From positions 1-64,000 of the forward strand of contig JAJCZH010000002.1 in NCBI GenBank assembly GCA_029262515.1: a DNA stretch of 64,000 bases. The letters are read 5' to 3'. The notes below the pieces were generated by a model that worked only from the letters and a program-made list of their open reading frames with translations, searched no databases and was not told where the DNA came from. The position numbers and the translations under genes are program-made. Of this stretch, positions 1 to 64,000 are shown piece after piece (the stretch's first letter is position 1; every line of letters begins with the position of its first letter). Origin of the DNA: Deltaproteobacteria bacterium (GTDB taxonomy: Bacteria; Desulfobacterota; GWC2-55-46; JADFVP01).

Positions 1-2
1 GC

Positions 3-107
3 AGTACGCTGATAGAATTCTCCGACATTAAGTACAATAACGGACTGACCGAGAAGATCTTCGACGAAAGATACCTGAGGAGACCGCCAAGAAGGTGGAT
101 AAAGTAA
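3..107 (+). CDS. C-terminal end of a LolA-like outer-membrane lipoprotein-sorting protein (5' truncated)
   Basis: An open frame runs in from the left edge and stops at 105-107. The 34 visible residues end in a conserved-looking NNGLTEKIFDERYLRR segment. This resembles the C-terminus of LolA_like 'outer membrane lipoprotein-sorting protein' family members, which are often encoded with RND-type exporters and a downstream outer-membrane barrel. The next gene begins 4 bp after the stop, which supports co-transcription. Only the tail is visible, so the family call rests on this short stretch plus context and is tentative. Confidence 0.45.
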   Translation, partial: STLIEFSDIKYNNGLTEKIFDERYLRRPPRRWIK

Positions 108-111
108 CGGT

Positions 112-1455
112 ATGAGTTCATATAGAAATTCTGGAACGATAAATTTTCTCAAGAGCACAGAACAGGCTGCTATGCACCTTAAAAAGAGCGTTACGCTCGT
201 CGCCTTAAAACTGCTCTTTGCTCTTGCTCTAATCCTGGCCAGCATCAACACAGCCAACTCTTCGGACCTGCACGGCTTTGTTGAGGCTGCTGGCAGTATA
301 AAACTCGGCGACGAAAGGGCCGAGAAGAGCGGATACAATCTGGCTGAAACACGGCTACAATTAAAGTACAGCTACTTTCCCGGCATAGTAGAAGAGTACG
401 GCGGTGAGCTATCTTTAAAAGCAGACCTGCTCTACGACGGTTATACCGAAGAGCTCTCAACAGAGGTTCGCAACCTCAACCTCCTCGTAAGCCCAACTCA
501 ATCGTTCGACCTGAAGGTTGGCCGCCAGATTCTTACCTGGGGCACCGGTGATCTGCTCTTCATTAACGACCTCTTTCCAAAGGATTATATCTCCTTCTTC
601 ACCGGACGCGACACCGAGTACCTGAAGCGCCCGAGTGACGCACTGAGGATCTTGTACTTCCACGACTCTTTTTCACTCGACCTTGTTCTAATACCGCAAT
701 TCGAGCCAAACAAGAGTATCAAAGGAAGGCGCCTCTCTTTCTACGACGGCCTTAAGGGCTCTATCTCCGGCACCGAGAGTAGCCCGACGTTCTTAAAACC
801 GAAACAGACCGCAGAAAACTCGGAGATAGCTCTTCGCCTATACAAGAATATAGATAGCTACGAGGCCGCACTCTACCTCTTTAAAGGTTTTTATAAAGAG
901 CCGAGACAGGTTCTCGACTCTGCTAACGAACTCTTCACCTACCCAAGGCTTATCGTCTATGGGGCGAGTTTAAGAGGCCCGGTTGCCGGAGGCATCGGAA
1001 ACGTAGAGATCGGCTACTACGACTCGCGTGACGACTCAGGCGGAACGGACAGCTCGATAGAGAACTCTTCGGTTAAGTATCTTACCGGTTACACACGCGA
1101 CCTCGGTGGAGAACTTAAAGCCGGGCTGCAGTATATGGTAGAACAGAAACTAAACTACAACACCTACAGAGACAACCTCAGCCCGGGCTCGCCCGCAAAC
1201 GATCGGTTCCGCCACCTCTTAACGCTTCGCCTTACTAAACTTAAACGCGCGCAGACTCTCGAAACCAGCCTCTTCGCCTTCTACAGCCCAACCGATAACG
1301 ACCTCTACCTTAGGCCCTCCATAAGTTATAAGGTTGCGGATAACATAAAAATTACCGGCGGGGCGAATATCTTTTCCGGCAACAAAGACCACACCCAGTT
1401 TGGCTCGCTTGAGGGAAATAACAATCTCTATTTGAGTGCACGCTATAGCTTTTAG
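112..1455 (+). CDS. Outer-membrane beta-barrel protein (DUF1302/porin-like)
   Basis: A 447-aa protein with a hydrophobic signal segment around residues 28-48 (KLLFALALILASIN), followed by alternating amphipathic strands typical of a barrel. It ends in LYLSARYSF, and a terminal Phe is the usual BAM insertion signal. The stretch around residues 135-180 (GRQILTWGTGDLLFINDLFP) resembles uncharacterised DUF1302-like barrels found next to RND exporters and LolA-like proteins. The ATG at 112 has a distant AAGGTGG at 93-99. A second ATG at 172 would give a shorter, more conventional signal peptide. It probably acts in the outer membrane with the partial upstream gene; the substrate is unknown. Confidence 0.65.
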   Translation: MSSYRNSGTINFLKSTEQAAMHLKKSVTLVALKLLFALALILASINTANSSDLHGFVEAAGSIKLGDERAEKSGYNLAETRLQLKYSYFPGIVEEYGGELSLKADLLYDGYTEELSTEVRNLNLLVSPTQSFDLKVGRQILTWGTGDLLFINDLFPKDYISFFTGRDTEYLKRPSDALRILYFHDSFSLDLVLIPQFEPNKSIKGRRLSFYDGLKGSISGTESSPTFLKPKQTAENSEIALRLYKNIDSYEAALYLFKGFYKEPRQVLDSANELFTYPRLIVYGASLRGPVAGGIGNVEIGYYDSRDDSGGTDSSIENSSVKYLTGYTRDLGGELKAGLQYMVEQKLNYNTYRDNLSPGSPANDRFRHLLTLRLTKLKRAQTLETSLFAFYSPTDNDLYLRPSISYKVADNIKITGGANIFSGNKDHTQFGSLEGNNNLYLSARYSF

Positions 1456-1724
1456 TTTTTATACATAATATTTATAAGTACTTTACGATTTATACCAACC
1501 AGCCGCATGCTCACAAACAGCTTTGCACTTAACCAAAAATCGCTCAATTTACAACTATTTATCCCCATTGTTAACTCAAGTAATCTGTTCTTTTAACCGA
1601 TATAACAAGCAGTGGCAGCACCCGGGTAAGTAAACTCGCACTTTCCCCAAAAATGCACTTTTTGTATTCATTGCCACTTGCCCGGTTTTGACATAATTAC
1701 CGATACCGGCAACACATATATACT

Positions 1725-4700
1725 GTGTGCCAATCGCATATTAAGAGCAGACTCTTGAACAAGACAGTCTTTTCACTTACTCGCAAGATCATGCTTGCAG
1801 TCTGTATAATACTACTGCCGGTTGTGATTACCTTTGTTTACTCCTACTACAATACCAAGGGGTACTTGGAGGATTATATTCAAGACGACCTCAAGGTGCT
1901 TAGCGAGACGTACGAAGGCCTCGTCTATCAATTTCTGGATATATCAAAGACGCAGGCCGCAAACTTCGCCTCCGACGGTTTCATCCGTGACGAACTGGAT
2001 AAACTGGCCGACTCAAAAAAGTACTCTTCAAAGGCCCTCAGCACACACCTGACAAAAAACAAAGTCTCTCTAAATGAGTACATCGTCTCAATACGCGTAA
2101 CTAATACCGAGGGTATTGTGGTCGCCTCCACGGATCCGGCTATAACAGGGCATAACATGTCCACGACACCGGCCTTTACAAAAGGATTGCTCTCAACGGT
2201 TGTTACAGAGTTGCTCGGACAGGTCTCGGATGAGCCGCAACTCGAAGTCTCCACTCCGATAACGAGCCGAGAGAACGGCAAGGTCATAGGCGTGCTCACG
2301 AACAAGATTCTTATGACAGACCTGAGCGCCCTGCTATCCGGCGAATACACCCTCGCCTCCGGCTCGATAAAACCAGTGCGCGCCTTGCGCAAAACCATGG
2401 CTGCGTACGTCGTTAACATTAACAACCTTATGCTTACCACACCTCTGCATAACAACCCCACTGCAGTGCGACACTCCGTCTACACTCTTCCCGTTCAAAA
2501 ATGTCTGAAGTCGGGCACGGAATTTTCCGGTTTTTACGAAGACTACAGAGGAGTCGATGTTGCGGGAGCCTCTATGTGCTTGAAGTCGCTCGGCTGGGTG
2601 CTGATTGTTGAGTACGATGCAAATGAGGCCTTTGCGGCTATTAATGAAACTAAGCGCAGCGCATTGATCGCCGCTGCAATCGCCGCATGTTTAATTATCG
2701 TCTCCTTCTACCTCTTCTTTAAGAATATAGTACTACGCATTCAGAACCTTTCGGTAGCCGCAGAAGAGATCGCCAACGGAAAGTACGATATTACTATTCC
2801 CGTCGATACCTCGGATGAACTCGGAGTGCTCAGTTCCGCCTTCAACTCAATGGCAACGGACATTCGAGCAAGAACCAGCGAACTTAAACATACGGCGCAG
2901 GGGCTAAAAGAGGCTCAACAGATTGCGCGTATCGGCTCCTGGGAGTGGGATATCATCAATAACAAACTTCTCTGGTCGGACGAGACGTACCACCTCTTCG
3001 GCCTCAATCCAAACGATACCGTAGCGACATATGAGGGTTTTCTGCGTACCGTCCACCCCGATGACAGAGAGGCGGTAGTCTCGGCGGTAAACCAGGCGCT
3101 CGACGACAAGACCGAGTACTCTATCTCCCACAGGATACTTCTGCCAGACTCCACCGAACGGTACGTTAACCAGCGGGCCAGTATCACGTTCGACAGTATG
3201 GACAGGCCAATAAGAATGCTCGGCACGATTCAGGATATAACCCTGCAGACCAAAGCGGAAGAGGAGATCCGCACTCTGGCGAAGTTCCCTTCCGAAAACC
3301 CGAATCCGGTTATGCGCGTCTCATCCAATGCTGAACTGCTCTATGCAAATGAGTCGACAGGTCCGCTTCTCGGTAAACTGGGCTATGATCCAAATACAAA
3401 CAGCTTCTCTCCCGATTTCTGCCAATTGCTGCAAAACGCCTACTCTGCAAATGAAAACAGGGAGTGTGACGTCACGCACCTTGACCGTACATACTCCCTT
3501 GTAATCACCCCAATCACAGATGCGCACTACTCATACATCTACGGCGTAGACATTACCGAGGAGCGCTTAAGCAAGTTTGAACAGAAGAAGCTCTCGGCAG
3601 CCATAGAGCAGAGCATAAACATAGTCTTCATAACGGATGTTAACGGTATTATCGAATATGTTAATCCGATGTTCGAGTCGATTACCCTCTACAGCAAAGA
3701 AGAGGCTCTCGGCCAGACTCCCAAGATACTCGCTTCCGGAGATACCCTTCCCGACACCTACAAAGACCTTTGGTCCACCGTACTTTCCGGCAAGATATGG
3801 CGTAAAGTCTTAAAGAACAGGAAAAAGAACGGCGAACCGTTCTGGTCCAACACGGCCGTCTCTCCTATTAAGAACGAGCATGGCGAAGTAATAAACTTCC
3901 TCGCGGTAGAGGAGGATATTACAGAGCAGATAAAGTCGAGTGACCGGATAAAGTACCTCGCCTCTCACGACGAGACGAGCGGATTGATCAACAGAAGCCG
4001 TTTTATGGGTCTGCTAAAAGGCTGGATATCGATGGCCGAAAACACGAATGAGACCGGCGTGCTGTTGATTATCGGCATCGACCGGTTTAAGGTCATGAAC
4101 GATATCTACGGTTATGCAATGGGGGATGAGTACCTCAAAGGACTCGCGGGCGCACTCGACTATACCATATCCAGAGCACTTCAGATGTATACGTCAAAAA
4201 CCGTTATCGAACCTATCTTCGGCCGCATGAGCGGTGATGAGTACGCTATCTTCCTGCCGTCCGCTTCCGAGAGTGTAGGCCGCGATATTGCCGAAAAGAT
4301 GCGTAAAACGGTAGAAGGTTACGTAATGTCCGACAACTTCGGCAGCCTTACCGCATCTATCGGTATGGTTCTCTATCCGGATAACGGCGTAAGCTCACAA
4401 GACCTCTTCTCTCGCGCCGATGCCGCCCTGATACGCGCCAAGGAACTCGGTAGAAACCGTTGTCACCTCTACCATCCGGATGACAGGGACATTGAGAAAC
4501 TCCACTCGAGAGTCGAGTGGAAGGAAAGGATACTGAGAGCGCTTAAAGAGGACCGTTTCGAGCCCTGGTTCCAGCCGATCATGACTATGCAGGACAACTC
4601 TATTCACCATTATGAAGTCCTGGCAAGAATGAGGAGCGAGGATGACCAGATACTCCTGCCCGGAGTCTTTATTCAGGTTGCGGAGACCTACGGTCTCGTC

Positions 4701-5294
4701 GGTGCAATAGACAGGGCTATCATAGGCAAGACAATGGCCCTTCAGGCTGAGAATAAGAAAAGAGGGATCGATATCTCCTACAGCATGAACCTCTCGGGAA
4801 TAGACCTCGGAGATGAAGAGTTCCTGCACTTCATAAAAGAGACGGTCTTGGAGACTGGAGCCGATCCAACGCGACTTGTCTTTGAAATAACCGAAACAGC
4901 CGCAGTAGGCCATATAGCCCGCGCAGTCCGGTTTATAGATGCTCTAAAAGAGATCGGTTGCCGTTTCTCGCTCGACGACTTCGGTGTCGGCTTCACCTCG
5001 TTCGTCTACCTGAAAGAGATGGACGTGGACTTTATCAAAATCGACGGCTCCTTTATAAGGAAACTCGACGAAAATCCGAAAGACCAACTCTTCGTAAAGG
5101 CTATTTCAGAGGTTGCAAAGGGAATGAACATAGAGACTATCGCCGAGTTCGTCGAAAACGAATCGACTCTAAAACTTCTCAAGGAGTACAACGTAGACTT
5201 TGCGCAGGGCTACCACATCGGCAAGCCGAACCCGAAACTTCTCGACATCTCACTGAATAAAAAGGGCGGCAAACACTTACGCATTGCCAAGTGA
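1725..5294 (+). CDS. Membrane-anchored Cache-HAMP-PAS-GGDEF-EAL c-di-GMP signalling protein
   Basis: A 1189-aa sensor. TM1 lies around residues 22-42, then an extracytoplasmic Cache-like domain (45-305), TM2 (312-334), HAMP (335-390), a PAS domain from about 397 (RIGSWEWDI) ending in a PAC-like GTIQDIT, a degenerate PAS (520-625), another PAS (635-755), GGDEF (750-920) and EAL (930-1180). The cyclase signature is SGDEY rather than GGDEF, with no RxxD inhibitory site five residues before it. The EAL domain keeps EVLAR, FEITETA, DDFGVGF and KIDGSFI, so c-di-GMP hydrolysis is plausible and cyclase activity is uncertain. The GTG at 1725 is the longest start; TTG 1755 and ATG 1791 are alternatives. 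The last 18 bp overlap the convergent endonuclease V gene. Confidence 0.9.
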   Translation: MCQSHIKSRLLNKTVFSLTRKIMLAVCIILLPVVITFVYSYYNTKGYLEDYIQDDLKVLSETYEGLVYQFLDISKTQAANFASDGFIRDELDKLADSKKYSSKALSTHLTKNKVSLNEYIVSIRVTNTEGIVVASTDPAITGHNMSTTPAFTKGLLSTVVTELLGQVSDEPQLEVSTPITSRENGKVIGVLTNKILMTDLSALLSGEYTLASGSIKPVRALRKTMAAYVVNINNLMLTTPLHNNPTAVRHSVYTLPVQKCLKSGTEFSGFYEDYRGVDVAGASMCLKSLGWVLIVEYDANEAFAAINETKRSALIAAAIAACLIIVSFYLFFKNIVLRIQNLSVAAEEIANGKYDITIPVDTSDELGVLSSAFNSMATDIRARTSELKHTAQGLKEAQQIARIGSWEWDIINNKLLWSDETYHLFGLNPNDTVATYEGFLRTVHPDDREAVVSAVNQALDDKTEYSISHRILLPDSTERYVNQRASITFDSMDRPIRMLGTIQDITLQTKAEEEIRTLAKFPSENPNPVMRVSSNAELLYANESTGPLLGKLGYDPNTNSFSPDFCQLLQNAYSANENRECDVTHLDRTYSLVITPITDAHYSYIYGVDITEERLSKFEQKKLSAAIEQSINIVFITDVNGIIEYVNPMFESITLYSKEEALGQTPKILASGDTLPDTYKDLWSTVLSGKIWRKVLKNRKKNGEPFWSNTAVSPIKNEHGEVINFLAVEEDITEQIKSSDRIKYLASHDETSGLINRSRFMGLLKGWISMAENTNETGVLLIIGIDRFKVMNDIYGYAMGDEYLKGLAGALDYTISRALQMYTSKTVIEPIFGRMSGDEYAIFLPSASESVGRDIAEKMRKTVEGYVMSDNFGSLTASIGMVLYPDNGVSSQDLFSRADAALIRAKELGRNRCHLYHPDDRDIEKLHSRVEWKERILRALKEDRFEPWFQPIMTMQDNSIHHYEVLARMRSEDDQILLPGVFIQVAETYGLVGAIDRAIIGKTMALQAENKKRGIDISYSMNLSGIDLGDEEFLHFIKETVLETGADPTRLVFEITETAAVGHIARAVRFIDALKEIGCRFSLDDFGVGFTSFVYLKEMDVDFIKIDGSFIRKLDENPKDQLFVKAISEVAKGMNIETIAEFVENESTLKLLKEYNVDFAQGYHIGKPNPKLLDISLNKKGGKHLRIAK

Positions 5295-5990
5295 CCTGTC
5301 GCCCTCAAAAGCCTTCTTCAACTTCCTGGTAAGAGCGTCGGCGCTCCTTACCGGCTCGGTAATCCTGTACTTCCCTGTGCACTTCAGAACAGTATCAACC
5401 GACCCGTTTATGTCGATTAAGTTGCCCGGAGATACGAAAACAGGGGAGGCATTCTCCCGTGTTCTTACCACCGCGCCCACAACAGCCTTCTCATACTTAA
5501 GCACACTCGTTGAGCCCTGCTTTACCGACGGCTCCTTGTAGCTGCCGACGAGCTTTGCCTTGGCGCAACCGATGGAGGGTATGCCGAGCAACAACCCGAC
5601 GTATGAAGCGAGACCGAAACCTTTGGGGTGCGCTATGCCGGGGCCGTCAAAGATAATGACGTCCGGTATGATCTTGAGCCTCTCGACAGCGCCCATTATG
5701 GCCGGGCCCTCCCGGAAGGACAAAAAACCGGGTATATGGGGAAAAGTTACCTCTTTAACGCTATACGCCTCTTCGACAAGCTCCCCTGTCGCATAGATAT
5801 GGACAGACGCCGCGCCTATTACCTTATCGCCCAAAAAGGCCACATCAACACCGGCAACATACTGCGGCTCCCTCTTTAATGGAGCTATAACCAGACGCCT
5901 GCTCAGGCGTACCTGCTCCTCTAAAATCTTCTCCTTATCGAGCGGCCACCTGAGGTTTAACGGAGTAGTATAAGTCTTGTCATGCTTCAT
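5277..5990 (-). CDS. nfi: Endonuclease V (deoxyinosine 3' endonuclease)
   Basis: A 237-aa repair nuclease that cleaves near deoxyinosine. Family motifs are clear: AGVDVAF (Asp49), PHIPGFLSFREGP (Glu94) and DGPGIAHPKGFGLA (Asp115), matching the metal-binding acidic residues of EndoV. Length is typical (about 220-240). The frame stays open upstream to 6035, but ATG 5990 is preferred because a GAGGG lies 11 nt upstream; ATG 5999 is only 1-2 nt from that element. The gene is convergent with, and overlaps by 18 bp, the c-di-GMP gene. It lies downstream of ilvE on the same strand, separated by a possible terminator. Confidence 0.93.
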   Translation of the reverse strand: MKHDKTYTTPLNLRWPLDKEKILEEQVRLSRRLVIAPLKREPQYVAGVDVAFLGDKVIGAASVHIYATGELVEEAYSVKEVTFPHIPGFLSFREGPAIMGAVERLKIIPDVIIFDGPGIAHPKGFGLASYVGLLLGIPSIGCAKAKLVGSYKEPSVKQGSTSVLKYEKAVVGAVVRTRENASPVFVSPGNLIDINGSVDTVLKCTGKYRITEPVRSADALTRKLKKAFEGDRSLGNA

Positions 5991-6065
5991 TCTTGCCATT
6001 CCCTCTGTTATACAGTCCCAGTGCTCAAGGCACAATTATATTCTAGATACCGGCATAAAACAGTC

Positions 6066-6099
6066 AAAAAACCCGACCCATACGTACTTCTTCGAGTCG
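6066..6099 (-). terminator. Possible rho-independent terminator downstream of ilvE
   Basis: On the minus strand CGACTC pairs with GGGTCG (one G-U wobble) across a 14-nt loop and is followed by GG and a run of six T. The stem is short, so this is tentative. It lies between the ilvE stop and the endonuclease V start. Confidence 0.35.
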
Positions 6100-6144
6100 C
6101 GCCTCTTGCCGGTCAGCTCTTTAAAACCAGAACGCCGCAAAGAC

Positions 6145-7059
6145 TTAAAAACGATGGAGCCAACTCTCGTACCGTCTCTCCTGCCCCTTGACGGCCTTGA
6201 AGAAGGTCTCCTGCACACCAGTAGTAACAGGGCCTGGTTTACCTGTTCCTATTACCCTGCCGTCAACCTCCCGAATAGGTGTGATCTCGGCAGCCGTACC
6301 GGTAAAGAAGGCCTCGTCCGCTGTATAGAGCTCGTCCCTGGTAAAACGCTCTTCACGAACCTCGCACCCTTTATCCGCAAGTATGGTCATCACGGTATCG
6401 CGCGTAATACCCTTTAAGACCGAGGTCAGCGCGGTTGTCTTGATAACCCCATCTTTTACCATAAAGATGTTCTCTCCGCTACCCTCGGATACGTAACCCT
6501 CGGTATCAAGCATTATCGCCTCGTCGTAACCGGATGCAACTGCCTCCCGTTTTGCGAGTATAGAGTTGACATAACTGCCCGTGACCTTCGCTTTGGTCAT
6601 ACTTGAGTTAACGTGATGCCGGAGGTAGGAAGAGACCCTGACTCGTATGCCGTTTTTAAGTCCGTCCTCACCTAGATACGCACCCCACTCCCACGCAGCG
6701 ATAGCTACTTTAACAGGGTTGTCTTTAGGCAGCAACCCCATACTGCCGGCACCGAGAAAAACTATCGGCCTTATATAACCCTCCGTAAGACCATTGGCCT
6801 GTAGGACCTCGATGGTCGCGTCATTAACCTGCTCTTTGGTAAAGGGGATATCCATCATAACTATATGGGCGGAGGCGAAGAGCCTGTCGGTATGCTCGGC
6901 GAGCCTGAAGACCGCACCGCCGCCGCCCTCGGTGGCGTAACACCTTACGCCTTCGAAGACTCCGAGACCGTAATGGAGCGCATGGGTCATTATATGGACA
7001 TTCGCCTCCCCCCACTCAACGAGCTTGCCGTCCATCCATATCTTCTTCGACTCTGTCAT
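6145..7059 (-). CDS. ilvE: Branched-chain amino acid aminotransferase
   Basis: A 304-aa fold-type IV PLP aminotransferase that interconverts branched-chain amino acids and their 2-oxo acids. It shows the family N-terminus [16 protein letters not shown] (residues 27-41), Lys158 in TKAKVTGSY as the likely Schiff-base lysine, [10 protein letters not shown] and [11 protein letters not shown]. Length matches IlvE. The ATG at 7059 has an AGGAGAG Shine-Dalgarno about 9 nt upstream. It stands alone, and the 260 bp up to the bactofilin gene hold no recognisable gene. Confidence 0.95.
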
Positions 7060-7319
7060 AACAACTACTCTCCTGAAGTAAAGACCGCTCTTGCAATCCG
7101 TATAATCTAGAAACAGATCCTTTTTAAAACCGTGCCAGCGGTTGCTTGCCGCAAAAAAAAATGCCCTCTCAAGCTTTATATATATATTGAACCCTACCGC
7201 CTATTCGATTCAGACGGCCTATAAAAATAACAACCTCTTCAAAATCGATTAATATACTGCGCCTGCCGCTTATTCGGTTCCGGGTGTCTGCAAACAAAAG
7301 AACCCGCCCGGAGAACCGA

Positions 7320-7700
7320 TTATGTGGCCGTATAGGTGAAGGCATTCTCCTCTTTCTTGAGCATAACTGAATTTCCTTCCAGCACTCCGCCGTCTCCTAT
7401 AATAAGGTTCGGCGTGCGTACCGTGCCGACGATGCGCCCTGGAAATTGAATCTCCACTCTCTTTTCTGCCTCTATCTCGCCCTTGAGCAGCCCGGTAATA
7501 ATTGCCGTATCGACCTTAACGTTTCCTTCGACAAGGCCGCCTTCGCCCACAACAAGATTGCCTGCAGCGTCTATTTCACCCTTGAATTCGCCCTCTACGC
7601 GAACCGTATAATCGAAGCAGAGCTTGCCCTCAACACGCATGCCTTTGCCAATAAAACCGATGACCTCGGTACTGCTAACCTTTTCCCCTTTTTGCACCAT
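7320..7700 (-). CDS. Bactofilin (polymer-forming cytoskeletal protein)
   Basis: A 126-aa DUF583/bactofilin protein. After a short polar N-terminus (STEVIGFIGKGM) comes a repeated beta-helix pattern of Gly and hydrophobic residues (VEGEFKGEI, NLVVGEGGLVEGNV, IGDGGVLEGN). Bactofilins form nucleotide-independent filaments, and in myxobacteria related proteins scaffold ParAB and parS. Here the gene lies 77 bp downstream of parB on the same strand, consistent with that role. ATG 7700 is chosen over the TTG at 7718 because GAGGAG lies 7 nt upstream of the ATG. Confidence 0.9.
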   Translation of the reverse strand: MVQKGEKVSSTEVIGFIGKGMRVEGKLCFDYTVRVEGEFKGEIDAAGNLVVGEGGLVEGNVKVDTAIITGLLKGEIEAEKRVEIQFPGRIVGTVRTPNLIIGDGGVLEGNSVMLKKEENAFTYTAT

Positions 7701-7777
7701 TACTCCACTCCTCTCCAACTCTTTTTATACGGCCCGCCTCACTGCTCCAGCCGTTTATCTATCTATAACAGTCTGCT

Positions 7778-8692
7778 CTACCGGATCACATCCGCGATCG
7801 ACCTAAGCATCTCCACAATGCGCTCACGCTCATCTGCGGTAAAGTAGAGCAGCTCTATCCTGCCTCTGCCGTCTTTATCCTTTACCAGCACCTTTGTCTG
7901 AAACAGGTCTATCAACTCTTCTTCCAGCGGACTCTGCTTTAGAGCAGGACCCTTCCTCTTTTTCTCGGTTCCGATATTGCAGCGCGCGCCGAGAGCCTCG
8001 GTCTCCCTGACCGAAAGGCCCTTTAAGACAACCTTTCTACAGAGCGCGACCTGCGGGGCGTGCCCCTCCACCGAGAGGATCGCGCGGGCGTGACCCATGC
8101 TGATAGAGCCCTTGGCGAGTTCGTCCTTCACCTCCGGCGGCAGCTTAAGCAGCCGCATATAGTTTGCTACGGTTGCGCGTTCCTTGCCGACCCGGCGCGC
8201 AATCTCCTCTTGCGAGTGACCGAAGTCAGCGAGGCTCTTATAAGCCTCTGCCTCTTCTATCGCATCGAGGTCCTCTCTCTGAATATTCTCTATTATCGCA
8301 AGCTCAAGGCTCTGCTCATCGGTAGCGTCTACAACGACCACGGGCACGTGCGTAAGCCCTGCGAGCTTGGCGGCCCTCAGCCTGCGCTCGCCGGCGATCA
8401 ACTCCATGCCGCCGCCGTTCCTTCTGACTATAAGAGGCTCAATTACCCCCTTCTCCCTTATAGAATTCGAGAGCTGTGAGAGCGCGGAGTCGTTGAAGCG
8501 TTTTCTCGGCTGTACGGTATTGGGCGAAATCTCGGTAATGAGGCAGAGCCTGTACTTGTCGCCTATCCCTGTCTCCACTAGAGACTCCGGCTTCTCGGCA
8601 ACGCCGCCCTGAGTGGTTTGTGCAACTTCGCGCATTGACGGCGTGCTTCCTATCAAGGCGCTTAGCCCCCTTCCGAGTACCTTCTTTTTCAC
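7778..8692 (-). CDS. parB: Chromosome-partitioning protein ParB
   Basis: A 304-aa CTPase clamp that loads at parS. It starts with the typical KKKVLGRGLSALIG and carries the CTP/arginine patch AGERRLRAAKLAG, a helix-turn-helix (SQEEIARRVGKERATVANY) and a C-terminal dimerisation segment. GTG 8692 is preferred as start: an AGGGG lies 8-9 nt upstream, and it gives the usual N-terminus, whereas ATG 8722 adds ten atypical residues. The gene lies 36 bp downstream of parA and upstream of bactofilin, about 1.1 kb from three parS sites. Confidence 0.96.
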   Translation of the reverse strand: MKKKVLGRGLSALIGSTPSMREVAQTTQGGVAEKPESLVETGIGDKYRLCLITEISPNTVQPRKRFNDSALSQLSNSIREKGVIEPLIVRRNGGGMELIAGERRLRAAKLAGLTHVPVVVVDATDEQSLELAIIENIQREDLDAIEEAEAYKSLADFGHSQEEIARRVGKERATVANYMRLLKLPPEVKDELAKGSISMGHARAILSVEGHAPQVALCRKVVLKGLSVRETEALGARCNIGTEKKRKGPALKQSPLEEELIDLFQTKVLVKDKDGRGRIELLYFTADERERIVEMLRSIADVIR

Positions 8693-8728
8693 AACAAAAA
8701 CCCCTTCAAAAGACCATAACATATTAAT

Positions 8729-9520
8729 TTATATAGCTTTTTCTTTGCCTGCGATTCTCTCTCCGGCCAAATCCAAAACCTCTTTAGCCAGCTCCATATA
8801 ACTGACTGCCCCGCGCGACTGTATATCGTACAAGAGCACCGGCTTGCCAAAGGACGGGCTTTCGCTCAGACGTACATTTCTCGGTATGAGCGTACTGAAG
8901 GCCTTTGGGCCAAAATGCGACCTGACATCCTCGACCACCTGATGCGAGAGCCGGTTACGCGAATCGAACATCGTCAGAAGTATGCCTTCTATCTCAAGAG
9001 CCGGGTTGAGCTTTGCGCGTATAAGGTCTATTGTTCTAAGGATCTGGCTTATTCCTTCAAGCGCATAATATTCGCACTGAATCGGCACAAGTACTGAGTT
9101 CGAGGCGACGAGCGCGTTGACCGTAAGAAGACTGAGCGAGGGCGGGCAGTCTATAATAACAAAATCAAATCTGTCTACAACGGTAGAGAGGCACTGCTTG
9201 AGCCTGTACTCCCTTTCGGGATCGTCAACAAGCTCTACTTCGGCCCCTATTAGGTCTATGCTCGAAGGCACGACATTCAAGTACTTCAGGGCAGTGCCCC
9301 TGAGCGTAGCGCCAAGTTCGACCGAACTTATCAGGGCCTCGTAGATACTGCCCCCGTCGTTCATTTCCACGCCGAGCCCGCTCGTGGCATTGCCCTGCGG
9401 GTCGAAGTCCACCAACAGGACGCGCTTTTCCGCAACAGCGAGAGATGCTGCAAGGTTTACCGCCGTAGTCGTCTTTCCGACCCCGCCCTTCTGGTTGGCA
9501 ATAGCGATTATTCTTCCCAT
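8729..9520 (-). CDS. parA: Chromosome-partitioning ATPase ParA (Soj)
   Basis: A 263-aa deviant Walker-A ATPase: MGRIIAIANQKGGVGKT begins at residue 1, with the Walker A' DFDPQGNATSGLG and the FVIIDCPPSLSLLT Walker B region. ParA dimers bind DNA and move ParB-parS complexes. The ATG at 9520 is preferred because the Walker motif then starts at the usual distance; the longer GTG start at 9577 adds 19 residues without family resemblance. The region upstream carries three parS sites. Confidence 0.96.
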   Translation of the reverse strand: MGRIIAIANQKGGVGKTTTAVNLAASLAVAEKRVLLVDFDPQGNATSGLGVEMNDGGSIYEALISSVELGATLRGTALKYLNVVPSSIDLIGAEVELVDDPEREYRLKQCLSTVVDRFDFVIIDCPPSLSLLTVNALVASNSVLVPIQCEYYALEGISQILRTIDLIRAKLNPALEIEGILLTMFDSRNRLSHQVVEDVRSHFGPKAFSTLIPRNVRLSESPSFGKPVLLYDIQSRGAVSYMELAKEVLDLAGERIAGKEKAI

Positions 9521-9743
9521 AAAAGCTGCACAATCCGTACCGTTAAAGGTTCGTTCAAGACAAGGGCCGACACACACAGACCGGCACCTTGCAGTTTAAA
9601 ACAGTTGACATGCCTTTTACAAGTAAAAAAGGGTGCTGGAGTGTTAAAAGCGTAAAAAAACTTTACACTCAGCCGCCCGCTTACCTATACTCTCTTTCCA
9701 ACAGGAACAGACAAAAACAAGAGTAATCTAATAACATAACGGA

Positions 9744-9759
9744 CGTTCCACGTGGAACA
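9744..9759. promoter_or_regulatory. parS site 1
   Basis: The core GTTCCACGTGGAAC (9745-9758) is a perfect palindrome and matches the myxobacterial-type parS consensus. It differs from the B. subtilis-type TGTTTCACGTGAAACA only at the symmetric TTC/TCC positions. The outer bases (C/A) break the 16-mer symmetry, making this the least extended of the three copies. Confidence 0.9.
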
Positions 9760-9796
9760 GAGAGGGTAGAAAGGGATCGTGGGCCAACCCACGTTT

Positions 9797-9824
9797 TCCG
9801 ACTGTTCCACGTGGAACAGTCGGA
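9797..9824. promoter_or_regulatory. parS site 2 with extended 28-bp palindrome
   Basis: TGTTCCACGTGGAACA occupies 9803-9818. Symmetry continues outward to a perfect 28-bp palindrome from 9797 to 9824 (flanks TCCGAC and GTCGGA). It is 59 bp from site 1. The flanks are unrelated to those of site 3, so the extension is not simply a copied unit. Confidence 0.92.
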
Positions 9825-9846
9825 CCGGAAAGATCGAAGCTCTTGC

Positions 9847-9876
9847 CTTTTCGTGTTCCACGTGGAACACGAAAAG
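9847..9876. promoter_or_regulatory. parS site 3 with extended 30-bp palindrome
   Basis: TGTTCCACGTGGAACA occupies 9854-9869, flanked by CTTTTCG and CGAAAAG. Together they make a perfect 30-bp palindrome from 9847 to 9876. It is 51 bp from site 2 and 38 bp from the rsmG stop codon. Confidence 0.92.
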
Positions 9877-9913
9877 CAGGCTTTACAGGCGCTAATCGCC
9901 ACTTACAGGCACG

Positions 9914-10615
9914 CTAGCCCTCTTTCTTGATCGAAACCAGGGTTGTGGTCCTGTCGGTGAAAGGCACAGCAACCTCAAATACCTCGGGAGCCCCGAAGCC
10001 GGCCTGCCCGCCCGTGCCCATATAGGCCTCAAGCTCCATAGCGTACTTCGGGCCCTTTAAAGCGAGAACAAGGCCGCCGGGGCGACAGAAGTAGTCAGCA
10101 GCCGTCACAAAGTCGCTCAAAGAAGCGAACGCGCGCGAAGTAACGCAGTCGAACCGGCCCTCATACTCCCTTAACTCTCCATGCGCCTCAACCCTGGCTG
10201 CAATAGCGCTTACTGGCGCGGCGGCGCCGGTTACATCACCAAGCCCTAGTCTGCGTATAATGTGGCGCATAAAGTGTACCTTCTTTGCGACCGAGTCGAG
10301 CAGAGCAAGTTCTATCTCCGGCATTACTACCTTAAGGGGCAGGCCCGGGAACCCTCCTCCGGCCCCTATGTCGAACAACGACCCTATACCCTGCTGTCTT
10401 AAGATGCGAAACGGTGTAAGGGAATCGAGAAAATGTTTTATTACAATCTCGGACTCATCTCTTATTGCGGTTATATTTATCTTGGAGTTCCAGAGTTTCA
10501 GTTCGCGAAGGTAGATAATAAAACTCTCTACAGAGGCGGCATTCAGTTCGATACCGAGTTGCAGAGCACCCTCGACGAGTACTTTCCTTAGCTTTTTATC
10601 TTCTACCTCTACCAT
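9914..10615 (-). CDS. rsmG: 16S rRNA (guanine527-N7)-methyltransferase RsmG
   Basis: A 233-aa SAM-dependent methyltransferase acting on 16S rRNA G527. It shows the RsmG signature KHFLDSLTPF, the SAM-binding loop DIGAGGGFPGLPLKV, and CVTSRAFASL. Length is typical. It starts 13 bp downstream of mnmG on the same strand, the common mnmG-rsmG-parA-parB order. Confidence 0.95.
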   Translation of the reverse strand: MVEVEDKKLRKVLVEGALQLGIELNAASVESFIIYLRELKLWNSKINITAIRDESEIVIKHFLDSLTPFRILRQQGIGSLFDIGAGGGFPGLPLKVVMPEIELALLDSVAKKVHFMRHIIRRLGLGDVTGAAAPVSAIAARVEAHGELREYEGRFDCVTSRAFASLSDFVTAADYFCRPGGLVLALKGPKYAMELEAYMGTGGQAGFGAPEVFEVAVPFTDRTTTLVSIKKEG

Positions 10616-10628
10616 AAGCAGACAGGGG

Positions 10629-12551
10629 CTACAGAGCGCCCACCCTCTTTAAATGAACCATTATAACGGAGATAGCCGCCGGAGTTACACCCGAAATACG
10701 GCCAGCCTGGCCGATAGAGGCCGGCCTATGGAGTTCGAGCTTTTCCCGAATCTCGGCGGATAGGCCGGTTACCGAGGAGTACTCGATTCTTTCCGGCATC
10801 TTTACGGCCTCTGCGCGCCTGAAGCGACCCGCCTCTTCGATCTGCCTCTTAATATAACCTTCATACTTAATATTTATCTCTACTGCCTCTATCAAGTCGG
10901 CGGAGAACTCCTCAACATCTATAAAAAACCCGTCTTGCGCTAAAGGCAGAAGAGCGGCGAGTGTAAGGCCCGGACGACGAAGAAGCTCCTTTAGACTTAT
11001 CTTATTCCCTATTTTTGAAGTACCGAGCTCTTCAAGCCTTCTGTTTACGGATTCTACCGGTTGGACAAACGTAGAGCCGAGAGACGTAAGCAGGCGCGAA
11101 AAAGCCTCCTTTCTCCGCTGAAAAAGGGCGTGTGTCGCGTTCTCTATGAGCCCGGCGCCGTACGCCCTCTCCGTGAGCCGCTCACGAGTATTGTCTTCTC
11201 GAAGAAGAAGCCTGTACTCGGCCCTCGACGTAAACATCCTGTACGGCTCGCTGGTGCCTTTTGTAACGAGATCATCGATGAGAACCCCTGTGTAGGCCTC
11301 GGCCCTGTCGAGAATAAGCGGAGCCTTACCTTCAAGCTTTAAAGCGGCGTTCGCTCCTGCGATCAAACCCTGTGCAGCGGCCTCCTCGTAACCAGACGTA
11401 CCGTTGATCTGACCGGCAAGATAGAGCCCCTCGACCCTTCTGGTCTCTAAAGAGAGCCTGAGTTCAGTCGGGTCTACATAATCGTACTCAACCGCGTAAC
11501 CGGGCTGGCGCACCTCTACACTCTCTAACCCCTTGATACTTCTAAGAAAATCTAGCTGAATATCGAGCGGCAGCGAGGTTGAAAGCCCGTTGGGGTAGAC
11601 CTGTACGGTATCGAAACCCTCTGGCTCCAGAAAGACCTGGTGCCTCTCGCGGTCCGGAAAACGCATCACCTTATCCTCAATCGATGGACAGTAACGGGGA
11701 CCCGTGCCAGTGATAGCCCCACCGTAAAGGGGTGATTTATCTAGATTATTTCTAATTATAGAGTGCGTTTCCGTATTTGTATACGTAATATGGCAAGGAA
11801 CCTGGTCTAGGTTTACCGGGCCTGATGTACAAGAGAAGGGTTTGACGTCGTTAAGGGGTTGAAGCTCCTGCAGTGTGGTTGCGGAATAATCTATGCTGCG
11901 CGAGTCGAGCCGCGGACATGTTCCGGTCTTCAGGCGGCCCATTCTAAAGTTAAGCTCCTTCAAGGAATCTGATAGGCCGGTTGAGGAACCGTCCCCGATG
12001 CGCCCTCCGGAGGTCTGCTTATCCCCGACAAACATAAGGCCGTGAAGAAAGGTTCCCGTGGTTACTATAACCGCAGTGGCCACTACCGTCTCACCGTTGG
12101 CAAGTCTTACGCCTGTAACCCTTCTAGTAGCAGAGTCCGCTGCCGCACTATCAGACTCTTGCGTTACGAGGCCCTCTGCCGTAGACTCCTTTACGGTTAC
12201 CCTCGCGGCGCTCTCAAGCGCGGTGCGAACATAAGCGCTGTAGAGGTGACGATCGGCCTGAGCGCGAGTAGAGCGAACGGCAGGGCCTTTGCTGATATTA
12301 AGGGTACGGTACTGTATCGCCGAAGCGTCTATGGCGCGGCCCATGAGGCCCCCCAGGACATCGACCTCCTTTACTAGCTGCCCCTTTGCAACACCCCCTA
12401 TGGCGGGGTTGCAGGACATCGCGCCTATGGTATCCAGGTCCATGGTAAGCACAAGGGTATCGAAACCTTTGCGCGCGGTTGCAAGCGCGGCCTCGGCGCC
12501 TGCATGACCTGCGCCTATAACTATTACATCGTATGATTTTTTATCAGGCAT
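10629..12551 (-). CDS. mnmG: tRNA uridine-5-carboxymethylaminomethyl modification enzyme MnmG (GidA)
   Basis: A 640-aa FAD protein that, with MnmE, modifies U34 of certain tRNAs. It has the N-terminal dinucleotide fold [19 protein letters not shown], the MnmG hallmark [19 protein letters not shown], and a C-terminal helical domain (residues about 560-640) for MnmE contact. No Shine-Dalgarno is evident before ATG 12551. In many bacteria mnmE is immediately upstream; here it is about 38.6 kb away, beyond the polysaccharide and quinone loci. Confidence 0.97.
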
Positions 12552-12673
12552 AAGTACGGAAAGATCAAGAACCGATTAGTTGGTTGTAAGTGTAATACGT
12601 AGTCTGAACTTGTTATTTTACCGCATAAGTACAAGGTGTGTCAAACAGGTATAAGGTCGGCCAAAAAATGAGA

Positions 12674-12701
12674 TTGACATGGAGAAAAAAAACTGTATAC
12701 T
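12674..12701 (+). promoter_or_regulatory. Near-consensus sigma-70-type promoter of the dksA-like gene
   Basis: TTGACA (12674-12679), a 16-bp spacer and TATACT (12696-12701). The predicted transcription start, about 7 nt downstream at 12708, is 2 nt before the ATG at 12710, so the mRNA would be essentially leaderless. The promoter lies inside the upstream extension of the frame, ruling out starts before it for this transcript. Confidence 0.7.
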
Positions 12702-12709
12702 ACCTGATT

Positions 12710-13234
12710 ATGCCAAAAGTAACTACAAAAATAAAAAAGAGCGCGACAAAGGCGACAGCACCGAAAAAGGCCGCTGCGCCAAAGAAGCCGGCGGCAAAAA
12801 AGAGCGGTAAGAAAGTCTCCTTTAGAAAGGAAATGACCGAAATTCTGCTCTCGGAGAAGGCTAAAATCGTCCAGGAGGTCAGCCACAAGATCAAGGACGA
12901 GGCCAACAACGCCAAAAACGAGATCGGCGACATCTACGACATTGCCAGCTCGGAGCGCGAACGCGAGCTTACCCTTACGCTCGGAGACCGCGACAGAGGT
13001 AAACTGCCGGAAATTGAAAATGCTCTTGAGCGCCTCGATGACGGATCATACGGTGAATGCGAAGAGTGTGATGAGCCGATTGCCGAAAACAGACTGCGCA
13101 TACTGCCATTTACGCGTGTCTGCGTGGAGTGCCAGTCGAAGCTTGAAAAAGATATCAGGATAAAAGGCACGCCGACTGAAGACCGTGCCTTGCGGATTCT
13201 CGATAAATCGGAGGCTGAAGAGGACGACGCTTAA
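12710..13234 (+). CDS. DksA/TraR-family zinc-finger protein with a histone-H1-like N-terminal tail
   Basis: A 174-aa protein. Residues about 1-38 are a Lys/Ala/Pro-rich tail with AAPKKPAAKK-type repeats, like histone H1 or HU tails. A coiled-coil region follows (residues 42-115) and contains DIYDIAS, which fits the DxxDxA tip motif of DksA. A C4 zinc finger (CEEC and CVEC) with the family linker comes next, then an acidic C-terminus. DksA-type proteins bind the RNA polymerase secondary channel. The tail may add DNA or RNA binding (inference). No Shine-Dalgarno precedes ATG 12710, consistent with leaderless initiation. The next in-frame Met would remove the tail but has poor SD spacing. Confidence 0.88.
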   Translation: MPKVTTKIKKSATKATAPKKAAAPKKPAAKKSGKKVSFRKEMTEILLSEKAKIVQEVSHKIKDEANNAKNEIGDIYDIASSERERELTLTLGDRDRGKLPEIENALERLDDGSYGECEECDEPIAENRLRILPFTRVCVECQSKLEKDIRIKGTPTEDRALRILDKSEAEEDDA

Positions 13235-13375
13235 CGCTTGAACGTGCAAAAACAGAGTACCTCAGCCTACGCAACCCGCTTGTGTACCATTCGGCTCTCA
13301 GATCCGACCGCCTTCTACCGACACACATTTTCCAACAAAACAGACTGCTCTTTAATACCAGACCCGAAAAACAGC

Positions 13376-14440
13376 ATGGCCAAAAAATCCGGCAGCTCTA
13401 TAACCTATCTGCTCGTCATCAGCTCGGTCTTCGTCCTTCTTGCCATAGGCTTATTACTCAACGGCAAAACTACCGGTCCGCCAGGCAACGCCGACAAAGA
13501 TAACTTCGTCTACCGTAAACTCCAGATGGGTACGATTGTAGAAATTACCGTAATGGACGGTGACGAAGAACTCTACGATGTTGCCGTAAGCAGGGCCTTT
13601 AGGAAGATAGGCGACTTAGAGAAGCTCTTCAGCTCATACCAGCCGCTAAGCGACGTAACACGCATATCGACCGGTGCTGGAAGGGGCCCGGTAACCGTCT
13701 CCGCCGAAGTTGTGGGGGTAACGCTAAAGGCTATACAGGTAGCAAAACTTACCGACGGCGCCTTCGACCCGACCATCGGGTCGCTTGCCGGCCTCTGGGG
13801 TTTTTCGGGTGAAAAGGGTTCTGTTCCGACCTCCAAAGAGATAGCAGAAGCCTTACCGAGAGTAGATTACAAAAAAATCATGATTGACAAAGAGGCCTCG
13901 ACCGTGGAGCTCACGGGCAAAGGAACCGCCTTCAACCTCGGCGGTATCGCAAAGGGTTATATAGTAGGCGAGGCCGTAAAGGTACTGCAAGGTAGAGGGG
14001 TTACGCGGGCTATCATCAAAGCAGGTGGAGATATGTTCGCTTTCAACAGTACGGGAAGAGAAGACACCCCTTTTAAGATCGGTATCCGGGATCCGCGCGG
14101 CGAACAGGACGACATACTTGGCGAAGCCTACCTGAGCAAAGGCGCGGTCGCCACATCCGGTGACTACGAACGCTTCTTTATGGTCGATAACAGAAGGTAC
14201 CACCATATTCTCGACCCAAAGACCGGCTTTCCGGCTATGGCAACAAGGAGCGCTACGGTTATTACAGAAGACCCGACCATGGCCGACGCGCTCTCAACCT
14301 CGGTATTCGTGCTCGGTCCTTATAAAGGTATGGAACTGATAGAAAGCCTTGCAGGAGTCGAAGGGCTGATAGTAGCCGCCAACGGAAAAATAACAGAGTC
14401 TACCGGTTTTAAAGGAAAGATTTTACAGGGCAAAAAATAA
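13376..14440 (+). CDS. apbE: FAD:protein FMN transferase (ApbE family), membrane-anchored
   Basis: A 354-aa protein with one N-terminal membrane segment (residues about 10-28, LLVISSVFVLLAIGLLL). The ApbE domain follows, with FDPTIGSLAGLWGF, NLGGIAKGYIVG, IIKAGGDMFAF, ATSGDYERFF and HHILDPKTGFPA. ApbE covalently attaches FMN to Thr of redox proteins such as Nqr/Rnf subunits. The cysteine-free anchor suggests an uncleaved signal anchor. The frame extends upstream to 13238 (TTG), but ATG 13376 gives a conventional N-terminus. It lies 141 bp after the dksA-like gene. Confidence 0.92.
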   Translation: MAKKSGSSITYLLVISSVFVLLAIGLLLNGKTTGPPGNADKDNFVYRKLQMGTIVEITVMDGDEELYDVAVSRAFRKIGDLEKLFSSYQPLSDVTRISTGAGRGPVTVSAEVVGVTLKAIQVAKLTDGAFDPTIGSLAGLWGFSGEKGSVPTSKEIAEALPRVDYKKIMIDKEASTVELTGKGTAFNLGGIAKGYIVGEAVKVLQGRGVTRAIIKAGGDMFAFNSTGREDTPFKIGIRDPRGEQDDILGEAYLSKGAVATSGDYERFFMVDNRRYHHILDPKTGFPAMATRSATVITEDPTMADALSTSVFVLGPYKGMELIESLAGVEGLIVAANGKITESTGFKGKILQGKK

Positions 14441-14475
14441 TACCCGCCTGGTAACCGTAATCGCTAAGCGGGTAT
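14432..14475 (-). terminator. Rho-independent terminator (T-run on minus strand)
   Basis: An 8-bp perfect stem, ATACCCGC/GCGGGTAT (14440-14447 and 14468-14475), with a 20-nt loop. Read on the minus strand it is followed by TATTTTTT, so it should terminate the minus-strand gene ending at 14502. It overlaps the 3' end of apbE, and on the plus strand it lacks a T-run. Confidence 0.65.
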
Positions 14476-14501
14476 CTTCAAGAGAACTCTGAGCGTGTAT
14501 A

Positions 14502-15017
14502 CTAAATATCGTCAAATTCATCGATATCTTCAGAGACAACCTCGGTACTCTTCTCTTTCTCTTCTTTTACCTTCTCCTCGCGCTGCCTACGCGCCTCTTC
14601 AAGCTCTGCAGCAACCGAACACTCTTTCTGTATGGCCGACTGCTCAAGGGCGTCAAACTCCCCCTTAAGCCTTGCAAGCTCATCCTTTTTGTCATCTCCC
14701 ATCAAGAAAAAGAGCGCAGGCCAAAAAACCACCAACCCAACCCCCATTGCTATTGCATCCTTACTAGCCTCTTTCTGCTGCTGCCCGGAAACCTCCATTA
14801 CCTTTCTGTTGACTCTTAAAATCTCTTGCCCAACCTGATCGCATGAATAACTTTGATACTGTAACGGTGATACATACGTTGCGCTAATCTTGTCAGGCGC
14901 TGTTGCGCAGCCAATCGGTCCCAAAAAAAAGAATAAATAAAGATAGAACAAATCAAAATAAATTAAAAATTGGAATATTTTATTAAATAACAGACATATT
15001 ATCAAGAAAAGCGCCAC
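14502..15017 (-). CDS. Predicted small lipoprotein/membrane protein, function unknown
   Basis: A 171-aa protein with a very hydrophobic, Phe-rich N-terminus (residues 1-32) ending in PIGCATAP, a degenerate lipobox whose Cys would be acylated. Next comes SPLQYQSYSCDQVGQEI, then a hydrophobic hairpin (AMGVGLVVFWPALFFLMG, about residues 90-107). A charged helix follows (KKDELARLKGEFDALEQSAIQKEC) and the tail is Glu/Lys-rich. The SPL-Y--Y-C and VFWPALFF blocks recall a small conserved lipoprotein family of unknown role. The 5' end and upstream DNA (14930-15100) are noticeably A/T-rich compared with neighbours. Confidence 0.6.
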   Translation of the reverse strand: MALFLIICLLFNKIFQFLIYFDLFYLYLFFFLGPIGCATAPDKISATYVSPLQYQSYSCDQVGQEILRVNRKVMEVSGQQQKEASKDAIAMGVGLVVFWPALFFLMGDDKKDELARLKGEFDALEQSAIQKECSVAAELEEARRQREEKVKEEKEKSTEVVSEDIDEFDDI

Positions 15018-15207
15018 AAAACTACTGATTTTGCATAAAAAGTGCTTTACAGAAGAACAAAAGAAGGGAATTAAAGGCCGTGATTACGTTCAACAAACAT
15101 ATCTGGTTTTAGATTTTTCCTTTAGACGTAACTGTCATGCTCTGCAGAATAGATGAGGAAACAGGGAGGGGGGTAACAGTAAGGTATCTTAACGAATAAA
15201 CATAATA

Positions 15208-16035
15208 CTACTCTTCCGACTTTCTCTTCTGCTCAAGGTAGATACGATGATCGCGCCGCATGTTACGAACCTTACGGTGGTATAGAATTGCGCCAACCGG
15301 AACATACCAGGTTACCATCCAGGGGCCGTAGATACCGTCTCTTAAAATGGTCGAACCGATGACATGGAGGGTGAGAAGCTGAAAGCCCCAGAGCCCGTTG
15401 GTCCAGTTGAGCGTGAATGAGGTGAAACCGAAGAAGATGAAGATAAACCACTTCCACCTCTGTGGAGGTTTTACTCTTAGACAGGAGTAGAGCGAATAGA
15501 GAATAAAGAGCGGCACCACAATGCTCATAAGGAGCATAGCGTAGTAGTAGACCGGTTTACCGCCAAACTCAAAAGTATTTATCTCGGCCAGGTGGCGCGG
15601 CAGCGCTTCTACATAGAAACCTGAGAGCTTAAAATCGGGGCCGGTATTATGCACGAGCGCCGTAGCATGAACATACCCTTCATCAAGCTGAACCTGATAC
15701 CTTAAATAGGTTCTCTTATTCTTTTTAGTCAGATAAGCCTTTGAATTAATAAATTTTATCAGTTTTATATTAACTATAGGACCTGCGCTATTTAACGTAC
15801 GCGTAGCATCCTCTATTGCCGAACGCGTGCTATCGCCGATAACCCCGGGGTTCATAAGACCGAGGGCGCCGTCAGTGTCGCCAACACCGACGTAAGTGAT
15901 AAAGAAGCGCGTAAACCGGTCGGCCTCATCAGGCAACAGGCTCTCTATATAGAGCGCTCCGTTATTGCAGCCGGAGAGAAAAAAGAGGGCTACGATCAGT
16001 ATCAGGGGCAGTATAGGGGGAAATAGACGATACAT
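15208..16035 (-). CDS. Putative lipoprotein with C-terminal membrane helices, function unknown
   Basis: A 275-aa protein. The signal segment ends in a good lipobox (FFLSGC, residues about 18-23). A soluble region (25-160) has ISTRAIED-type alpha/beta character, followed by three or four hydrophobic segments between about 165 and 250 and a very basic C-terminus. I do not recognise the family. It starts 19 bp after the MetS-like microprotein on the same strand, so it may belong to the NSS-transporter operon. A lipoprotein with additional TM helices is an uncommon layout. Confidence 0.6.
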   Translation of the reverse strand: MYRLFPPILPLILIVALFFLSGCNNGALYIESLLPDEADRFTRFFITYVGVGDTDGALGLMNPGVIGDSTRSAIEDATRTLNSAGPIVNIKLIKFINSKAYLTKKNKRTYLRYQVQLDEGYVHATALVHNTGPDFKLSGFYVEALPRHLAEINTFEFGGKPVYYYAMLLMSIVVPLFILYSLYSCLRVKPPQRWKWFIFIFFGFTSFTLNWTNGLWGFQLLTLHVIGSTILRDGIYGPWMVTWYVPVGAILYHRKVRNMRRDHRIYLEQKRKSEE

Positions 16036-16054
16036 GCTGTTCTAAGTTAAAGGG

Positions 16055-16150
16055 TCAATTTTTGGTAAAGATATTGTAGAAGCAGTATATCACAAGAGCG
16101 CTGACAAGGCCCCATGATACTGCAAGAAAAATAAATCCGCTTGTGCTCAC
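16055..16150 (-). CDS. MetS-like small subunit of the NSS transporter (31 aa)
   Basis: A 31-aa single-helix protein reading MSTSGFIFLAVSWGLVSALV, then IYCFYNIFTKN. The initiator GTG (16150-16148) overlaps the transporter's TGA as GTGA. A strong GGGAGG lies about 8 nt upstream inside the transporter gene, indicating translational coupling. Family knowledge: in Corynebacterium, MetS is a tiny membrane subunit encoded directly after the NSS-type transporter MetP and needed for methionine/alanine uptake. Position, length and the MSTS-hydrophobic helix-basic end all fit. It is below the usual gene-calling length cut-off. Confidence 0.75.
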   Translation of the reverse strand: MSTSGFIFLAVSWGLVSALVIYCFYNIFTKN

Positions 16151-17697
16151 TGGTTTCGCCTCCCGCGTCGTTTCCACGCTGCCCTAACCACCGCAAAGTG
16201 GACCATCAGCAGAACTGCCAGAAAGAGTCGCGCAGCCCACACGCCGGTATCCCCGTTTGAAAGTACCGAGGGTAACTGTTCGTACACCCATGCAATCAGG
16301 ATAATACAAAGAAAGAGCGGCGTTATATACTTCATAAAGTAATAAAAGAGACGCGGCACCCTGACCTGGGCGCCTCGATTTATCTCCTCCCATGCCCTGT
16401 CTGAGCCAAAGAACCAGAAGAAGATTATTATCTCAAAAAGCGCAAGTATAACGAGCGCAAAAGTAGCAACCCAGAAGTCGAGTTCGTCGAGGCTGCCCTT
16501 TATAAACATCGGGAGTGCGGTTGTTATCACAAAAAAGAGCGTCAGCCAGAAGACCGCTTTCTTGCGAGACCAGTCGAACTCGTCCTCAAAAAAGGCGATG
16601 ACCGGTTGAGAAAGAGCCACAACTGAGGTAAGGCCCGCAATATAAAGGAGACCGAACCAGAGAAAGCCGAAAAACTCTCCTGCCGGCATGTGGCTGAAGA
16701 TTGCCGGCATGCTGATAAGACCCAAGCTGAAGGCGCCCCCTGCCGACACTTCTGCGGCGCCGTCTACCCCGAAAAAGAGCACTGCCGAGACAATAGCAAT
16801 GGTAGAGCCGAAGACTACCTCGGCAAAACTGTTGAGGCTCGCGGTGGAGAGTCCGTCGAGGGCGATATCTTCATCCCGTTTTATATAACTGGCATAGGTT
16901 ATTACAGCGCCGAGACCGAGCGAGAGCGTAAAAAAGACCTGCCCGGCAGCAGCCAGCCAGACCTTTGCTGAGAAGAGGCCGGACAAGTCCGGTTCCCAGA
17001 GAAAAGCGAAAGCGCGCGCAGTGGTCATTGTAGGGTCTGTCGGGCTGTCTAGTGTGACAATCCTGACAAAAAGAATCGTAGCCATAATAAAGAGAGCGGG
17101 AATAGCGATTTTGCAGAGCCTTTCTATACCGCCCGCTATACCCTTGGCAAGTATCAGCATTCCGCCTCCGAGCGTAATAGCGAAGAAGATGTAGGCCGAG
17201 TAGTGCGGTTTTAGAAATAGACCGTCACCCGTGGAGCCGATATAGGTGCCGAGATAATTTGCATAAGGGGCGAGGTACTCCGACGAACTTGTGGCCCCGA
17301 CAATCGAATCTGCCTCCGGGAAGAAACCGAAGATAGAGGAGATGCTGAACGCAAGCGTCCAGGAACAGATATAGGTATAATAGATCAGGATTACGAGCGG
17401 CAGAAATATGCCGAGTATGCCGACGTACTTCGCAATTCTCGACTTCCACATCGCATCGAAGACGGCAGGCGTGGTACCGTGGCCGATAGAGCCGCCGTAA
17501 CGCCCCATGCCCCACTCTACCCACATGAGCGGAATACCTAAAATAATAAAGGAAATGAAGTACGGGATCATGAAGGCGCCGCCGCCGTTCTCTGCCGCCT
17601 GAACCGGAAAGCGGAGAAAGTTGCCGAGCCCGATGGCGTTGCCCGCCATAGCGAGAATAAGGCCTATCCTCGAACCCCACCGTTCACGTTGTGCCAT
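16147..17697 (-). CDS. Sodium-dependent amino-acid transporter, NSS/SNF family
   Basis: A 516-aa polytopic protein (about 12 TM helices) that imports solutes with Na+. The N-terminus GLILAMAGNAIGLGNFLRFP followed by GGGAFMIPYF is the NSS signature in TM1-TM2. WVEWGMGRYGG and the central ITYASYIKRDEDI region are also typical. The C-terminus is basic (AAWKRRGRRNQ). The stop overlaps the start of the MetS-like ORF. By analogy with MetPS the substrate may be Met, Ala or another neutral amino acid, but it cannot be read from the sequence. Confidence 0.93.
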   Translation of the reverse strand: MAQRERWGSRIGLILAMAGNAIGLGNFLRFPVQAAENGGGAFMIPYFISFIILGIPLMWVEWGMGRYGGSIGHGTTPAVFDAMWKSRIAKYVGILGIFLPLVILIYYTYICSWTLAFSISSIFGFFPEADSIVGATSSSEYLAPYANYLGTYIGSTGDGLFLKPHYSAYIFFAITLGGGMLILAKGIAGGIERLCKIAIPALFIMATILFVRIVTLDSPTDPTMTTARAFAFLWEPDLSGLFSAKVWLAAAGQVFFTLSLGLGAVITYASYIKRDEDIALDGLSTASLNSFAEVVFGSTIAIVSAVLFFGVDGAAEVSAGGAFSLGLISMPAIFSHMPAGEFFGFLWFGLLYIAGLTSVVALSQPVIAFFEDEFDWSRKKAVFWLTLFFVITTALPMFIKGSLDELDFWVATFALVILALFEIIIFFWFFGSDRAWEEINRGAQVRVPRLFYYFMKYITPLFLCIILIAWVYEQLPSVLSNGDTGVWAARLFLAVLLMVHFAVVRAAWKRRGRRNQ

Positions 17698-17810
17698 ATA
17701 TGAGAACCCCGAAATAATATTCGACCAAAAAAATCTTTTAAAAAACTGATGATAATATATACAAAAGTAGAGTCGATAATCAATAAAACTGTTACGCCGC
17801 TCTTTAGGCC

Positions 17811-18188
17811 CTACTCGATTACAACCTTTGCAACCGTGATATCGCCGGAAGAGGAGTAAGTCAAAAAAGCCCTTCTGCCGGCAAGCGCCTCTGCCGCGCG
17901 ATTATAAAACTTCAACCCCGGCACGTTGTCCATATCACTAAGAACTACCTCGATATCGTTAAAACCGAACCCCCGCCCGATGCCCGTACCGAGCGCCTTG
18001 GCGGCTGCCTCCTTGGCGGCAAAGAGCTTGGCATAAAGCGTGTATGGTGCGCGCCTGCAAGAGAGGTACTCAATTTCCGAACCGGTAAAGAGCCTGGTAA
18101 TAAAGCGGCGGTGTCCACTGGCACGCCGAACCCTGGAGATGGAAACAATATCTATACCGGTACAGATCCGGTTGAACCCGTCCATCAT
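17811..18188 (-). CDS. acpS: Holo-[acyl-carrier-protein] synthase
   Basis: A 125-aa phosphopantetheinyl transferase that activates ACP. It has the N-terminal CTGIDIVSISRV with the metal-binding Asp, the signature KLFAAKEAAAKALGTGI, and a C-terminal TYSSSGDITVAKVVIE (the usual SHxxxxA appears as YSSSGDI). ATG 18188 or 18185 may be used; AGAGG lies just upstream. It is the last gene after manC, 45 bp away, on the same strand. Confidence 0.93.
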   Translation of the reverse strand: MMDGFNRICTGIDIVSISRVRRASGHRRFITRLFTGSEIEYLSCRRAPYTLYAKLFAAKEAAAKALGTGIGRGFGFNDIEVVLSDMDNVPGLKFYNRAAEALAGRRAFLTYSSSGDITVAKVVIE

Positions 18189-18233
18189 AGCCTCTAAGAT
18201 CTTTTTAAATACAGACCCGAATCAGTTATATGG

Positions 18234-19664
18234 TCAATCGCGCTTATAGTCGTCATCATACCGGACAATATCATCCTCTTTTAGGTATCCGCCGCTCTGC
18301 ACCTCAATAATCTCAAGCGGAATCTTTCCCGGATTTTCGAGCCTGTGCCTTACGCCGCGCGGAATATAGGTCGATTCGTTAACCTTTATAGTTACCGCCT
18401 CTTCACCCCGCTGCACGCGAGCGCGCCCGGCTATAACCACCCAGTGCTCGCTGCGCTTCTTATGGGACTGAAGGCTGAGCCGTTTGCCCGGCTCGACCAC
18501 TATCTTCTTTATCTTATATCCGTTACCCTCCTCCATTACCGTATAGCTGCCCCACGGCCTCTTCGTGGTAACGTGGTACTGAGTCTCGGAGTACCCTTTC
18601 TTCTTGATAACTTCCACTACATCCTTTACCTCCTGCGCCCTGCTCTTCGGACAGACAAGCGTGGCGTCAGGCGTATCGACAACAATCATATCCTCAACCC
18701 CAATAGTTGCCAGGAGCCTGTCGCTACCGACCAGAATAGAGTTCTTACTGCTAATATCAACAACGCGCCCCTTGACAATATTGCCGTTCTTATCACCGGG
18801 AAGAAGCTCGTCGAAGGAGGTCCAGCTACCCATGTCAGACCATCTGAAATTCACCGGTATAACGACAACATCGGCTGCCTTCTCTAAAATACCATGATCG
18901 ATAGAGATCGGCGTTAACGAAGCGTATGCCTTTGAGAAATCGGTCTGCCCGCTTATAGCCATAAGCATCTTATAAAGTTCTGGCAGGTGGGTTTCAATCT
19001 CTTCTAGAAGTCTCGCGGCCTTCCAGACAAAGATACCGCTGTTCCAGTAGTAACCGCCATCTTTTACGTATTTCTTTGCCCTCTGAAGGTTAGGCTTCTC
19101 AACAAACCTGTCGACCTGCTGTACGGCAAAACCGTCTATCTTCTTTGCCCTCTTACTGGCCGCCTTGATATAACCGTACCCTGTCTCCGGCGCAGTAGGC
19201 AGTATCCCAAAGGTTACAAGGTGCCCGTCGGTTGCCGCCTCTATTGCCGCAGTGAGCGCACGCTTGAATGTTACAGTATCTTCTATAACATGGTCGGCTG
19301 GAAGAACGGCCATAACAGCCTCTGGGTCTTTGCGGAAAAATTCTAAAGCGGCAAGGCCGATTGCCGGAGCGGTATTCCTGCCCATCGGCTCTATTATATA
19401 ACCGGATGAAACGGGTTTGCCGTCATACCTAAGGTGATCCTTTATAGTGTTTGCCTGCTCCTCGCTCGTGACGATAAAAACTCGTGAAGGGGGTATAAGC
19501 GGGCTGAGCCTCTTTATGGTCGCCTTAAGCAGGCTCTCGTCTCCAACCACCTTGAGTACCTGTTTCGGAGTCGTCACGCGGCTGAGCGGCCAGAAACGGC
19601 TACCGATACCTCCGGCGAGTATCGTTCCGTAGACCTTCTTTCTATTAATTTTTTTATCAGGCAT
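18234..19664 (-). CDS. manC: Mannose-1-phosphate guanylyltransferase / mannose-6-phosphate isomerase
   Basis: A 476-aa bifunctional type II enzyme supplying GDP-mannose. The N-terminal nucleotidyltransferase has LAGGIGSRFWPLSR, VLPADHVI and FVEKPN. The C-terminal cupin (residues about 360-470) begins RPWGSYTVMEEG and contains QSHKKRSEHWVV and YIPRGVRHRLENPG, the PMI metal site region. ATG 19664 is chosen (GGAAGG 4 nt upstream). The frame extends to a TTG overlapping the upstream stop (TTGA), and ATG 19676 is another option. As the last sugar-nucleotide gene of the locus it implies mannose- or GDP-mannose-derived residues in the glycan. Confidence 0.95.
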   Translation of the reverse strand: MPDKKINRKKVYGTILAGGIGSRFWPLSRVTTPKQVLKVVGDESLLKATIKRLSPLIPPSRVFIVTSEEQANTIKDHLRYDGKPVSSGYIIEPMGRNTAPAIGLAALEFFRKDPEAVMAVLPADHVIEDTVTFKRALTAAIEAATDGHLVTFGILPTAPETGYGYIKAASKRAKKIDGFAVQQVDRFVEKPNLQRAKKYVKDGGYYWNSGIFVWKAARLLEEIETHLPELYKMLMAISGQTDFSKAYASLTPISIDHGILEKAADVVVIPVNFRWSDMGSWTSFDELLPGDKNGNIVKGRVVDISSKNSILVGSDRLLATIGVEDMIVVDTPDATLVCPKSRAQEVKDVVEVIKKKGYSETQYHVTTKRPWGSYTVMEEGNGYKIKKIVVEPGKRLSLQSHKKRSEHWVVIAGRARVQRGEEAVTIKVNESTYIPRGVRHRLENPGKIPLEIIEVQSGGYLKEDDIVRYDDDYKRD

Positions 19665-19705
19665 AGTTCCTTCCATCAAAGGTAAAAGGTAATCAGATAG
19701 TCGGG

Positions 19706-21793
19706 TCAATCCTTCAGCACAAGCTCTTTTGCGCTTATAGAATATAGTTTAAGAAGTTCCCTAAATTCGCGGGTTGAAATATTCGATCTCTTTTTTAAAG
19801 CTCTGCGTTTGGCGATCAGCGACGGTAAGTGCGCGAATGCGCCGATATACGCCTTTACTACTATGCCGATGAGGCCGGACATAGAGACTTCGCCCGCAAG
19901 ACGCGCACCTGCGCCCTGGCCGCTACGTACCGCCCGAACCTGTGCCAGATACCGCCATACCTCATAAAAAGGAAAGAGCAGAAGGTTTCGGAGCGGAAAG
20001 AGCTTTAACGCCACCCAGAGATGATTCCTTTCAACCAGGTAGGCCTTAAACGGAGTATGGCTGCCGCTGGTACCGGAGTAGTAGTGCTTGAGAGTAGCAG
20101 CAGGAACCGATACGCAGCCCCAACCGGCTAAACGGCCACGCAACCCTAGATCCGTATCTTCGCAATAGGCAAAAAAATCGGGATCGAAAAGACCGACCTC
20201 TTCAAGCATTTCGCGCCTGTAAAGACCGGCGCAGGCACTCGGTATCAGTGCGCTTTTATTGCTATCGTACTGTGCGTTATCCACCTCGTTGCGCCCTTGC
20301 CCCCGGCCTATGCCGTTCGGGTAGAGCAGCAACCCGCCAACAGAGTCTATCACGCCGGGGTCCTGCATGGAAAGAATCTTCGGCGCCCACATACCGGCCC
20401 TCTGCCCGCCTGTCCCGGAAGAGGCTGTTGCAACGCCCATAAGGATCTCTAAAAAAGAGTCCTCCAGGATCGTATCATTGTTGAGCGTCAGAACAAATCT
20501 GCCGCGCGACTTCTCTATGCCCTGATTGTTTGCCCGTGCAAAACCGAGGTTTTCTTTATTCTCCACCAGGCGAACCTCCGGATAGTTCAAGCGCACGAAT
20601 CGTACCGAACCATCGGTCGAACCGTTGTCTACGAAGAGTACCTCAAAGTCTTTAAAGGACTGCGCAAAGATAGATTCGAGGTTTTGACCAAGAAACCGCT
20701 CGCCGTTCCAGTTGACTATTATAATCGACAGAAGCGGAGCTTTTGCGCCTGGGCCAAACCCCATCGCCTGATTGTCCTTGTTAAGCATCACCGGGCCTCC
20801 TTTTCCAACCTCAGCCCTACGGTTAACACTGCTGCGGGGCATAAAGAAGAGAAGGAGATAGATGCCGAGGTTACGCAAAAAACCCATGCCTTTAAAACCG
20901 AACTTGAAAAGTAACTTGAGACGGGTGAACCTGGAAGAGCGTAACAGAGAGACAAAAGCCGTAACCGTTTTTAAGTCCGTAGGTTTGAACATCGACTTAT
21001 AGGTAGATTCGAAAGCGACGGCCTGTGCAACTATCCGCTCCAGAAGTCTGGCCGTTGAACCGAGGCTGCCAAGACGCGACAAGAAATAATTTATCGAGTA
21101 ACTTGTGGAGCCGGCCACGTTTGAGGCGTGCTGGCGATAGAGCATTGTCGGGCTCTTTACATAACCTGTATGACCGAAAGCAGCGGCCACGAGGGCTACC
21201 CACCAGTCATGCAGGATCGCTTCAGGCGGTATAGGGGTTGCAAGCTTTCTAAGAGGCCCGTTGACCATTACCGTGCAACCGGTAACATTATTTAAAATAA
21301 GCAGGTTCCGTAACGCAGCAAGGCCCGGATTGAGATTCTGATACTTCCAGAAAGAGTCCGAGAGAACTCCGAGGCTGGAGTCAACAACCTTCATATCGGT
21401 ATGCACCAGCACAGGAACAGAGCCAGACTCAGCCTCAATAGAGCGCATACTATCGAGCGTAACGGCTATCTTGTCAGGCTCCCAAACATCATCCTGATCG
21501 CAAAAAAGGGAGTACTCTGCGCTTGAACGTTCCAGAAGGCGCGAAAAACTGAGAGTCGGACCCAGTGAGCCCTCTGTATCCTTAACGATAATAATTTTTT
21601 CGGGATAAGCGGCAACATACCGCTCTACTATTTCAATTGTACCGTCAGTAGAGCCGTCATCGCGTATCAACAGACGCCAGCTCTTGTGACTCTGCTTCAG
21701 CAGACTCTCAATCTGGGGTTCAAGATAAGCAATACCGTTATAAGTAGAAAGTAATATATCTACGGAGTGCAAATTACTGCTATTTGTAGGCAT
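19706..21793 (-). CDS. Bifunctional glycosyltransferase with two GT2 domains
   Basis: A 695-aa protein with two family 2 GT-A domains. The first (residues about 8-240) has DILLSTYNGIAYL, IRDDGSTDGT and SLFCDQDDVW, like rhamnosyltransferases of the RfbF type. The second (about 352-600) has LSIIIVNWNGERFL, VDNGSTDGS, LNNDTIL and AYCEDTDLGLRG, like WbbL-type rhamnosyltransferases. They are joined by a hydrophobic segment (about 300-318). No signal peptide is present. Two fused rhamnosyltransferase-like domains fit the complete dTDP-rhamnose pathway in this locus. The product linkage is unknown. Confidence 0.9.
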   Translation of the reverse strand: MPTNSSNLHSVDILLSTYNGIAYLEPQIESLLKQSHKSWRLLIRDDGSTDGTIEIVERYVAAYPEKIIIVKDTEGSLGPTLSFSRLLERSSAEYSLFCDQDDVWEPDKIAVTLDSMRSIEAESGSVPVLVHTDMKVVDSSLGVLSDSFWKYQNLNPGLAALRNLLILNNVTGCTVMVNGPLRKLATPIPPEAILHDWWVALVAAAFGHTGYVKSPTMLYRQHASNVAGSTSYSINYFLSRLGSLGSTARLLERIVAQAVAFESTYKSMFKPTDLKTVTAFVSLLRSSRFTRLKLLFKFGFKGMGFLRNLGIYLLLFFMPRSSVNRRAEVGKGGPVMLNKDNQAMGFGPGAKAPLLSIIIVNWNGERFLGQNLESIFAQSFKDFEVLFVDNGSTDGSVRFVRLNYPEVRLVENKENLGFARANNQGIEKSRGRFVLTLNNDTILEDSFLEILMGVATASSGTGGQRAGMWAPKILSMQDPGVIDSVGGLLLYPNGIGRGQGRNEVDNAQYDSNKSALIPSACAGLYRREMLEEVGLFDPDFFAYCEDTDLGLRGRLAGWGCVSVPAATLKHYYSGTSGSHTPFKAYLVERNHLWVALKLFPLRNLLLFPFYEVWRYLAQVRAVRSGQGAGARLAGEVSMSGLIGIVVKAYIGAFAHLPSLIAKRRALKKRSNISTREFRELLKLYSISAKELVLKD

Positions 21794-21902
21794 CTCAACC
21801 TGCTAGCAAAAGAGGAGGTAAAAAGAGCGGACTAGCGTCAACCGAAGTTTTTTAAACCCCTTTTTCCACCAACCTTCAACCCGCCCTTCTCACGACCATC
21901 TA

Positions 21903-22856
21903 TTATTTATTGATTCGCCATTCAAGCGTCTTTTTTATTCCGGTCTCAAGGTCGACTTCCGGTGCCCAGCCGAGCTGATCCCTCGCGCGTTGTGCATTAA
22001 GCGCACTCTTTGTAAGATCCCCGGCGCGTGCGACACCTGTTTTCGGAACCTCGAACTCGGGGTTCAACCCTTCTATCCGCTCTCTGGCTGCCGCATAGAC
22101 CGCATTATATAGGTCGAGCGTATGGGTGGCGACGGTAGTGCCAATATTAAAAGCCGTGCCGCTGCCCTTCTCGAGCGCCAACAGGTTGGCCCGCGCAATA
22201 TCCCCTACAAAGCAGTAGTCACGCGTCATACCGCGAGGTTCGTCTTCAAAGTGATAGACCGTGCTCGGTGTGCCGTTTAAGAAGTTGTCCATAAAGATCG
22301 CAACAACACCCGCCTCACCGTGCGGTATCTGGCGTGGGCCATAGACGTTGGCATACCTTAAAACAGTGTAATCTAAACCGTACTGCCGCGAGTAGAATGA
22401 AAGATAGTTCTCGCTAACCGCCTTTGCAATCGCGTAAGGAGAGAGCGGCTGAGGCGGGTACGCCTCGGTTGTCGGGTACTCTTCCGCCTCGCCGTAGATT
22501 GCACCGCCCGAAGAGATGAAAATAACCTTGCGTACTTCACTCCGCCGGGCAACCTCCATAAGGTTAAGTAACCCGATAACATTAACCTCGGCATCAAAGA
22601 CAGGGTCTGTAACGGATGCCGGTACCGATATCTGTGCCGCATGGTGATTTACCACCTCGGGCCGTTCTGCCTTAAAGATGTCGGCAAGTTCTTTAGAGCG
22701 GATATCGGCTTCATAAAACTTCGCCTTGGGATTGAGGTTCTCACGCTTTCCTGAAAACAGGTTATCCACAACAACTACATCATGCCCGGCCCCTACATAT
22801 GCATCAACAACATTTGAACCGATAAACCCGGCCCCGCCAGTTACAAGTATCTTCAT
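21903..22856 (-). CDS. NAD-dependent UDP-glucose 4-epimerase-like protein
   Basis: A 317-aa extended SDR protein: MKILVTGGAGFIGSNVVDAY (Rossmann loop), FISSGGAIYG, the catalytic pair in SPYAIAKAVSENY (Tyr and Lys), and NVYGPRQIPHGEAGVVAIF. The closest resemblance is to bacterial GalE-like 4-epimerases acting on UDP-glucose, UDP-GlcNAc or uronic acids. ATG 22856 is strongly supported by GGAGGAG 5 nt upstream, rather than the longer frame start at 22895. It lies 13 bp after the preceding glycosyltransferase. Confidence 0.9.
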   Translation of the reverse strand: MKILVTGGAGFIGSNVVDAYVGAGHDVVVVDNLFSGKRENLNPKAKFYEADIRSKELADIFKAERPEVVNHHAAQISVPASVTDPVFDAEVNVIGLLNLMEVARRSEVRKVIFISSGGAIYGEAEEYPTTEAYPPQPLSPYAIAKAVSENYLSFYSRQYGLDYTVLRYANVYGPRQIPHGEAGVVAIFMDNFLNGTPSTVYHFEDEPRGMTRDYCFVGDIARANLLALEKGSGTAFNIGTTVATHTLDLYNAVYAAARERIEGLNPEFEVPKTGVARAGDLTKSALNAQRARDQLGWAPEVDLETGIKKTLEWRINK

Positions 22857-22869
22857 CCGTCTCCTCCGG

Positions 22870-24123
22870 TTACGATTTACTGTTGGTCGCTTCAATACGT
22901 TTATTTATCATATCGACAAAGATTGCCGTCTCTTTATGCCTGACTGTTGTCGTATATCTATTTAAAACATCTGCTCTTGCCCTGGAGCCAACCGACTCCC
23001 TCAGCTCCCTGCTCTCGATCAGTTTTTCTAAAGAACGCTTCCAGCCCTCGGCCTCTTCGGCCAAAAAGCCATTCTCGCCGTCTGTGATGGCATGTCTGAA
23101 AGCATCGGTCGCCGACGCAACGGTCGGCACCCTGAGTATACCCGCTTCAAAGTACTTTAACTCGCTCTTGGCATTACAGAACGGATTCTCTTTTTCAAGG
23201 GGCGCAACATTAATATCGCACCCGGCTATCAGTTCGGATAACTTTTCGGCAGAGACAAGCGGATGACGAGTAACGCGGTCTGAAAACCCTTTAAACCTGT
23301 CATTCGCCTTCAAGTAACCCACAAGCACTAGCTCTACATTCTTGTACTTTTTTAACACTTCCACCAGTAAGTCTGTAATGGAGGCAAAATCCTTGTCATG
23401 GCTCCTGGAACCCGAAAAATAGCCTATGCGCACCTTGACATTTTCCGGCCTTATTGTGCCTCCATTTCCAAGTACCCTCCCGGCAGGGACCCTCTGATCC
23501 AGCACCTTCTCGGCTCTCTTCAACTGATCCGGAGATAACCTGTTCCTTAGAACAAATACTCTCTTTTCCGGGTAATCATTGGAGATGCAATTTGCCAGGA
23601 ATTGAGTAGATACGATACAGTTCTCTACATACGGATCCTCTACAATCTCACGACCTATGCCGTTTTCGTAACAAACCCTCTCCTCGCCGGTCATATGGTT
23701 ATAATAATCGAGATGACGTAAGTACCTTCCGTTGTATACGAGATCGTCCGTTTCAAAGAGTATCACTTTACCTTGGTCTTTAATCGAACCTATAACAGCT
23801 GCAATGTGATCATCATAACGCACTCTCTGAAATATAAAAAAAGAAAACCTCTTTGTCAGCATAGATAAAAAAGGCGTGCCCTGAAAAACCACCCTCGCTG
23901 TAAGCCCGTGGCTCTTCAGTTCGTCACACATATTATAACAGCGGTACTTGGCCGAACTTCCCGGCTGTCCCATTACGTAGAGCACATCACCGCGATAACG
24001 AAGAAACCGAAGTGCGTTGAGGCCGCCTGAAAGATAGAAGGCACTAAGGCTGAGGAACGGAAAAAACCCTCGGTCTTTGTAAAAAAGATACCCTCTATTT
24101 ATAAAACTGCCGAACCTCTTCAT
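22870..24123 (-). CDS. Glycosyltransferase, GT4-like
   Basis: A 417-aa GT-B type protein. The C-terminal half shows IGYFSGSRSHDKDF, VELVLVGYL, a donor-site-like stretch (CDINVAPLEKENPFCNAKSELKYFEAG) and VPTVASATDAFRHAITDGENGFL. These are typical of group 1 glycosyltransferases. The N-terminal half is less conserved, with GQPGSSAKYRCYNM. The start region carries two tandem copies of a 12-bp unit bearing the Shine-Dalgarno (24123-24146). It belongs to the polysaccharide operon. Confidence 0.85.
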   Translation of the reverse strand: MKRFGSFINRGYLFYKDRGFFPFLSLSAFYLSGGLNALRFLRYRGDVLYVMGQPGSSAKYRCYNMCDELKSHGLTARVVFQGTPFLSMLTKRFSFFIFQRVRYDDHIAAVIGSIKDQGKVILFETDDLVYNGRYLRHLDYYNHMTGEERVCYENGIGREIVEDPYVENCIVSTQFLANCISNDYPEKRVFVLRNRLSPDQLKRAEKVLDQRVPAGRVLGNGGTIRPENVKVRIGYFSGSRSHDKDFASITDLLVEVLKKYKNVELVLVGYLKANDRFKGFSDRVTRHPLVSAEKLSELIAGCDINVAPLEKENPFCNAKSELKYFEAGILRVPTVASATDAFRHAITDGENGFLAEEAEGWKRSLEKLIESRELRESVGSRARADVLNRYTTTVRHKETAIFVDMINKRIEATNSKS

Positions 24124-24146
24124 TTAAGCCAACCTTTAAGCCAACC
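24123..24146. repeat. Tandem 12-bp duplication in a ribosome-binding region
   Basis: The unit TTTAAGCCAACC occurs twice in direct tandem (24123-24134, 24135-24146). Read on the minus strand it places the SD-like AAAGGTTGG twice before ATG 24123, the nearer copy about 9 nt away. Confidence 0.85.
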
Positions 24147-24181
24147 TTGCCGACGTAAAAAACCCGGACTGGTTTCCAACA

Positions 24182-24292
24182 CTAAACCAGACCCTTCAAA
24201 TAACCGACGCTGCGGGTGAAGTCCTCTTCAAAAACTTCGCCTGGTCTCCCGCCCGAGCTGCTCACTCTAGCGCCTTTGCGGAACAAGACACC
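24182..24292 (-). pseudogene. Remnant of an epimerase C-terminus (decayed second copy of a module)
   Basis: On the minus strand a 36-codon open stretch ends in DFTRSVGYLKGLV and a TAG stop. The intact epimerase at 25760-26686 ends in LALTVDYLKGLL. The fragment follows a GT4 gene (24310-25683) that is a clear paralogue of the GT4 gene (26705-28060) preceding the intact epimerase. The simplest reading is a duplicated GT4-epimerase module whose second epimerase has been lost except for its end. The similarity is short, so this rests largely on synteny. Confidence 0.45.
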
Positions 24293-24309
24293 TTATACGC
24301 TCCTCTTCT

Positions 24310-25683
24310 TCAGGTTTTAACAACCCCGGCTCTCTCGGCCAAAACCTCCCGGTATAAACCCTCCAGCTCACCAACATAGGTCTTAATCGATTTAGGCGGC
24401 TCTATTCCCGAAGCAAGTTTTTCCACAAGACCCTTCTCCTCTACAAGTCTCCTAAGCCGGGCAGCCAGCCCCTCGACATCGTTTTTTTCAAACAACATGC
24501 CGTTCACGCCATCATGAACAACATCCGACATGCCGCCGAGATTCGTGGCTATAACGGGCGTCATCGACGCGAAAGCCGAATAGATAACAAGCGGGGTGTT
24601 CTCGTACCAGATAGATGGAACCACCAGAACGTCGATCCCTTTAAAGATATCTCCTATCTGCTCATTAGGAAAGGTGCCGAAAAACTGAATCCTGTCGTCA
24701 CCCTTCGCGAGTCTCTTGAGCCTGAAGACAAAGTCCTTGTCAACATCGGGCCCGCCATATATTTTAACTTCAAGCGGCAGTTCTGCGGGCAGCTGCTTAA
24801 TGGCCTTTACCAGAACCTGCGACCCCTTATGCTCGCTGAGGGTACCGATAAAACCGACCCTCAGTTTGTCTCCGGGCACCTTAAAAACAGAACCCTCAAA
24901 AAGGTCGAGATTGAGCCCGAACGGCTGTAACCGAATGTTTTTATGCCCAAGACCGTTCTCAACAAGAACCTTCTCCATAAAAGAGGTCGGTACCAAGACC
25001 CGGTCTACCCTGTTTATTCGAGCCAGATTAAAATCTTTTCTCTCGGCAACCGCACGGAGCATTGGTGAGAAACGTTTGTCCGGCCACCATGCTCTCTTTG
25101 AACCCCAAACAAAGAGGTCCAAAAGCGAACCGGGCAGTTTTGAGGCTAAGGAACTCACCGGTCTGGGCCCGGAGATGCCTATCAGGTGGCGTATACAGTT
25201 ATGACCGTCCGGGTCTGGCCCTTCGCAAAGATCGTTATTTTCAAGACGTAGAAGTATAGTCTGGCAGATCGTCCAGAAGTCGGTCGGTGTGAATAGTATT
25301 GGCACACCTTCAGCAATACAGACATCTATCGCAACCGGAGTAAGGTTCAACAGGTGAAAGAAGTGGACCAGGTCGGGTTTTAACTGCTTCAACAAATCAC
25401 TGAAACGCTTTGCGAAAAACGGATTGTTGTGCTCAAACTCCATGGAGTTGCTTCCCGGAGGCACGACCCCGGGGTTATGGCTGTAGCGATGAACCGTCAC
25501 GCCGCCATACACATAGGTATCAAAAGACGTATTCTCCGGCGCACCATTACAGGCACGGTGCGCTGTTAAGACCTCGACCTCATGCCCGGAACGCTTGAGC
25601 TCTCTGGCGGTTTCGTATGTAAGCACCTCTGTCCCTCTGGAGTGGTCGGGAAAGAACTGGTGCACCGCAAGAAGGATCTTCAT
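24310..25683 (-). CDS. GT4 family glycosyltransferase, copy A
   Basis: A 457-aa GT-B protein. The N-terminal acceptor domain starts MKILLAVHQFFPDHSRGTEVLTY. The donor domain carries LRVGFIGTLSEHKGSQVL, VLVVPSIWYENTPLVIYSAFAS with the EX7E-type region, and VIATNLGGMSDVV. A Cys-containing loop (DLCEGPDPDGHNCIRH) is shared with copy B. It is a paralogue of 26705-28060, with roughly half or more identity by eye along the whole length. It follows an epimerase gene, and the epimerase remnant lies downstream. Confidence 0.92.
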   Translation of the reverse strand: MKILLAVHQFFPDHSRGTEVLTYETARELKRSGHEVEVLTAHRACNGAPENTSFDTYVYGGVTVHRYSHNPGVVPPGSNSMEFEHNNPFFAKRFSDLLKQLKPDLVHFFHLLNLTPVAIDVCIAEGVPILFTPTDFWTICQTILLRLENNDLCEGPDPDGHNCIRHLIGISGPRPVSSLASKLPGSLLDLFVWGSKRAWWPDKRFSPMLRAVAERKDFNLARINRVDRVLVPTSFMEKVLVENGLGHKNIRLQPFGLNLDLFEGSVFKVPGDKLRVGFIGTLSEHKGSQVLVKAIKQLPAELPLEVKIYGGPDVDKDFVFRLKRLAKGDDRIQFFGTFPNEQIGDIFKGIDVLVVPSIWYENTPLVIYSAFASMTPVIATNLGGMSDVVHDGVNGMLFEKNDVEGLAARLRRLVEEKGLVEKLASGIEPPKSIKTYVGELEGLYREVLAERAGVVKT

Positions 25684-25759
25684 AGTTGGACTCTCTAATA
25701 CCGTAAAAGGTAATCACCTGAAGCAGATTGAGCCTTGCAACGCATGAACCTTCTGTAAT

Positions 25760-26686
25760 CTACAGTAGTCCCTTTAGGTAGTCGACGGTTAGTGCAAGCC
25801 CCTCGCTAAGCTCAACGGACGGTGTCCAACCCAATACCGTAGACGCGCGCGTAGTATCCAATACATTTACCGGTACATCAAATGGACGTGCCGGGGTATA
25901 ACGAACATCAAGCCTTGTACCTATTACAGCCTCTATCGAACTCACTATATCGAGTAACGACAGACCTTTACCGCTACCGATATTAAAGAGCCGAGTATCC
26001 CCCGTGTACTTTAATAACTTGGTGACGGCACGAGATACATCAGTAACATAAAGATAGTCACGCGTAACAGTGCCGTCTCCCCAAATCTCTATCGACTCAT
26101 TCTTTAACGCCTTATATAAAAAGACCGTTACCGCACCCTGTGTAGCGAGCGGTCGTTGCCGTTCGCCATACGGGTTCGATATTCGCATTATTCCGTAATC
26201 CAAACCGTAAAGGTGCTGGTACAACTTTAAGTACTTCTCAATGGCAAGCTTCTGTATGCCGTACGAGACGAGCGGGTCGGTCGGATGCTCTTCGGGTATA
26301 GGGCTCTTTTCGGGTATGCCGTAAACCGTACCTCCGGAAGAGAAGAAGATAACCTTCTTGACCTTCTCGGCAACTGCGGCGTCTAAAAGGTGGAGGGTTG
26401 AGACCAGGTTAGAAGAAATATCATATGCCGGGTTATCGTTTGAGCCTTTTGGAAAGGTTGTGCTTATGCAATGGACTATATAGTCCACACCCTTTACAGC
26501 CTCTTTCAAGTGGGTCTCATTGGTAAAGTCTCCCTCGACCAACTCAACCTTATCGAGAACATGCTCAATGTTGTCGCACTTCACAGACTCCTTCTCGAAG
26601 ATCCGTACGGCATACCCCTCGCCAAGAAGCGCATCAACCACATGAGAGCCTAGGAAACCGCCCCCGCCAAGTACAAGAGCCTTCAT
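25760..26686 (-). CDS. NAD-dependent epimerase/dehydratase (extended SDR)
   Basis: A 308-aa sugar-nucleotide enzyme: MKALVLGGGGFLGSHVVDAL, FFSSGGTVYGIPE, the catalytic Tyr-Lys pair in VSYGIQKLAIEKYL, and RISNPYGERQRP. GalE-like, but the GGGGFLGSH start and GIPEKSPIPEEHP resemble the WbpP/epimerase subgroup of surface-polysaccharide loci. The precise substrate cannot be assigned. It is sandwiched between two paralogous GT4 genes; gaps are 18 bp upstream and 76 bp downstream. Confidence 0.9.
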   Translation of the reverse strand: MKALVLGGGGFLGSHVVDALLGEGYAVRIFEKESVKCDNIEHVLDKVELVEGDFTNETHLKEAVKGVDYIVHCISTTFPKGSNDNPAYDISSNLVSTLHLLDAAVAEKVKKVIFFSSGGTVYGIPEKSPIPEEHPTDPLVSYGIQKLAIEKYLKLYQHLYGLDYGIMRISNPYGERQRPLATQGAVTVFLYKALKNESIEIWGDGTVTRDYLYVTDVSRAVTKLLKYTGDTRLFNIGSGKGLSLLDIVSSIEAVIGTRLDVRYTPARPFDVPVNVLDTTRASTVLGWTPSVELSEGLALTVDYLKGLL

Positions 26687-26704
26687 GTCATTAATCTCCT
26701 CATG

Positions 26705-28060
26705 TTATACAGCCCTCTCACTCAGAACCTCTTCGTAAAAACCCTCTAACTCTTCGGCATAGGTCGCAATAGATTTAGGAGGCTCTACCTTTGAAGCGAG
26801 CCTCTCAAGGGTTCCTTTCTCTTCAATCACTCTTCTTAGCTGAGCAGCAAGCCCTTCGGCATCACCCTTTTCAAAGAGCAGGCCATTAACGTCATGCAGC
26901 ACAACCTCCGACATTCCGCCTAAATTCGTAGCTATGACCGGAGTACCGGATGCGTGCGCCGAGTATATGACTAGCGGCGTATTTTCATACCAGATTGAAG
27001 GCACCACCAGAACATCAAGGTGTGTAAATATCTCGGCAATAAGATCGTTTGGAAAAGTCCCGCAAAACTTAATCCTGCTTTCGCCCTCGGCCATCTTCGT
27101 AACACGAGCAGTATAGTCGGGAAAATCACCGAGCTTTCCGTAGACACTAACCTCTATCGGAGCTTCTGTGCCGAGCTTCTTTACCGCGTCGATCAGAACA
27201 TGCAGCCCTTTATGCTCATAAACCGTTCCAATAAAACCAACGCGTAATTTTTCACTCGGTACTTTGGTAATATTGCCGCCAAAGGCCTTCAGATTAAGCC
27301 CGTAAGGTACGAACCGTACATTATCTCTCTTGAGGCCGTTACCGGTCAACATCTCTTCCATAAAACGGGTGGGCACAAGTACGCGGTCTATCTTATTTAC
27401 CCGATCCATAATAAAATCTTTACGTTTCGAAATCGCACGCAACATAGGCGAATACCGCTTATCCGGCCACCACGCCCTGCCGGCGCCCCATATAAAGAGA
27501 CGAAGAATCGAGTCCGGCAGGTTCGGTACCAACTTCCTTACCAACCCGGAATGCGCAACAAGATGACGAATACAGTTACAACCATAACAATCCGGCCCTG
27601 TACAGAGGTCGTTATTTGCCAGCCTCAACTGGCTCACCTGACAGATGCTCCAGAAATCGGTTGGCGTAAAGCACATAGGTACACCTTCCGCGATACAGGC
27701 CTCAATGGCAGTAGGCGTAAGCCTGAAGAGGTGAAAAAAATGGACGAGGTCCGGCTTCGCCTCTCTTAAATACTCTCTGAACTGCTTACCGACTACTTTA
27801 TCATTGTGTTCGAACTCTACTGTACTTGTTCCGGGCGGAAGCGCATCAAAGCTATGGTTGTAGCGCTGAACGGGAATACCCTCATACGTATATGACTCAA
27901 AGGGTTTTTCACGTGCTAGCTCGGGATCTGCCGGAAAACCTGTCCAGACCTCTACGTCGTGACCGCGCCGCTTAAGCTCTTTGGCGGTCTCGTATGTCAA
28001 CACCTCTGTTCCGGCATGGTACTCCGGAAAAAACTGGTGTGTCGTAAAAAGAATCTTCAC
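26705..28060 (-). CDS. GT4 family glycosyltransferase, copy B
   Basis: A 451-aa paralogue of copy A, starting MKILFTTHQFFPEYHAGTEVLTY. It shares PDLVHFFHL, FTPTDFW-ICQ, AWWPDKR-SPMLRA, VLVVPSIWYENTPLVIYSA and VIATNLGGMS. The Cys loop is DLCTGPDCYGCNCIRH, with two more Cys than copy A. The two genes probably arose by duplication and add similar or successive sugars. The gene starts 5 bp after the methyltransferase-GT2 fusion, so the two are probably translationally linked. Confidence 0.92.
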   Translation of the reverse strand: MKILFTTHQFFPEYHAGTEVLTYETAKELKRRGHDVEVWTGFPADPELAREKPFESYTYEGIPVQRYNHSFDALPPGTSTVEFEHNDKVVGKQFREYLREAKPDLVHFFHLFRLTPTAIEACIAEGVPMCFTPTDFWSICQVSQLRLANNDLCTGPDCYGCNCIRHLVAHSGLVRKLVPNLPDSILRLFIWGAGRAWWPDKRYSPMLRAISKRKDFIMDRVNKIDRVLVPTRFMEEMLTGNGLKRDNVRFVPYGLNLKAFGGNITKVPSEKLRVGFIGTVYEHKGLHVLIDAVKKLGTEAPIEVSVYGKLGDFPDYTARVTKMAEGESRIKFCGTFPNDLIAEIFTHLDVLVVPSIWYENTPLVIYSAHASGTPVIATNLGGMSEVVLHDVNGLLFEKGDAEGLAAQLRRVIEEKGTLERLASKVEPPKSIATYAEELEGFYEEVLSERAV

Positions 28061-28065
28061 AGCCT

Positions 28066-30246
28066 CTACACCCCCACAGAGAGTATCCGATCCAACCGTT
28101 CATCATGATTATAAAAAGAGTAACTACCGAGCCTATCGCCTGCTGAAGTTGCATAGACCTCATATAACGCTTCCCTGACCTCTTTCTCCTGACCCTTTAA
28201 AGAGGTTTCTTCAAGGTAACGTCTGAAATGATCTAATGAATAAAAAAAGTGATTGAGTAAAATACTCTTTTTCCCAAGTACACACCCATTAGTTTTAATG
28301 CCAAAGGCTTCAGCAATATCTACAAAGATTCTACCGAGCGGTTCACCTCTGCCTATCATTGGCCCAGATACAGTATCTACTTGATTATTCATATTGTTCT
28401 TCAGATCAAGTAACGGATTTAAAGAGTTAAAGTCAAGATCTGCAACGGCCTTAACAAGGACATTATAAAGAACAAAGGCTTCGGTGAGCAAAGAGACTAG
28501 GTCTTTTGCCCGTACCTTGTCGGGCCTGTACTCAAGAAGCTCTGGCAGACCCATCAAATCAACATAACTTCTCTTAAGAATATAGGCGGCATCTCTGTTA
28601 TGAGAGTGTGTAACCCCTGAATTGTGGCAGTAGAGAAGTTTCTTACCCTCTTTTAACGCCCTGTAACCGAACTCAAGGTCCTCGGCATACCGAAAGCTTC
28701 CGAACTTATGCGTATTAAAAAAGTCGGCCCTATAAACCGAACAAACATTGTCGAGCTGGCAGAGGCGTCTTTTTTCTGCATAAGAAAGAGATGTAATATT
28801 TGGCGAAAATAAAAATTTGGACTCATTGAAACCTAGAAATTCATAAAAGCCCCACATAGACCAGCACGCAAAGAGATCGGCATCGTCACGCGGAATCTGC
28901 CTGGTGGTTACGGCAACGATCTCAGGGTCGTACTTAAAGGAGTTGACCATATCGCAAAGAAGAAAAGTATCAGAAGGTATTGCATCCTGCGTAATAAAAA
29001 GATAATAATCAACATCCGGCGCAAGGCTTGCGCCGAGGTTTCTCGTTGCGCCGTGGTTGAACTCTTTTTGAGGTATCTCATGTACAAGAGCGCCGAACTT
29101 TTTGGCCAGCTCAACAGTTCCGTCCGTTGAGCCTGAGTCTACTACGACAATATCGAGGCTCTCTACTAACTCTTGACCACTAAGCATAGTCAGAGTCTGT
29201 TCAAACTCGGAACCTGCGTTGAGCGTAGGAATTATCACCGCAACAGAACCCTCTACCGATACTCTCTCAGGTACAGCAAAAATAACCTGGTCCTCTTCTA
29301 TCTGGTCTACTTCTATTCTATTATTTGAAATTTTTTGAGGTTTTTTTTTTGCAAAACCAACTACAAACCTGAGCGGTGCGGTTACCCTCCAGCTAAATGA
29401 GTTACGGAATGTATTTGTTATCTGCTCTATGTTAGTTTGCAGTTCAACTACCTGTCTGTTAAGAGCGCCAACCTGCCTGTTAAGAACATCTATCTGCCTG
29501 TCTTTATCGGCAATAAAGCGGTTTTTATCGGCAAGAATACGTGTGGTCTCTTTTTGCGCTATAAATCTATTACCAAGCAGAGTAAACAGACTCCGTATAC
29601 CCGCCTGCTCATTCTCAGTTCCGTTCAGCAACTCTTTAACCGTACTCGGCAGGTCTCTGCCCACACCTAATACTCCTAAACCGTAACTATGCTCAAATGC
29701 AAAGTGGGGGTAACAGGCCCTTAGCTCATCCCAGAGCTTCCAAACACCAAAGTCGCCCTCACGGACTGCTATATCATGAAAGAGCACAACACCACCGGAA
29801 CTCATCTTTGGCAACCACGACTCAAAATCATGCTTAACGGCTTCGTAGGTATGCAGGCCGTCTATATGAAGCAGGTCTACAGAGCCATCTTCAATACCAG
29901 ATAGGGCTTTATCAAAAGTGCTCTGTATAAGCGTAGAGAAGCTCGAATATAAGGGATCGTGGTAAGCACGTAAATCCGCCAGCACATCCGACCCGTAAAG
30001 CCCTGCCTGATGGTCGCCCACCCAAGTATCGACAGCAAAGCAGCGCGTCTGTAAACTCAGCTTCTTTACAGCCTGACAAAAAGCGGTATAAGAGTCTCCC
30101 CTGTGCGTGCCAAGCTCTACCAGTACCTTCGGCCTTAGAAGCTCTACGATAAGCATGGCAAATGGAATATGACCAACCCATGCTGACTCGACATTAAGAA
30201 GGTCTGGCTCCGCAAGGCATATAGAATGTTCAAGTGGGTTTAACAT
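28066..30246 (-). CDS. Methyltransferase-coiled-coil-GT2 fusion protein
   Basis: A 726-aa multidomain protein. Residues about 1-200 are a class I SAM methyltransferase of the Methyltransf_24 type ([43 protein letters not shown]). About 225-300 is a coiled coil with heptad repeats ([20 protein letters not shown]). Then [14 protein letters not shown], a motif common after coiled coils in cell-surface glycosyltransferases. About 340-560 is a GT2 domain ([45 protein letters not shown]). AAAGGA lies 9 nt before ATG 30246. With the adjacent ABC exporter this layout suggests a chain-terminating or length-setting enzyme (inference). Confidence 0.88.
29450..29543. repeat. 21-bp tandem repeats encoding coiled-coil heptads
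   Basis: Consecutive 21-bp units, for example at 29450-29470, 29471-29491 and 29492-29512, share the core CCTGYCTGT. A second set from about 29503 shares TTTATCGGCAA. On the coding (minus) strand each unit encodes one seven-residue heptad (LNRQVxx or FIADKxx). Gain or loss of units would change coiled-coil length in whole heptads without a frameshift. Confidence 0.75.
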
Positions 30247-30277
30247 TAATTATTTTCCTTTTAAAATAAAAAAATTG

Positions 30278-30850
30278 CTACAAACATGCTATTACTCTGC
30301 GCAAAGCATCAATATCATCTCCGCAAAGTAGGTGAACATTGGATATAATCTTCTCGACCGGCCATTCCCACCACTTAGCTTCTAACAGAAGCTCCCTAAT
30401 ATGTTCTTCAAAACGGTACTTAATAAGCTTACACGGATTACCAGCAGCTACGGCATATGGCGGTATATCTTTCGAGACAACAGAACCAGCACCAATCACT
30501 GCACCACTCCCAATAGAAACACCTGAGAGTATTTTAGCACCATAACCAATCCACACATCATTACCGATTTCTGTATTTCCCTTAGTATGGGGGTGCCCAT
30601 CTTCTCCGGCACCAAAAAGACCGAAGACTATTCTTATAGGATAAGTAGTGAACCAATCAACTCTATGCTCACCACCGCCAAAAATTACTACTTCTTCAGC
30701 AATAGAACAAAAAGAGCCAATATTAATTCTATCCTTATCAGTCCATGTTAGCAGTTTAGGATTTCCATATGTATACTGACCCACAACAACATTAGGACTA
30801 TCTGAGATAAGCATAGGAATTTTGGTTTCGATACTCACTTTGTTGTCCAT
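30278..30850 (-). CDS. CatB-related hexapeptide-repeat O-acetyltransferase
   Basis: A 190-aa left-handed beta-helix acyltransferase of the xenobiotic (XAT/CatB) class: [30 protein letters not shown] contains the catalytic His region. Hexapeptide turns follow ([31 protein letters not shown]) and then the signature [15 protein letters not shown]. In this setting it probably O-acetylates a sugar of the glycan using acetyl-CoA. GGAG lies 5 nt before ATG 30850, and the 5' end overlaps the ATPase gene by 16 bp. The gene is more A/T-rich than its neighbours, which may reflect recent acquisition. Confidence 0.88.
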
Positions 30851-32031
30851 TTGTGCTCCATCAACACAACACCTTGCGCTGTATATTGAGCAGTTACTGT
30901 AAATTCATTGACATACCCGGTAAAGTCGTAAGCTGCCATTGCACTTGAATGAAACATACCTGCCTTTAAATAGTACGCTCCGGCAAGGAGATTAAAGGAA
31001 AGATACTCTAAAAAGAGTTCGTGCTCGCCAACTGCTCTATCAACCTTATATTCATCGAGGCGTGTATTTAAAGCGCAGACTTCAAGGTCATCGTTCCTGT
31101 AAATAGCAACACCTATAATAATGTCATCCTCTATCTCTTCAGTAATTTTGTACTTGAGCCTCACCCTAACACGCTCGCCTGTTGAAAACTCTTTGGTAAC
31201 ATTACCGTTACTATTAAGCATATCGATAGAGATAATCTGAGGAAGCCCATCCACAATCGTTTTTTGCTTTTCTATCTTAGGCTCTGTTGTTCTGCTAATC
31301 TCAGCACGCATAAAATCAGTATATAGATCCGCTACCCTGACTGGACCTCCATACTCTACAACCTTGCCTTCATTGAGCCAACAGCCTTTGTTGCAAAACT
31401 TCTTTATAGAAGTTGGTTCCTGAGTAACAAAAAGAATTGTCACTCCACTATCCTGCATCTTCTTGATACGTTCCATGCACTTGACTTTAAAGGCGACATC
31501 GCCTACACCTAACGCCTCGTCGACCACCAGAATATCGGGGTCCACACTTATGGCCGCAGCAAAGGCGAGGCGCACGAACATACCGCTGCTGTAGGTCCGA
31601 ACCGGCTGATCTATAAAATCTCCTATGTCGGCAAACTCGGCAACGGAATCGAACCGCTCATCCATCTCAGCGCGGCTGAGACCCATTAGCGCTGCATTCA
31701 TATAAACATTATCTCGCCCCGAAAACTCCGGATGAAAACCGGCTCCGAGCTCAAGTAACGCGGCAACACGCCCGTTGACCGATACAGTGCCGGAGGTCGG
31801 CTGAAGCACTCCGCAGATGATCTGCAAAAGAGTAGACTTACCGCTTCCGTTACGCCCGACTATGCCTACCGACTCTCCTCGCATGATCTCGAAATCTACA
31901 TCCCGTAATGCCCAGAACTCCTGATGGTACTGTTTGCGCCCGGGGTGAAACACCTCTTTTATCACCTGACCAACAGAGCTGTACCGTCTGAATTTTTTGC
32001 TTACGTTGTTGACACTAATTATCGTTTCCAT
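30835..32031 (-). CDS. wzt: Polysaccharide ABC exporter ATPase, Wzt type with C-terminal glycan-binding domain
   Basis: A 398-aa protein. The nucleotide-binding domain has Walker [12 protein letters not shown], signature [12 protein letters not shown] and Walker [10 protein letters not shown]. An extra C-terminal domain (residues about 255-398) is the Wzt_C-like beta-sandwich that in E. coli O8/O9a recognises the modified non-reducing end of the chain. It pairs with the permease 3 bp upstream. The longest frame starts with TTG 32037, which is better placed relative to GGAGG; ATG 32031 is the conservative choice. Confidence 0.93.
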
Positions 32032-32040
32032 TTCCAAAGA

Positions 32041-32859
32041 TTACATAACCTCCGCAAACCACGGCTTCATCCGCCTGAAAAGCACACCACCGAGACCAAA
32101 CATTACAAAAGAGGTAACGGCCATATAGATAAAATCCGCCAGGGGCAAGAACCTGCCGGCAAGCAACGCGAACCTATAACCCTCAATAAGGTGGTAAACT
32201 GGGTTGAGCTTCAGAATAAAAAGCGCACGCGGCGGTACCATGTCGGGAGAGTAGATAATGGGGGTGAGAAAAAAGAGGCCCATAATAATAAGGCCTAAGA
32301 TCTGGCCCACATCTTTAGAAAAAACATTGAGGCTAGAGAGAACCCAGCCGCAGCCGATGCAGAAGAGCGCCATAAAAAAGAGGTATATAAATATATAAAA
32401 GGTCTGCAACGGCAGAGTGCCGTTGAAGATAATAAGAATAAGCAACAGCAGAACCAGACTTATAAGGTGGCTTATTATGTTGCTGATGACAACTACTATC
32501 GGCAGTATCTCTGACGGAAAACCTACTGCCTTCTTTACGAGATTCGCATTCGAGACCAACACGCCGGAAGCTGTAGTAAGCGTCTGGGTAAAGAACTCCC
32601 AGGGCACAAGGCCGCAGAGCAGAAATAGAAAGAAACTGTCGGTCTTGTAAACCTCACCCGGGGTAGCTTTAAAGAAAAGGCCGAAGACGATACCGTAGAT
32701 CGCAACAAGAAAGAGCGGGTTAAAAACCGCCCAGAGCAACCCAAAGACGCTACCGACATACTTTGCCTTTAGATCCCTCGCTGCCATCGTACGGAGCATA
32801 TAACGGCTGCGATAAAGGCGGCCAATAAAATCGAAGAATATTATAAAGTTCTTTAACAT
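32041..32859 (-). CDS. wzm: Polysaccharide ABC exporter permease (ABC-2, Wzm type)
   Basis: A 272-aa inner-membrane protein with six predicted helices: RDLKAKYVGSVFGLLWAVFNPL near the N-terminus, then FLLCGLVPWEFF, IGLIIMGLFFLTPIIYSPDMVP and LNPVYHLIEGYR. These blocks are diagnostic of Wzm/KpsM-like ABC-2 permeases that export undecaprenyl-linked O-antigen, capsule or lipoglycan. It lies 66 bp after rmlB and 3 bp before the ATPase start region. Confidence 0.94.
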   Translation of the reverse strand: MLKNFIIFFDFIGRLYRSRYMLRTMAARDLKAKYVGSVFGLLWAVFNPLFLVAIYGIVFGLFFKATPGEVYKTDSFFLFLLCGLVPWEFFTQTLTTASGVLVSNANLVKKAVGFPSEILPIVVVISNIISHLISLVLLLLILIIFNGTLPLQTFYIFIYLFFMALFCIGCGWVLSSLNVFSKDVGQILGLIIMGLFFLTPIIYSPDMVPPRALFILKLNPVYHLIEGYRFALLAGRFLPLADFIYMAVTSFVMFGLGGVLFRRMKPWFAEVM

Positions 32860-32925
32860 ACTCTCTCTTACCTATAGCGGCTACTGAGCTTTACTACAGA
32901 TACCATAGAAATAACCATGCACTCT

Positions 32926-34014
32926 TTACCCTCTGTTGCCGTACTGCTCATCGTAGTACTTAAGGTACTCGCCAGAAAGAATAGCCTCCCACCAGGAGCG
33001 ATTGGTAACGTACCACTCTATGGTCTGTTTCATTCCCTCTTCAAAGGTCACCTCCGGCTTCCAGCCGAGTTCAGTCTCTATCTTCTGACAATCGATCGCA
33101 TAACGGCGGTCGTGCCCCGGTCGATCGGTCACATACTTTATCAGTGCCTTGCGGGGCTCCTCATACGGGTACCTCAAAGCGAGGCCCTCGTCGAGCTCTA
33201 CGAGAAAATCGACCTCGGAACAGACGAGATTTACTATCTCGATATTCTGCATCTCGCACCGGCCACCGATATTATAGGTCTCACCCAAACGGCCTCTATC
33301 AAGCACTGCCTCTATCGCCTTGCAGTGGTCTGTCACATAGAGCCAGTCGCGTACGTTCTTACCGTCTCCGTATACCGGAAGGGGTTTACCTTCAAGGGCG
33401 TTCAAGACCATAAGCGGAATCAGCTTTTCAGGAAACTGGTACGGCCCGTAGTTGTTCGAGCAGTTAGTGGTCAAGACCGGCAGGCCGTAGGTGTGGAAGT
33501 AGGCCCGTACAAGATGGTCGCTCGAAGCCTTCGAGGCCGAGTACGGAGAATTCGGACTGTACGGTGTCTCTTCCGTAAAATAACCGGTCTCTCCCAAAGA
33601 GCCGTAAACCTCATCGGTTGAAACGTGAACAAAGCGTGCACTTTCGAGAGCTTCAGGAGAGTTCCACGCCTTTCTGGCCGCTTCGAGAAGTACAAAAGTA
33701 CCCATTATATTGGTCTCGACAAAGGCCGCGGGACCGAGTATGGAACGGTCCACATGCGACTCTGCCGCGAAATTCACTACCGCATCTATCTTCTCTTTTT
33801 CAAATAATGATTCAACAAGGGAGGCGTCTGTAATATCGCCCTTTACAAACTTTAACCTAGCGGCATTGAGACCGGATAAGTTGTCGAGGTTACCGGCATA
33901 AGTAAGAGAATCTAAAACTATAATCTTTACCTCTTCGGTGCTCTCCATCATATGGCGCACAAAGTTGGCACCGATAAAACCGGCTCCACCGGTTACTAAA
34001 ACATTAGACCTCAT
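32926..34014 (-). CDS. rmlB: dTDP-glucose 4,6-dehydratase
   Basis: A 362-aa extended SDR enzyme, the second step of dTDP-L-rhamnose synthesis. Evidence: NVLVTGGAGFIGANFVRHMM, FAAESHVDRSI, HVSTDEVYGSLGE, the catalytic YSASKASSDHLV, and TTNCSNNYGPYQFPEKLIPL. All are diagnostic of RmlB. The start overlaps the end of rmlD by 11 bp. Although rmlB usually precedes rmlD, here the order along the transcript is A-C-D-B. Confidence 0.97.
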   Translation of the reverse strand: MRSNVLVTGGAGFIGANFVRHMMESTEEVKIIVLDSLTYAGNLDNLSGLNAARLKFVKGDITDASLVESLFEKEKIDAVVNFAAESHVDRSILGPAAFVETNIMGTFVLLEAARKAWNSPEALESARFVHVSTDEVYGSLGETGYFTEETPYSPNSPYSASKASSDHLVRAYFHTYGLPVLTTNCSNNYGPYQFPEKLIPLMVLNALEGKPLPVYGDGKNVRDWLYVTDHCKAIEAVLDRGRLGETYNIGGRCEMQNIEIVNLVCSEVDFLVELDEGLALRYPYEEPRKALIKYVTDRPGHDRRYAIDCQKIETELGWKPEVTFEEGMKQTIEWYVTNRSWWEAILSGEYLKYYDEQYGNRG

Positions 34015-34933
34015 TGCTTACCTCCGTTTCCATTTTCGCAACATCTTTTAACATCTCTTTTAACGACTCCCTCCAGTGAGGAATCTTTATACCAAAAACC
34101 CTCTTAATCTTCGCGGTATCGAGTACCGAATAAGCGGGCCGTGCAGCCGGAGTCGGATACTCTTCGGTTTTAATCGGCTCAATTGAAGTACAGATTATAT
34201 TCGTGCCGATTTTCATTTCAGACGCCTCTTCTATGGCAGCAACAGCCAGATCATACCAGCTCGCCACACCGTGGTTGGCATACCCGTACGTTCCCCAGAT
34301 AGTACTGCCACCTTCTGGCGAAGCTTCTTGCTCAATCCTGTTCGTAATTACGACTATCGCCCCGGCCAGATCTTTAGTCCAGGTAGGAGAACCGACCTGA
34401 TCATAAACAACGCTTAAACTCTCGCGCTCTGCAGCGAGACGGAGCATCGTATGAATGAAGTTCTTGCCGTATGCGCCATAGAGCCATGAGGTACGGATAA
34501 TAATATGCTCCGGCAGAACCTCCCTCAAGACCTCTTCACCTTTTAATTTGCTTATGCCATAAACACCGAGCGGGGATGTGGCATCCTCTTCCGTGTACGG
34601 ATGCGGACTACTGCCGTCATAAACAAAATCGGTAGAGATATGAAGTACCGCAGCGCCTGCCTCTTTGGCCGCTAGAGCGAGGTTCCGGACGCCTCCCTCA
34701 TTGACGGCAAAGGCCTTTTCGCTCTCCGTCTCAGCAAGGTCTACCTTTGTATAAGCCGCACAGTTGATTATCAGGTCCGGGGCCTCGGCTGCAAAGACGG
34801 AAGAGACCGCCCCGGCATCGGTAATATCGAGCCTGGCTGAAGTAAAAGAGACGAGGTCATGACCGCACGAAGCGAGTGCGACCAACGTATCGGTACCAAG
34901 CTGTCCTCCGCAACCTGTAATTATAATCTTCAT
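34004..34933 (-). CDS. rmlD: dTDP-4-dehydrorhamnose reductase
   Basis: A 309-aa SDR enzyme, the last step to dTDP-L-rhamnose. It has the N-terminal GCGGQLGTDT, DLIINCAAYTKVDLAE, HISTDFVYDG, the catalytic YGISKLKGE, and IIRTSWLYG. The SD-like AAGGATG is about 12 nt upstream of ATG 34933. The 80-bp gap to rmlC contains nothing notable. Confidence 0.96.
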   Translation of the reverse strand: MKIIITGCGGQLGTDTLVALASCGHDLVSFTSARLDITDAGAVSSVFAAEAPDLIINCAAYTKVDLAETESEKAFAVNEGGVRNLALAAKEAGAAVLHISTDFVYDGSSPHPYTEEDATSPLGVYGISKLKGEEVLREVLPEHIIIRTSWLYGAYGKNFIHTMLRLAAERESLSVVYDQVGSPTWTKDLAGAIVVITNRIEQEASPEGGSTIWGTYGYANHGVASWYDLAVAAIEEASEMKIGTNIICTSIEPIKTEEYPTPAARPAYSVLDTAKIKRVFGIKIPHWRESLKEMLKDVAKMETEVSNEV

Positions 34934-35013
34934 AATCTAAAAAAACATCCTTTCGGCCTGTCTCAAACAAAGAACTTGCATACAACATGAATTTTATCGC
35001 AATAAAAACAGAA

Positions 35014-35493
35014 TCAATCGATGATATACGGTGAGTTTTCAAGCTCTTCATGCCGAATCTCATCTACCGGCTCTGCTTTGCCTTGCCCCATAAAGAGACG
35101 GTTGGGGCAATTAATAACCAGTCCGCCATCGTCACCTATATTCTTATAAGCATGCACAACGCCCTTGGGTACTATTACGGCTGTCGGCTTTGAAACTCCG
35201 GCCACCAGAACCATGCGGTTCTTATATGTCGGCGAAGCCTCTCTGCCGTCCCAGAGGTAAAGCTTAAAGTCCGAAGGGCCGGCAAAGCAGAAGTAGTCCG
35301 CCTGATCTACATGTTCGTGCGGCCCGCGCACCACTCCCGATTTTGTCATAGATATATAGGTCATCACCGGAAAGTACTCTTCGTCCAACTCGTCATGGCG
35401 AAAGACCTCCATAAGCCAGCCCCGGTCATCAGAAAACTTTGGCAGTTCCTTCACCACCACGTCATCTATCGGTCCGTCCGTAAACATGATCAA
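35014..35493 (-). CDS. rmlC: dTDP-4-dehydrorhamnose 3,5-epimerase family protein (short form)
   Basis: A 159-aa cupin with DDRGWLMEVFRHDEL, SGVVRGPHEHVDQADYF and IVPKGVVHAYKNIG. The RGPHEH block replaces the RGLHxQ of classical RmlC, and the protein is some 20 residues shorter than typical RmlC. This belongs to an RmlC-like subfamily common in environmental genomes. Co-location with rmlA, rmlD and rmlB makes epimerisation of dTDP-4-keto-6-deoxyglucose the likely job. A related isomerase activity (FdtA-like) is the alternative. The start overlaps the rmlA stop by 4 bp (ATGA). Confidence 0.82.
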   Translation of the reverse strand: MIMFTDGPIDDVVVKELPKFSDDRGWLMEVFRHDELDEEYFPVMTYISMTKSGVVRGPHEHVDQADYFCFAGPSDFKLYLWDGREASPTYKNRMVLVAGVSKPTAVIVPKGVVHAYKNIGDDGGLVINCPNRLFMGQGKAEPVDEIRHEELENSPYIID

Positions 35494-36584
35494 ACCTCCA
35501 CCACTGAGTCGTCACCTACCATCAACCTGAGCGCCTTATGTTTATTATGACACTTGCCCACCCTGGCATCGCGGCCAATAAGGCTGTCTTCCAAGCGGTC
35601 CACATGATCTATCTCGGCGCCGGCAAGGATAACAGAGTGCTCTATTATAGACTTCTTCACCTTGGAGCCGTCACCGATTGAAGTGTACGGCCCCACGAAA
35701 CTGTCTTTTATAACAGAGCCTTTACCGATAACAATAGGCCCTCTAAGCGTAGAGTTTTTTACTACCGCGCCCTCGGCAATAGAGACACGGCCAGTTACTT
35801 CCGACTCTTCATCGACACTGCCTTTAATATCACGCTTTAACCATTCGTCAAGAACCACGGTATTAGCCGCTAGCAGATCGTCTTTCTTTCCGGTATCGAG
35901 CCACCAGGTATCGAGCACCTGGCTTTGTACGGGGGCCCCCACCGTAACGAGACGCTGTATCGCATCCGTAATCTCAAGCTCGCCTCTGGGCGACGGCTCG
36001 ATCTCCTCTATCGCCTTATGTATACGAGTAGAGAAGATATAAACCCCTACGAGCGCAAGGTTGCTCTTCGGCTCTTTCGGTTTCTCTACGAGCCTCACTA
36101 TCGTGCCGTCTTCAGCTACCTCGGCAATGCCGAAGGAACTCGGGTTGTCGACCGGTTTTAAAAGTATTACGGCATCTGAGCCAGAGGTATTGAAGGTATC
36201 GACGAACTTGTCTATGCGGCAACCGATGAGGTTGTCTCCCAGGTACATTACAAACGGGGAGTCTCCGAGAAAGTCCCGGGCTACAACCACGGCGTGAGCC
36301 AGCCCCTTCGGCTCGGTCTGAGGAATATAGGTAATTTTCACCCCCCATTCGCTGCCGTCCCCCATAGTCTCTTTAATCTCTTCACCCGTTTCAGGAGAGA
36401 TTATCATTCCTACCTCGGTGATGCCGGCATTTGCAAGATTATCAACAACATAAGCGAGTATCGGGCGGTTAGCGATCGGTACGAGCTGTTTCGCCCCGGT
36501 ATGGGTAATCGGACGAAGGCGCGTACCCTTACCCCCGCTTAGAATCAACCCCTTCATCACAGGTCTTGTTTCGTTCTCAGACAT
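35490..36584 (-). CDS. rmlA: Glucose-1-phosphate thymidylyltransferase (long form)
   Basis: A 364-aa enzyme, the first step of dTDP-rhamnose synthesis. The N-terminal nucleotidyltransferase has LILSGGKGTRLRPITHTGAKQL and FVMYLGDNLI. The C-terminal part (residues about 250-345) is a left-handed beta-helix (GKGSVIKDSFVGPYTSIGDGSKV) as in the 'RmlA_long' group. ATG 36584 is supported by GGGGAG 7 nt upstream; the longer ATG 36599 overlaps that SD. It is the first biosynthetic gene after the regulator, 153 bp downstream. Confidence 0.95.
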   Translation of the reverse strand: MSENETRPVMKGLILSGGKGTRLRPITHTGAKQLVPIANRPILAYVVDNLANAGITEVGMIISPETGEEIKETMGDGSEWGVKITYIPQTEPKGLAHAVVVARDFLGDSPFVMYLGDNLIGCRIDKFVDTFNTSGSDAVILLKPVDNPSSFGIAEVAEDGTIVRLVEKPKEPKSNLALVGVYIFSTRIHKAIEEIEPSPRGELEITDAIQRLVTVGAPVQSQVLDTWWLDTGKKDDLLAANTVVLDEWLKRDIKGSVDEESEVTGRVSIAEGAVVKNSTLRGPIVIGKGSVIKDSFVGPYTSIGDGSKVKKSIIEHSVILAGAEIDHVDRLEDSLIGRDARVGKCHNKHKALRLMVGDDSVVEV

Positions 36585-36694
36585 ATCAATTCTCCCCATT
36601 TATCGACAATATTAAAAACTCTAATGGTTGACACTCAGTTCTTACAATTAAAAATTTTTCGACCTTTGCCTCGTTTTGGGACAAACGTAACCGT

Positions 36695-36712
36695 TATCCG
36701 TAAAAACGGATA
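36695..36712. other. Small hairpin between the regulator and rmlA
   Basis: TATCCGT and ACGGATA form a 7-bp stem around an AAAA (plus) or TTTT (minus) loop in the 153-bp gap between regulator stop and rmlA start. No T-run follows on the minus strand, so it does not look like an intrinsic terminator. It could affect processing or regulation of the leader, which is speculative. Confidence 0.4.
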
Positions 36713-36737
36713 CTACCTTATCGGTAGATTCTTTTTA

Positions 36738-37370
36738 TTATTCAATTCTTTTCAGCCACCCGCCGCTCGAAATATCATAGATTCTCTTTTCATCAATTCC
36801 GGCCTCTACAAGCGCCCCTACATAACCGCCGCCACCCGTAAAAGAGGTTATCACAACAGCATCGATTTCGAGGGTTCCAGCGCTACCTATTGGTAAAATA
36901 TCGTTACCGAAAAACTTATTTTCACCCGATGCGCTATCAAGAACTGCTGAGAGTGTTAACTCGGTCTCCGAGAGCGAGAGAAAGGCTATCTCCGAGACCT
37001 CGTCGACACCGCAAAAAGCTATATTTTGATGGCCCGAAGCTTCCAAAGCCTTAAAAAGGGTCTGGAAATCCTTACGAGCTACACGATACAAGTTGGTAAA
37101 GTTCTGAAGATGTCTATAGGTAAGGCGTGTCTTTTCCGCCAGCCCCGAGGGCGTTAGGTAGTACCTGTACCGCTTCTTCGGAATGGTAGAGACGGTAATA
37201 TAACCTTTGGTGGTGAGGTTTTTAATATAGGAGTTAATAAGCCCGAGCGCGATGCCGAGCTGTTTGCTTAAATCTCTCTGTGTTAACTGATTCTCTTTCG
37301 ATATCTCATCCAAGAGCAGAAGAGAGCGGTACTCATCTGTACCGGGCGTATCGGTCTCCTTGTTGTTCAT
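36738..37370 (-). CDS. Winged-helix (MarR/EPS-type) transcriptional regulator of the polysaccharide locus
   Basis: A 210-aa protein. The N-terminal winged helix (residues about 12-75: NQLTQRDLSKQLGIALGLINSYIKNLTTKGYI) has a clear recognition helix and a basic wing (TIPKKRYRYYLT). A C-terminal alpha/beta domain (about 105-210: IAFCGVDEVSEIAFLS, LEIDAVVITSF) resembles a Rossmann-like ligand-binding fold. Such two-domain regulators often head exopolysaccharide operons. ATG 37370 lies inside a 15-bp palindrome and coincides with the predicted transcription start, so the mRNA is probably leaderless and the gene autoregulated. The longer TTG frame start would lie in the promoter. Confidence 0.85.
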   Translation of the reverse strand: MNNKETDTPGTDEYRSLLLLDEISKENQLTQRDLSKQLGIALGLINSYIKNLTTKGYITVSTIPKKRYRYYLTPSGLAEKTRLTYRHLQNFTNLYRVARKDFQTLFKALEASGHQNIAFCGVDEVSEIAFLSLSETELTLSAVLDSASGENKFFGNDILPIGSAGTLEIDAVVITSFTGGGGYVGALVEAGIDEKRIYDISSGGWLKRIE

Positions 37371-37379
37371 AATATGAAC
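37365..37379. promoter_or_regulatory. Operator 1 of the polysaccharide regulator
   Basis: GTTCATAATATGAAC, two 7-bp arms around one central base. It overlaps the 3' half of the -10 element and includes the initiator ATG (37370-37368) of the regulator gene. Occupancy should block polymerase. Confidence 0.8.
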
Positions 37380-37405
37380 ATAACATGCCGCCAAAGCGCT
37401 GTCAA
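37377..37405 (-). promoter_or_regulatory. Sigma-70-type promoter of the polysaccharide operon
   Basis: On the minus strand TTGACA (37405-37400), a 17-bp spacer and TATGTT (37382-37377). The predicted start, 7 nt after the -10 box, falls on 37370, the A of the ATG. Operators 1 and 2 lie on either side. Confidence 0.8.
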
Positions 37406-37411
37406 GGGCTT

Positions 37412-37426
37412 GTTCATATTATGAAC
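37412..37426. promoter_or_regulatory. Operator 2 of the polysaccharide regulator
   Basis: GTTCATATTATGAAC, identical to operator 1 except for strand of the central base. It lies just upstream of the -35 element; the centres are 47 bp apart. I saw no third copy in the window. Confidence 0.8.
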
Positions 37427-37563
37427 GGGGTAGCTCTGTGCTTTTTATCATATAACTGACTTGCAATCTATTCACCACATACAAAAGCACTCATTAAAAC
37501 CTATACCATACGTTCATGCCATTAAGCTTAACAACTATACGGGGGTATGGGGGTACGGGAAAT

Positions 37564-37598
37564 AAAAAAGCCCGCCTGCCTTTTAGACAAGTGAGCTT
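37564..37598 (-). terminator. Rho-independent terminator of the ruvX-mltG unit
   Basis: On the minus strand a 13-bp arm (37598-37586) pairs with 37580-37568 through Watson-Crick and G-U pairs with one A-C mismatch. The loop is 5 nt, and the stem is followed by six T. It lies 103 bp after the mltG stop and separates this unit from the polysaccharide operon promoter. The rest of 37427-37700 shows nothing recognisable. Confidence 0.7.
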
Positions 37599-37700
37599 TG
37601 ATAGCTGCAACGCAATAAAACAGTAAACCGTATACCGGAGTTTTCATACTCTTTAGCCGGTACTCGAGTATAACTTATAAGCAAAAGGTACGCATGGAAC

Positions 37701-38705
37701 CTAGCGGCCCCTTTTTTGAAACTTGTTAACGGCGTTTATGTGCTCTCTAAGGGTGGTAGAGAAGTGATGGGTTCCGTCGTTACGCGATACAAAATAGATG
37801 TACTCGGCCTCTGCCGGTTCGATTGCAGCCTCTAGCGACGCTTTACCCGGATTCGCAATCGGGCCCGGTGGAAGCCCGCCATTTCTGTAAGTATTATATG
37901 GGGTACGAGTCTGAAGGTGCTTCTTTGTAAGGTTCCCGTCAAAATCTTTTATTCCATAAATTACGGTTGGATCACTCTGAAGCCGAATCCCTTGAGCCAG
38001 CCTGTTATGGAATACGGCTGAAATAAGCGGCCGTTCATGACCTGCCCCGGTCTCTTTCTCAATAATGGATGCGAGCGTTACAGCCTCGCTTATACCCATG
38101 CCTCTGTTTTGCGCCCTGGTATTCAAAGCAGGATAGTAAATAGACTTAAAGCGCTCAACCATAGCGGTTATAACCTCTTTGTCATCCATTTCCTTCGTGA
38201 AGTTGTAGGTATCGGGAAATAAAAAACCCTCTAAACTCTCACTCTCAAAACCGAATTTGGAGGCAAAAGCACCGTCTTTAGCCAGGGTTACAAATTTTTG
38301 AGAATCACCGATAATTTTCGCTGATTTCAGGACTTTGGCAATCTCAGCGATATTATACCCTTCAGGAATCGTCACAGGGTGGTTCTTTACCTCTCCACGC
38401 GTAAGGCTGTTAATAATTTCCATCGCACCCATAGAGGTGCTCAACTCATACTCCCCGGCCTTGGCTCTGGTAGCAGCGCGCATAAGACGTGCGACGAGCA
38501 AAAAGTCGTCTATATCACGTATAAGTCCGGCTTGCTCAAGCTTGTGTGCAACAGCCTTAAAGGGAGTTCCGCGTGGGATGGTAACCGTACGAAGCTCGCC
38601 TTCGCCGACGGAAACCGGATAAGTAAAGATGATGTGGAGGTGGGCAAAGAGCAGAGAACAGCCGAGCGCCACAAACACGATAAGTATTTTATATATTCTC
38701 TTCAT
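37701..38705 (-). CDS. mltG: Endolytic murein transglycosylase MltG
   Basis: A 334-aa YceG-like protein that cleaves nascent glycan strands and is thought to set chain ends. It has an N-terminal TM anchor (residues about 5-25), a LysM-like subdomain (RTVTIPRGTPFKAVAHKLEQAG), then the catalytic domain with VTLASIIEKETG (catalytic Glu), LISAVFHNRL, LQSDPTVIYG and SPYNTY-like TRTPYNTYRNGGLPPGPIANPG. It lies 45 bp downstream of ruvX, a widespread pairing. Confidence 0.96.
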   Translation of the reverse strand: MKRIYKILIVFVALGCSLLFAHLHIIFTYPVSVGEGELRTVTIPRGTPFKAVAHKLEQAGLIRDIDDFLLVARLMRAATRAKAGEYELSTSMGAMEIINSLTRGEVKNHPVTIPEGYNIAEIAKVLKSAKIIGDSQKFVTLAKDGAFASKFGFESESLEGFLFPDTYNFTKEMDDKEVITAMVERFKSIYYPALNTRAQNRGMGISEAVTLASIIEKETGAGHERPLISAVFHNRLAQGIRLQSDPTVIYGIKDFDGNLTKKHLQTRTPYNTYRNGGLPPGPIANPGKASLEAAIEPAEAEYIYFVSRNDGTHHFSTTLREHINAVNKFQKRGR

Positions 38706-38750
38706 CGATCTTAATTTATATTAAATAAAACTGTTTCTCTAATGATTACT

Positions 38751-39167
38751 CTACGAAGTGCCGAGGCTGTCAAGATACCCCTGCAGGATATAGGAGGCTG
38801 CAAGCTTGTCAACCACCCGCTTCCTCTTTTTACGACTCATATCAGCCTCTTTCAATACCCTGGTAACGGCAAAGGTTGAGAGCCTCTCATCCCAGGTCTT
38901 GACCACAAGACCTGTGTCCGCGGCCAACTTCCGTGCAAAACGGAGTACTGACTCGGACATTACACTCGGTTTGCCATCGAGCCTGATCGGCAAACCGATA
39001 ATAATTTTACCTATTCCGTAATCTGCTATCACAGCTGACAGCTCCTTGAGGTCGGTAACCAGGCCGATCCTCTTTATGGTCTTAAGGGGTTGAGCAGTGA
39101 TGCCGAGTTCGTCGCTGATAGCAACACCAATTGTACGACTACCCAGATCGAGCCCCATTATCCTCAT
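38751..39167 (-). CDS. ruvX: RuvX/YqgF pre-16S rRNA nuclease (Holliday-junction resolvase-like)
   Basis: A 138-aa RNase H-fold protein: RIMGLDLGSRTIGVAISDELG, IGKIIIGLPIRLDGK, and WDERLSTFAVTRVL with the acidic residues of the YqgF active site. Length is typical. In E. coli the homologue processes 16S rRNA 5' ends. It is transcribed with mltG. Confidence 0.95.
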   Translation of the reverse strand: MRIMGLDLGSRTIGVAISDELGITAQPLKTIKRIGLVTDLKELSAVIADYGIGKIIIGLPIRLDGKPSVMSESVLRFARKLAADTGLVVKTWDERLSTFAVTRVLKEADMSRKKRKRVVDKLAASYILQGYLDSLGTS

Positions 39168-39255
39168 GACCCCTCACAAAACAGGTTGAATAAGCTTTAT
39201 GACTATATAAACAGAAGAAATATACCCCCTGACACTTCTTTATTCAAGGTGTTTC

Positions 39256-39284
39256 TTGACAACAGAAGTTAGTTCTTATATTAT
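39256..39284 (+). promoter_or_regulatory. Promoter of the tRNA-Val gene
   Basis: TTGACA (39256-39261), a 17-bp spacer and TATTAT (39279-39284). A CGCG discriminator follows directly, the type often seen at stringently controlled stable-RNA promoters. The tRNA begins 37 bp downstream. Confidence 0.75.
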
Positions 39285-39320
39285 CGCGTCAACTGTAGTG
39301 ATCGTATGTAAACCATCCAT

Positions 39321-39395
39321 GGGCGGTTAACTCAGTGGTAGAGTGCCACCTTCACACGGTGGAAGTCACTGGTTCGAACCCAGTACCGCCCACCA
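39321..39395 (+). tRNA. tRNA-Val (CAC anticodon)
   Basis: 75 nt including an encoded 3' CCA. The acceptor stem GGGCGGT pairs with ACCGCCC. The anticodon stem CCACC/GGTGG encloses TTCACAC, giving anticodon CAC (decodes GUG, Val). The T arm is ACTGG-TTCGAAC-CCAGT and the discriminator base is A. No integrase or duplicated 3' end is visible nearby, so it does not appear to be used as an attachment site. Confidence 0.96.
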
Positions 39396-39847
39396 GTAAG
39401 CATCACACAACTGTCGAGTATTTAAAAACTTTTATTTTAGTAAACTTGACAAGTCAACACTTTCTAATTTAACTTTAATCTTTATAGTTTATACTTTTAT
39501 AAGTTGACATGTGCCATAAAAAAGTCTAATATTTGCCAATTAGCATTGGTAAACACGATTAGTTGTACTTTAGAGAGATATTTTGATAGCGTGACAGGTA
39601 TGCAACCCTGTTGAATACAGTCTTGTCATCAAACCACCTGACAGGGCAATGGACCAACATCTGGACTCTCATACTACTCTCTTCTTTCTGACCTGGCAGC
39701 CGTATATAGCGCCGGAGATATACTAATCAACACCAAAAGGCAGGTTTCAACAGGTTCGTTGACGTCTCAACCGAGACATATATGAATAACCTTAATATTC
39801 CAGGTTATTTACAACTAGATTATAATATATTTAGAAGGAGCACGAAG
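39396..39847 (+). other. A/T-rich intergenic region with a strong promoter and a possible structured leader or sRNA
   Basis: This 452-bp stretch holds no convincing protein gene. A near-consensus promoter (39504-39532) lies about 310 bp before the CI-like gene. Downstream of it are short hairpins: CCAAT-TAGC-ATTGG near 39536-39549, a nested one around 39590-39632 (TGACA...CTGT-TGAAT-ACAG...TTGTCA), and GTCTC-AACC-GAGAC near 39763-39776. TGACAGG recurs at about 39591 and 39641. This could be a long regulated leader, operators for the CI-like protein, or an sRNA. I could not match it to 6S, SRP or tmRNA. Confidence 0.4.
39504..39532 (+). promoter_or_regulatory. Strong sigma-70-type promoter upstream of the CI-like gene
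   Basis: TTGACA (39504-39509), a 17-bp spacer and TAATAT (39527-39532). The predicted start is near 39539, about 310 nt before the ATG of the next gene. Confidence 0.6.
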
Positions 39848-40345
39848 ATGGGCGTAAATTATGCGGAAATTATAGAAAGGATGAGGTGGGCCGGCAAACT
39901 GAAGAACGATTCTGCCGTGGCAAGGAAACTTAGCGTAACTCCACAAGCTCTTTCTAATTACAAAAAAAGAGGTGAAATGCCGACAGATCTGGTACTGAGG
40001 TTTGCAAAGATCTACGGCCTTTCGGTTGATTGGCTCATTTCGGGAGGAGGAGAGATGTACCGCCCGGGCGCGGAACCTACCGAGACCGGAGCGCAAGACT
40101 ACCTCGGCGCCGCAGAAGAGGGTAGCCCGTACGGTGCAGGTTTATCGAAAAGGACCCTCGACTTTACAAACCTCACTCCGGATGAAATCATCTACGTCGG
40201 CAAGCTGCTCAAAATACTTCGTGGAAATAACCAGAGCAACGCCTCTGCAATTAAGTTTACGGTAGACGCATTCTTGAAAGCTATGGAGTCTCAGGCAGAG
40301 CCTCAAGAATACCCGTTAGCCTCGGAAACGAAACCGCAAGAGTAA
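39848..40345 (+). CDS. CI-repressor-like helix-turn-helix regulator
   Basis: A 165-aa protein. The N-terminal domain (residues about 4-70: NYAEIIERMRWAGKLKNDSAVARKLSVTPQALSNYKKRG, then PTDLVLRFAKIYGLSVDWLISG) matches the Phage_CI_repr-type HTH. The rest is short (TPDEIIYVGKLLKILRG) with no LexA-like peptidase residues, so it is a chromosomal-type regulator rather than a cleavable phage repressor. ATG 39848 has AGGAG 8 nt upstream, better than ATG 39782. It is followed by a strong terminator, so it is monocistronic. The target is unknown. Confidence 0.8.
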   Translation: MGVNYAEIIERMRWAGKLKNDSAVARKLSVTPQALSNYKKRGEMPTDLVLRFAKIYGLSVDWLISGGGEMYRPGAEPTETGAQDYLGAAEEGSPYGAGLSKRTLDFTNLTPDEIIYVGKLLKILRGNNQSNASAIKFTVDAFLKAMESQAEPQEYPLASETKPQE

Positions 40346-40372
40346 GCATAGTACTATTATAAGAAGATCATG

Positions 40373-40408
40373 AGGCCGTATTTTCCAAAGTGGAGAATAC
40401 GGCCTTTC
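40373..40408 (+). terminator. Strong rho-independent terminator
   Basis: A 15-bp stem (AGGCCGTATT...AATACGGCCT, one G-U wobble) with a 3-nt AAG loop, followed by TTTC. It ends the CI-like gene 28 bp after its stop and isolates the quinone operon. No other gene is visible in 40346-40546. Confidence 0.9.
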
Positions 40409-40546
40409 TACAGCTGCACTGCTGCACTATCCGGGCCAACTCAAACCACCCATCCACCGGCTCTTCCAATGCCTAGCAACTCTACTCTGTTGACCAACCA
40501 CCAGCCTGTATGATAGATTTTATTAAAATATATATAATAGATAAAA

Positions 40547-41152
40547 ATGCATATAGCTTTCAAAATAGAGAAGGGTTGGGTGGCTGTAGAGGAGCCGAAG
40601 CAGGGCGCAGTAATGTTGAACCTGCACCAAAACGAAGAGGAGCTCCTGTTCTCCGGGACATCGATGACTTTGCGCCTTGAGCAGCTTCTCGGCTCCCCGG
40701 TTGAAGTTGACCAGCGTTTTGGCAGTAGAGTGCTGCTTGACCCCCAAGCTGCCGGATACCTTGGGGTTAGTGAAAATACAGAGGCACAGGAGCGTGAAGT
40801 CTGGTTAACGGTCAACGGACAAAAACTGGTCTACGCTCATACGCTGCTACCGATCGGATCAATAAAAGAGAGCCTTTTAGATACGCTCAAAGAGCGCAGC
40901 TCCGAACCGATAGGGCGCGTGCTCAGCTCTCTCGACATCCCTTTTCCAAAGAAAAAGCTCGAAATCGCCATTCTCAACTCTACTGAAATTGCTTTGGAAC
41001 TCGGACTAAAACCCGACACCCGTTTCGTAGCACGTCGCTATATTCTTTATAACGGAACTACCGACAGAACCAAAGACTCGCCCGCCTTTATGGCCGCTAT
41101 AACCGAAATATTCAACCCCGAGATCGTATCGTGCAAGATGTGCGAAAGCTGA
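40547..41152 (+). CDS. ubiC: Chorismate lyase (UbiC-like)
   Basis: A 201-aa protein of the UbiC/DUF98 chorismate lyase fold: REVWLTVNGQKLVYAHTLLP, EPIGRVLSSLDI, and FVARRYIL near the C-terminus, with a final ITEIF Glu. These match the substrate-binding Arg/Glu positions of chorismate lyases, which make 4-hydroxybenzoate and pyruvate. It is first in an operon with UbiA, UbiD and UbiG homologues, which supports the call. No Shine-Dalgarno precedes ATG 40547. A TATAAT at 40533-40538 predicts transcription starting at or just before the ATG, so it may be leaderless, although the -35 is weak. Confidence 0.78.
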   Translation: MHIAFKIEKGWVAVEEPKQGAVMLNLHQNEEELLFSGTSMTLRLEQLLGSPVEVDQRFGSRVLLDPQAAGYLGVSENTEAQEREVWLTVNGQKLVYAHTLLPIGSIKESLLDTLKERSSEPIGRVLSSLDIPFPKKKLEIAILNSTEIALELGLKPDTRFVARRYILYNGTTDRTKDSPAFMAAITEIFNPEIVSCKMCES

Positions 41153-41175
41153 AAAGCCGGGAACATACAGCCCAT

Positions 41176-42051
41176 ATGAGCACGAACAGTAAGATGATAA
41201 AAAAGCTTAAAGCTGCAAGCGACCTTATACGGCTTGACAAACAGTACGGAACGCTTCTGGTGCTATCACCGGCCCTCTGGTCACTCTTTATTGCCTCAAA
41301 CGGTTCCCCCACCGCAAAACACCTCGCTGTATTCATACTCGGTTCTTTCTGCATGCGAAGCGCTGGTTGCGCGATAAATGATATTGCAGACAGAAAATTC
41401 GACCCGCATGTGGAGCGTACGGCATCACGCCCGCTCGCCGACGGCAGGCTTACCGTACGTGAAGCTCTAGTCGTTTTTGGCACACTCTGCCTGGTCGCAT
41501 TCTTACTGGTCCTGTCTCTAAATACCTATACCATACTGCTCTCCATAGTGGGTCTTGGGCTCGCTGCGATCTACCCGTTTGTGAAACGGATCAGCCACCT
41601 GCCTCAGGCCGTACTCGGCATGGCCTTTGGCTGGGGGGCGGTAATGGCGTGGAGCGCGGTACGCGAAGAGATCGCTTTTATAGCAATTCTGCTCTTTACT
41701 GCCAATACCTTCTGGGCTCTCGGTTACGATACCGTCTACGCGCTCATGGATATTGAGGACGATAAGAAAATCGGCGTAAAGTCCTCGGCCATCCTCTTCG
41801 GCTCCGGCGTCTACAAGGCCGTTAACCTGCTTTACATAACATTTGTAATACTGCTCGCGGTTGTGGGGGGGCTCGCCGGACTCGGCCCGATCTACTATGC
41901 GGGACTTGCGCTCGCTCTGTTACTGCTCCTGTTAAGTATAAAAAGATTGAAACAGAAGCCGAACCGAAAAAGGGCCTTTGAAGGTTTTGTGATCAACGCT
42001 GCGGTTGGCTCTATTATTCTTGCTTGCATTATCATTGATATGAATCTATAA
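41176..42051 (+). CDS. ubiA: 4-hydroxybenzoate polyprenyltransferase (UbiA)
   Basis: A 291-aa membrane prenyltransferase with about eight TM helices. First Asp-rich motif NDIADRKFDPHVERTASRPL, second DIEDDKKIGVKS; both are diagnostic of UbiA. It attaches the polyprenyl tail to 4-hydroxybenzoate. The frame opens at GTG 41131 inside ubiC, but ATG 41176, 23 bp after the ubiC stop, gives a conventional N-terminus. The operon context favours true UbiA over menaquinone-pathway MqnP. Confidence 0.93.
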   Translation: MSTNSKMIKKLKAASDLIRLDKQYGTLLVLSPALWSLFIASNGSPTAKHLAVFILGSFCMRSAGCAINDIADRKFDPHVERTASRPLADGRLTVREALVVFGTLCLVAFLLVLSLNTYTILLSIVGLGLAAIYPFVKRISHLPQAVLGMAFGWGAVMAWSAVREEIAFIAILLFTANTFWALGYDTVYALMDIEDDKKIGVKSSAILFGSGVYKAVNLLYITFVILLAVVGGLAGLGPIYYAGLALALLLLLLSIKRLKQKPNRKRAFEGFVINAAVGSIILACIIIDMNL

Positions 42052-42131
42052 ATGTATAGTGGTGCAGAGCTGTAGTATGGCAGTGATTACAGAGCCCGGA
42101 CAGAGTATTGGTACCTGGAAAGAAGGAAAAA

Positions 42132-43589
42132 ATGGTCTTTAACGATTTAAGAGAGTTTGTCGAAGCGCTCGAAAAGAAAGGGCTTCTAAAACGGATTGGC
42201 GCCGAGGTTAATACAAACCTCGAGGCAGCCGAAATCATGGACCGTTTGGTACAGAGCGGCGGGCCTGCCGTGTTAATGGAAAATGTCAGCGGGAGTGATA
42301 AGAAAATCGTCGGCAACCTCTTCGGTACGCGTGAGCGCGTAGCTTTTGGCCTCGGCGTCTCTGAAGAAGAATTCTTACAGATCGGTGAGTTTATCGCCAT
42401 GCTGCAACGGCCGGAACCGCCCGAAGGGCTCTGGGATGCCGTCAAAAAAATACCCTTCTTTGGAAAAATCCTCAACCTCAGTCCCAAGACCGTAAAGAAC
42501 GCACCGTCTCAGGAGGTGGTTAAGACCGGGGCCGAGGCCGACCTCTCTTCTTTACCGATAATAAAGTGCTGGCCTAAGGACGCAGCGCCGCTCATAACAT
42601 GGCCTCTCGTGGTCACGCAGGCGCCTAAAGGCGGCCCGTACAACGTAGGCGTCTACCGTATGCAGTACCTCGACCCTCAGCGCGCAATCATGCGCTGGCT
42701 CACCCACCGTGGAGGGGCGCAACACCAGCGGCTCTGGCAAGAGAGCGGCGAACCGATGCCGGTGGCCGTGGCAATAGGGTGCGAACCTGCTACTACCATA
42801 GCAGCCGTAACGCCGGTGCCAGAAGACGTAGGCGAGTACCACTTTGCCGGAATACTAAGAAAAAAAGCAATAGAGCTTGTGGCGTGCAAAACGGTTCCGC
42901 TAAAGGTTCCCGCTACCGCCGAAATCGTTTTAGAGGGTGAGATTCGCCACGGAGATACTGCGCCCGAAGGACCCTTTGGCGATCACACGGGATACTACAA
43001 CTCTGTAGAGAACTTCCCTGTCTTTCACCTGAAGGCGATTACGCACAGAAGAGACCCGCTCTACTTGACGACACTGACGGGACGCCCGCCTAAAGAGGAC
43101 GCGGTGATCGGTACGGTCTTGAACAACATCTACTTACCGAGCCTGAAGCTCCAGTTCCCCGAGGTCGTGGACTTCTCCCTTCCGATGGAGGCCGTCAGTT
43201 ACAGGATAGCGGTTGTGAGCATAAAAAAGGAGTATCCTGGCCACGCAAGAAGAATCATGATGGGTATCTGGAGTGTCTTAAAGCAGTTCATGTACGTAAA
43301 GTATATTATCGTCGTTGACGGAGATATCGACGTGCATAAATGGAGCGACGTTATCTGGGCGATCTCCACACGCGTTGACCCTGCGCGCGATACCGTTATA
43401 ATAGACAAGACACCTATTGACTACCTCGACTTCTCCTCGCCGGTTGATTCGCTCGGCAGCAAACTCGGCATAGACGCCACCACAAAAGCCCCGCCCGAAG
43501 TCACGCGCGAATGGGGCGAGAAGATGGAGATGGACCCCGACATAGTCGAACTCGTTACAAAGAGATGGAAAGAGTACGGCATAGAATAG
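42132..43589 (+). CDS. ubiD: 4-hydroxy-3-polyprenylbenzoate decarboxylase (UbiD)
   Basis: A 485-aa UbiD-family decarboxylase. It begins VFNDLREFVEALEKKGLLKRI and has NVGVYRMQYLD, MRWLTHRGGAQH, LEGEIRHGDTAPEGPFGDHTGYY and SVDSLGSKLGIDATTK-type C-terminal blocks. The enzyme needs prenylated FMN made by UbiX, which is not encoded in this window. ATG 42132 is supported by GAAGGA 4-5 nt upstream rather than TTG 42108. Third gene of the quinone operon. Confidence 0.93.
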   Translation: MVFNDLREFVEALEKKGLLKRIGAEVNTNLEAAEIMDRLVQSGGPAVLMENVSGSDKKIVGNLFGTRERVAFGLGVSEEEFLQIGEFIAMLQRPEPPEGLWDAVKKIPFFGKILNLSPKTVKNAPSQEVVKTGAEADLSSLPIIKCWPKDAAPLITWPLVVTQAPKGGPYNVGVYRMQYLDPQRAIMRWLTHRGGAQHQRLWQESGEPMPVAVAIGCEPATTIAAVTPVPEDVGEYHFAGILRKKAIELVACKTVPLKVPATAEIVLEGEIRHGDTAPEGPFGDHTGYYNSVENFPVFHLKAITHRRDPLYLTTLTGRPPKEDAVIGTVLNNIYLPSLKLQFPEVVDFSLPMEAVSYRIAVVSIKKEYPGHARRIMMGIWSVLKQFMYVKYIIVVDGDIDVHKWSDVIWAISTRVDPARDTVIIDKTPIDYLDFSSPVDSLGSKLGIDATTKAPPEVTREWGEKMEMDPDIVELVTKRWKEYGIE

Positions 43590-43679
43590 AGCGGTTGCTC
43601 TATAGACGAAACTGGGTTAAGAAGATGAACGCAACTTCAAAGACAACAGTGCCGGAAACGATAAATAGCGGAAGCCAGA

Positions 43680-44387
43680 ATGACAGAGACTACCGAGACT
43701 AAAAAATTCGCCTCCTTTGACCTCGACGACTGGTGGGGCGAAAAAGGCAAACTGATCTCTTTACAGAAGATCAACCCCGTCAGATTCGGTTACTTCTCCG
43801 AGCAGGCAGGTAAGCTCGGACGAGAGATTTCGGGCAGCACCGTACTCGATGTCGGCTGCGGAGGAGGCGTGCTCTCGGAGAGTTTCGCCCGTGCCGGAGC
43901 AATCGTCACGGGCATTGACCTCAGTACCACGGGCATAGAGGTCGCAAGACGCCACGCTGAACTCTCGGAGTTAAAGATCGAGTACCTGGTAACCTCCGTT
44001 GAAGAGCATCTAAAAAAACATGCCGAGCTTTATGATATCATCGTCTGCGCCGAAGTCCTGGAGCATGTAGACGATATAGAGGCCTTCTTGGAAAGCGCAC
44101 TTAAGATGCTGGCTCCGGGCGGGCTCTTCTTCTTCGGTACGCTCAACAAGACGCTTAAGAGCCGGCTCCTTGCGATCTTCGTGGCCGAAGACCTTCTAGG
44201 AATGCTGCCGCGCGGCACGCACGACTTCTCGCGTTTCGTGCGCCCTTCGACACTCGTAAATATCCTGAAGAAAAACAACCTGATTACCGAAGATATAAGA
44301 GGTATGAGCTACAGCCCGCTGCAGCTCGACTTTAGGCTCTCCGGTGATACCTCTGTGAATTACCTCGGAGTCGCTCTCAAAAAGTAG
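43680..44387 (+). CDS. ubiG: Ubiquinone-type O-methyltransferase UbiG
   Basis: A 235-aa class I SAM methyltransferase. The N-terminal FDLDDWWGEKGKLISLQKINPVRF is the UbiG-specific block. Then LDVGCGGGVLSESFARAGA (SAM loop), CAEVLEHVDD, PRGTHDFSRFVRPS (membrane-binding region) and a C-terminal SVNYLGVALKK. UbiG performs both O-methylations of ubiquinone synthesis. Its presence beside UbiC, UbiA and UbiD argues that the product is a methoxylated benzoquinone, not menaquinone. Confidence 0.93.
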   Translation: MTETTETKKFASFDLDDWWGEKGKLISLQKINPVRFGYFSEQAGKLGREISGSTVLDVGCGGGVLSESFARAGAIVTGIDLSTTGIEVARRHAELSELKIEYLVTSVEEHLKKHAELYDIIVCAEVLEHVDDIEAFLESALKMLAPGGLFFFGTLNKTLKSRLLAIFVAEDLLGMLPRGTHDFSRFVRPSTLVNILKKNNLITEDIRGMSYSPLQLDFRLSGDTSVNYLGVALKK

Positions 44388-44429
44388 TCGGGTTACCGGG
44401 CTGTTTAAGCTCGTCATACTAAATCGACA

Positions 44430-45245
44430 ATGCTGGAGTCTGTTTTGGGCCACAAAATCTTTCAGGTAGACACCTTTACCGACGTTGCTTTCGGTGGAAA
44501 CCCGGCAGCGGTCTGCCTGCTCGACGGCCCGACAGACCCAAGGTGGCTTCAAAAGATCGCAGCCGAGTTTAACCTCAGCGAAACAGCCTTTGTCTTTAAA
44601 AGAGATGAAGGCGGTTACGGACTCAGGTGGTTTACTCCTACGATTGAGGTAGATCTCTGCGGCCATGCCACCATTGCCGCTGCCCACGCCTTGTTTGAAG
44701 AGGGGTTGGTGCCGCCCGGCGAATATATCCGTTTTTATACGAAGAGCGGCCTGCTCATGACACGCTTACAGGGCAACTGGATAGAGATGAACTTTCCGGC
44801 CGATATCGTGCGAAAAGTCGAAATCCCGCCCATGCTTACCGAAGCGATAGGTATTGAGCCACGGTTTGTAGCCAAGGGCAAGTTCGATTACCTGGTACAG
44901 CTTTCGAGCGAAGCAGAGGTTCGCGAGCTTAAGCCGAACATGGAGCTTCTGACCGGCCTGCCTGTACGCGGCATAATCGTAACCGCAGCCTCCGGGAAAA
45001 AAGGTATAGACTTTATCTCACGCTTCTTCGCCCCAGCCGCCGGTATAAGTGAAGACCCTGTTACGGGCTCGGCACACTGCATGCTCGGAGTCTTCTACAG
45101 AGAACTGCTCGGAAAGACAGAAATGGTAGGATACCAGGCCTCCAAACGAGGCGGTACGGTCAAGATAAGCATGCACGAAGACAGGGTACTGTTAAGCGGT
45201 CAGGCCGTAATGATTTCGAAAGGGGAGGTGCTGGGTATAGAGTAG
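44430..45245 (+). CDS. PhzF-family isomerase/epimerase-like protein
   Basis: A 271-aa protein with the duplicated hot-dog-like PhzF fold: KIFQVDTFTDVAFGGNPAAVC at the start, FNLSETAFVF with the catalytic Glu, WFTPTIEVDLCGHATIAAAHAL and EDPVTGSAHCMLGVFY. PhzF isomerises a chorismate-derived intermediate in phenazine synthesis, but most chromosomal relatives have unknown substrates. No other phenazine genes are present. It is 42 bp downstream of ubiG, so it may act with the quinone operon. No good SD precedes ATG 44430. Confidence 0.88.
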   Translation: MLESVLGHKIFQVDTFTDVAFGGNPAAVCLLDGPTDPRWLQKIAAEFNLSETAFVFKRDEGGYGLRWFTPTIEVDLCGHATIAAAHALFEEGLVPPGEYIRFYTKSGLLMTRLQGNWIEMNFPADIVRKVEIPPMLTEAIGIEPRFVAKGKFDYLVQLSSEAEVRELKPNMELLTGLPVRGIIVTAASGKKGIDFISRFFAPAAGISEDPVTGSAHCMLGVFYRELLGKTEMVGYQASKRGGTVKISMHEDRVLLSGQAVMISKGEVLGIE

Positions 45246-45269
45246 TTTGGCCGGGCATATTTGTAAGAA

Positions 45270-46034
45270 CTACCCGGCAGATGGGCTCCGCTCTTTTAAG
45301 CCGCGTTCTATTTCACCGGCAATCAATGCCGCAGCCTCTACAGGGTCTGCGGCATTTCTTATGGGACGGCCCACGACGATATAATCGGCCCCAGCACTAA
45401 TAGCCTCGTACGGAGTCGCCGTGCGGCGCTGGTCGTCAGGCGGGGCATCTGCCGAACGTATGCCCGGTGTTATTACAAGCAAATACGGATTGGCCTTTTT
45501 AACCTCGCGTGCTTCTAAAGGCGAGCAAATCACACCCGCGCAACCGGCCTCTCGTGCGATTGCCGCACGATGCAGCACAAGCTCGGAAGGAGCCGCAAAT
45601 CTGTTGCTGTCTATGCCGGCCTCGACCATGGCCTCTGCCGACATACTCGTAAGTACCGTTACGCCGAGCACCCCCAAACCTTTCCCGCTGCCACTACCTT
45701 CAGAAGAAGCCGCCGCCTCAACAGCCGCCTTTAAAAGCGGCCCTCCATCATCACAATGAACGGTAACAAACTCCACACCCAGAACCGAGGCTGAAGAGAG
45801 TGCATTTGTTACCGTAGCCGGAATATCATGCAGTTTTAGGTCGAGAAAGATTCCACATCCGGGCGCCGCAGCCTTAACGGCCTTAACGGCCTCAGGACCT
45901 GCGGATATAAAAAGCTCGAGACCTATTTTAAAGAGTCCCACGCTCTCTTTAAGAGACTCAACATACTCAAGCGCAGTATCGAGCGTTGGAAGGTCTAGCG
46001 GAAAGATTATTCTCTCGTGCGGTTTTTTAGCCAT
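45270..46034 (-). CDS. pyrF: Orotidine 5'-phosphate decarboxylase
   Basis: A 254-aa TIM-barrel enzyme, the last step of UMP synthesis. Active-site block GIFLDLKLHDIPATVTNAL (Asp-Lys-Asp array), early IIFPLDLPTLDTALEYVESL, and C-terminal VITPGIRSADAPPDDQRRTATP and YIVVGRPI. It is 23 bp downstream of pyrE. Its end is convergent with the PhzF gene; the 24-bp gap starts an imperfect GCCGGG/CCCGGC hairpin. Confidence 0.96.
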   Translation of the reverse strand: MAKKPHERIIFPLDLPTLDTALEYVESLKESVGLFKIGLELFISAGPEAVKAVKAAAPGCGIFLDLKLHDIPATVTNALSSASVLGVEFVTVHCDDGGPLLKAAVEAAASSEGSGSGKGLGVLGVTVLTSMSAEAMVEAGIDSNRFAAPSELVLHRAAIAREAGCAGVICSPLEAREVKKANPYLLVITPGIRSADAPPDDQRRTATPYEAISAGADYIVVGRPIRNAADPVEAAALIAGEIERGLKERSPSAG

Positions 46035-46057
46035 TGTCGGGTTAAAGGCGAAAAGAA

Positions 46058-46699
46058 CTACTCCTCGTCGTCATCTCCTTTGGCCGCTTTTTCCGCTATC
46101 TCATCGGTAAACTTTTCATGCAATGCCAGAAGATCGGCTTTTGTAAAGATATGGTCCAGCCTGCACCCGGTCTCCTCTTTTACCTTCTCAACCGCACCCT
46201 CTTCCCTGTCGATAAGCGTTATTACCCTTTGAATCTGACAGCCCGCTTCTCTGGCCTTCTCAATCGCCTTTATTATCGAGGCCCCGGAGGTTGTAACATC
46301 TTCAACTATTGCCACCCACGCCTCTTCACGAAGAGAACCCTCTATCCACTGTCCGGTACCATGGCCCTTCGGTTCTTTACGTACGATAAAGGTATCGAGC
46401 ATCTTGTTATTGAGCGTGGAACGGAAGGCCGTGGCGTAAGCTATGCCGTCAGCGCCCATGGTAAGCCCGCCGATTGCGTCAATCGGTGCGTTCTTCAACT
46501 CCTGGTAGAAAGCAAAAGCAACGAGTTCCATGCCCATGGAGTTCATCACCGTCTTTTTTGCGTCTATATATACGTCGCTCTTGGCGCCGCTCGAAAGTGT
46601 AAAACCGGCATCTTTGTCGTACTTAAAAGACTTCGTATAAAGAACCTCAAGAAGGTCGTCTTTATAGTTTTCACTCATGATCTGGTTATCTACAGCCAT
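46058..46699 (-). CDS. pyrE: Orotate phosphoribosyltransferase
   Basis: A 213-aa enzyme of pyrimidine synthesis forming OMP from orotate and PRPP. The PRPP motif is VAIVEDVTTSGASIIKAIE; also FTLSSGAKSDVYIDAKKT and FIVRKEPKGHGTGQWIEG. The acidic C-terminus (KGDDDEE) is unremarkable. ATG 46699 is supported by AAGGAG 8 nt upstream. It forms a pyrE-pyrF pair. The 250 bp upstream, shared divergently with the next gene, show no gene. Confidence 0.96.
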   Translation of the reverse strand: MAVDNQIMSENYKDDLLEVLYTKSFKYDKDAGFTLSSGAKSDVYIDAKKTVMNSMGMELVAFAFYQELKNAPIDAIGGLTMGADGIAYATAFRSTLNNKMLDTFIVRKEPKGHGTGQWIEGSLREEAWVAIVEDVTTSGASIIKAIEKAREAGCQIQRVITLIDREEGAVEKVKEETGCRLDHIFTKADLLALHEKFTDEIAEKAAKGDDDEE

Positions 46700-46950
46700 C
46701 TTAATAACTCCTTATATCTAATTTTATACTCAAAAAAATCGTCTGTCTATCTGTAGCATTAGTGCCATAAAAAGAAAGAAAGTTCAATACAATTCATAAA
46801 TAGATCTGCATAAGATGCCTATAGTTGGACTTTAGGCTAAAAGCCCGGCTGATGTGGAAACGAAGCCTTGATTTTTACTCCTATTTTTTATAAAATTCCT
46901 TATACCGCAACCGACTATTCGAATATACGCAGGCTTACAGGAGAGCTTTT

Positions 46951-47607
46951 ATGATTAACGACGCAACCAAGTGGTTACAGGCCTTCTTTGACCAAGTAGA
47001 GCCGATCAAGACCCGCGACCCCCTGTCCTACATATTAGGAGCCCAGAATGATGAAGAGCCCTCCTACTTCTACTACACGGATGCAGTGAAGATGGCCGGA
47101 CACTCCTGTCCGGCAGTATCGGGCGCTTTTCGTATAACGCAACTCGCCTTAAACGCGCTTTACGGCACTGAAACGCCAACGCGCGGCGAGATACGGGTAC
47201 TTATTAAGGGCGGTGCTCGAGACCTCGCTTACGGGCCACAGGCACAGGTAATCTCTTTAATTACCGGCGCCTCGGGAGAGACAGGCTTCAAGGGACTCGG
47301 CGGTCGCTTCGGCAGAAATGACCGGTTAAAGTTCGATGCGCTCGACCCACAGTTCTGTACATATATATTTCAAAGAGAGGATACAGGCAAGACAGTTAAG
47401 GTGGTCTACAACCCCTCGGCCCTCGGCTCCGATAATACCATGGCCCCGCTTATGCCGCTCGTCTTAAACGGCACGGCAACTGAAGAGCAGAAAAAACTGT
47501 TCGCTTCCCTCTGGCAGGGTAAAGTACGCTCGATTCTTTTAGAGAATGAATCGTTTCCGGGCCTCTTTACGATTGAAGAAGTTGAAGACTTCGTCTTCCC
47601 GCAGTAG
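46951..47607 (+). CDS. FmdE-superfamily-like protein, function unknown
   Basis: A 218-aa protein. The block KMAGHSCPAVSGAFRITQLALNAL resembles the GHxCPG metal/substrate-binding segment of FmdE-related proteins (small proteins related to formylmethanofuran dehydrogenase subunit E). Next comes TPTRGEIRVLIKGGARDLAYGP. No zinc-ribbon C-terminus and no TM segment are visible. ATG 46951 has GGAGAG upstream. Its neighbours (pyrimidine genes, FBPase) do not suggest a pathway. I do not assign a function. Confidence 0.6.
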   Translation: MINDATKWLQAFFDQVEPIKTRDPLSYILGAQNDEEPSYFYYTDAVKMAGHSCPAVSGAFRITQLALNALYGTETPTRGEIRVLIKGGARDLAYGPQAQVISLITGASGETGFKGLGGRFGRNDRLKFDALDPQFCTYIFQREDTGKTVKVVYNPSALGSDNTMAPLMPLVLNGTATEEQKKLFASLWQGKVRSILLENESFPGLFTIEEVEDFVFPQ

Positions 47608-47743
47608 GTTTCTATTATTACAGGATCGAACCGGACCGAAATAGAGAAAAACCTACGGAGTTTTTATAATTAAAATATTACCGTATCAGTCCGGGTAGAT
47701 ATCCGGGCCTGCTCTACACGGTCTCTTCTACAAAGGAGTTTTT

Positions 47744-48730
47744 ATGGCAACCGTAGGAATGTCCCTCACGCAGTTTCTTCTCGAAGAGCAACGCAACATA
47801 CCGGAATCTAAGGGAAGTTTCACCTCTCTCTTTAACGACCTCGTGGTTGCGGCAAAGATCATCTCAAGAGAGGTAAACAAGGCCGGCCTCATTGATATAC
47901 TCGGAGCCGCCGGTACGGTCAACGTTCAGGGCGAAGAGGTCCAGAAGCTCGACATACTCGCCAACGACACTATTGTCAATACTATGGAACACGGCGGTCA
48001 ACTTGCGGCAATGGCCTCCGAGGAGGTTGACGACTTTATACCTATCAACAAGAAATACCCTAGGGGCAAGTACCTGCTGCTCTTCGACCCTCTGGACGGC
48101 TCTTCCAATATAGACGTCAACATCTCCGTCGGCACCATCTTCTCAATCCTTAAGTGCAGAACCGGCAACGATGCGACAACAGAAGACTTTCTCCAGCCAG
48201 GGGTACAACAGGTCTGCGCCGGTTATATCCTCTACGGCTCCTCAACCATGTTCGTTTACTCTACCGGGCACGGAACACACGGCTTTACGCTCGACCCCAG
48301 CGTCGGCGAATTCCTGCTTTCACACGAAAATATCAAAATACCGGATGACGGCAAGATCTACAGCGCAAACGAGGCAAACGCAGAGAACTGGTTCCCCGGC
48401 ACGCAGAAATATATAAGAGGCCTCAAAGACAGAAGCCGCGGTTACAAGAGCAGGTATGTCGGCTCTCTGGTCTCGGACTTTCACCGTAACCTGCTGCGAG
48501 GCGGAGTCTTTGTCTACCCCTCCGACAAGAAAACAAAAAACGGTAAACTACGGCTCCTGTACGAGGCCAACCCGCTCGCCATGCTGGTCGAACAGGCCGG
48601 GGGAGCGGCGTCTACAGGAACAGAAAGAATTCTTGAAGTCACCCCTACGGAACTACACCAGAGAACCTCTTTAATTATTGGCAGCAAGAATGACGTAAAA
48701 GAGGCCGAAGAGCTCTGGAGCGAGGTCTAA
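47744..48730 (+). CDS. fbp: Fructose-1,6-bisphosphatase class I
   Basis: A 328-aa gluconeogenic/CBB enzyme. Metal-site motifs: ASEEVDD, LLFDPLDGSSNIDVNISVGTIFSI; substrate region RYVGSLVSDFHRNLLRGGVFVYP, and LLYEANPLAMLVEQAGG. All are diagnostic of class I FBPase. AAAGGAG lies 5-6 nt before ATG 47744. Followed by a 68-bp gap and a cation transporter gene on the same strand. Confidence 0.97.
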   Translation: MATVGMSLTQFLLEEQRNIPESKGSFTSLFNDLVVAAKIISREVNKAGLIDILGAAGTVNVQGEEVQKLDILANDTIVNTMEHGGQLAAMASEEVDDFIPINKKYPRGKYLLLFDPLDGSSNIDVNISVGTIFSILKCRTGNDATTEDFLQPGVQQVCAGYILYGSSTMFVYSTGHGTHGFTLDPSVGEFLLSHENIKIPDDGKIYSANEANAENWFPGTQKYIRGLKDRSRGYKSRYVGSLVSDFHRNLLRGGVFVYPSDKKTKNGKLRLLYEANPLAMLVEQAGGAASTGTERILEVTPTELHQRTSLIIGSKNDVKEAEELWSEV

Positions 48731-48798
48731 AAGATAATAGAAGCGGGCATCAGCGCCCTTTCCACCCTCGCTACCACATCTCCACCACCACTCAACCC

Positions 48799-49407
48799 AT
48801 GTCCAATTCATATAAAAAAGCGTTGTGGTTAGAATACTTTACGGTAGGGTATAACCTGGTTGAAGGCGTACTCTCTGTACTGGTCGGTTACATGAGCGGC
48901 TCTGTGGCCCTTGTCGGTTTCGGCCTTGATAGCGCAATAGAGTCTACCTCCGGCTCTATTCTTATCTGGAGGCTCCTAAAACATGGCCGTGTCCCCAAGG
49001 AACATGAAGAGCGTGTGGAGCGACAGGCTGTCAGGCTTGTCGGTATCAGCTTTTTGCTGCTCGGCAGCTACGTCCTGTACGGAGCAGTCAGTAAACTCTA
49101 CTATGCGCAAGAGCCCGAACCTACGCTATTCGGCATAGGAATCGCAGTCGCTTCGATTATAATTATGCCGCTATTGGCTCGCGCCAAAAAGAGAAGCGCA
49201 ATAGAGATATCATCACGCGCCCTTGAGGCCGACTCGCGCCAAACATGGATCTGTTCCATACTCTCGGCCGCGCTTATCGTCGGACTCGGCCTCAACTACC
49301 TCTTCGGCCTCTGGTGGGCCGACCCGGTTACGGCCATTATAATAGCCGGTTTTGTTTTCCGTGAGGCTGCCCATACATTTAAGACTAAACAGCTCTGCTC
49401 TTGCTGA
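48799..49407 (+). CDS. Short cation-diffusion-facilitator-like transporter
   Basis: A 202-aa protein with five or six TM helices: LWLEYFTVGYNLVEGVLSVLVGYMSGSVALVGFGLDSAIESTSG, ISFLLLGSYVLYGAV, and LEADSRQTWICSILSAALIVGLGL. This is CDF-like, but the cytoplasmic C-terminal domain is absent and the usual HxxxD of helix 5 reads DSRQT, so the metal site is altered. A C-terminal CSC could bind metal. No SD precedes ATG 48799. Convergent with the antiporter gene, 19 bp away. Confidence 0.78.
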   Translation: MSNSYKKALWLEYFTVGYNLVEGVLSVLVGYMSGSVALVGFGLDSAIESTSGSILIWRLLKHGRVPKEHEERVERQAVRLVGISFLLLGSYVLYGAVSKLYYAQEPEPTLFGIGIAVASIIIMPLLARAKKRSAIEISSRALEADSRQTWICSILSAALIVGLGLNYLFGLWWADPVTAIIIAGFVFREAAHTFKTKQLCSC

Positions 49408-49426
49408 ATCATATTCATGCAACCAT

Positions 49427-50602
49427 TCACGTCTCTATGTCACCTGCCTTGATCAATGCATACCGGGTTGCAAAGGGGCCTATCAACTCATAAAGAATCG
49501 TCGTTGCCGTTATCGTGACAAAGAGCATCTCTCCGAGTTCCGGAAAACGGCTCTTGGCGAGCAACGCAAGGCCGAGCGCAACACCGGCCTGCGGCATAAG
49601 GGCAAGACCCATATACCTCCTGACCGATTTATCTTTAACGCTGATATACCCGCCGATATACGACCCGCATACCTTGCCGATAATCCTGAAGAGAACATAT
49701 ACAAGAGCAACAACACCCAAAGAGACCATAAGCTCTACCTTGAAGTTGGCGCCGACAAGAACGTAGAACATAATATAGAGCGGCCAGTCTACTTTCTTTA
49801 GATGATCAAAAAACCTGTACGAGGTAGGTTCAAGGTTGATAACCACCGTACCGAAGACTATATTGGTTAAAAGCGCCGAGGCGCCAAAGAAGAGTGCAGT
49901 GCCTGTACTGAAAAAGAGTAGGCCGAGAATAAAGGTAAGCGCGTCCCCCCTCCTCTGCACGTACTTTCCGAACCACCGAACTATATAAGCCGCCAAGGTT
50001 CCGACTAGGGCTGCCGTAAGAAGTTCGAACCCGATATGAAAAAAGAGTGTTGATACGCCCCCTCCGGTACCTGTGTCAGCATGGGCATTCATGGCAAAAA
50101 AGAGGGTTATTGAAAAGAGTATAACCCCCCATGCATCATCCATAGAGACAATGCCCAGCAGAAGGTCCGTAAAGGGGCCTCGCGCATTGTACTGCATAAC
50201 TATCATCATGGTGGCGGTAGGGGCCGTTGCTGCTGCTATGGCGCCGTACACGGAGGCCATATAAATAGGCTCTTGGGTAATTAACAAGATACCGCCCATT
50301 ACAAAGAGAAAGGTTATGGAGGTTTCGAGCAGAGAGACCACCAGAACCGATGAACCGATCTTTCTAAAATTTTCACCGGAAAAGTTACTACCTATATGAA
50401 AGGCTATAAAACCGAGAACTATGTTGGACATAATATCCGACACACCGATCAGTTCCGTGTCGAGAAGGTTGAATATAGAAGGGCCGAGCAATACTCCAAG
50501 AAGTATGTAGGCTGTTACGCCTGGAACCTTGATTCGTGCCACAAGCCGTTCAGCAACAAGCGCACCGAGCAGAAGAATACCGATACTTAAGATGGTGTTC
50601 AC
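49427..50602 (-). CDS. Na+/H+ or K+/H+ antiporter, CPA2/Kef type
   Basis: A 391-aa protein with about 12 TM helices: VPGVTAYILLGVLLGPSIFNLLD, FIAFHIGSNFSGENFRKIG, AAATAPTATMMIV and GIVSMDDAWGVILF (the paired Asp of the ion site). These mark the sodium/hydrogen exchanger family. It lacks the RCK domain of KefB/C. The start overlaps the end of the CBS-domain gene by 4 bp, and that protein may supply nucleotide control (inference). Confidence 0.92.
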   Translation of the reverse strand: MNTILSIGILLLGALVAERLVARIKVPGVTAYILLGVLLGPSIFNLLDTELIGVSDIMSNIVLGFIAFHIGSNFSGENFRKIGSSVLVVSLLETSITFLFVMGGILLITQEPIYMASVYGAIAAATAPTATMMIVMQYNARGPFTDLLLGIVSMDDAWGVILFSITLFFAMNAHADTGTGGGVSTLFFHIGFELLTAALVGTLAAYIVRWFGKYVQRRGDALTFILGLLFFSTGTALFFGASALLTNIVFGTVVINLEPTSYRFFDHLKKVDWPLYIMFYVLVGANFKVELMVSLGVVALVYVLFRIIGKVCGSYIGGYISVKDKSVRRYMGLALMPQAGVALGLALLAKSRFPELGEMLFVTITATTILYELIGPFATRYALIKAGDIET

Positions 50603-51069
50603 AGCAGACCCTTCATTTTTAAGACTGCAACTATTATATCAAAAAGCGTTATAAACCCGACAAGCCGGCCCTCTTCTATCACCGGCAAACGCTCGACATT
50701 ATATTGCTTCATTTTCGACCTAAGCGCAGAGAGCTCTTCTTCGCTATCAATAGTAACGAAGTCGGTCTCCATAATATCAGCCACACTGACAGTGGTACCG
50801 ATATCGTCCGGAAGGTCTATTTCCTGAATATCGGCTTCGTTTATATTATATAGATGAGTAGATTTCAGAAGTTTTTCGAGGGCGGGGTTGTGCGGGGTAA
50901 AGACCTTCATGATATCTTCATAATCGACGATACCGATAACGACGCACTCTTTATCAACTACCGGCAGCGTGTGATAGTTGAAACGCATAAACTTTTTTAC
51001 CAGATCGACAATAGACTCTTCGGGCGCACAAGAGATGACTTCGCGGTTCATCACATCATTTACCAGCAT
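50599..51069 (-). CDS. CBS-domain pair protein
   Basis: A 156-aa protein with two CBS domains (residues about 3-60: VNDVMNREVISCAPEESIVDLVKKFMRFNYHTLPVVD; about 100-155: VADIMETDFVTIDSEEELSALRSKM). CBS pairs bind adenine nucleotides and gate transporters or enzymes. ATG 51069 has GAGG 8 nt upstream and gives the normal start; the frame extends to 51135. Overlap with the antiporter gene makes it the probable regulatory partner. Confidence 0.9.
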   Translation of the reverse strand: MLVNDVMNREVISCAPEESIVDLVKKFMRFNYHTLPVVDKECVVIGIVDYEDIMKVFTPHNPALEKLLKSTHLYNINEADIQEIDLPDDIGTTVSVADIMETDFVTIDSEEELSALRSKMKQYNVERLPVIEEGRLVGFITLFDIIVAVLKMKGLL

Positions 51070-51171
51070 GATATAGACCTCGCAAATAGGTGATACGAAG
51101 GGGCGAATATAAGAAACGTTTTGACCCGGTTCCATACTCAGTATATCAGATGTGGCCGGAGTATCTACCGG

Positions 51172-52644
51172 TTACTTGCCTATGCAGAACTCGGAAAAAA
51201 TTTGAGAGAGGATCTCATCGGTGGTCACGGAACCGGTTACCTCACCGATAGAGTTTAGAGCGGAACGGATGTCGGTAGCAACCAGCTCTAAAGGCCCAGG
51301 ACCTGTGGCGCCGGCACGCGCTCTGACGAGGGCACCGAGCGCATCTTCGAGCGAACGTTTCTGGCGTAAAGAAGTAATCATCTCCGAGCCCTCTGCGCCA
51401 ACCGGAAGGTCGGCAACGGTGCGTCCTGTAGCGAGTTCAAAGAGCGCATCTTCAAGCCCATCAAGCCCGGCTTGCTCTATATACTCAGGCGCATGTTTAG
51501 ATGTCTGCGCGGAAAAAGCACGTGCCGAGATAGTTACGCTCTTTATGCCTGCAAAAGAGTTCTGCAGTGCTTCTAACGCACCCTTGTCAGCGCTGTCTCT
51601 TTTGTTCGCAACGAGCAGAACCTTCTTACCCGTTATGCTAGTCGCTATACCATTATATATTTTCCTGTCCTCACCAAACTCGGCTGACGCGGATAGATCA
51701 ATAACAAAAAGTATTAGGTCTGCAGAGTCTATCTGAGCTCTTGCAGCCTCTACGCCTATCGACTCGACTCTGTCGGCAGTCTCTCTAAGACCCGCGGTAT
51801 CGATTAAACGCACGGGGATAGAACGGATATTTAACGGCTCTTCGATCCTGTCGCGAGTAGTACCCGGCACGGAAGTAACTATTGCGCGCTCTTCTTTTAA
51901 GAGCAGGTTCAGGAGGCTCGACTTGCCGACATTCGGCCTGCCGAGAATCAAGACCCTGAGACCGTCCTTTAGGGCCCGCCCTTCACCATAGGTAGCTAAA
52001 AGCTTCTTTAGAGCCCCGGTAGCTTCGTGAATCACTCTGTCAAGGTCCGTTAAAATTCCCGGCAACTCTCCGGGCTCCTCTTCTGGGAAATCGAGCGTTG
52101 CCTCCAGCCGAACCCGTAGACCGATCAAACTCTCTTTTATAGAGCTTATCCGCTTTGAAAGAGTACCGTCGAGCCGACTGCGAGCACTTTTAAGAGCACC
52201 GTCCGTAGAGGCCTTTATAACGTCTATTACGGCCTCTGCCTGAGTTAGGTCGAGTTTGCCGTTTATAAAAGCGCGGCGCGTAAACTCGCCCGGCTCGGCA
52301 AGGCGTGCGCCGGCGCCAAGCATTGCCTCCAGAACTCGGGTAGTTACCAGCACTCCTCCATGGCAAAATATCTCCACAGTATCTTCACCGGTGTACGAAG
52401 CCGGTCCAGACATAAAGACCATGAAACCGTCATCTACCTTTTCACCTTCGGGAGTTATTACGTTGCCGTAGTAAAGAAAGCGCTCTCTGTTCTTGTCAGT
52501 CTTTAAAGCTTCACCTGCAACTCGACGCACAAAAGCGCTCTTAGCGACACCCATTGCATCCGGGCCGCTTAAACGAACAATACCGATTGCGCCCTCACCG
52601 GGCGGTGTCGATACAGCGGCTATCGTGTCGCTCAAGTCCAACAT
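51172..52644 (-). CDS. mnmE: tRNA modification GTPase MnmE (TrmE)
   Basis: A 490-aa protein with an N-terminal formyl-THF-binding domain (TIAAVSTPPGEGAIGIVRLSG, PGEFTRRAFINGKLDLTQAEAV), a GTPase domain (LGRPNVGKSSLLN, GTTRDRIEE, DTAGLRE) and the C-terminal FCIGK (CxGK) motif. With MnmG it modifies wobble uridines. ATG 52644 gives the family N-terminus. It lies 53 bp downstream of yidC, with no jag gene between. Its usual downstream neighbour mnmG is about 38.6 kb away. Confidence 0.97.
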   Translation of the reverse strand: MLDLSDTIAAVSTPPGEGAIGIVRLSGPDAMGVAKSAFVRRVAGEALKTDKNRERFLYYGNVITPEGEKVDDGFMVFMSGPASYTGEDTVEIFCHGGVLVTTRVLEAMLGAGARLAEPGEFTRRAFINGKLDLTQAEAVIDVIKASTDGALKSARSRLDGTLSKRISSIKESLIGLRVRLEATLDFPEEEPGELPGILTDLDRVIHEATGALKKLLATYGEGRALKDGLRVLILGRPNVGKSSLLNLLLKEERAIVTSVPGTTRDRIEEPLNIRSIPVRLIDTAGLRETADRVESIGVEAARAQIDSADLILFVIDLSASAEFGEDRKIYNGIATSITGKKVLLVANKRDSADKGALEALQNSFAGIKSVTISARAFSAQTSKHAPEYIEQAGLDGLEDALFELATGRTVADLPVGAEGSEMITSLRQKRSLEDALGALVRARAGATGPGPLELVATDIRSALNSIGEVTGSVTTDEILSQIFSEFCIGK

Positions 52645-52697
52645 AAAGCGCTCTTCTATTTTGGGGTGTTTGTTGTGAGACAGCAAGTTCGAAGTGG

Positions 52698-54434
52698 TTA
52701 TTTCTTCTTCTTTTTGCCCTTGTGCTGCGTCTTTGCAGGTTTTACTTCTTTGGGTGTTTCTGGTTCATCGTACTCACTAAGATCTATCGGCGGAATACTT
52801 GCTGCCTTTGCCGCATGGGCCCTATTGATTATAACCTGCTGTCCGATAGAAAGAAGGTTATTTGTAAGCCAGTAAAGAACGAGACCGGCCGGAAAATTAA
52901 GGAACATAAAGGTAAAGACGATCGGCAAGAACTGCATCATCTTCGCCTGGGTAGGATCAGGCGATGCCGGTGTCATCTTCTGCTGAAAATACATAGAGGC
53001 ACCCATTAAAACAGGCGTAATATAATACGGGTCTTTAGCCGAAAGGTCTGTAATCCACAAGATAAGAGGAGCGTGTCTAAGCTCAATAGCGACATACAGA
53101 ACCTCGTACAGGGCTATAAAGACCGGTATCTGCAGCACCATCGGCAAACAACCGCTTACCGGGTTAATCTTGTACTTTTTATAGAGGCCCATGACCTCCT
53201 TGTTCATCTTCTCTTTATTGTCTTTATAGCGCTTCTTGATGGCCGCAAGCTGCGGTTGCACGCGCTGCATCTCCTTCATAGACGACATGGAGTGCTTGGT
53301 TAGCGGATAGAAGAGCAGTTTTATTGCAATGGTAAAGATTACGATCGCAATGCCGTAATTTATCAAGTAACCCTGCATCAGGTTGAGGATTACGAGAAAG
53401 GGTTTTGCCATAATAGCGAAGAAACCGAACTCTATCGACTCTTCAAGTCCGATTCCTTTGTTGGTCATGAGACTGTAAAGCTTGGGACCGGTATAGGTGC
53501 TGTAAACGATAGCAGCATCGGTTCCGGGCTCAACCTTCATTTCGCTCGAAAGAATCGAAGTGGTGGCAAAGTCTTCGTCATAGACCTCTGTGCCCCAATT
53601 AAGCTGTGCGCTTGCCGGAGGTATAAGCGCTGTTAAAAAGTATTTGTTCTCCAGGCCTATCCAATGAAGCGCTCCCCTTCCTCGCAGGGCCTCTTCATCC
53701 GGTTTTTGCCTTAAAATCTCTTCACCTTCATAAACGACCGGACCGTAGTGGTAGTACGATTTTTTTGTCTCTTTTTTGAGCGTTGCAGACATCAAGGTAT
53801 CTACATGGCTCGATATCGTCCTACCGGTACGATTATAGAGACGTACCTCGGTATCGACCATATAGGTATCTGCCGAGAACTTATACCTCTTTTCAACAAC
53901 AACACCATCTTTAGTTCTGCCGCTATAGACAAACTCCAGCTTCTCCGTCCCGTCTAGTTCGTACGAAGAGTGCAGAGGACCGTTAAAGATAATTTCTTCG
54001 GTTACGTTATCTATAACAATCGAGGTTTTGTTGGTTGTCTGAGAGTCGAAGTTATTTACGAGGTCTACCTGGGGAGAGTCCGTCTCTTTTGTTGTCTTGT
54101 ATTTCTTTAATTCCCACTTCTTTATCGCTCCGCCATGCGTAGTAAACACAGCCTTAAAGAGTGGTGTCTCTACGGTTGTCAGCTCTTCCGTTATGTTTGA
54201 TTTAGTTGTTGCTGCAACAGGAAATATTCTTGGTGTTGATGTTTTTTTTCCTGGAGCGGCTTCACCAATACCAATTTTAGAGAGTATAGACGTAGTTGCG
54301 GGTGGTGTGCTCTCTGTCGCAGACTCTTCCGTAACCTCGGGATAGGCTTCCGGATAGACCTGTTTTAAGATATAAGGGTAGCCGACAATAACCGCCAGAG
54401 AAAGAAGTACGGCAATAATAACTCTTTTTTCCAT
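52698..54434 (-). CDS. yidC: Membrane protein insertase YidC
   Basis: A 578-aa insertase: TM1 at residues 5-20, a large periplasmic domain, then the conserved membrane core (GIAIVIFTIAIKLLFYPLTKHSMSSMKEMQ, CLPMVLQIPVFIALYEVLY, PVLMGASMYFQQKMTP) and a Lys-rich tail (KGKKKKK). The tail is typical of ribosome-binding YidC termini. In the rpmH-rnpA-yidD-yidC-mnmE order. Confidence 0.97.
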   Translation of the reverse strand: MEKRVIIAVLLSLAVIVGYPYILKQVYPEAYPEVTEESATESTPPATTSILSKIGIGEAAPGKKTSTPRIFPVAATTKSNITEELTTVETPLFKAVFTTHGGAIKKWELKKYKTTKETDSPQVDLVNNFDSQTTNKTSIVIDNVTEEIIFNGPLHSSYELDGTEKLEFVYSGRTKDGVVVEKRYKFSADTYMVDTEVRLYNRTGRTISSHVDTLMSATLKKETKKSYYHYGPVVYEGEEILRQKPDEEALRGRGALHWIGLENKYFLTALIPPASAQLNWGTEVYDEDFATTSILSSEMKVEPGTDAAIVYSTYTGPKLYSLMTNKGIGLEESIEFGFFAIMAKPFLVILNLMQGYLINYGIAIVIFTIAIKLLFYPLTKHSMSSMKEMQRVQPQLAAIKKRYKDNKEKMNKEVMGLYKKYKINPVSGCLPMVLQIPVFIALYEVLYVAIELRHAPLILWITDLSAKDPYYITPVLMGASMYFQQKMTPASPDPTQAKMMQFLPIVFTFMFLNFPAGLVLYWLTNNLLSIGQQVIINRAHAAKAASIPPIDLSEYDEPETPKEVKPAKTQHKGKKKKK

Positions 54435-54492
54435 CTATCTGCTAAACCCTCTTTTATAGGTCTTGGTTATAACCGTATAGAAAATAGAACGT

Positions 54493-54711
54493 TTATCTCT
54501 TTACTACCGGGTCGTATCCACCGGAATTGAATGGCTGACACTTTAAAAGCCGTTTTGCTGCGGCATAAAGCCCATATACCACTCCATGCACCTCAATGGC
54601 TTCATACGCATATTCGGAACAAGTAGGATAAAAACGGCAAGCAGGGGGAAGAAAAGGTGAGATGCCCTTTTTGTAAATAAGTATCAAAGACTGTATAATC
54701 TTTTTGATCAC
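54493..54711 (-). CDS. yidD: Membrane protein insertion efficiency factor YidD
   Basis: A 72-aa protein with the diagnostic ISPFLPPACRFYPTCSEYAYEAI and LLKCQPFNSGGYDPV. It supports YidC-dependent insertion. It sits 58 bp before yidC and 31 bp after rnpA. Confidence 0.95.
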   Translation of the reverse strand: MIKKIIQSLILIYKKGISPFLPPACRFYPTCSEYAYEAIEVHGVVYGLYAAAKRLLKCQPFNSGGYDPVVKR

Positions 54712-54742
54712 TCTTTACCCCTGTTTTTTTATTCAACCGGAT

Positions 54743-55147
54743 TTATTTACTGTCAAACAGTTCGAACAGCTCAATCTCAATATCTTTTAACCGTTTTGGG
54801 CCTTTTTCCGTACCGGCAAACCTTTTAGCAGAAAAAACGATATCGACTGTTTGATGTTTTTGCGAGATATGACAAGTACTATTATTTCTGCCGGAAGGAA
54901 TAAAGGAGAGTTTTTTTTTATTTAACCTAAAGAACTCCCGCAAGAGCCTTTTGAGTTTTACTCTACCCGGTCCGTTTGTAACACGCGCACTGACAGCCAG
55001 ACCGAGTCTGTGTCTGTTAAACGAGTTTTTAAGCACATAAACGGTAAAACTTTTAGTCGTAAAACGTCTACCATTCTTAATGACTCCGGAAAACTCTACC
55101 GGTTTTAAAAGCCTATCGGCTTTTGTTAGTGAGTATTCTTTCGCCAT
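54743..55147 (-). CDS. rnpA: Ribonuclease P protein component
   Basis: A 134-aa basic protein of RNase P, which matures tRNA 5' ends. It has FTTKSFTVYVLKN, RLGLAVSARV, and the RNR-like helix RVKLKRLLREFFRL (canonical RNRxKRxxRE is degenerate here: GRVKLKR). The C-terminal part is a little longer than the 110-120 aa norm. It follows rpmH by 41 bp. Confidence 0.93.
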   Translation of the reverse strand: MAKEYSLTKADRLLKPVEFSGVIKNGRRFTTKSFTVYVLKNSFNRHRLGLAVSARVTNGPGRVKLKRLLREFFRLNKKKLSFIPSGRNNSTCHISQKHQTVDIVFSAKRFAGTEKGPKRLKDIEIELFELFDSK

Positions 55148-55188
55148 TGAGTTATAACCGAAATCTTGTTTTTGCTATAGACTAAAAA

Positions 55189-55341
55189 TTACTTATTGGT
55201 GCTTATTTCTACACTGAGGCGTTTTCTTCCTTTGGCACGTCTTCTGCTTATAACGGCTTTGCCGCCTTTAGTAGACATCCTTTCGAGAAAACCATGAGTT
55301 CTCAATCTTTTTATCTTACTTGGCTGAAATGTTCTCTTCAT
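55189..55341 (-). CDS. rpmH: 50S ribosomal protein L34
   Basis: A 50-aa gene, short enough to be missed by length filters: [40 protein letters not shown], ending [10 protein letters not shown]. The first 40 residues fit L34 closely; the C-terminus carries a few extra residues (SVEISTNK). AAAGGA is 9 nt upstream of ATG 55341. First gene of the rpmH-rnpA-yidD-yidC-mnmE run. Confidence 0.97.
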
Positions 55342-55387
55342 ATTATTACGTCCTTTAAAACCTTATTTTTCTTATGAATTAAATAGG

Positions 55388-55418
55388 TATTTAGCCATAA
55401 ATGGCTGCTCTTTGTCAA
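55388..55418 (-). promoter_or_regulatory. Probable rpmH promoter
   Basis: On the minus strand TTGACA (55418-55413) and TAAATA (55393-55388), spacer 19 bp, or 18 bp to CTAAAT. A 14-bp inverted repeat TTTGTC-AA-GACAAA (55411-55424) overlaps the -35 and might be an operator. The rest of 55342-55542 is A/T-rich and lacks genes. Confidence 0.5.
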
Positions 55419-55542
55419 GACAAAAGATAAGTTACATCTTAAATACTTTTAGATTCAACTTATCTTCTACAATACCTAAATACCTGTTAATTTACATATT
55501 CTTTCTATCTGTGTTGCAATACATGTTTGAATATCAACTTTG

Positions 55543-56658
55543 CTACAATCTCATCGGCATTACTATATACGTATAATTACTACCTGATTCACTATTAACA
55601 AGTCCCGGACTAAGTGAATTTTTAAGAGTGATCTTTATCTTCTCTTCCTGTATGGCATCAAGCATATCTATCATATACCTGGCATTAAAAGCTATTTCGA
55701 TCTCTTCATTACTGTACTCTATATCGAGTTCTTCTGTTGCGTCCCCTATATCCGGGCTTGTTGCTGTCAATATAAGACCGGTTGAGGTAAATTTAAAATT
55801 TACCCCTTTTACCTTATCTGAAGAGAGTATAGAGACTCTTTTTAAAGAAGTTAGCAACTGGTTCTTGTCTACCACAATCTCTCTATCATTTCCTTCAGGT
55901 ATAACTTTCTTATAATCAGGAAATTCACCTTCTAAAAGTCTTATATTTATAACAGTATCATCTTTTTTCATAGAAGCGTTCTTTTCGGTAATACTTATAA
56001 AGAAACCGTTCTCACACTCCTCATCCAGAAGTTTACGTACTTCCATCATGCCTTTTCTCGGTAGTAATACGCTATTTTTCTCTTGTTTTCCTATTCCGAG
56101 ATCATTTTGTTCTTCTACTAAAGCGAGTCTATGGCCATCTGTCGTTACCATACGGGTTATCAAGTCATCTTTTTCAAAAAGAAAACCGTTAATATTGTAC
56201 CTTGTTTCATCTAAAGAGACTGCAAAAGCCGTCTTGTCTATCATCTCTTTCAGTTTATCACTATCTATCTTCTCTAGTTTGCTTTCGTCTACAACAGGAA
56301 AAACAGGAAAATCTTTTGTTGGAAGACCCATTATATTAAATTTTGATTTTCCGCTCTTTACCGTTACTTTGCAGTTTTGATCTGCTTTAAAAGAAATGCT
56401 GTTCTCCGGTAACTCTTTTACTATTTCAAAAAGTTTTCTTGCATTTACCGTTACCGAACCATTTTGTTTTACTTCTGCTTTTGAAGAATCTTTTATAAAA
56501 ACTTCTAGATCCGTTGCAAGAAAATCTACCGTCTCATTCTCATTATTTGCAGATAAAGAGACATTTGAAAGTATAGGCATTGTATTTCTTCTCTCTACAA
56601 TACCTTGAACTCTTTGAAGGGTTTTTAAAAAAGCCGGCTTTTCAATTAGAAACTCCAT
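55543..56658 (-). CDS. dnaN: DNA polymerase III beta sliding clamp
   Basis: A 371-aa clamp with MEFLIEKPAFLKTLQRVQGIVERRNTMPILSNV at the start, LFEKDDLITRMVTTDGHRLAL in the middle and YTYIVMPMRL at the end; all are family hallmarks. GGAGAG lies 5-6 nt before ATG 56658. It follows dnaA on the same strand after a 298-bp A/T-rich gap. Confidence 0.97.
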   Translation of the reverse strand: MEFLIEKPAFLKTLQRVQGIVERRNTMPILSNVSLSANNENETVDFLATDLEVFIKDSSKAEVKQNGSVTVNARKLFEIVKELPENSISFKADQNCKVTVKSGKSKFNIMGLPTKDFPVFPVVDESKLEKIDSDKLKEMIDKTAFAVSLDETRYNINGFLFEKDDLITRMVTTDGHRLALVEEQNDLGIGKQEKNSVLLPRKGMMEVRKLLDEECENGFFISITEKNASMKKDDTVINIRLLEGEFPDYKKVIPEGNDREIVVDKNQLLTSLKRVSILSSDKVKGVNFKFTSTGLILTATSPDIGDATEELDIEYSNEEIEIAFNARYMIDMLDAIQEEKIKITLKNSLSPGLVNSESGSNYTYIVMPMRL

Positions 56659-56956
56659 ATAGCTCTCCTTTTATATATTGTACGTTCTAATTTTTAAAGT
56701 TATTCTATAAAAACCTATTCTTATATTACTATTCTTATATTAAATAAAAAAAAGTAATAGTAGTAGGTGTTGTGTATAAGTAAAAAATATAGATAACCAG
56801 CTATGTTTTATAAGAAAAAAGAGAAGTAAACCTGTTGATACCTTACCACAATTATAAACAATAAAAAGCCAATAATGTAGAGTAAAAAAAAACCTGCTCA
56901 CTTACCAACAGGCAATTAAATATTACCAACAGATAATCAACAACAATAAAAGTTGT
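56659..56956. other. dnaA-dnaN intergenic region with a DnaA box
   Basis: A 298-bp very A/T-rich stretch with no gene. A perfect DnaA box, TGTGTATAA (reverse of TTATACACA), lies at 56771-56779. Looser matches such as TGTTGATAC near 56832 are present. It may hold the dnaN promoter or be part of a bipartite origin with the region upstream of dnaA. Confidence 0.55.
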
Positions 56957-58324
56957 TTAATTGAGACCGAGGTTCTTTTTTATCTGCTGAATTGAACGAA
57001 ATAATTCATTATTGTCTTTTGCATTGGTATCAATTTTTTTAAAAGCATGTATGGCTGTAGAGTGGTCTTTACCACCGAACGCAGAACCTATTTCCGGGAA
57101 AGAGAAACTACCGGTTTGCCTTGCGATGTACATAGCAATCTGTCTCGGTAAAGCAATGGACCTATGTCGCCTTTTTGATTTCAAGTCAGAGGTTTTAATA
57201 TTATAAAAAGAGGAGACCGCGCGTTGTATATCCACTATGGTTACAATACGGTCATCTTTTTTCTTCAAGAGATTTTTAAGGGCTTTTTTACTCATTTCAA
57301 GGGTTATTTCCTGATTCGTTAGACTTGAAACAGCAATTACCCTGTTTAAAAAACCTTCCAGTTCTCTAACATTAGAGTTACTTATAGAAGCGAGCCAGTC
57401 AGCCACATCATTTGGTATATTTATATCCTCAGCAAGCGCTTTTCTTTTTAAGATAGCAATTCTTGTCTCAGTATCAGGTGGTTGAATGTCTGCAACAAGG
57501 CCCCACTCAAACCGGCTTCTTAGCCGTTCTTCAAGGCCGGCGATATCTTTTGGAAATTTATCACTTGTAACTATAATCTGTTTATGGTTTTCGTGCAGAG
57601 TGTTAAAGGTATGAAAAAACTCTTCCTGCGTACGCTCTTTACCGGCCCAAAACTGTATGTCGTCGATAAGGAGGACATCAACATTTCTAAACTTGCCTCT
57701 AAAGTCCGACATCTTTTGGCGACTTACGTAATTGATAAAGTCGTTCATAAATCGTTCTGAGGTGTAGTAACAGATTTTAGTAGATGAGTTGTATTTAAAA
57801 ACCGCATGCCCTATAGCTTGAAGCAGATGGGTTTTACCGAGTCCAACACCTCCGTATATAAAAAGAGGGTTGTACTTGTTGGCCAGGTTAGTAGCCACGG
57901 CGCTACAAGCGGCATGTGCAAATTCGTTTGCCGGACCGATGACAAAATTATCAAAAGTATACTTGGAGTTTAACCCGATCTCTTTTGCCAGAATCTCGGC
58001 GCTCTTGCCTCTGTTCTGTTGAGACTTGTTCGATTTGCTCTTTGTTAAGGATTTTTTCTGCGGTTGTTCCGCTACCGTTGTTTTGGCAATCGTCCAGTTA
58101 AGATTCATATCTTTGGAAGATAGACGGCGCAGGATCTCTAGAATTAGAAGTTGGTAATGCTCTTTGATCCACTCGAGGAAGAAACGGTTTGGCACTTCAA
58201 GCTCTATGGAGTCTTCCGTTCCGCCAACCACCTTTATCGGGCGAAACCATGTCGCAAAGTGTTGCGGGCTGACATGCTCAGCAACACCTTCGAGACACCT
58301 CTTCCATAGATCTTCATAAACCAT
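56957..58324 (-). CDS. dnaA: Chromosomal replication initiator DnaA
   Basis: A 455-aa initiator. Domain I starts YEDLWKRCLEGVAEHVSPQHFATWFRPI. The AAA+ domain has PLFIYGGVGLGKTHLLQAIGH (Walker A), VLLIDDIQFWAGKE (Walker B) and RLRSRFEWGL. Domain IV ends with the box-binding IALPRQIAMYIARQ and GGKDHSTAIHA. ATG 58324 is chosen because domain I begins there. The frame continues to 58486, but those 54 residues are atypical and their DNA contains DnaA boxes, so it is better read as upstream regulatory/origin DNA. Confidence 0.96.
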   Translation of the reverse strand: MVYEDLWKRCLEGVAEHVSPQHFATWFRPIKVVGGTEDSIELEVPNRFFLEWIKEHYQLLILEILRRLSSKDMNLNWTIAKTTVAEQPQKKSLTKSKSNKSQQNRGKSAEILAKEIGLNSKYTFDNFVIGPANEFAHAACSAVATNLANKYNPLFIYGGVGLGKTHLLQAIGHAVFKYNSSTKICYYTSERFMNDFINYVSRQKMSDFRGKFRNVDVLLIDDIQFWAGKERTQEEFFHTFNTLHENHKQIIVTSDKFPKDIAGLEERLRSRFEWGLVADIQPPDTETRIAILKRKALAEDINIPNDVADWLASISNSNVRELEGFLNRVIAVSSLTNQEITLEMSKKALKNLLKKKDDRIVTIVDIQRAVSSFYNIKTSDLKSKRRHRSIALPRQIAMYIARQTGSFSFPEIGSAFGGKDHSTAIHAFKKIDTNAKDNNELFRSIQQIKKNLGLN

Positions 58325-58893
58325 GAGCCACCGGGGATAATACGGGGGAAATAGAGTTACCAACAGACTTATACACAGGTGTTGATAACCTGCTTGTTCT
58401 GGTAGGCAGTAACTGTACCAGAGTCGTTTGTATTTATCAAGGGCTTTATCCGCATACTTTGAAACTTTTAGAAATAAAGTTCTCATGCAAGTAAAAGAGC
58501 ATAAGGTAACGGCTCTGTTGAGTATTCTTCAAAAAAGTCAGGATGTAAGTATGATATATAAGTAATTGATATTAATAATAAAAAGCTACAAAGGTATGGG
58601 TTTGATGATTTTTGGTTAGTTGTTTTGGTGTAACATAAAAACCTCTATTGCCTATTATGCAGGTATTAGAAGTTCCTTTTTGCGGGATCAGCTGTAACCG
58701 TATAAACATAAAGAAAAAATAGGGCATGGGGGGGGGTATATTAAAAGAAAAAAGGTCTGCTTCGGTACTTTTTTATGTGGATAAATTGTAGTTTAAGAGT
58801 ACTGTTAGCTATTTTGGAAAAAAAATGATGAAAGAGTATTAAGCACGCGGTTTCTTGGCAGTATGAGTATGTGGAGGGTAAAGAGATGTCTAA
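58325..58893. other. Probable oriC region upstream of dnaA
   Basis: A 569-bp stretch between dnaA and the DUF4388 gene. DnaA boxes: TTATACACA at 58369-58377 and TGTGGATAA (reverse of TTATCCACA) at 58776-58784, both perfect. One-mismatch boxes are TGTTGATAA at 58380-58388 and TTATCCGCA at 58446-58454. A very A/T-rich segment, a plausible unwinding element, spans about 58548-58592. A run of nine G occurs at 58728-58736. No gene is convincing here. Origin function is inferred from box clustering and dnaA-dnaN context. Confidence 0.65.
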
Positions 58894-61455
58894 TCAGGGG
58901 CCAAAGAAGTACTGGTTTACCAGAGATCCAGCAGCAAGGCCAAGAAGTATCATAAGAATTGCAATTAGCACCAGGCGTACAACTCCTTTTTTCGGTTTTT
59001 TCTTTTTTTGCGTAGATTTGACCTCCTCTACGCTCTTCACATCATCGGTTACGGTAGTCTCCTGTTTAGTTTTTGTCTCATCATCATCAGCACTTATGGA
59101 CGGTTCGGGTACCTCTTCGATTTTTTCTTTATTTTTATCCGTACTGCTCTCTTTTTCCGTCGGTTTTATTACGTCTTCTAACAGGTCGTGATTCGGGGCA
59201 GCAGGTTCTTCCTCTTCAACCTCTACAAAAAGCTCTTCTGCCTCTACCTGCTCAATACCAAGTTCTTCGATTTCGGTCTTTTCTGTTATTTTCGGCGCTA
59301 CCTCTTTACTTTCTGTTATGAGCATAGAGTCGCTGTTACTGTTTTCCAGCGGTTCTATTTCTACAAGCTCAAGCTCTTCTTCCTGTTCCTGAGTAAGTAC
59401 TGAGCCTGAAAGCGATGCGGTTTCGATAGGTATGGATGGTTCTTTGTTAACCGAGTCGGCATCGGATTGTAAAGTGCTGGAAAAGGCTTCTGCGGCGAGG
59501 TTACGGTCGATTGCCATATTGCCTTTATGTGCTGCGGTACTTAACAGAAGCGCCGAAAGGCGCACAATTTCTCCAGGTATTCCTTCACTTTCCTTAAAAA
59601 GTAACTCAAGTGCCGGTTGTTCAATGGTCAGTGGCGTACCTATTGTGTTGGTTGCAGAGATTCTTTTACGGAAAAAATCACCGGTCTCTTCTAATGTCAG
59701 CGGCGCTATGTTAAGACGTACGAGGGTTTTTCTGCCGAGTTCGGCAAATTCGGGTTGATCCAGCCGCTCGGAGATACCGGGTTCTCCTACGAGTATAAGT
59801 TGCAGGCTTTTAAGTCGTGCCAGGTACTGTACTAGTTTAAGGCAGCCCGTAGTAAGTTCTTCGGCATTGTCGAGAACAATTATCGTAGACCCGCCCTGGC
59901 TATTGTTCTGCGAGACCCTCATGCCGAGGCTCAATAGCTGCTCTTTTATAGAGCGAGACTCGGTAGAGGCATGCAACTCGGCATTTATCGTTCTTATAAG
60001 CTGCAGTTCACGTTTAGCCGGAGAGAGCACTGCGGCAGCAAGCGTCTTTTTATTTGATAAGCTCTTTAAAAGTTCTATCAGCAAGGTGCTTTTTCCCGCA
60101 CCGGTTCTGGCCTCTATCAGTATCGGACCCTCTTTCTTTTTTATTGCTGACAGGGTGGTTTCAAGTGTCTCTTTCTGGCCCGTTGCCGTAATGTTGAACC
60201 TGTCGAGCGGTTCATAAGAGAAGGGGTCGAGAGAAAAACCGCACGTCTCCATATAGTTGGGTCTGTCCGGTTTACCGGTATCGGCATAGAGTGCATGCCT
60301 GAGTTCCATTCGTTTTAGTTCGGCCACGGCTTCGAGCATCCACGGGTTCTTGTCGCAAGAAGTCATGTAGGCCGTCTCGGCCGCTTTATACTCTTCTTTC
60401 TCGAAGAAGATTCTGGCCAGAAAGTACCACGCGCCGTCGAGTTCGTTGTTGAGGTCGATAGCATCCTTGATCGTCTGCTCAGCCTCTTTAATATTCGAAG
60501 GGTCAAGGTTGTAGAGCGCCCATCCGAGCCATGCCCAGTACTCACCCTCCATGGGATTTATCTCTATAATCTGTTTGAGTGTCTCTACAGCGCTTTTATA
60601 ATTAGAGTCGTTGAAGGCCGACTTGGCGCGCATGAACAGCAGCTCTGCATTGAGGTTTGACCCTGTTGCCGGAGCTGTGCTGGTTGAGTGTTCAGGCTCC
60701 TCAACAAGGTTGAGCTCTTCCACAATCGGCTCTTCGTTCGGTCTTGAGAGCGTACCGGTCATTATGAGGGTCAGTGTGAGCGAGAGCGCGCGTTGTTTCA
60801 GGAGAAAAGAGCCGTCGAGTACCTCTTTTACAGTTGTCGTTCCGTCGAACTTTTCAAAAAACCGGGTCTCTTGTATATTTAGTCCGAAGTTTTCAATTTT
60901 GTATCGGGTCTTGTCGAGTGATGGTACAACCACAGAGTCCTGATAAGAGTCCAAATCATTTCTAATCCGTTCGAGCGGATAGAAACCGAGACTTATTCCG
61001 TCGAGTATCAGTTTGGCGGGGTGAAGCGGCATGGGTGTTGCGTAGCTCGGTAAAGACTCTATTGTTTCGTAATGGTATGTTCCTTCGTTCCAGCCGAAGA
61101 TCTTCCAGGCGCGCCTTTTGAGCTGAAGGTAGAGAAACTTGTTCAGCTCTGCGGACGTAATTAGGCCCATCGACGTCAAGACCTCACCATGGCGCCTGTT
61201 CTCTTTGAGAACCGCCTCTAAAGATTTTTCATAATCTTTTTGCGTAATGATGCCTTCGAGCATCAGGAGTCGGCCTAAAACTTCTCCGAGAATATTGGAG
61301 GTTGCAAAAACGGGAATGCCGTCAGAAAAGTAGAAACGTTTCTTAATCGGTTCGCGCAGTATATCGAGAACACCGACCTGATCGTTCTGTTTATAGATGA
61401 GGTGTAGTAGTTTAGGTAGTCCTATATCGACTAGATTACCTTGACACTCTTTCAA
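58894..61455 (-). CDS. DUF4388-TPR-ExeA-like ATPase-transmembrane fusion protein
   Basis: An 853-aa protein. Residues about 1-130: DUF4388 (ECQGNLVDIGLPKLLHLIY). About 260-390: TPR repeats (YKSAVETLKQIIEINPMEGEYWAWLGWALY). About 400-680: ExeA-type AAA ATPase with Walker A EARTGAGKSTLL and Walker B TIIVLDNAEEL. About 690-815: acidic low-complexity segment rich in Glu. One C-terminal TM (VRLVLIAILMILLGLAAGSLV). The start TTG 61455 has AAAGGA 7 nt upstream and yields a typical DUF4388 N-terminus, unlike TTG 61488. Its role is unknown; DUF4388 occurs in gliding and signalling proteins, ExeA drives secretin assembly. Confidence 0.82.
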   Translation of the reverse strand: MKECQGNLVDIGLPKLLHLIYKQNDQVGVLDILREPIKKRFYFSDGIPVFATSNILGEVLGRLLMLEGIITQKDYEKSLEAVLKENRRHGEVLTSMGLITSAELNKFLYLQLKRRAWKIFGWNEGTYHYETIESLPSYATPMPLHPAKLILDGISLGFYPLERIRNDLDSYQDSVVVPSLDKTRYKIENFGLNIQETRFFEKFDGTTTVKEVLDGSFLLKQRALSLTLTLIMTGTLSRPNEEPIVEELNLVEEPEHSTSTAPATGSNLNAELLFMRAKSAFNDSNYKSAVETLKQIIEINPMEGEYWAWLGWALYNLDPSNIKEAEQTIKDAIDLNNELDGAWYFLARIFFEKEEYKAAETAYMTSCDKNPWMLEAVAELKRMELRHALYADTGKPDRPNYMETCGFSLDPFSYEPLDRFNITATGQKETLETTLSAIKKKEGPILIEARTGAGKSTLLIELLKSLSNKKTLAAAVLSPAKRELQLIRTINAELHASTESRSIKEQLLSLGMRVSQNNSQGGSTIIVLDNAEELTTGCLKLVQYLARLKSLQLILVGEPGISERLDQPEFAELGRKTLVRLNIAPLTLEETGDFFRKRISATNTIGTPLTIEQPALELLFKESEGIPGEIVRLSALLLSTAAHKGNMAIDRNLAAEAFSSTLQSDADSVNKEPSIPIETASLSGSVLTQEQEEELELVEIEPLENSNSDSMLITESKEVAPKITEKTEIEELGIEQVEAEELFVEVEEEEPAAPNHDLLEDVIKPTEKESSTDKNKEKIEEVPEPSISADDDETKTKQETTVTDDVKSVEEVKSTQKKKKPKKGVVRLVLIAILMILLGLAAGSLVNQYFFGP

Positions 61456-61613
61456 ATTAGATTTCCTTTTGCCAGTTCCGGTCCGCAAGCGTAACGGGTT
61501 CTCACTCTATACAGAATATCACTGTATAGTTGAGGAAAAAGAGCAACCCTTTGGTTGCGATAAAAAGTAAGCCTTACCCGTAATATATCGGCAGATAAAA
61601 AGAAATATTTACA

Positions 61614-63998
61614 TTACTGTTGCAGCTCTTCAAGTCTTTTCAGGTACAGTTCACGTACTTTTTTTGCTAGCGTTTTATAGTCATCGAGTAGAGCCATACC
61701 TTGCTTTTTGCCTCTGTAACCGACGCTTCTGGCAAGCCTGTCGAGTTCATCGGCACCTTCTGTCAGCACACCCTCCGCTCTATCGTGTACAACTCTGAGA
61801 CGCGTATCGAGAAGTCTGTAGAAGAGATATGTCTCTTTTAGAAATTCGTACTCAACCGGAGGAATTTTTCCGGCACTTGCCAGGCTTGTAAGCGTATTTA
61901 AGGTTTCGGGTTTAATAACCTCGGGCAGTTCATTGCCGAAGGCTAGCTGCATGGCCTGAGCCAGGAACTCTATATCCACCAATCCGCCGCAACCGGATTT
62001 AATATTGAATCGTCCCGCGCTCTCTTTGGCTATTTCGCTCTCCATGCGAGAGCGTATTCTAAGCATCTCTTTTATTTGTTTTTCTGTCAAGGGCTTTGCA
62101 AAGAGCCCCTGCTTTACCTTTTCGAGCACTTTCTTGCCATACTCTATATTACCGGCAACTATGCGCGCTCTTGTAATGATCTGTCTTTCCCAGATGGAGG
62201 TGTCGGCAGCATGGTACTTTATAAATGCCGAATCGGTAACGGCAAGCGGTCCTGCGTTACCCGAAGGCCGCAGGCGGGTATCTACGGGAAAGACTATTCC
62301 TTCGCGTGTTCTGAGCGTTAAAATGCTCAGGATGCGGGTACATAGTTTGGCGAAGTACTCGTGGTTCGATATCTCTCTTGGTCCGCTGGTGGTGAAGCGA
62401 GTTCCTCTCTCTTTATTCTCTTGCTTGGGTACCGAATAGAGGAAGATTATATCGAGATCAGAACCGTAGCTCATCTCTCGTCCCCCGAACTTGCCGAGTC
62501 CGAGTACCGTAAAGTATGTTTCGGGTGAAGGTTTTCCGTATAATCTGTTGAGCTCATTTGCGCCAATTCCGCAGGCGACTTCCAACGCTGCTTCGGCTAT
62601 AAGGGTAAGCTGTTCCGATACCTCATGAACAGTCAGGGCTCCGGAGATATCGTTGAGGCCGATACGGAAGAGTTCCTGGTTTCGTAACCGGCGCAGGGTA
62701 TCGAGTTGTTCCTCATAGTCGATTTCTCTATTTAGCACGCTTTCAGTAAAGAGTGTATCGAGCTCTTCTTTGCTTTTTTTAGGTATAGAGATCTCATCGG
62801 AGAGAAGTATATCGAGGTTTTCCGGATGTTCAACCAGGCTCGATGACAGGAACTCGCTTGTTCCGAAGAGCCGTATCAGCTCTATAAGCACGCGGGGGTT
62901 CTCTGCGAGCAGAGAGTAATAAGCGGTGCGGGCGCCGACTACGGATAAAAAGCGTTCCAGGTTCTTTAGCGCACGGTTCGGTTCGGGACTCTTTGAGGCA
63001 AGTTCCAGGAAGCGTGGACCGAGTCTTTCCAAAAGCAGGAGTGAGCGCGAACCGAGCCGTTTGCTACCCGGCCCCTTTTTTAAAAGTGCGAGACTTTTAA
63101 GGGCCATTTCCGGATCCGGGAAACCGAGGTTGAGAAGCTGTTCGGTCGCCTCGGTTTCATCGAGGTCTCCCGCAAAGAGGAGCTGTATCTCTTCAGGTAC
63201 CTTCATCGCCTCCTTTTCCGACTTGTAGAAGAGGGATTTATAAACAGCGTGAACCTCTGAGGTAACCGTACGATACTTCTTCCAGAAGGCTTCATGGTCC
63301 GAGACCTCAGGCGTATCACTAAAACCCATCATGCGAGAAAGCCGGATAAGTTCGGGCCTGGAGGCAGGTATGGCCTGGGTCTGTCTCCCTTCGACTATCT
63401 GAATTCTGTGCTCCAGGTTTCTGAGAAAAATATAACCGTCGGTAAGGGTCGCGGCCTCTATCTCTTTTATATATCCGTTATTGAGCAGCGAACCTATGGT
63501 TTCGAGCGTAGAGCGAGAGCGAACCGACAGGTTCTTGCCGGCATGTATAAGTTGAAGCGCCTGGCAGAAGAACTCTATCTCGCGTATTCCTCCGGTGCCG
63601 AGTTTTACATCGATAGTGTTGAGGTTTCTTCTCAGCAGGCTGAGGTCGATCTTCTCCTTCATGGTCTTTATCTCTTCTATAGCCGTAAAGTCGAGATACT
63701 TTCTAAAGACAAAGGGACGAACGGTCTGGAGAAAAGCCTCTCCGAGTTTTTTGCTGCCGGCAACAGGGCGCGCTTTTATCATTGCCGCCCTCTCCCAGCT
63801 CTGCCCCCATGTTTCATAGTAGACCTCGAGGCTATGAAGAGAGTTTGCCATCGGTCCGCCCCGGCCTTCGGGCCTGAGGTCGAGGTCTACCCTGAAGACG
63901 AAACCGTCTTCGGTAACGTTTGAGAGAAGTTTGGATACATAGGTCGAGAGTTTTACAAAGTAGTCGTGCAGCCCGATTCTGCTCTTTTCCTTGACCCT
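61614..63998 (-). CDS. glnE: Glutamine synthetase adenylyltransferase/deadenylylase GlnE (5' truncated)
   Basis: The minus-strand frame enters from the right window edge and runs 794 codons to the stop. It shows the nucleotidyltransferase motif VDLDLRPEGRGGP of the N-terminal adenylyl-removing domain at the start. Then come GTGGIREIEFFCQALQLIHA, and the C-terminal adenylyltransferase domain with YGSDLDIIFLYSV, DTRLRPSGNAGPL and GCGGLVDIEFLAQAMQLAFG. GlnE (about 950 aa) adenylylates and deadenylylates glutamine synthetase in response to PII. The first part lies beyond the window, so the internal ATG at 63851 is not the start. Confidence 0.95.
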   Translation of the reverse strand, partial: RVKEKSRIGLHDYFVKLSTYVSKLLSNVTEDGFVFRVDLDLRPEGRGGPMANSLHSLEVYYETWGQSWERAAMIKARPVAGSKKLGEAFLQTVRPFVFRKYLDFTAIEEIKTMKEKIDLSLLRRNLNTIDVKLGTGGIREIEFFCQALQLIHAGKNLSVRSRSTLETIGSLLNNGYIKEIEAATLTDGYIFLRNLEHRIQIVEGRQTQAIPASRPELIRLSRMMGFSDTPEVSDHEAFWKKYRTVTSEVHAVYKSLFYKSEKEAMKVPEEIQLLFAGDLDETEATEQLLNLGFPDPEMALKSLALLKKGPGSKRLGSRSLLLLERLGPRFLELASKSPEPNRALKNLERFLSVVGARTAYYSLLAENPRVLIELIRLFGTSEFLSSSLVEHPENLDILLSDEISIPKKSKEELDTLFTESVLNREIDYEEQLDTLRRLRNQELFRIGLNDISGALTVHEVSEQLTLIAEAALEVACGIGANELNRLYGKPSPETYFTVLGLGKFGGREMSYGSDLDIIFLYSVPKQENKERGTRFTTSGPREISNHEYFAKLCTRILSILTLRTREGIVFPVDTRLRPSGNAGPLAVTDSAFIKYHAADTSIWERQIITRARIVAGNIEYGKKVLEKVKQGLFAKPLTEKQIKEMLRIRSRMESEIAKESAGRFNIKSGCGGLVDIEFLAQAMQLAFGNELPEVIKPETLNTLTSLASAGKIPPVEYEFLKETYLFYRLLDTRLRVVHDRAEGVLTEGADELDRLARSVGYRGKKQGMALLDDYKTLAKKVRELYLKRLEELQQ

Positions 63999-64000
63999 TT

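Follow-up and report, generated by a model that had tools for sequence, protein, structure and literature searches.

The locus studied here raised a simple question: does the short open reading frame (ORF) that overlaps the stop codon of a transporter gene encode a protein and, if so, would that protein serve the transporter? The transporter belongs to the neurotransmitter:sodium symporter (NSS) family, and both reading frames lie in the 64,000-nucleotide stretch of DNA that was analyzed (the window). Small NSS subunits are already known for the MetP-like branch of the family. A preliminary description of the window had proposed that the ORF encodes a counterpart of these subunits, a MetS-like microprotein translationally coupled to the transporter and needed by it.

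A 31-codon gene overlapping the transporter stop codon

The transporter gene (16147..17697, minus strand) has 516 codons and ends ...AACCAGTGA. Its TGA stop codon (16149-16147) is overlapped by the GTG start codon of the small ORF (16150-16148), where the minus strand reads ...CGCGGGAGGCGAAACCA GTG AGC ACA..., and the four nucleotides GTGA (16147..16150, minus strand) are thus shared by the two. The small ORF (16055..16150, minus strand) runs to a stop at 16055 and encodes the 31-residue peptide (V/M)STSGFIFLAVSWGLVSALVIYCFYNIFTKN. A Shine-Dalgarno-like motif, GGGAGG (16159..16164, minus strand), is situated inside the codons for the basic tail of the transporter, KRRGRRNQ, and stops 8 nt short of the GTG. 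The overlap, the well-placed Shine-Dalgarno motif and the single hydrophobic helix had all featured in the preliminary description, and each was confirmed; AlphaFold2, run with no alignment, predicted one helix spanning residues 3-30 (mean pLDDT 92). The basic C-terminus that had also been described proved to be weak in the window peptide, which has one Lys there, and real for the family, whose mean net charge is +1.9 after residue 26 versus +0.3 in residues 1-5. Under the positive-inside rule, this surplus of positive charge predicts a cytoplasmic C-terminus. A 40-residue version of the peptide starting from an in-frame GTG at 16177 is disfavored because it is only from the GTGA onward that the sequence is conserved.

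Beginning 19 nt past the small ORF (window 15208-16035, minus strand) is a gene for a lipoprotein-like product of 275 aa with no family match. A same-genus relative (L002) has a similar gene behind the pair, whereas none was seen immediately behind it in the other relatives examined.

Orthologous transporters were gathered from relatives and the DNA directly 3' of each was inspected for a small ORF. Nearly every transporter collected was followed directly by an ORF of 30-40 codons encoding the same peptide, with the consensus MSxxGWxFLxxSWGxVxxLVxFCFYxxFxK, in which M1, S12, W13 and C23 are invariant (profile A1, 24 sequences). The peptide was present behind orthologous transporters in 48 genomes of the phylum, comprising 44 analyzed pairs and further carriers in G045, G359, G411 and G429. 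Over the first 28 codons, in-frame stops occurred in none of 21 homologues, compared with 21 and 5 of the 21 in the other two frames. In addition, pN was lower than pS in all 210 pairs of these homologues, and the first, second and third codon positions differed by 0.33, 0.25 and 0.61, respectively; the alignment downstream of orthologous transporters therefore revealed conservation of amino acids rather than of nucleotides. Comparison with the same-genus relative (92% identical) identified seven synonymous and three nonsynonymous changes, corresponding to a dN/dS of 0.10 (Fisher p 0.0016 for the substitution counts, with sites rounded), and DNA similarity to this relative falls shortly past the stop codon of the small ORF. 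A frame not conserved in close relatives, or a dN/dS near neutral, had been named beforehand as evidence that would count against the ORF. Neither was found, since the frame was free of stops, pN was below pS and dN/dS was low.

Linkage of the small gene to NSS transporters

Profile A1 was searched in six frames through 297 genomes of the phylum, blind to the transporters. Twenty-nine of the 30 strong matches (E < 1e-4) were directly behind an NSS gene, and this arrangement was seen in 29 of 29 genomes with such a match. The thirtieth was a decayed copy in G011, a genome that also holds an intact copy. This second small ORF (L104, G011:C24:49684-49755) has kept its Shine-Dalgarno motif, its ATG has changed to ATA and it has an early stop; it is a duplication remnant, situated some 2.5 kb downstream from the intact pair. 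Weak matches with E > 1e-3 (in G266, G069, G226, G154 and G081) were taken as chance.

The layout of the 44 pairs was similarly consistent, with a 4-nt overlap in 31, an 11-nt overlap in five and the remainder 1 to 263 nt apart. A Shine-Dalgarno-like motif (at least four bases of AGGAGG) preceded the start of the small gene in 35 of the 44 pairs. The codon AGG accounted for 77 of 128 Arg codons (60%) in the last 12 codons of the transporters versus 249 of 655 (38%) elsewhere in the gene, and these sequences suggest that the codons of the transporter KRR tail serve the start of the second gene. With regard to the proposed translational coupling, the 4-nt overlap and the Shine-Dalgarno motif are conserved features, and coupling itself is probable. 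The peptide was still conserved in pairs with longer gaps (L003, L004/L104, L006, L009 and L118), and it is therefore the product of its own gene rather than a frameshifted tail of the transporter; such a C-terminal extension was ruled out by separated homologues that have a start of their own. Distances between small subunits correlated with those between transporters (Spearman 0.58, Mantel p 0.001), a correlation that may reflect shared species history only.

With only 31 residues, a GTG start and no match in Pfam or NCBIfam, the ORF could be suspected of having arisen by chance. However, its conservation across 48 genomes, the selection acting on it and its exclusive linkage to NSS genes leave chance a vanishingly small probability. 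We conclude that the ORF at 16055-16150 is a genuine gene, conserved, arranged as an operon with the transporter gene and linked exclusively to NSS genes. The pairing of an NSS transporter with a microprotein from a stand-alone gene, proposed by comparison with MetS and MetP, is conserved in the 48 genomes. A short gene that overlaps the stop codon of a transporter might also matter through the act of its translation, or through a role in mRNA stability or termination, rather than through its peptide. This explanation is highly improbable and has already been largely refuted, as it is the amino acids and not the nucleotides that are conserved across the homologue pairs, and this conservation holds where the ORF is 22-263 nt away from the transporter gene.

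The LeuT clade and a family related to MetS

The window transporter matched PF00209 (E 9e-59), and its best solved relative was LeuT of Aquifex aeolicus (aq_2077), to which it aligned over its full length (E 2.5e-173, residues 3-512). The next kind of solved relative was 4us3, a bacterial sodium-dependent transporter (E 4e-37). The NSS genes surveyed in the phylum fell into three states: LeuT-type genes with an ORF of the family described above (hereafter SWG-type), another NSS group with a MetS-like ORF, and genes with neither. In a maximum-likelihood tree, the SWG bearers, four non-carriers and Aquifex LeuT formed one clade of 48 rows, apart from other NSS proteins, with 100/100 support. A second tree with more rows recovered this grouping and had LeuT nested among the carriers, as sister to 11 SWG bearers (91/84). 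The window transporter is a member of the LeuT clade of the NSS family.

The four non-carriers (L151, L152, L157 and L159) are genomes of one family in which the small ORF was absent behind the LeuT-clade transporter. They are on a long branch (1.62) in the second tree, which is consistent with loss of the ORF together with fast evolution of the transporter. The ORF is kept elsewhere in the family, in other genera (L167 and L170), providing a natural experiment on subunit loss. Eight further genes (L121, L122, L125, L127, L128, L131, L132 and L133) belong to an NSS group adjoining the MetS bearers on the tree and have no recognizable small ORF, reflecting either loss or an unrecognized partner.

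Acetoanaerobium noterae (Bacillota, L161) has a LeuT-like gene followed by a homologous ORF, MTGAALGFLVITWGIVFSVVGISLKAILDSEKKKK (E 2.4e-8 to profile A3, built from 38 sequences of the SWG family), and the pairing therefore reaches beyond one phylum. The record for this organism, NZ_CP154629.1, is 2.6 Mb in size and labelled a plasmid, and is probably a mislabelled chromosome. A search of viral contigs and phages for relatives of LeuT whose downstream region could be read gave none in the LeuT clade.

The preliminary description had likened the peptide to MetS and suggested an HMM search with the MetS/MaAIMP small-subunit families, which returned no match to the window peptide. More broadly, there was no match to Pfam or NCBIfam at E up to 10, and a search of the source genome with PF16951 and NF033493 identified no match. 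The window peptide did not reach the gathering score of PF16951 and failed the curated 25-bit cut-off of NF033493, with 0 matches at E up to 10. Only one weak NF033493 match was found among 38 homologues (E 0.042, 13.6 bits versus the 25-bit cut-off). The MetS of the Corynebacterium glutamicum MetPS system resembles the window peptide in being small, hydrophobic and paired with an NSS importer of amino acids, but its families, PF16951 (MaAIMP_sms, 60 positions) and NF033494 (53 positions), did not match the window peptide.

The MetS-like family NF033493 has 30 positions. Its canonical members (e.g., MSTGAWIMLIFGCVVLYGGLAWSLLRAKRGRRQ) are found in this phylum next to another, sister NSS clade, whereas the partner of the window peptide is of the LeuT clade. 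The two families share length, a single hydrophobic helix of about 30 residues that starts at the N-terminus, a gene position immediately after an NSS gene, overlaps through ATGA and a start of the form MSxxAW/GW. They differ in that the (Y/W)GG core motif of NF033493 is absent from the window family, which has SWGxVxxL...FCFY instead, as seen in the alignment of profile A3 with A2 (seven sequences of the same-phylum MetS-like family). Comparison of these profiles showed them to be colinear from residue 1 with a probability of 95.8% (95-96%), compared with 0.4% for KdpF and 12.5% for CydX, unrelated single-helix proteins that served as controls. The A3-A2 score was 31.2; the best of 200 column shuffles of A2, which keep composition, scored 15.5, the reversed profile scored 9.0, and none of the 200 shuffles reached the real score. 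The two families are therefore likely to be distantly homologous. As the curated membership tests failed, we assign the peptide to a related but separate family rather than to MetS. A MetS-like identity thus holds by analogy and distant profile homology, and the profile searches place the peptide outside the described MetS families, in a family of its own tied to the LeuT clade.

A putative accessory subunit of LeuT-type transporters

The 31-residue product is very probably a single-pass inner-membrane protein that acts as an accessory subunit of the upstream LeuT-type symporter, co-translated with it, packing on it and tuning its stability, insertion or transport cycle. Translational coupling, physical contact, topology and an effect on transport are the parts of this proposal that we infer, and the function of the helix is read from the analogy with MetPS. 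A ribosome finishing the transporter would reinitiate at the overlapping GTG, or a second ribosome would be recruited there, aided by the Shine-Dalgarno motif embedded in the basic-tail codons, and the transporter and helix would be made in step at the same membrane site. The helix would pack on the twelve-helix transporter by means of a stripe consisting of G5, L9, S12, V16, L19 and C23, together with the adjoining motifs SW(G) and (F/Y)C(F); once packed, it could alter the stability, membrane insertion or turnover of the transporter. Conservation along the peptide peaks at the 100-degree helical period (residues 5, 9, 12, 16, 19/20, 23 and 27), with a permutation p of 0.06 only.

LeuT purified from E. 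coli carried out Na+-coupled alanine uptake in proteoliposomes without a partner (PMC10945697). A strict requirement for the helix is therefore unlikely; because LeuT alone transports alanine, an influence on stability, insertion or rate is likelier than an absolute requirement. The earlier suggestion that the small subunit is needed by this transporter is not supported, given this activity of a purified member of the same clade and the loss of the ORF from one LeuT-type lineage.

The peptide could instead help the transporter to assemble or insert, or serve as a protein-quality-control adaptor, acting during or shortly after synthesis and not as a stoichiometric subunit. Such a role predicts the same gene layout and conservation and, being transient, fits with purified LeuT working alone (PMC10945697). 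However, the conserved motifs run along the whole helix. In addition, the analogue MetS is reportedly a transporter subunit, as Trotschel is said to have described in 2008. We consider an assembly aid unlikely and favor the accessory subunit.

Would LeuT itself have such a partner? Based on LeuT being nested among carriers in the tree, ancestral presence of the ORF in its clade is the simplest reading. The native tail of LeuT, RRRNHESA, resembles the carrier tails RRKEKAHER and GRKEKGHER, and the HE codons of the carriers hold the ATG of the small gene. An ATG arises in the LeuT tail if the His codon is CAT, as in 288 of 576 codon combinations; because half of the codon choices give an ATG, the likeness is no more than compatible with an ORF. 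On these sequence comparisons, we lean slightly towards A. aeolicus LeuT having a natural subunit of one helix, whose gene would directly follow aq_2077, in which case the LeuT structures in the PDB, where there are 27 distinct LeuT sequences, would represent an incomplete complex. A small partner of LeuT was not found in the open-access literature searched, in which LeuT was studied without one.

LeuT is the structural paradigm of the NSS family and a model for the serotonin, dopamine and GABA transporters. What is new here is a putative, probably ancient and previously unrecognized small partner on the LeuT branch, together with the LeuT-clade membership of the window transporter and the nesting of LeuT among carriers. 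The SWG profile lets annotators recover many missed genes of 30-40 codons, and adding the helix to LeuT in vitro offers a direct test of whether its kinetics change. If the proposal is true, textbook LeuT may have an overlooked natural partner, and this model for neurotransmitter transporters would have been studied without it.

Follow-up and report, generated by a model that had tools for sequence, protein, structure and literature searches.

A MarR_EPS-like regulator whose start codon lies inside a conserved operator-like palindrome at the head of polysaccharide loci

The window (the whole 64,000-nucleotide stretch analysed here) holds a polysaccharide locus headed by the gene for a winged-helix protein, and the position of two palindromes around the promoter of that gene raises the question of what binds them and which genes they serve. 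Sequence searches place exact palindromes at 37365-37379, GTTCATAATATGAAC, and at 37412-37426, GTTCATATTATGAAC, with centres 47 bp apart. Between them lies a minus-strand promoter made up of TTGACA at 37405-37400, a 17-nt spacer, TATGTT at 37382-37377 and a TG one base before the -10; the initial annotation had described this arrangement, with the regulator ATG inside the downstream palindrome, and was correct to the base. The elements are listed here with the palindromes extended to the 17-bp form that is conserved in relatives.

37411 to 37427, no strand: operator 2, core 37412-37426, 6 bp upstream of the -35 (sequence and orthologues)
37400 to 37405, minus strand: -35 hexamer TTGACA, of which TTGAC is kept in aligned orthologue promoters
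37377 to 37385, minus strand: extended -10, TG-T-TATGTT, hexamer at 37382-37377, with TGnTAT kept in aligned promoters
37364 to 37380, no strand: operator 1, 17-bp consensus YGTTCA-N5-TGAACR, core 37365-37379 (sequence and orthologue conservation)
37368 to 37370, minus strand: regulator ATG and predicted leaderless transcription start, the A being 7 nt downstream of the -10
36738 to 37370, minus strand: regulator, 210 aa, MarR_EPS-like winged helix with a C-terminal Rossmann-like domain

Operator 1 spans the 3' end of the -10, with an overlap of 3 bp, the predicted +1 and the start codon of the regulator. From the end of the -10 to the A of the ATG is about 7 nt, which predicts a leaderless mRNA whose first base is that A. 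In the 2.5-Mb genome the exact 15-mer occurs at these two places only, and the looser pattern GTTCAN5TGAAC occurs four times, twice here and twice inside reading frames, against no occurrence of the reversed control pattern. The twin palindromes flanking the promoter are not a product of chance. Among the matches listed for the 15-mer, those on viral contigs are chance matches of the kind expected from a large collection, and we set them aside.

The protein encoded behind this promoter is a winged helix like that of TIGR04176 (MarR family EPS-associated transcriptional regulator, or MarR_EPS) with an added Rossmann-like domain. It matches Pfam HTH_24 at E 2e-10 (40.5 bits, above the gathering cut-off of 21.9), and TIGR04176 is its best curated relative at 65.5 bits, below the cut-off of 88; scores for Pfam MarR (PF01047; 20.0 bits, gathering cut-off 24.6) and NCBIfam FabT (25.8, cut-off 200) are under their thresholds. 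For the conserved C-terminal domain, about 90 residues long, structure prediction gives a small Rossmann-like fold with pLDDT mostly about 80-90, in a model built from 8 sequences whose C-terminal domain is good and whose wing is poor (pLDDT <50 at residues 55-81). The sole strong fold match of the model is the uncharacterised structure 2g6t (E 9.5e-4), whose 90-residue N-terminal domain is also matched by profile (E 1.8e-3), and the earlier proposal of a Rossmann-like fold is thereby upheld, the sugar-nucleotide or redox ligand proposed with it being a candidate at most. The classical GxGxxG is absent from the protein, which has FCGVDEV instead, and we did not treat the weak matches to eIF2B and sugar C-methyltransferases as proving a ligand. 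A Rex-like or redox reading of the domain gained no support: Rex models gave no match to the window protein at E 0.01 and one weak match among 60 relatives. The Rossmann-like domain is the probable signal sensor.

Relatives gathered from the family, class and phylum gave 121 distinct regulators, orthologues that are not independent and come mostly from metagenome-assembled genomes. An exact GTTCA-N5-TGAAC lies upstream of the gene in 39 of the 41 close orthologues, compared with 0.12% of shuffled upstream regions, so the motif that the initial annotation had expected ahead of close orthologues is present there. In 38 of these 41, an ATG or GTG start codon sits in frame inside the operator, always at offset 9, and 31 of the 41 have two or more sites, mostly 50 bp apart. 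Across all 121 regulators, GTTCA-Nn-TGAAC was found with n=5 in 87 cases and n=4 in 2, and none of the other spacer lengths from n=0 to 10 occurred upstream; in the close group the spacer is 5 only. All 43 start-codon sites also retain the flanking Y and R, two positions that the search pattern did not specify. The palindromes of the initial annotation stand, with one refinement: what relatives keep is a 17-bp operator, Y-GTTCA-N5-TGAAC-R, with a free, AT-rich centre, and not a fixed 15-mer of 7-1-7 form. Aligned promoters share the order operator 2, 7 bp, TTGAC, spacer, TGnTAT, 0-1 bp, and operator 1 with the ATG, and the positions of the -35 and extended -10 are conserved across close-orthologue promoters. 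More remote relatives often have a leader, with the site tens of bases ahead of the start codon. Additional operators, a third or a fourth, lie further upstream in L145, L158, L161-L164, L249 and L255, for example 48-67 bp beyond operator 2. In the close relative G038 (L142, L376) the regulator's own operator has lost its left half, leaving CGTTATGAAC, and a twin-operator cassette stands ahead of wzm-wzt about 15 kb from the regulator.

The genes that the window promoter would serve lie downstream on the same strand, and two sets of them are distinguished here.

30835 to 36599, minus strand: rmlA, rmlC-like, rmlD, rmlB, wzm and wzt, the proposed first targets (profile matches)
17811 to 30850, minus strand: hexapeptide transferase, glycosyltransferases, epimerases, manC-like gene and on to acpS, co-oriented, with continuous transcription only putative

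The roughly 19-kb minus-strand operon that the initial annotation drew from rmlA to acpS is only a candidate on sequence grounds: gaps of 77-187 bp break the run, and weak terminator- and promoter-like matches are numerous along it. The cassette and then an equal gene order recur in L005, and also in L367 except for a match to rmlD. Among 82 relatives, the genes directly 3' of the regulator are mostly polysaccharide genes, with Pfam matches to sugar-nucleotide epimerases/dehydratases (19), NusG-domain proteins (14), nucleotidyltransferases (13), UDP-glucose/GDP-mannose dehydrogenases (10) and NeuB (6), followed by glycosyltransferases. The genome of the window has two NusG-domain genes. Just past the regulator stop, a short hairpin, ACCGATAAGGTAGTATCCG, occupies window positions 36705-36727 on the minus strand and is near-identical in the sister species L005. 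We dropped a general claim about an ops-like GGTAG in the leader between the regulator and rmlA, which is shared at the same place with the sister species only.

Evidence on targets that does not depend on adjacency comes from copies of the promoter and operator elsewhere in relatives' genomes, which we searched for as a cassette, TTGAC-N20-24-GTTCAN5TGAAC, with the reversed pattern as control. The class contains 61 copies in 40 of 63 genomes and no control match, and of the 395 genomes in the phylum sample, 46 have the cassette and just 2 have any control match. About 20 of the class copies have no intact regulator behind them, and of those that are readable most precede polysaccharide genes: wzm (in six genomes), wzt, gmd, an epimerase, a hexapeptide transferase and a glycosyltransferase. 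One such target in trans, a family 2 glycosyltransferase, has its own ATG inside the operator. The trans copies with no clear target include two before a gene lacking a Pfam match and one before a gene with a weak match; two more lie at contig ends and are unreadable, L361 has no picked co-oriented gene, and the copy on contig C5 of G023, inside a reading frame, is probably a chance match. In G032 the cassette precedes an orthologous rmlA-rmlC-rmlB-wzm-wzt operon (73%, 75%, 69%, 58% and 68% identical to the window genes, respectively) and the regulator gene is on another contig. The operon there keeps the operator with the regulator elsewhere, which supports control of the rml operon by the regulator independently of adjacency and bears out the target assignment made from the window.

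In L358 (G043), L362 (G041), L368 (G016) and L369 (G017), what follows the trans cassette is a decayed remnant of the start of the regulator itself: 31/36 and 32/36 nt are identical in L358 and L362, L368 has 22/36 identical nt and a truncated regulator frame, and L369 has a short partial regulator match. These remnants suggest that the regulon may grow by duplication of the regulator's 5' end. In G018 (C1:144432-144613) and G019 (C13:24828-25007), two twin-operator promoters stand back to back, with four operators in all; one serves the regulator and the other the divergent polysaccharide genes.

We propose that the 210-aa regulator is probably an autorepressor that would block RNA polymerase at the start site and control a polysaccharide regulon. 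The winged-helix protein would bind YGTTCA-N5-TGAACR as a dimer and repress its own gene. Bound at operator 1, the dimer would sit across the start site, the start codon and the last bases of the -10, and initiation would be blocked because the operator overlies the transcription start, while operator 2, abutting the -35, may raise occupancy. With an mRNA beginning at the A of the ATG, the right half-site of the operator would also encode Met-Asn, the first two residues of the regulator. A signal, presumably sensed by the C-terminal Rossmann-like domain, would release the protein and leave the strong promoter free to drive the dTDP-rhamnose and ABC-export polysaccharide genes that follow it, and in relatives the cassette would also serve, in trans, polysaccharide operons at other places in the genome. 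The comparison with relatives supports the autoregulation at a leaderless start that the initial annotation had suggested, as well as the assignment of the palindromes as the regulator's own operators; that the control is repression rather than activation is our inference.

This proposal has to be weighed against other uses of the palindromes, two of which concern the upstream site. The initial annotation had raised looping between the operators, and most of the 31 close orthologues with two or more sites do have twin sites about 50 bp apart, as operators acting by DNA looping or strictly phased cooperative binding might require. In 27 of 30 promoters, however, operator 2 is 7 bp from TTGAC, and the distance from TTGAC to operator 1 is 26, 27 or 28, so that the operator-operator distance drifts from 47 to 51 bp with the promoter spacer and without compensation (r = -0.16). 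The upstream site is fixed to the -35 and not to the other operator, which disfavours looping or strict helical phasing; an ordinary loop also needs more than 50 bp, and several close orthologues have one-operator promoters that keep operator 1 and lack operator 2. We therefore regard this explanation as improbable. The same constant 7-bp gap is what would be expected of a protein that contacts polymerase, and a dual factor could in principle aid RNA polymerase from operator 2, centred near -48, and repress from operator 1. This reading is less remote, but we still consider it unlikely: a near-consensus -35 (TTGAC) with an extended -10 should work unaided, making an activator unnecessary, and the promoters with operator 1 only would lack the activating site. 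The spacing fits extra occupancy beside polymerase or, less likely, a polymerase contact.

The remaining alternatives question whether the local protein, or any protein, reads the palindromes. That they serve another regulator, the winged-helix protein of the locus not being their binder, is very improbable given that the motif tracks this regulator family through numerous families of the phylum and as far as Alphaproteobacteria, and that 20 of the 22 class genomes without a regulator match also lack the cassette; the two exceptions, G015 and G039, have the cassette in assemblies that are 61% and 77% complete. The palindrome could also fold as an RNA hairpin if transcribed, or could merely overlap the codons ATG-AAC by chance. 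We give next to no credence to either version. A transcript would include neither site, given that operator 2 precedes the -35 and half of operator 1 precedes the predicted start, and a chance overlap with codons would not account for flanking Y and R bases kept without exception or for a close group restricted to a single spacer length.

The half-site extends beyond the phylum. On two Chelatococcus plasmids, a two-domain homologue (34% identity over 161 aa in the one compared) lies between a mannose-1-phosphate guanylyltransferase gene and gmd, and upstream of it lies GTTCACGGCGTGAAC, repeated at a distance of 27-28 bp, perfectly in one plasmid and with a single mismatch in the other. Annotated MarR_EPS genes on Roseobacter-group plasmids have GTTCA-N4-TGAAC well upstream in 7 of the 8 that were read. 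From these two groups it appears that GTTCA is the half-site of the family at large and that the 5-bp spacer is particular to the two-domain branch. Most of the Roseobacter-group loci (L410-L417) also carry, immediately ahead of the MarR_EPS gene, a conserved TGCGGTAGCC resembling the RfaH ops element, and a NusG-family gene adjoins in one locus.

Comparison with known systems helps to place the regulator. All 60 two-domain members scanned match the winged-helix profile of TIGR04176, the gene heads polysaccharide loci in the window and, for the most part, in the 82 relatives as MarR_EPS genes do, and the Roseobacter half-site is identical. The differences are that none of 20 relatives scores over the TIGR04176 cut-off, that TIGR04176 describes a single domain of about 105 residues whereas the 210-aa window protein has about 100 more forming the Rossmann-like domain, and that the window class has a spacer of 5 rather than 4 and a start codon inside the operator. 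Rex likewise combines a winged helix with a following Rossmann-like domain and has a palindromic operator over the promoter; the Rex operator is TTGTGAA-N4-TTCACAA, and the window operator has its half-sites in the opposite order. The nearest solved winged-helix relative by profile is a FabT-type MarR protein (6jbx, E 2e-4); FabT controls fatty-acid synthesis and is not known to have a Rossmann-like C-terminal domain. A leaderless repressor gene has a precedent in Corynebacterium glutamicum crtR, a MarR-type regulator reported to be transcribed without a leader (PMC5401885), which belongs to another family and regulon and for which no start-codon-centred operator appears in the passages of that report that we consulted.

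Annotation had already supplied the family name and a link between the family and polysaccharide loci, and the open-access literature that we searched, 5.39 million papers, gave no operator, regulon, signal or start-codon arrangement for the MarR_EPS family. What emerges here looks like a widespread, undescribed control circuit for surface polysaccharides, and few regions of bacterial genomes vary as much as the loci for these. We speculate, tentatively, that a phylum-wide polysaccharide regulon is controlled by two-domain MarR_EPS-like repressors that may read the level of a sugar nucleotide, perhaps a dTDP-sugar, through the Rossmann-like domain, with the operator fused to the start codon; such a regulon might grow by copying the 5' end of the regulator together with the cassette, after which the copied regulator would decay and the promoter would serve the next polysaccharide gene. 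With the 17-bp operator and the cassette defined, the regulon of these bacteria can be predicted from sequence and the search for the ligand can move to in vitro tests; the locus also offers an example of a coding start held letter for letter by an operator.
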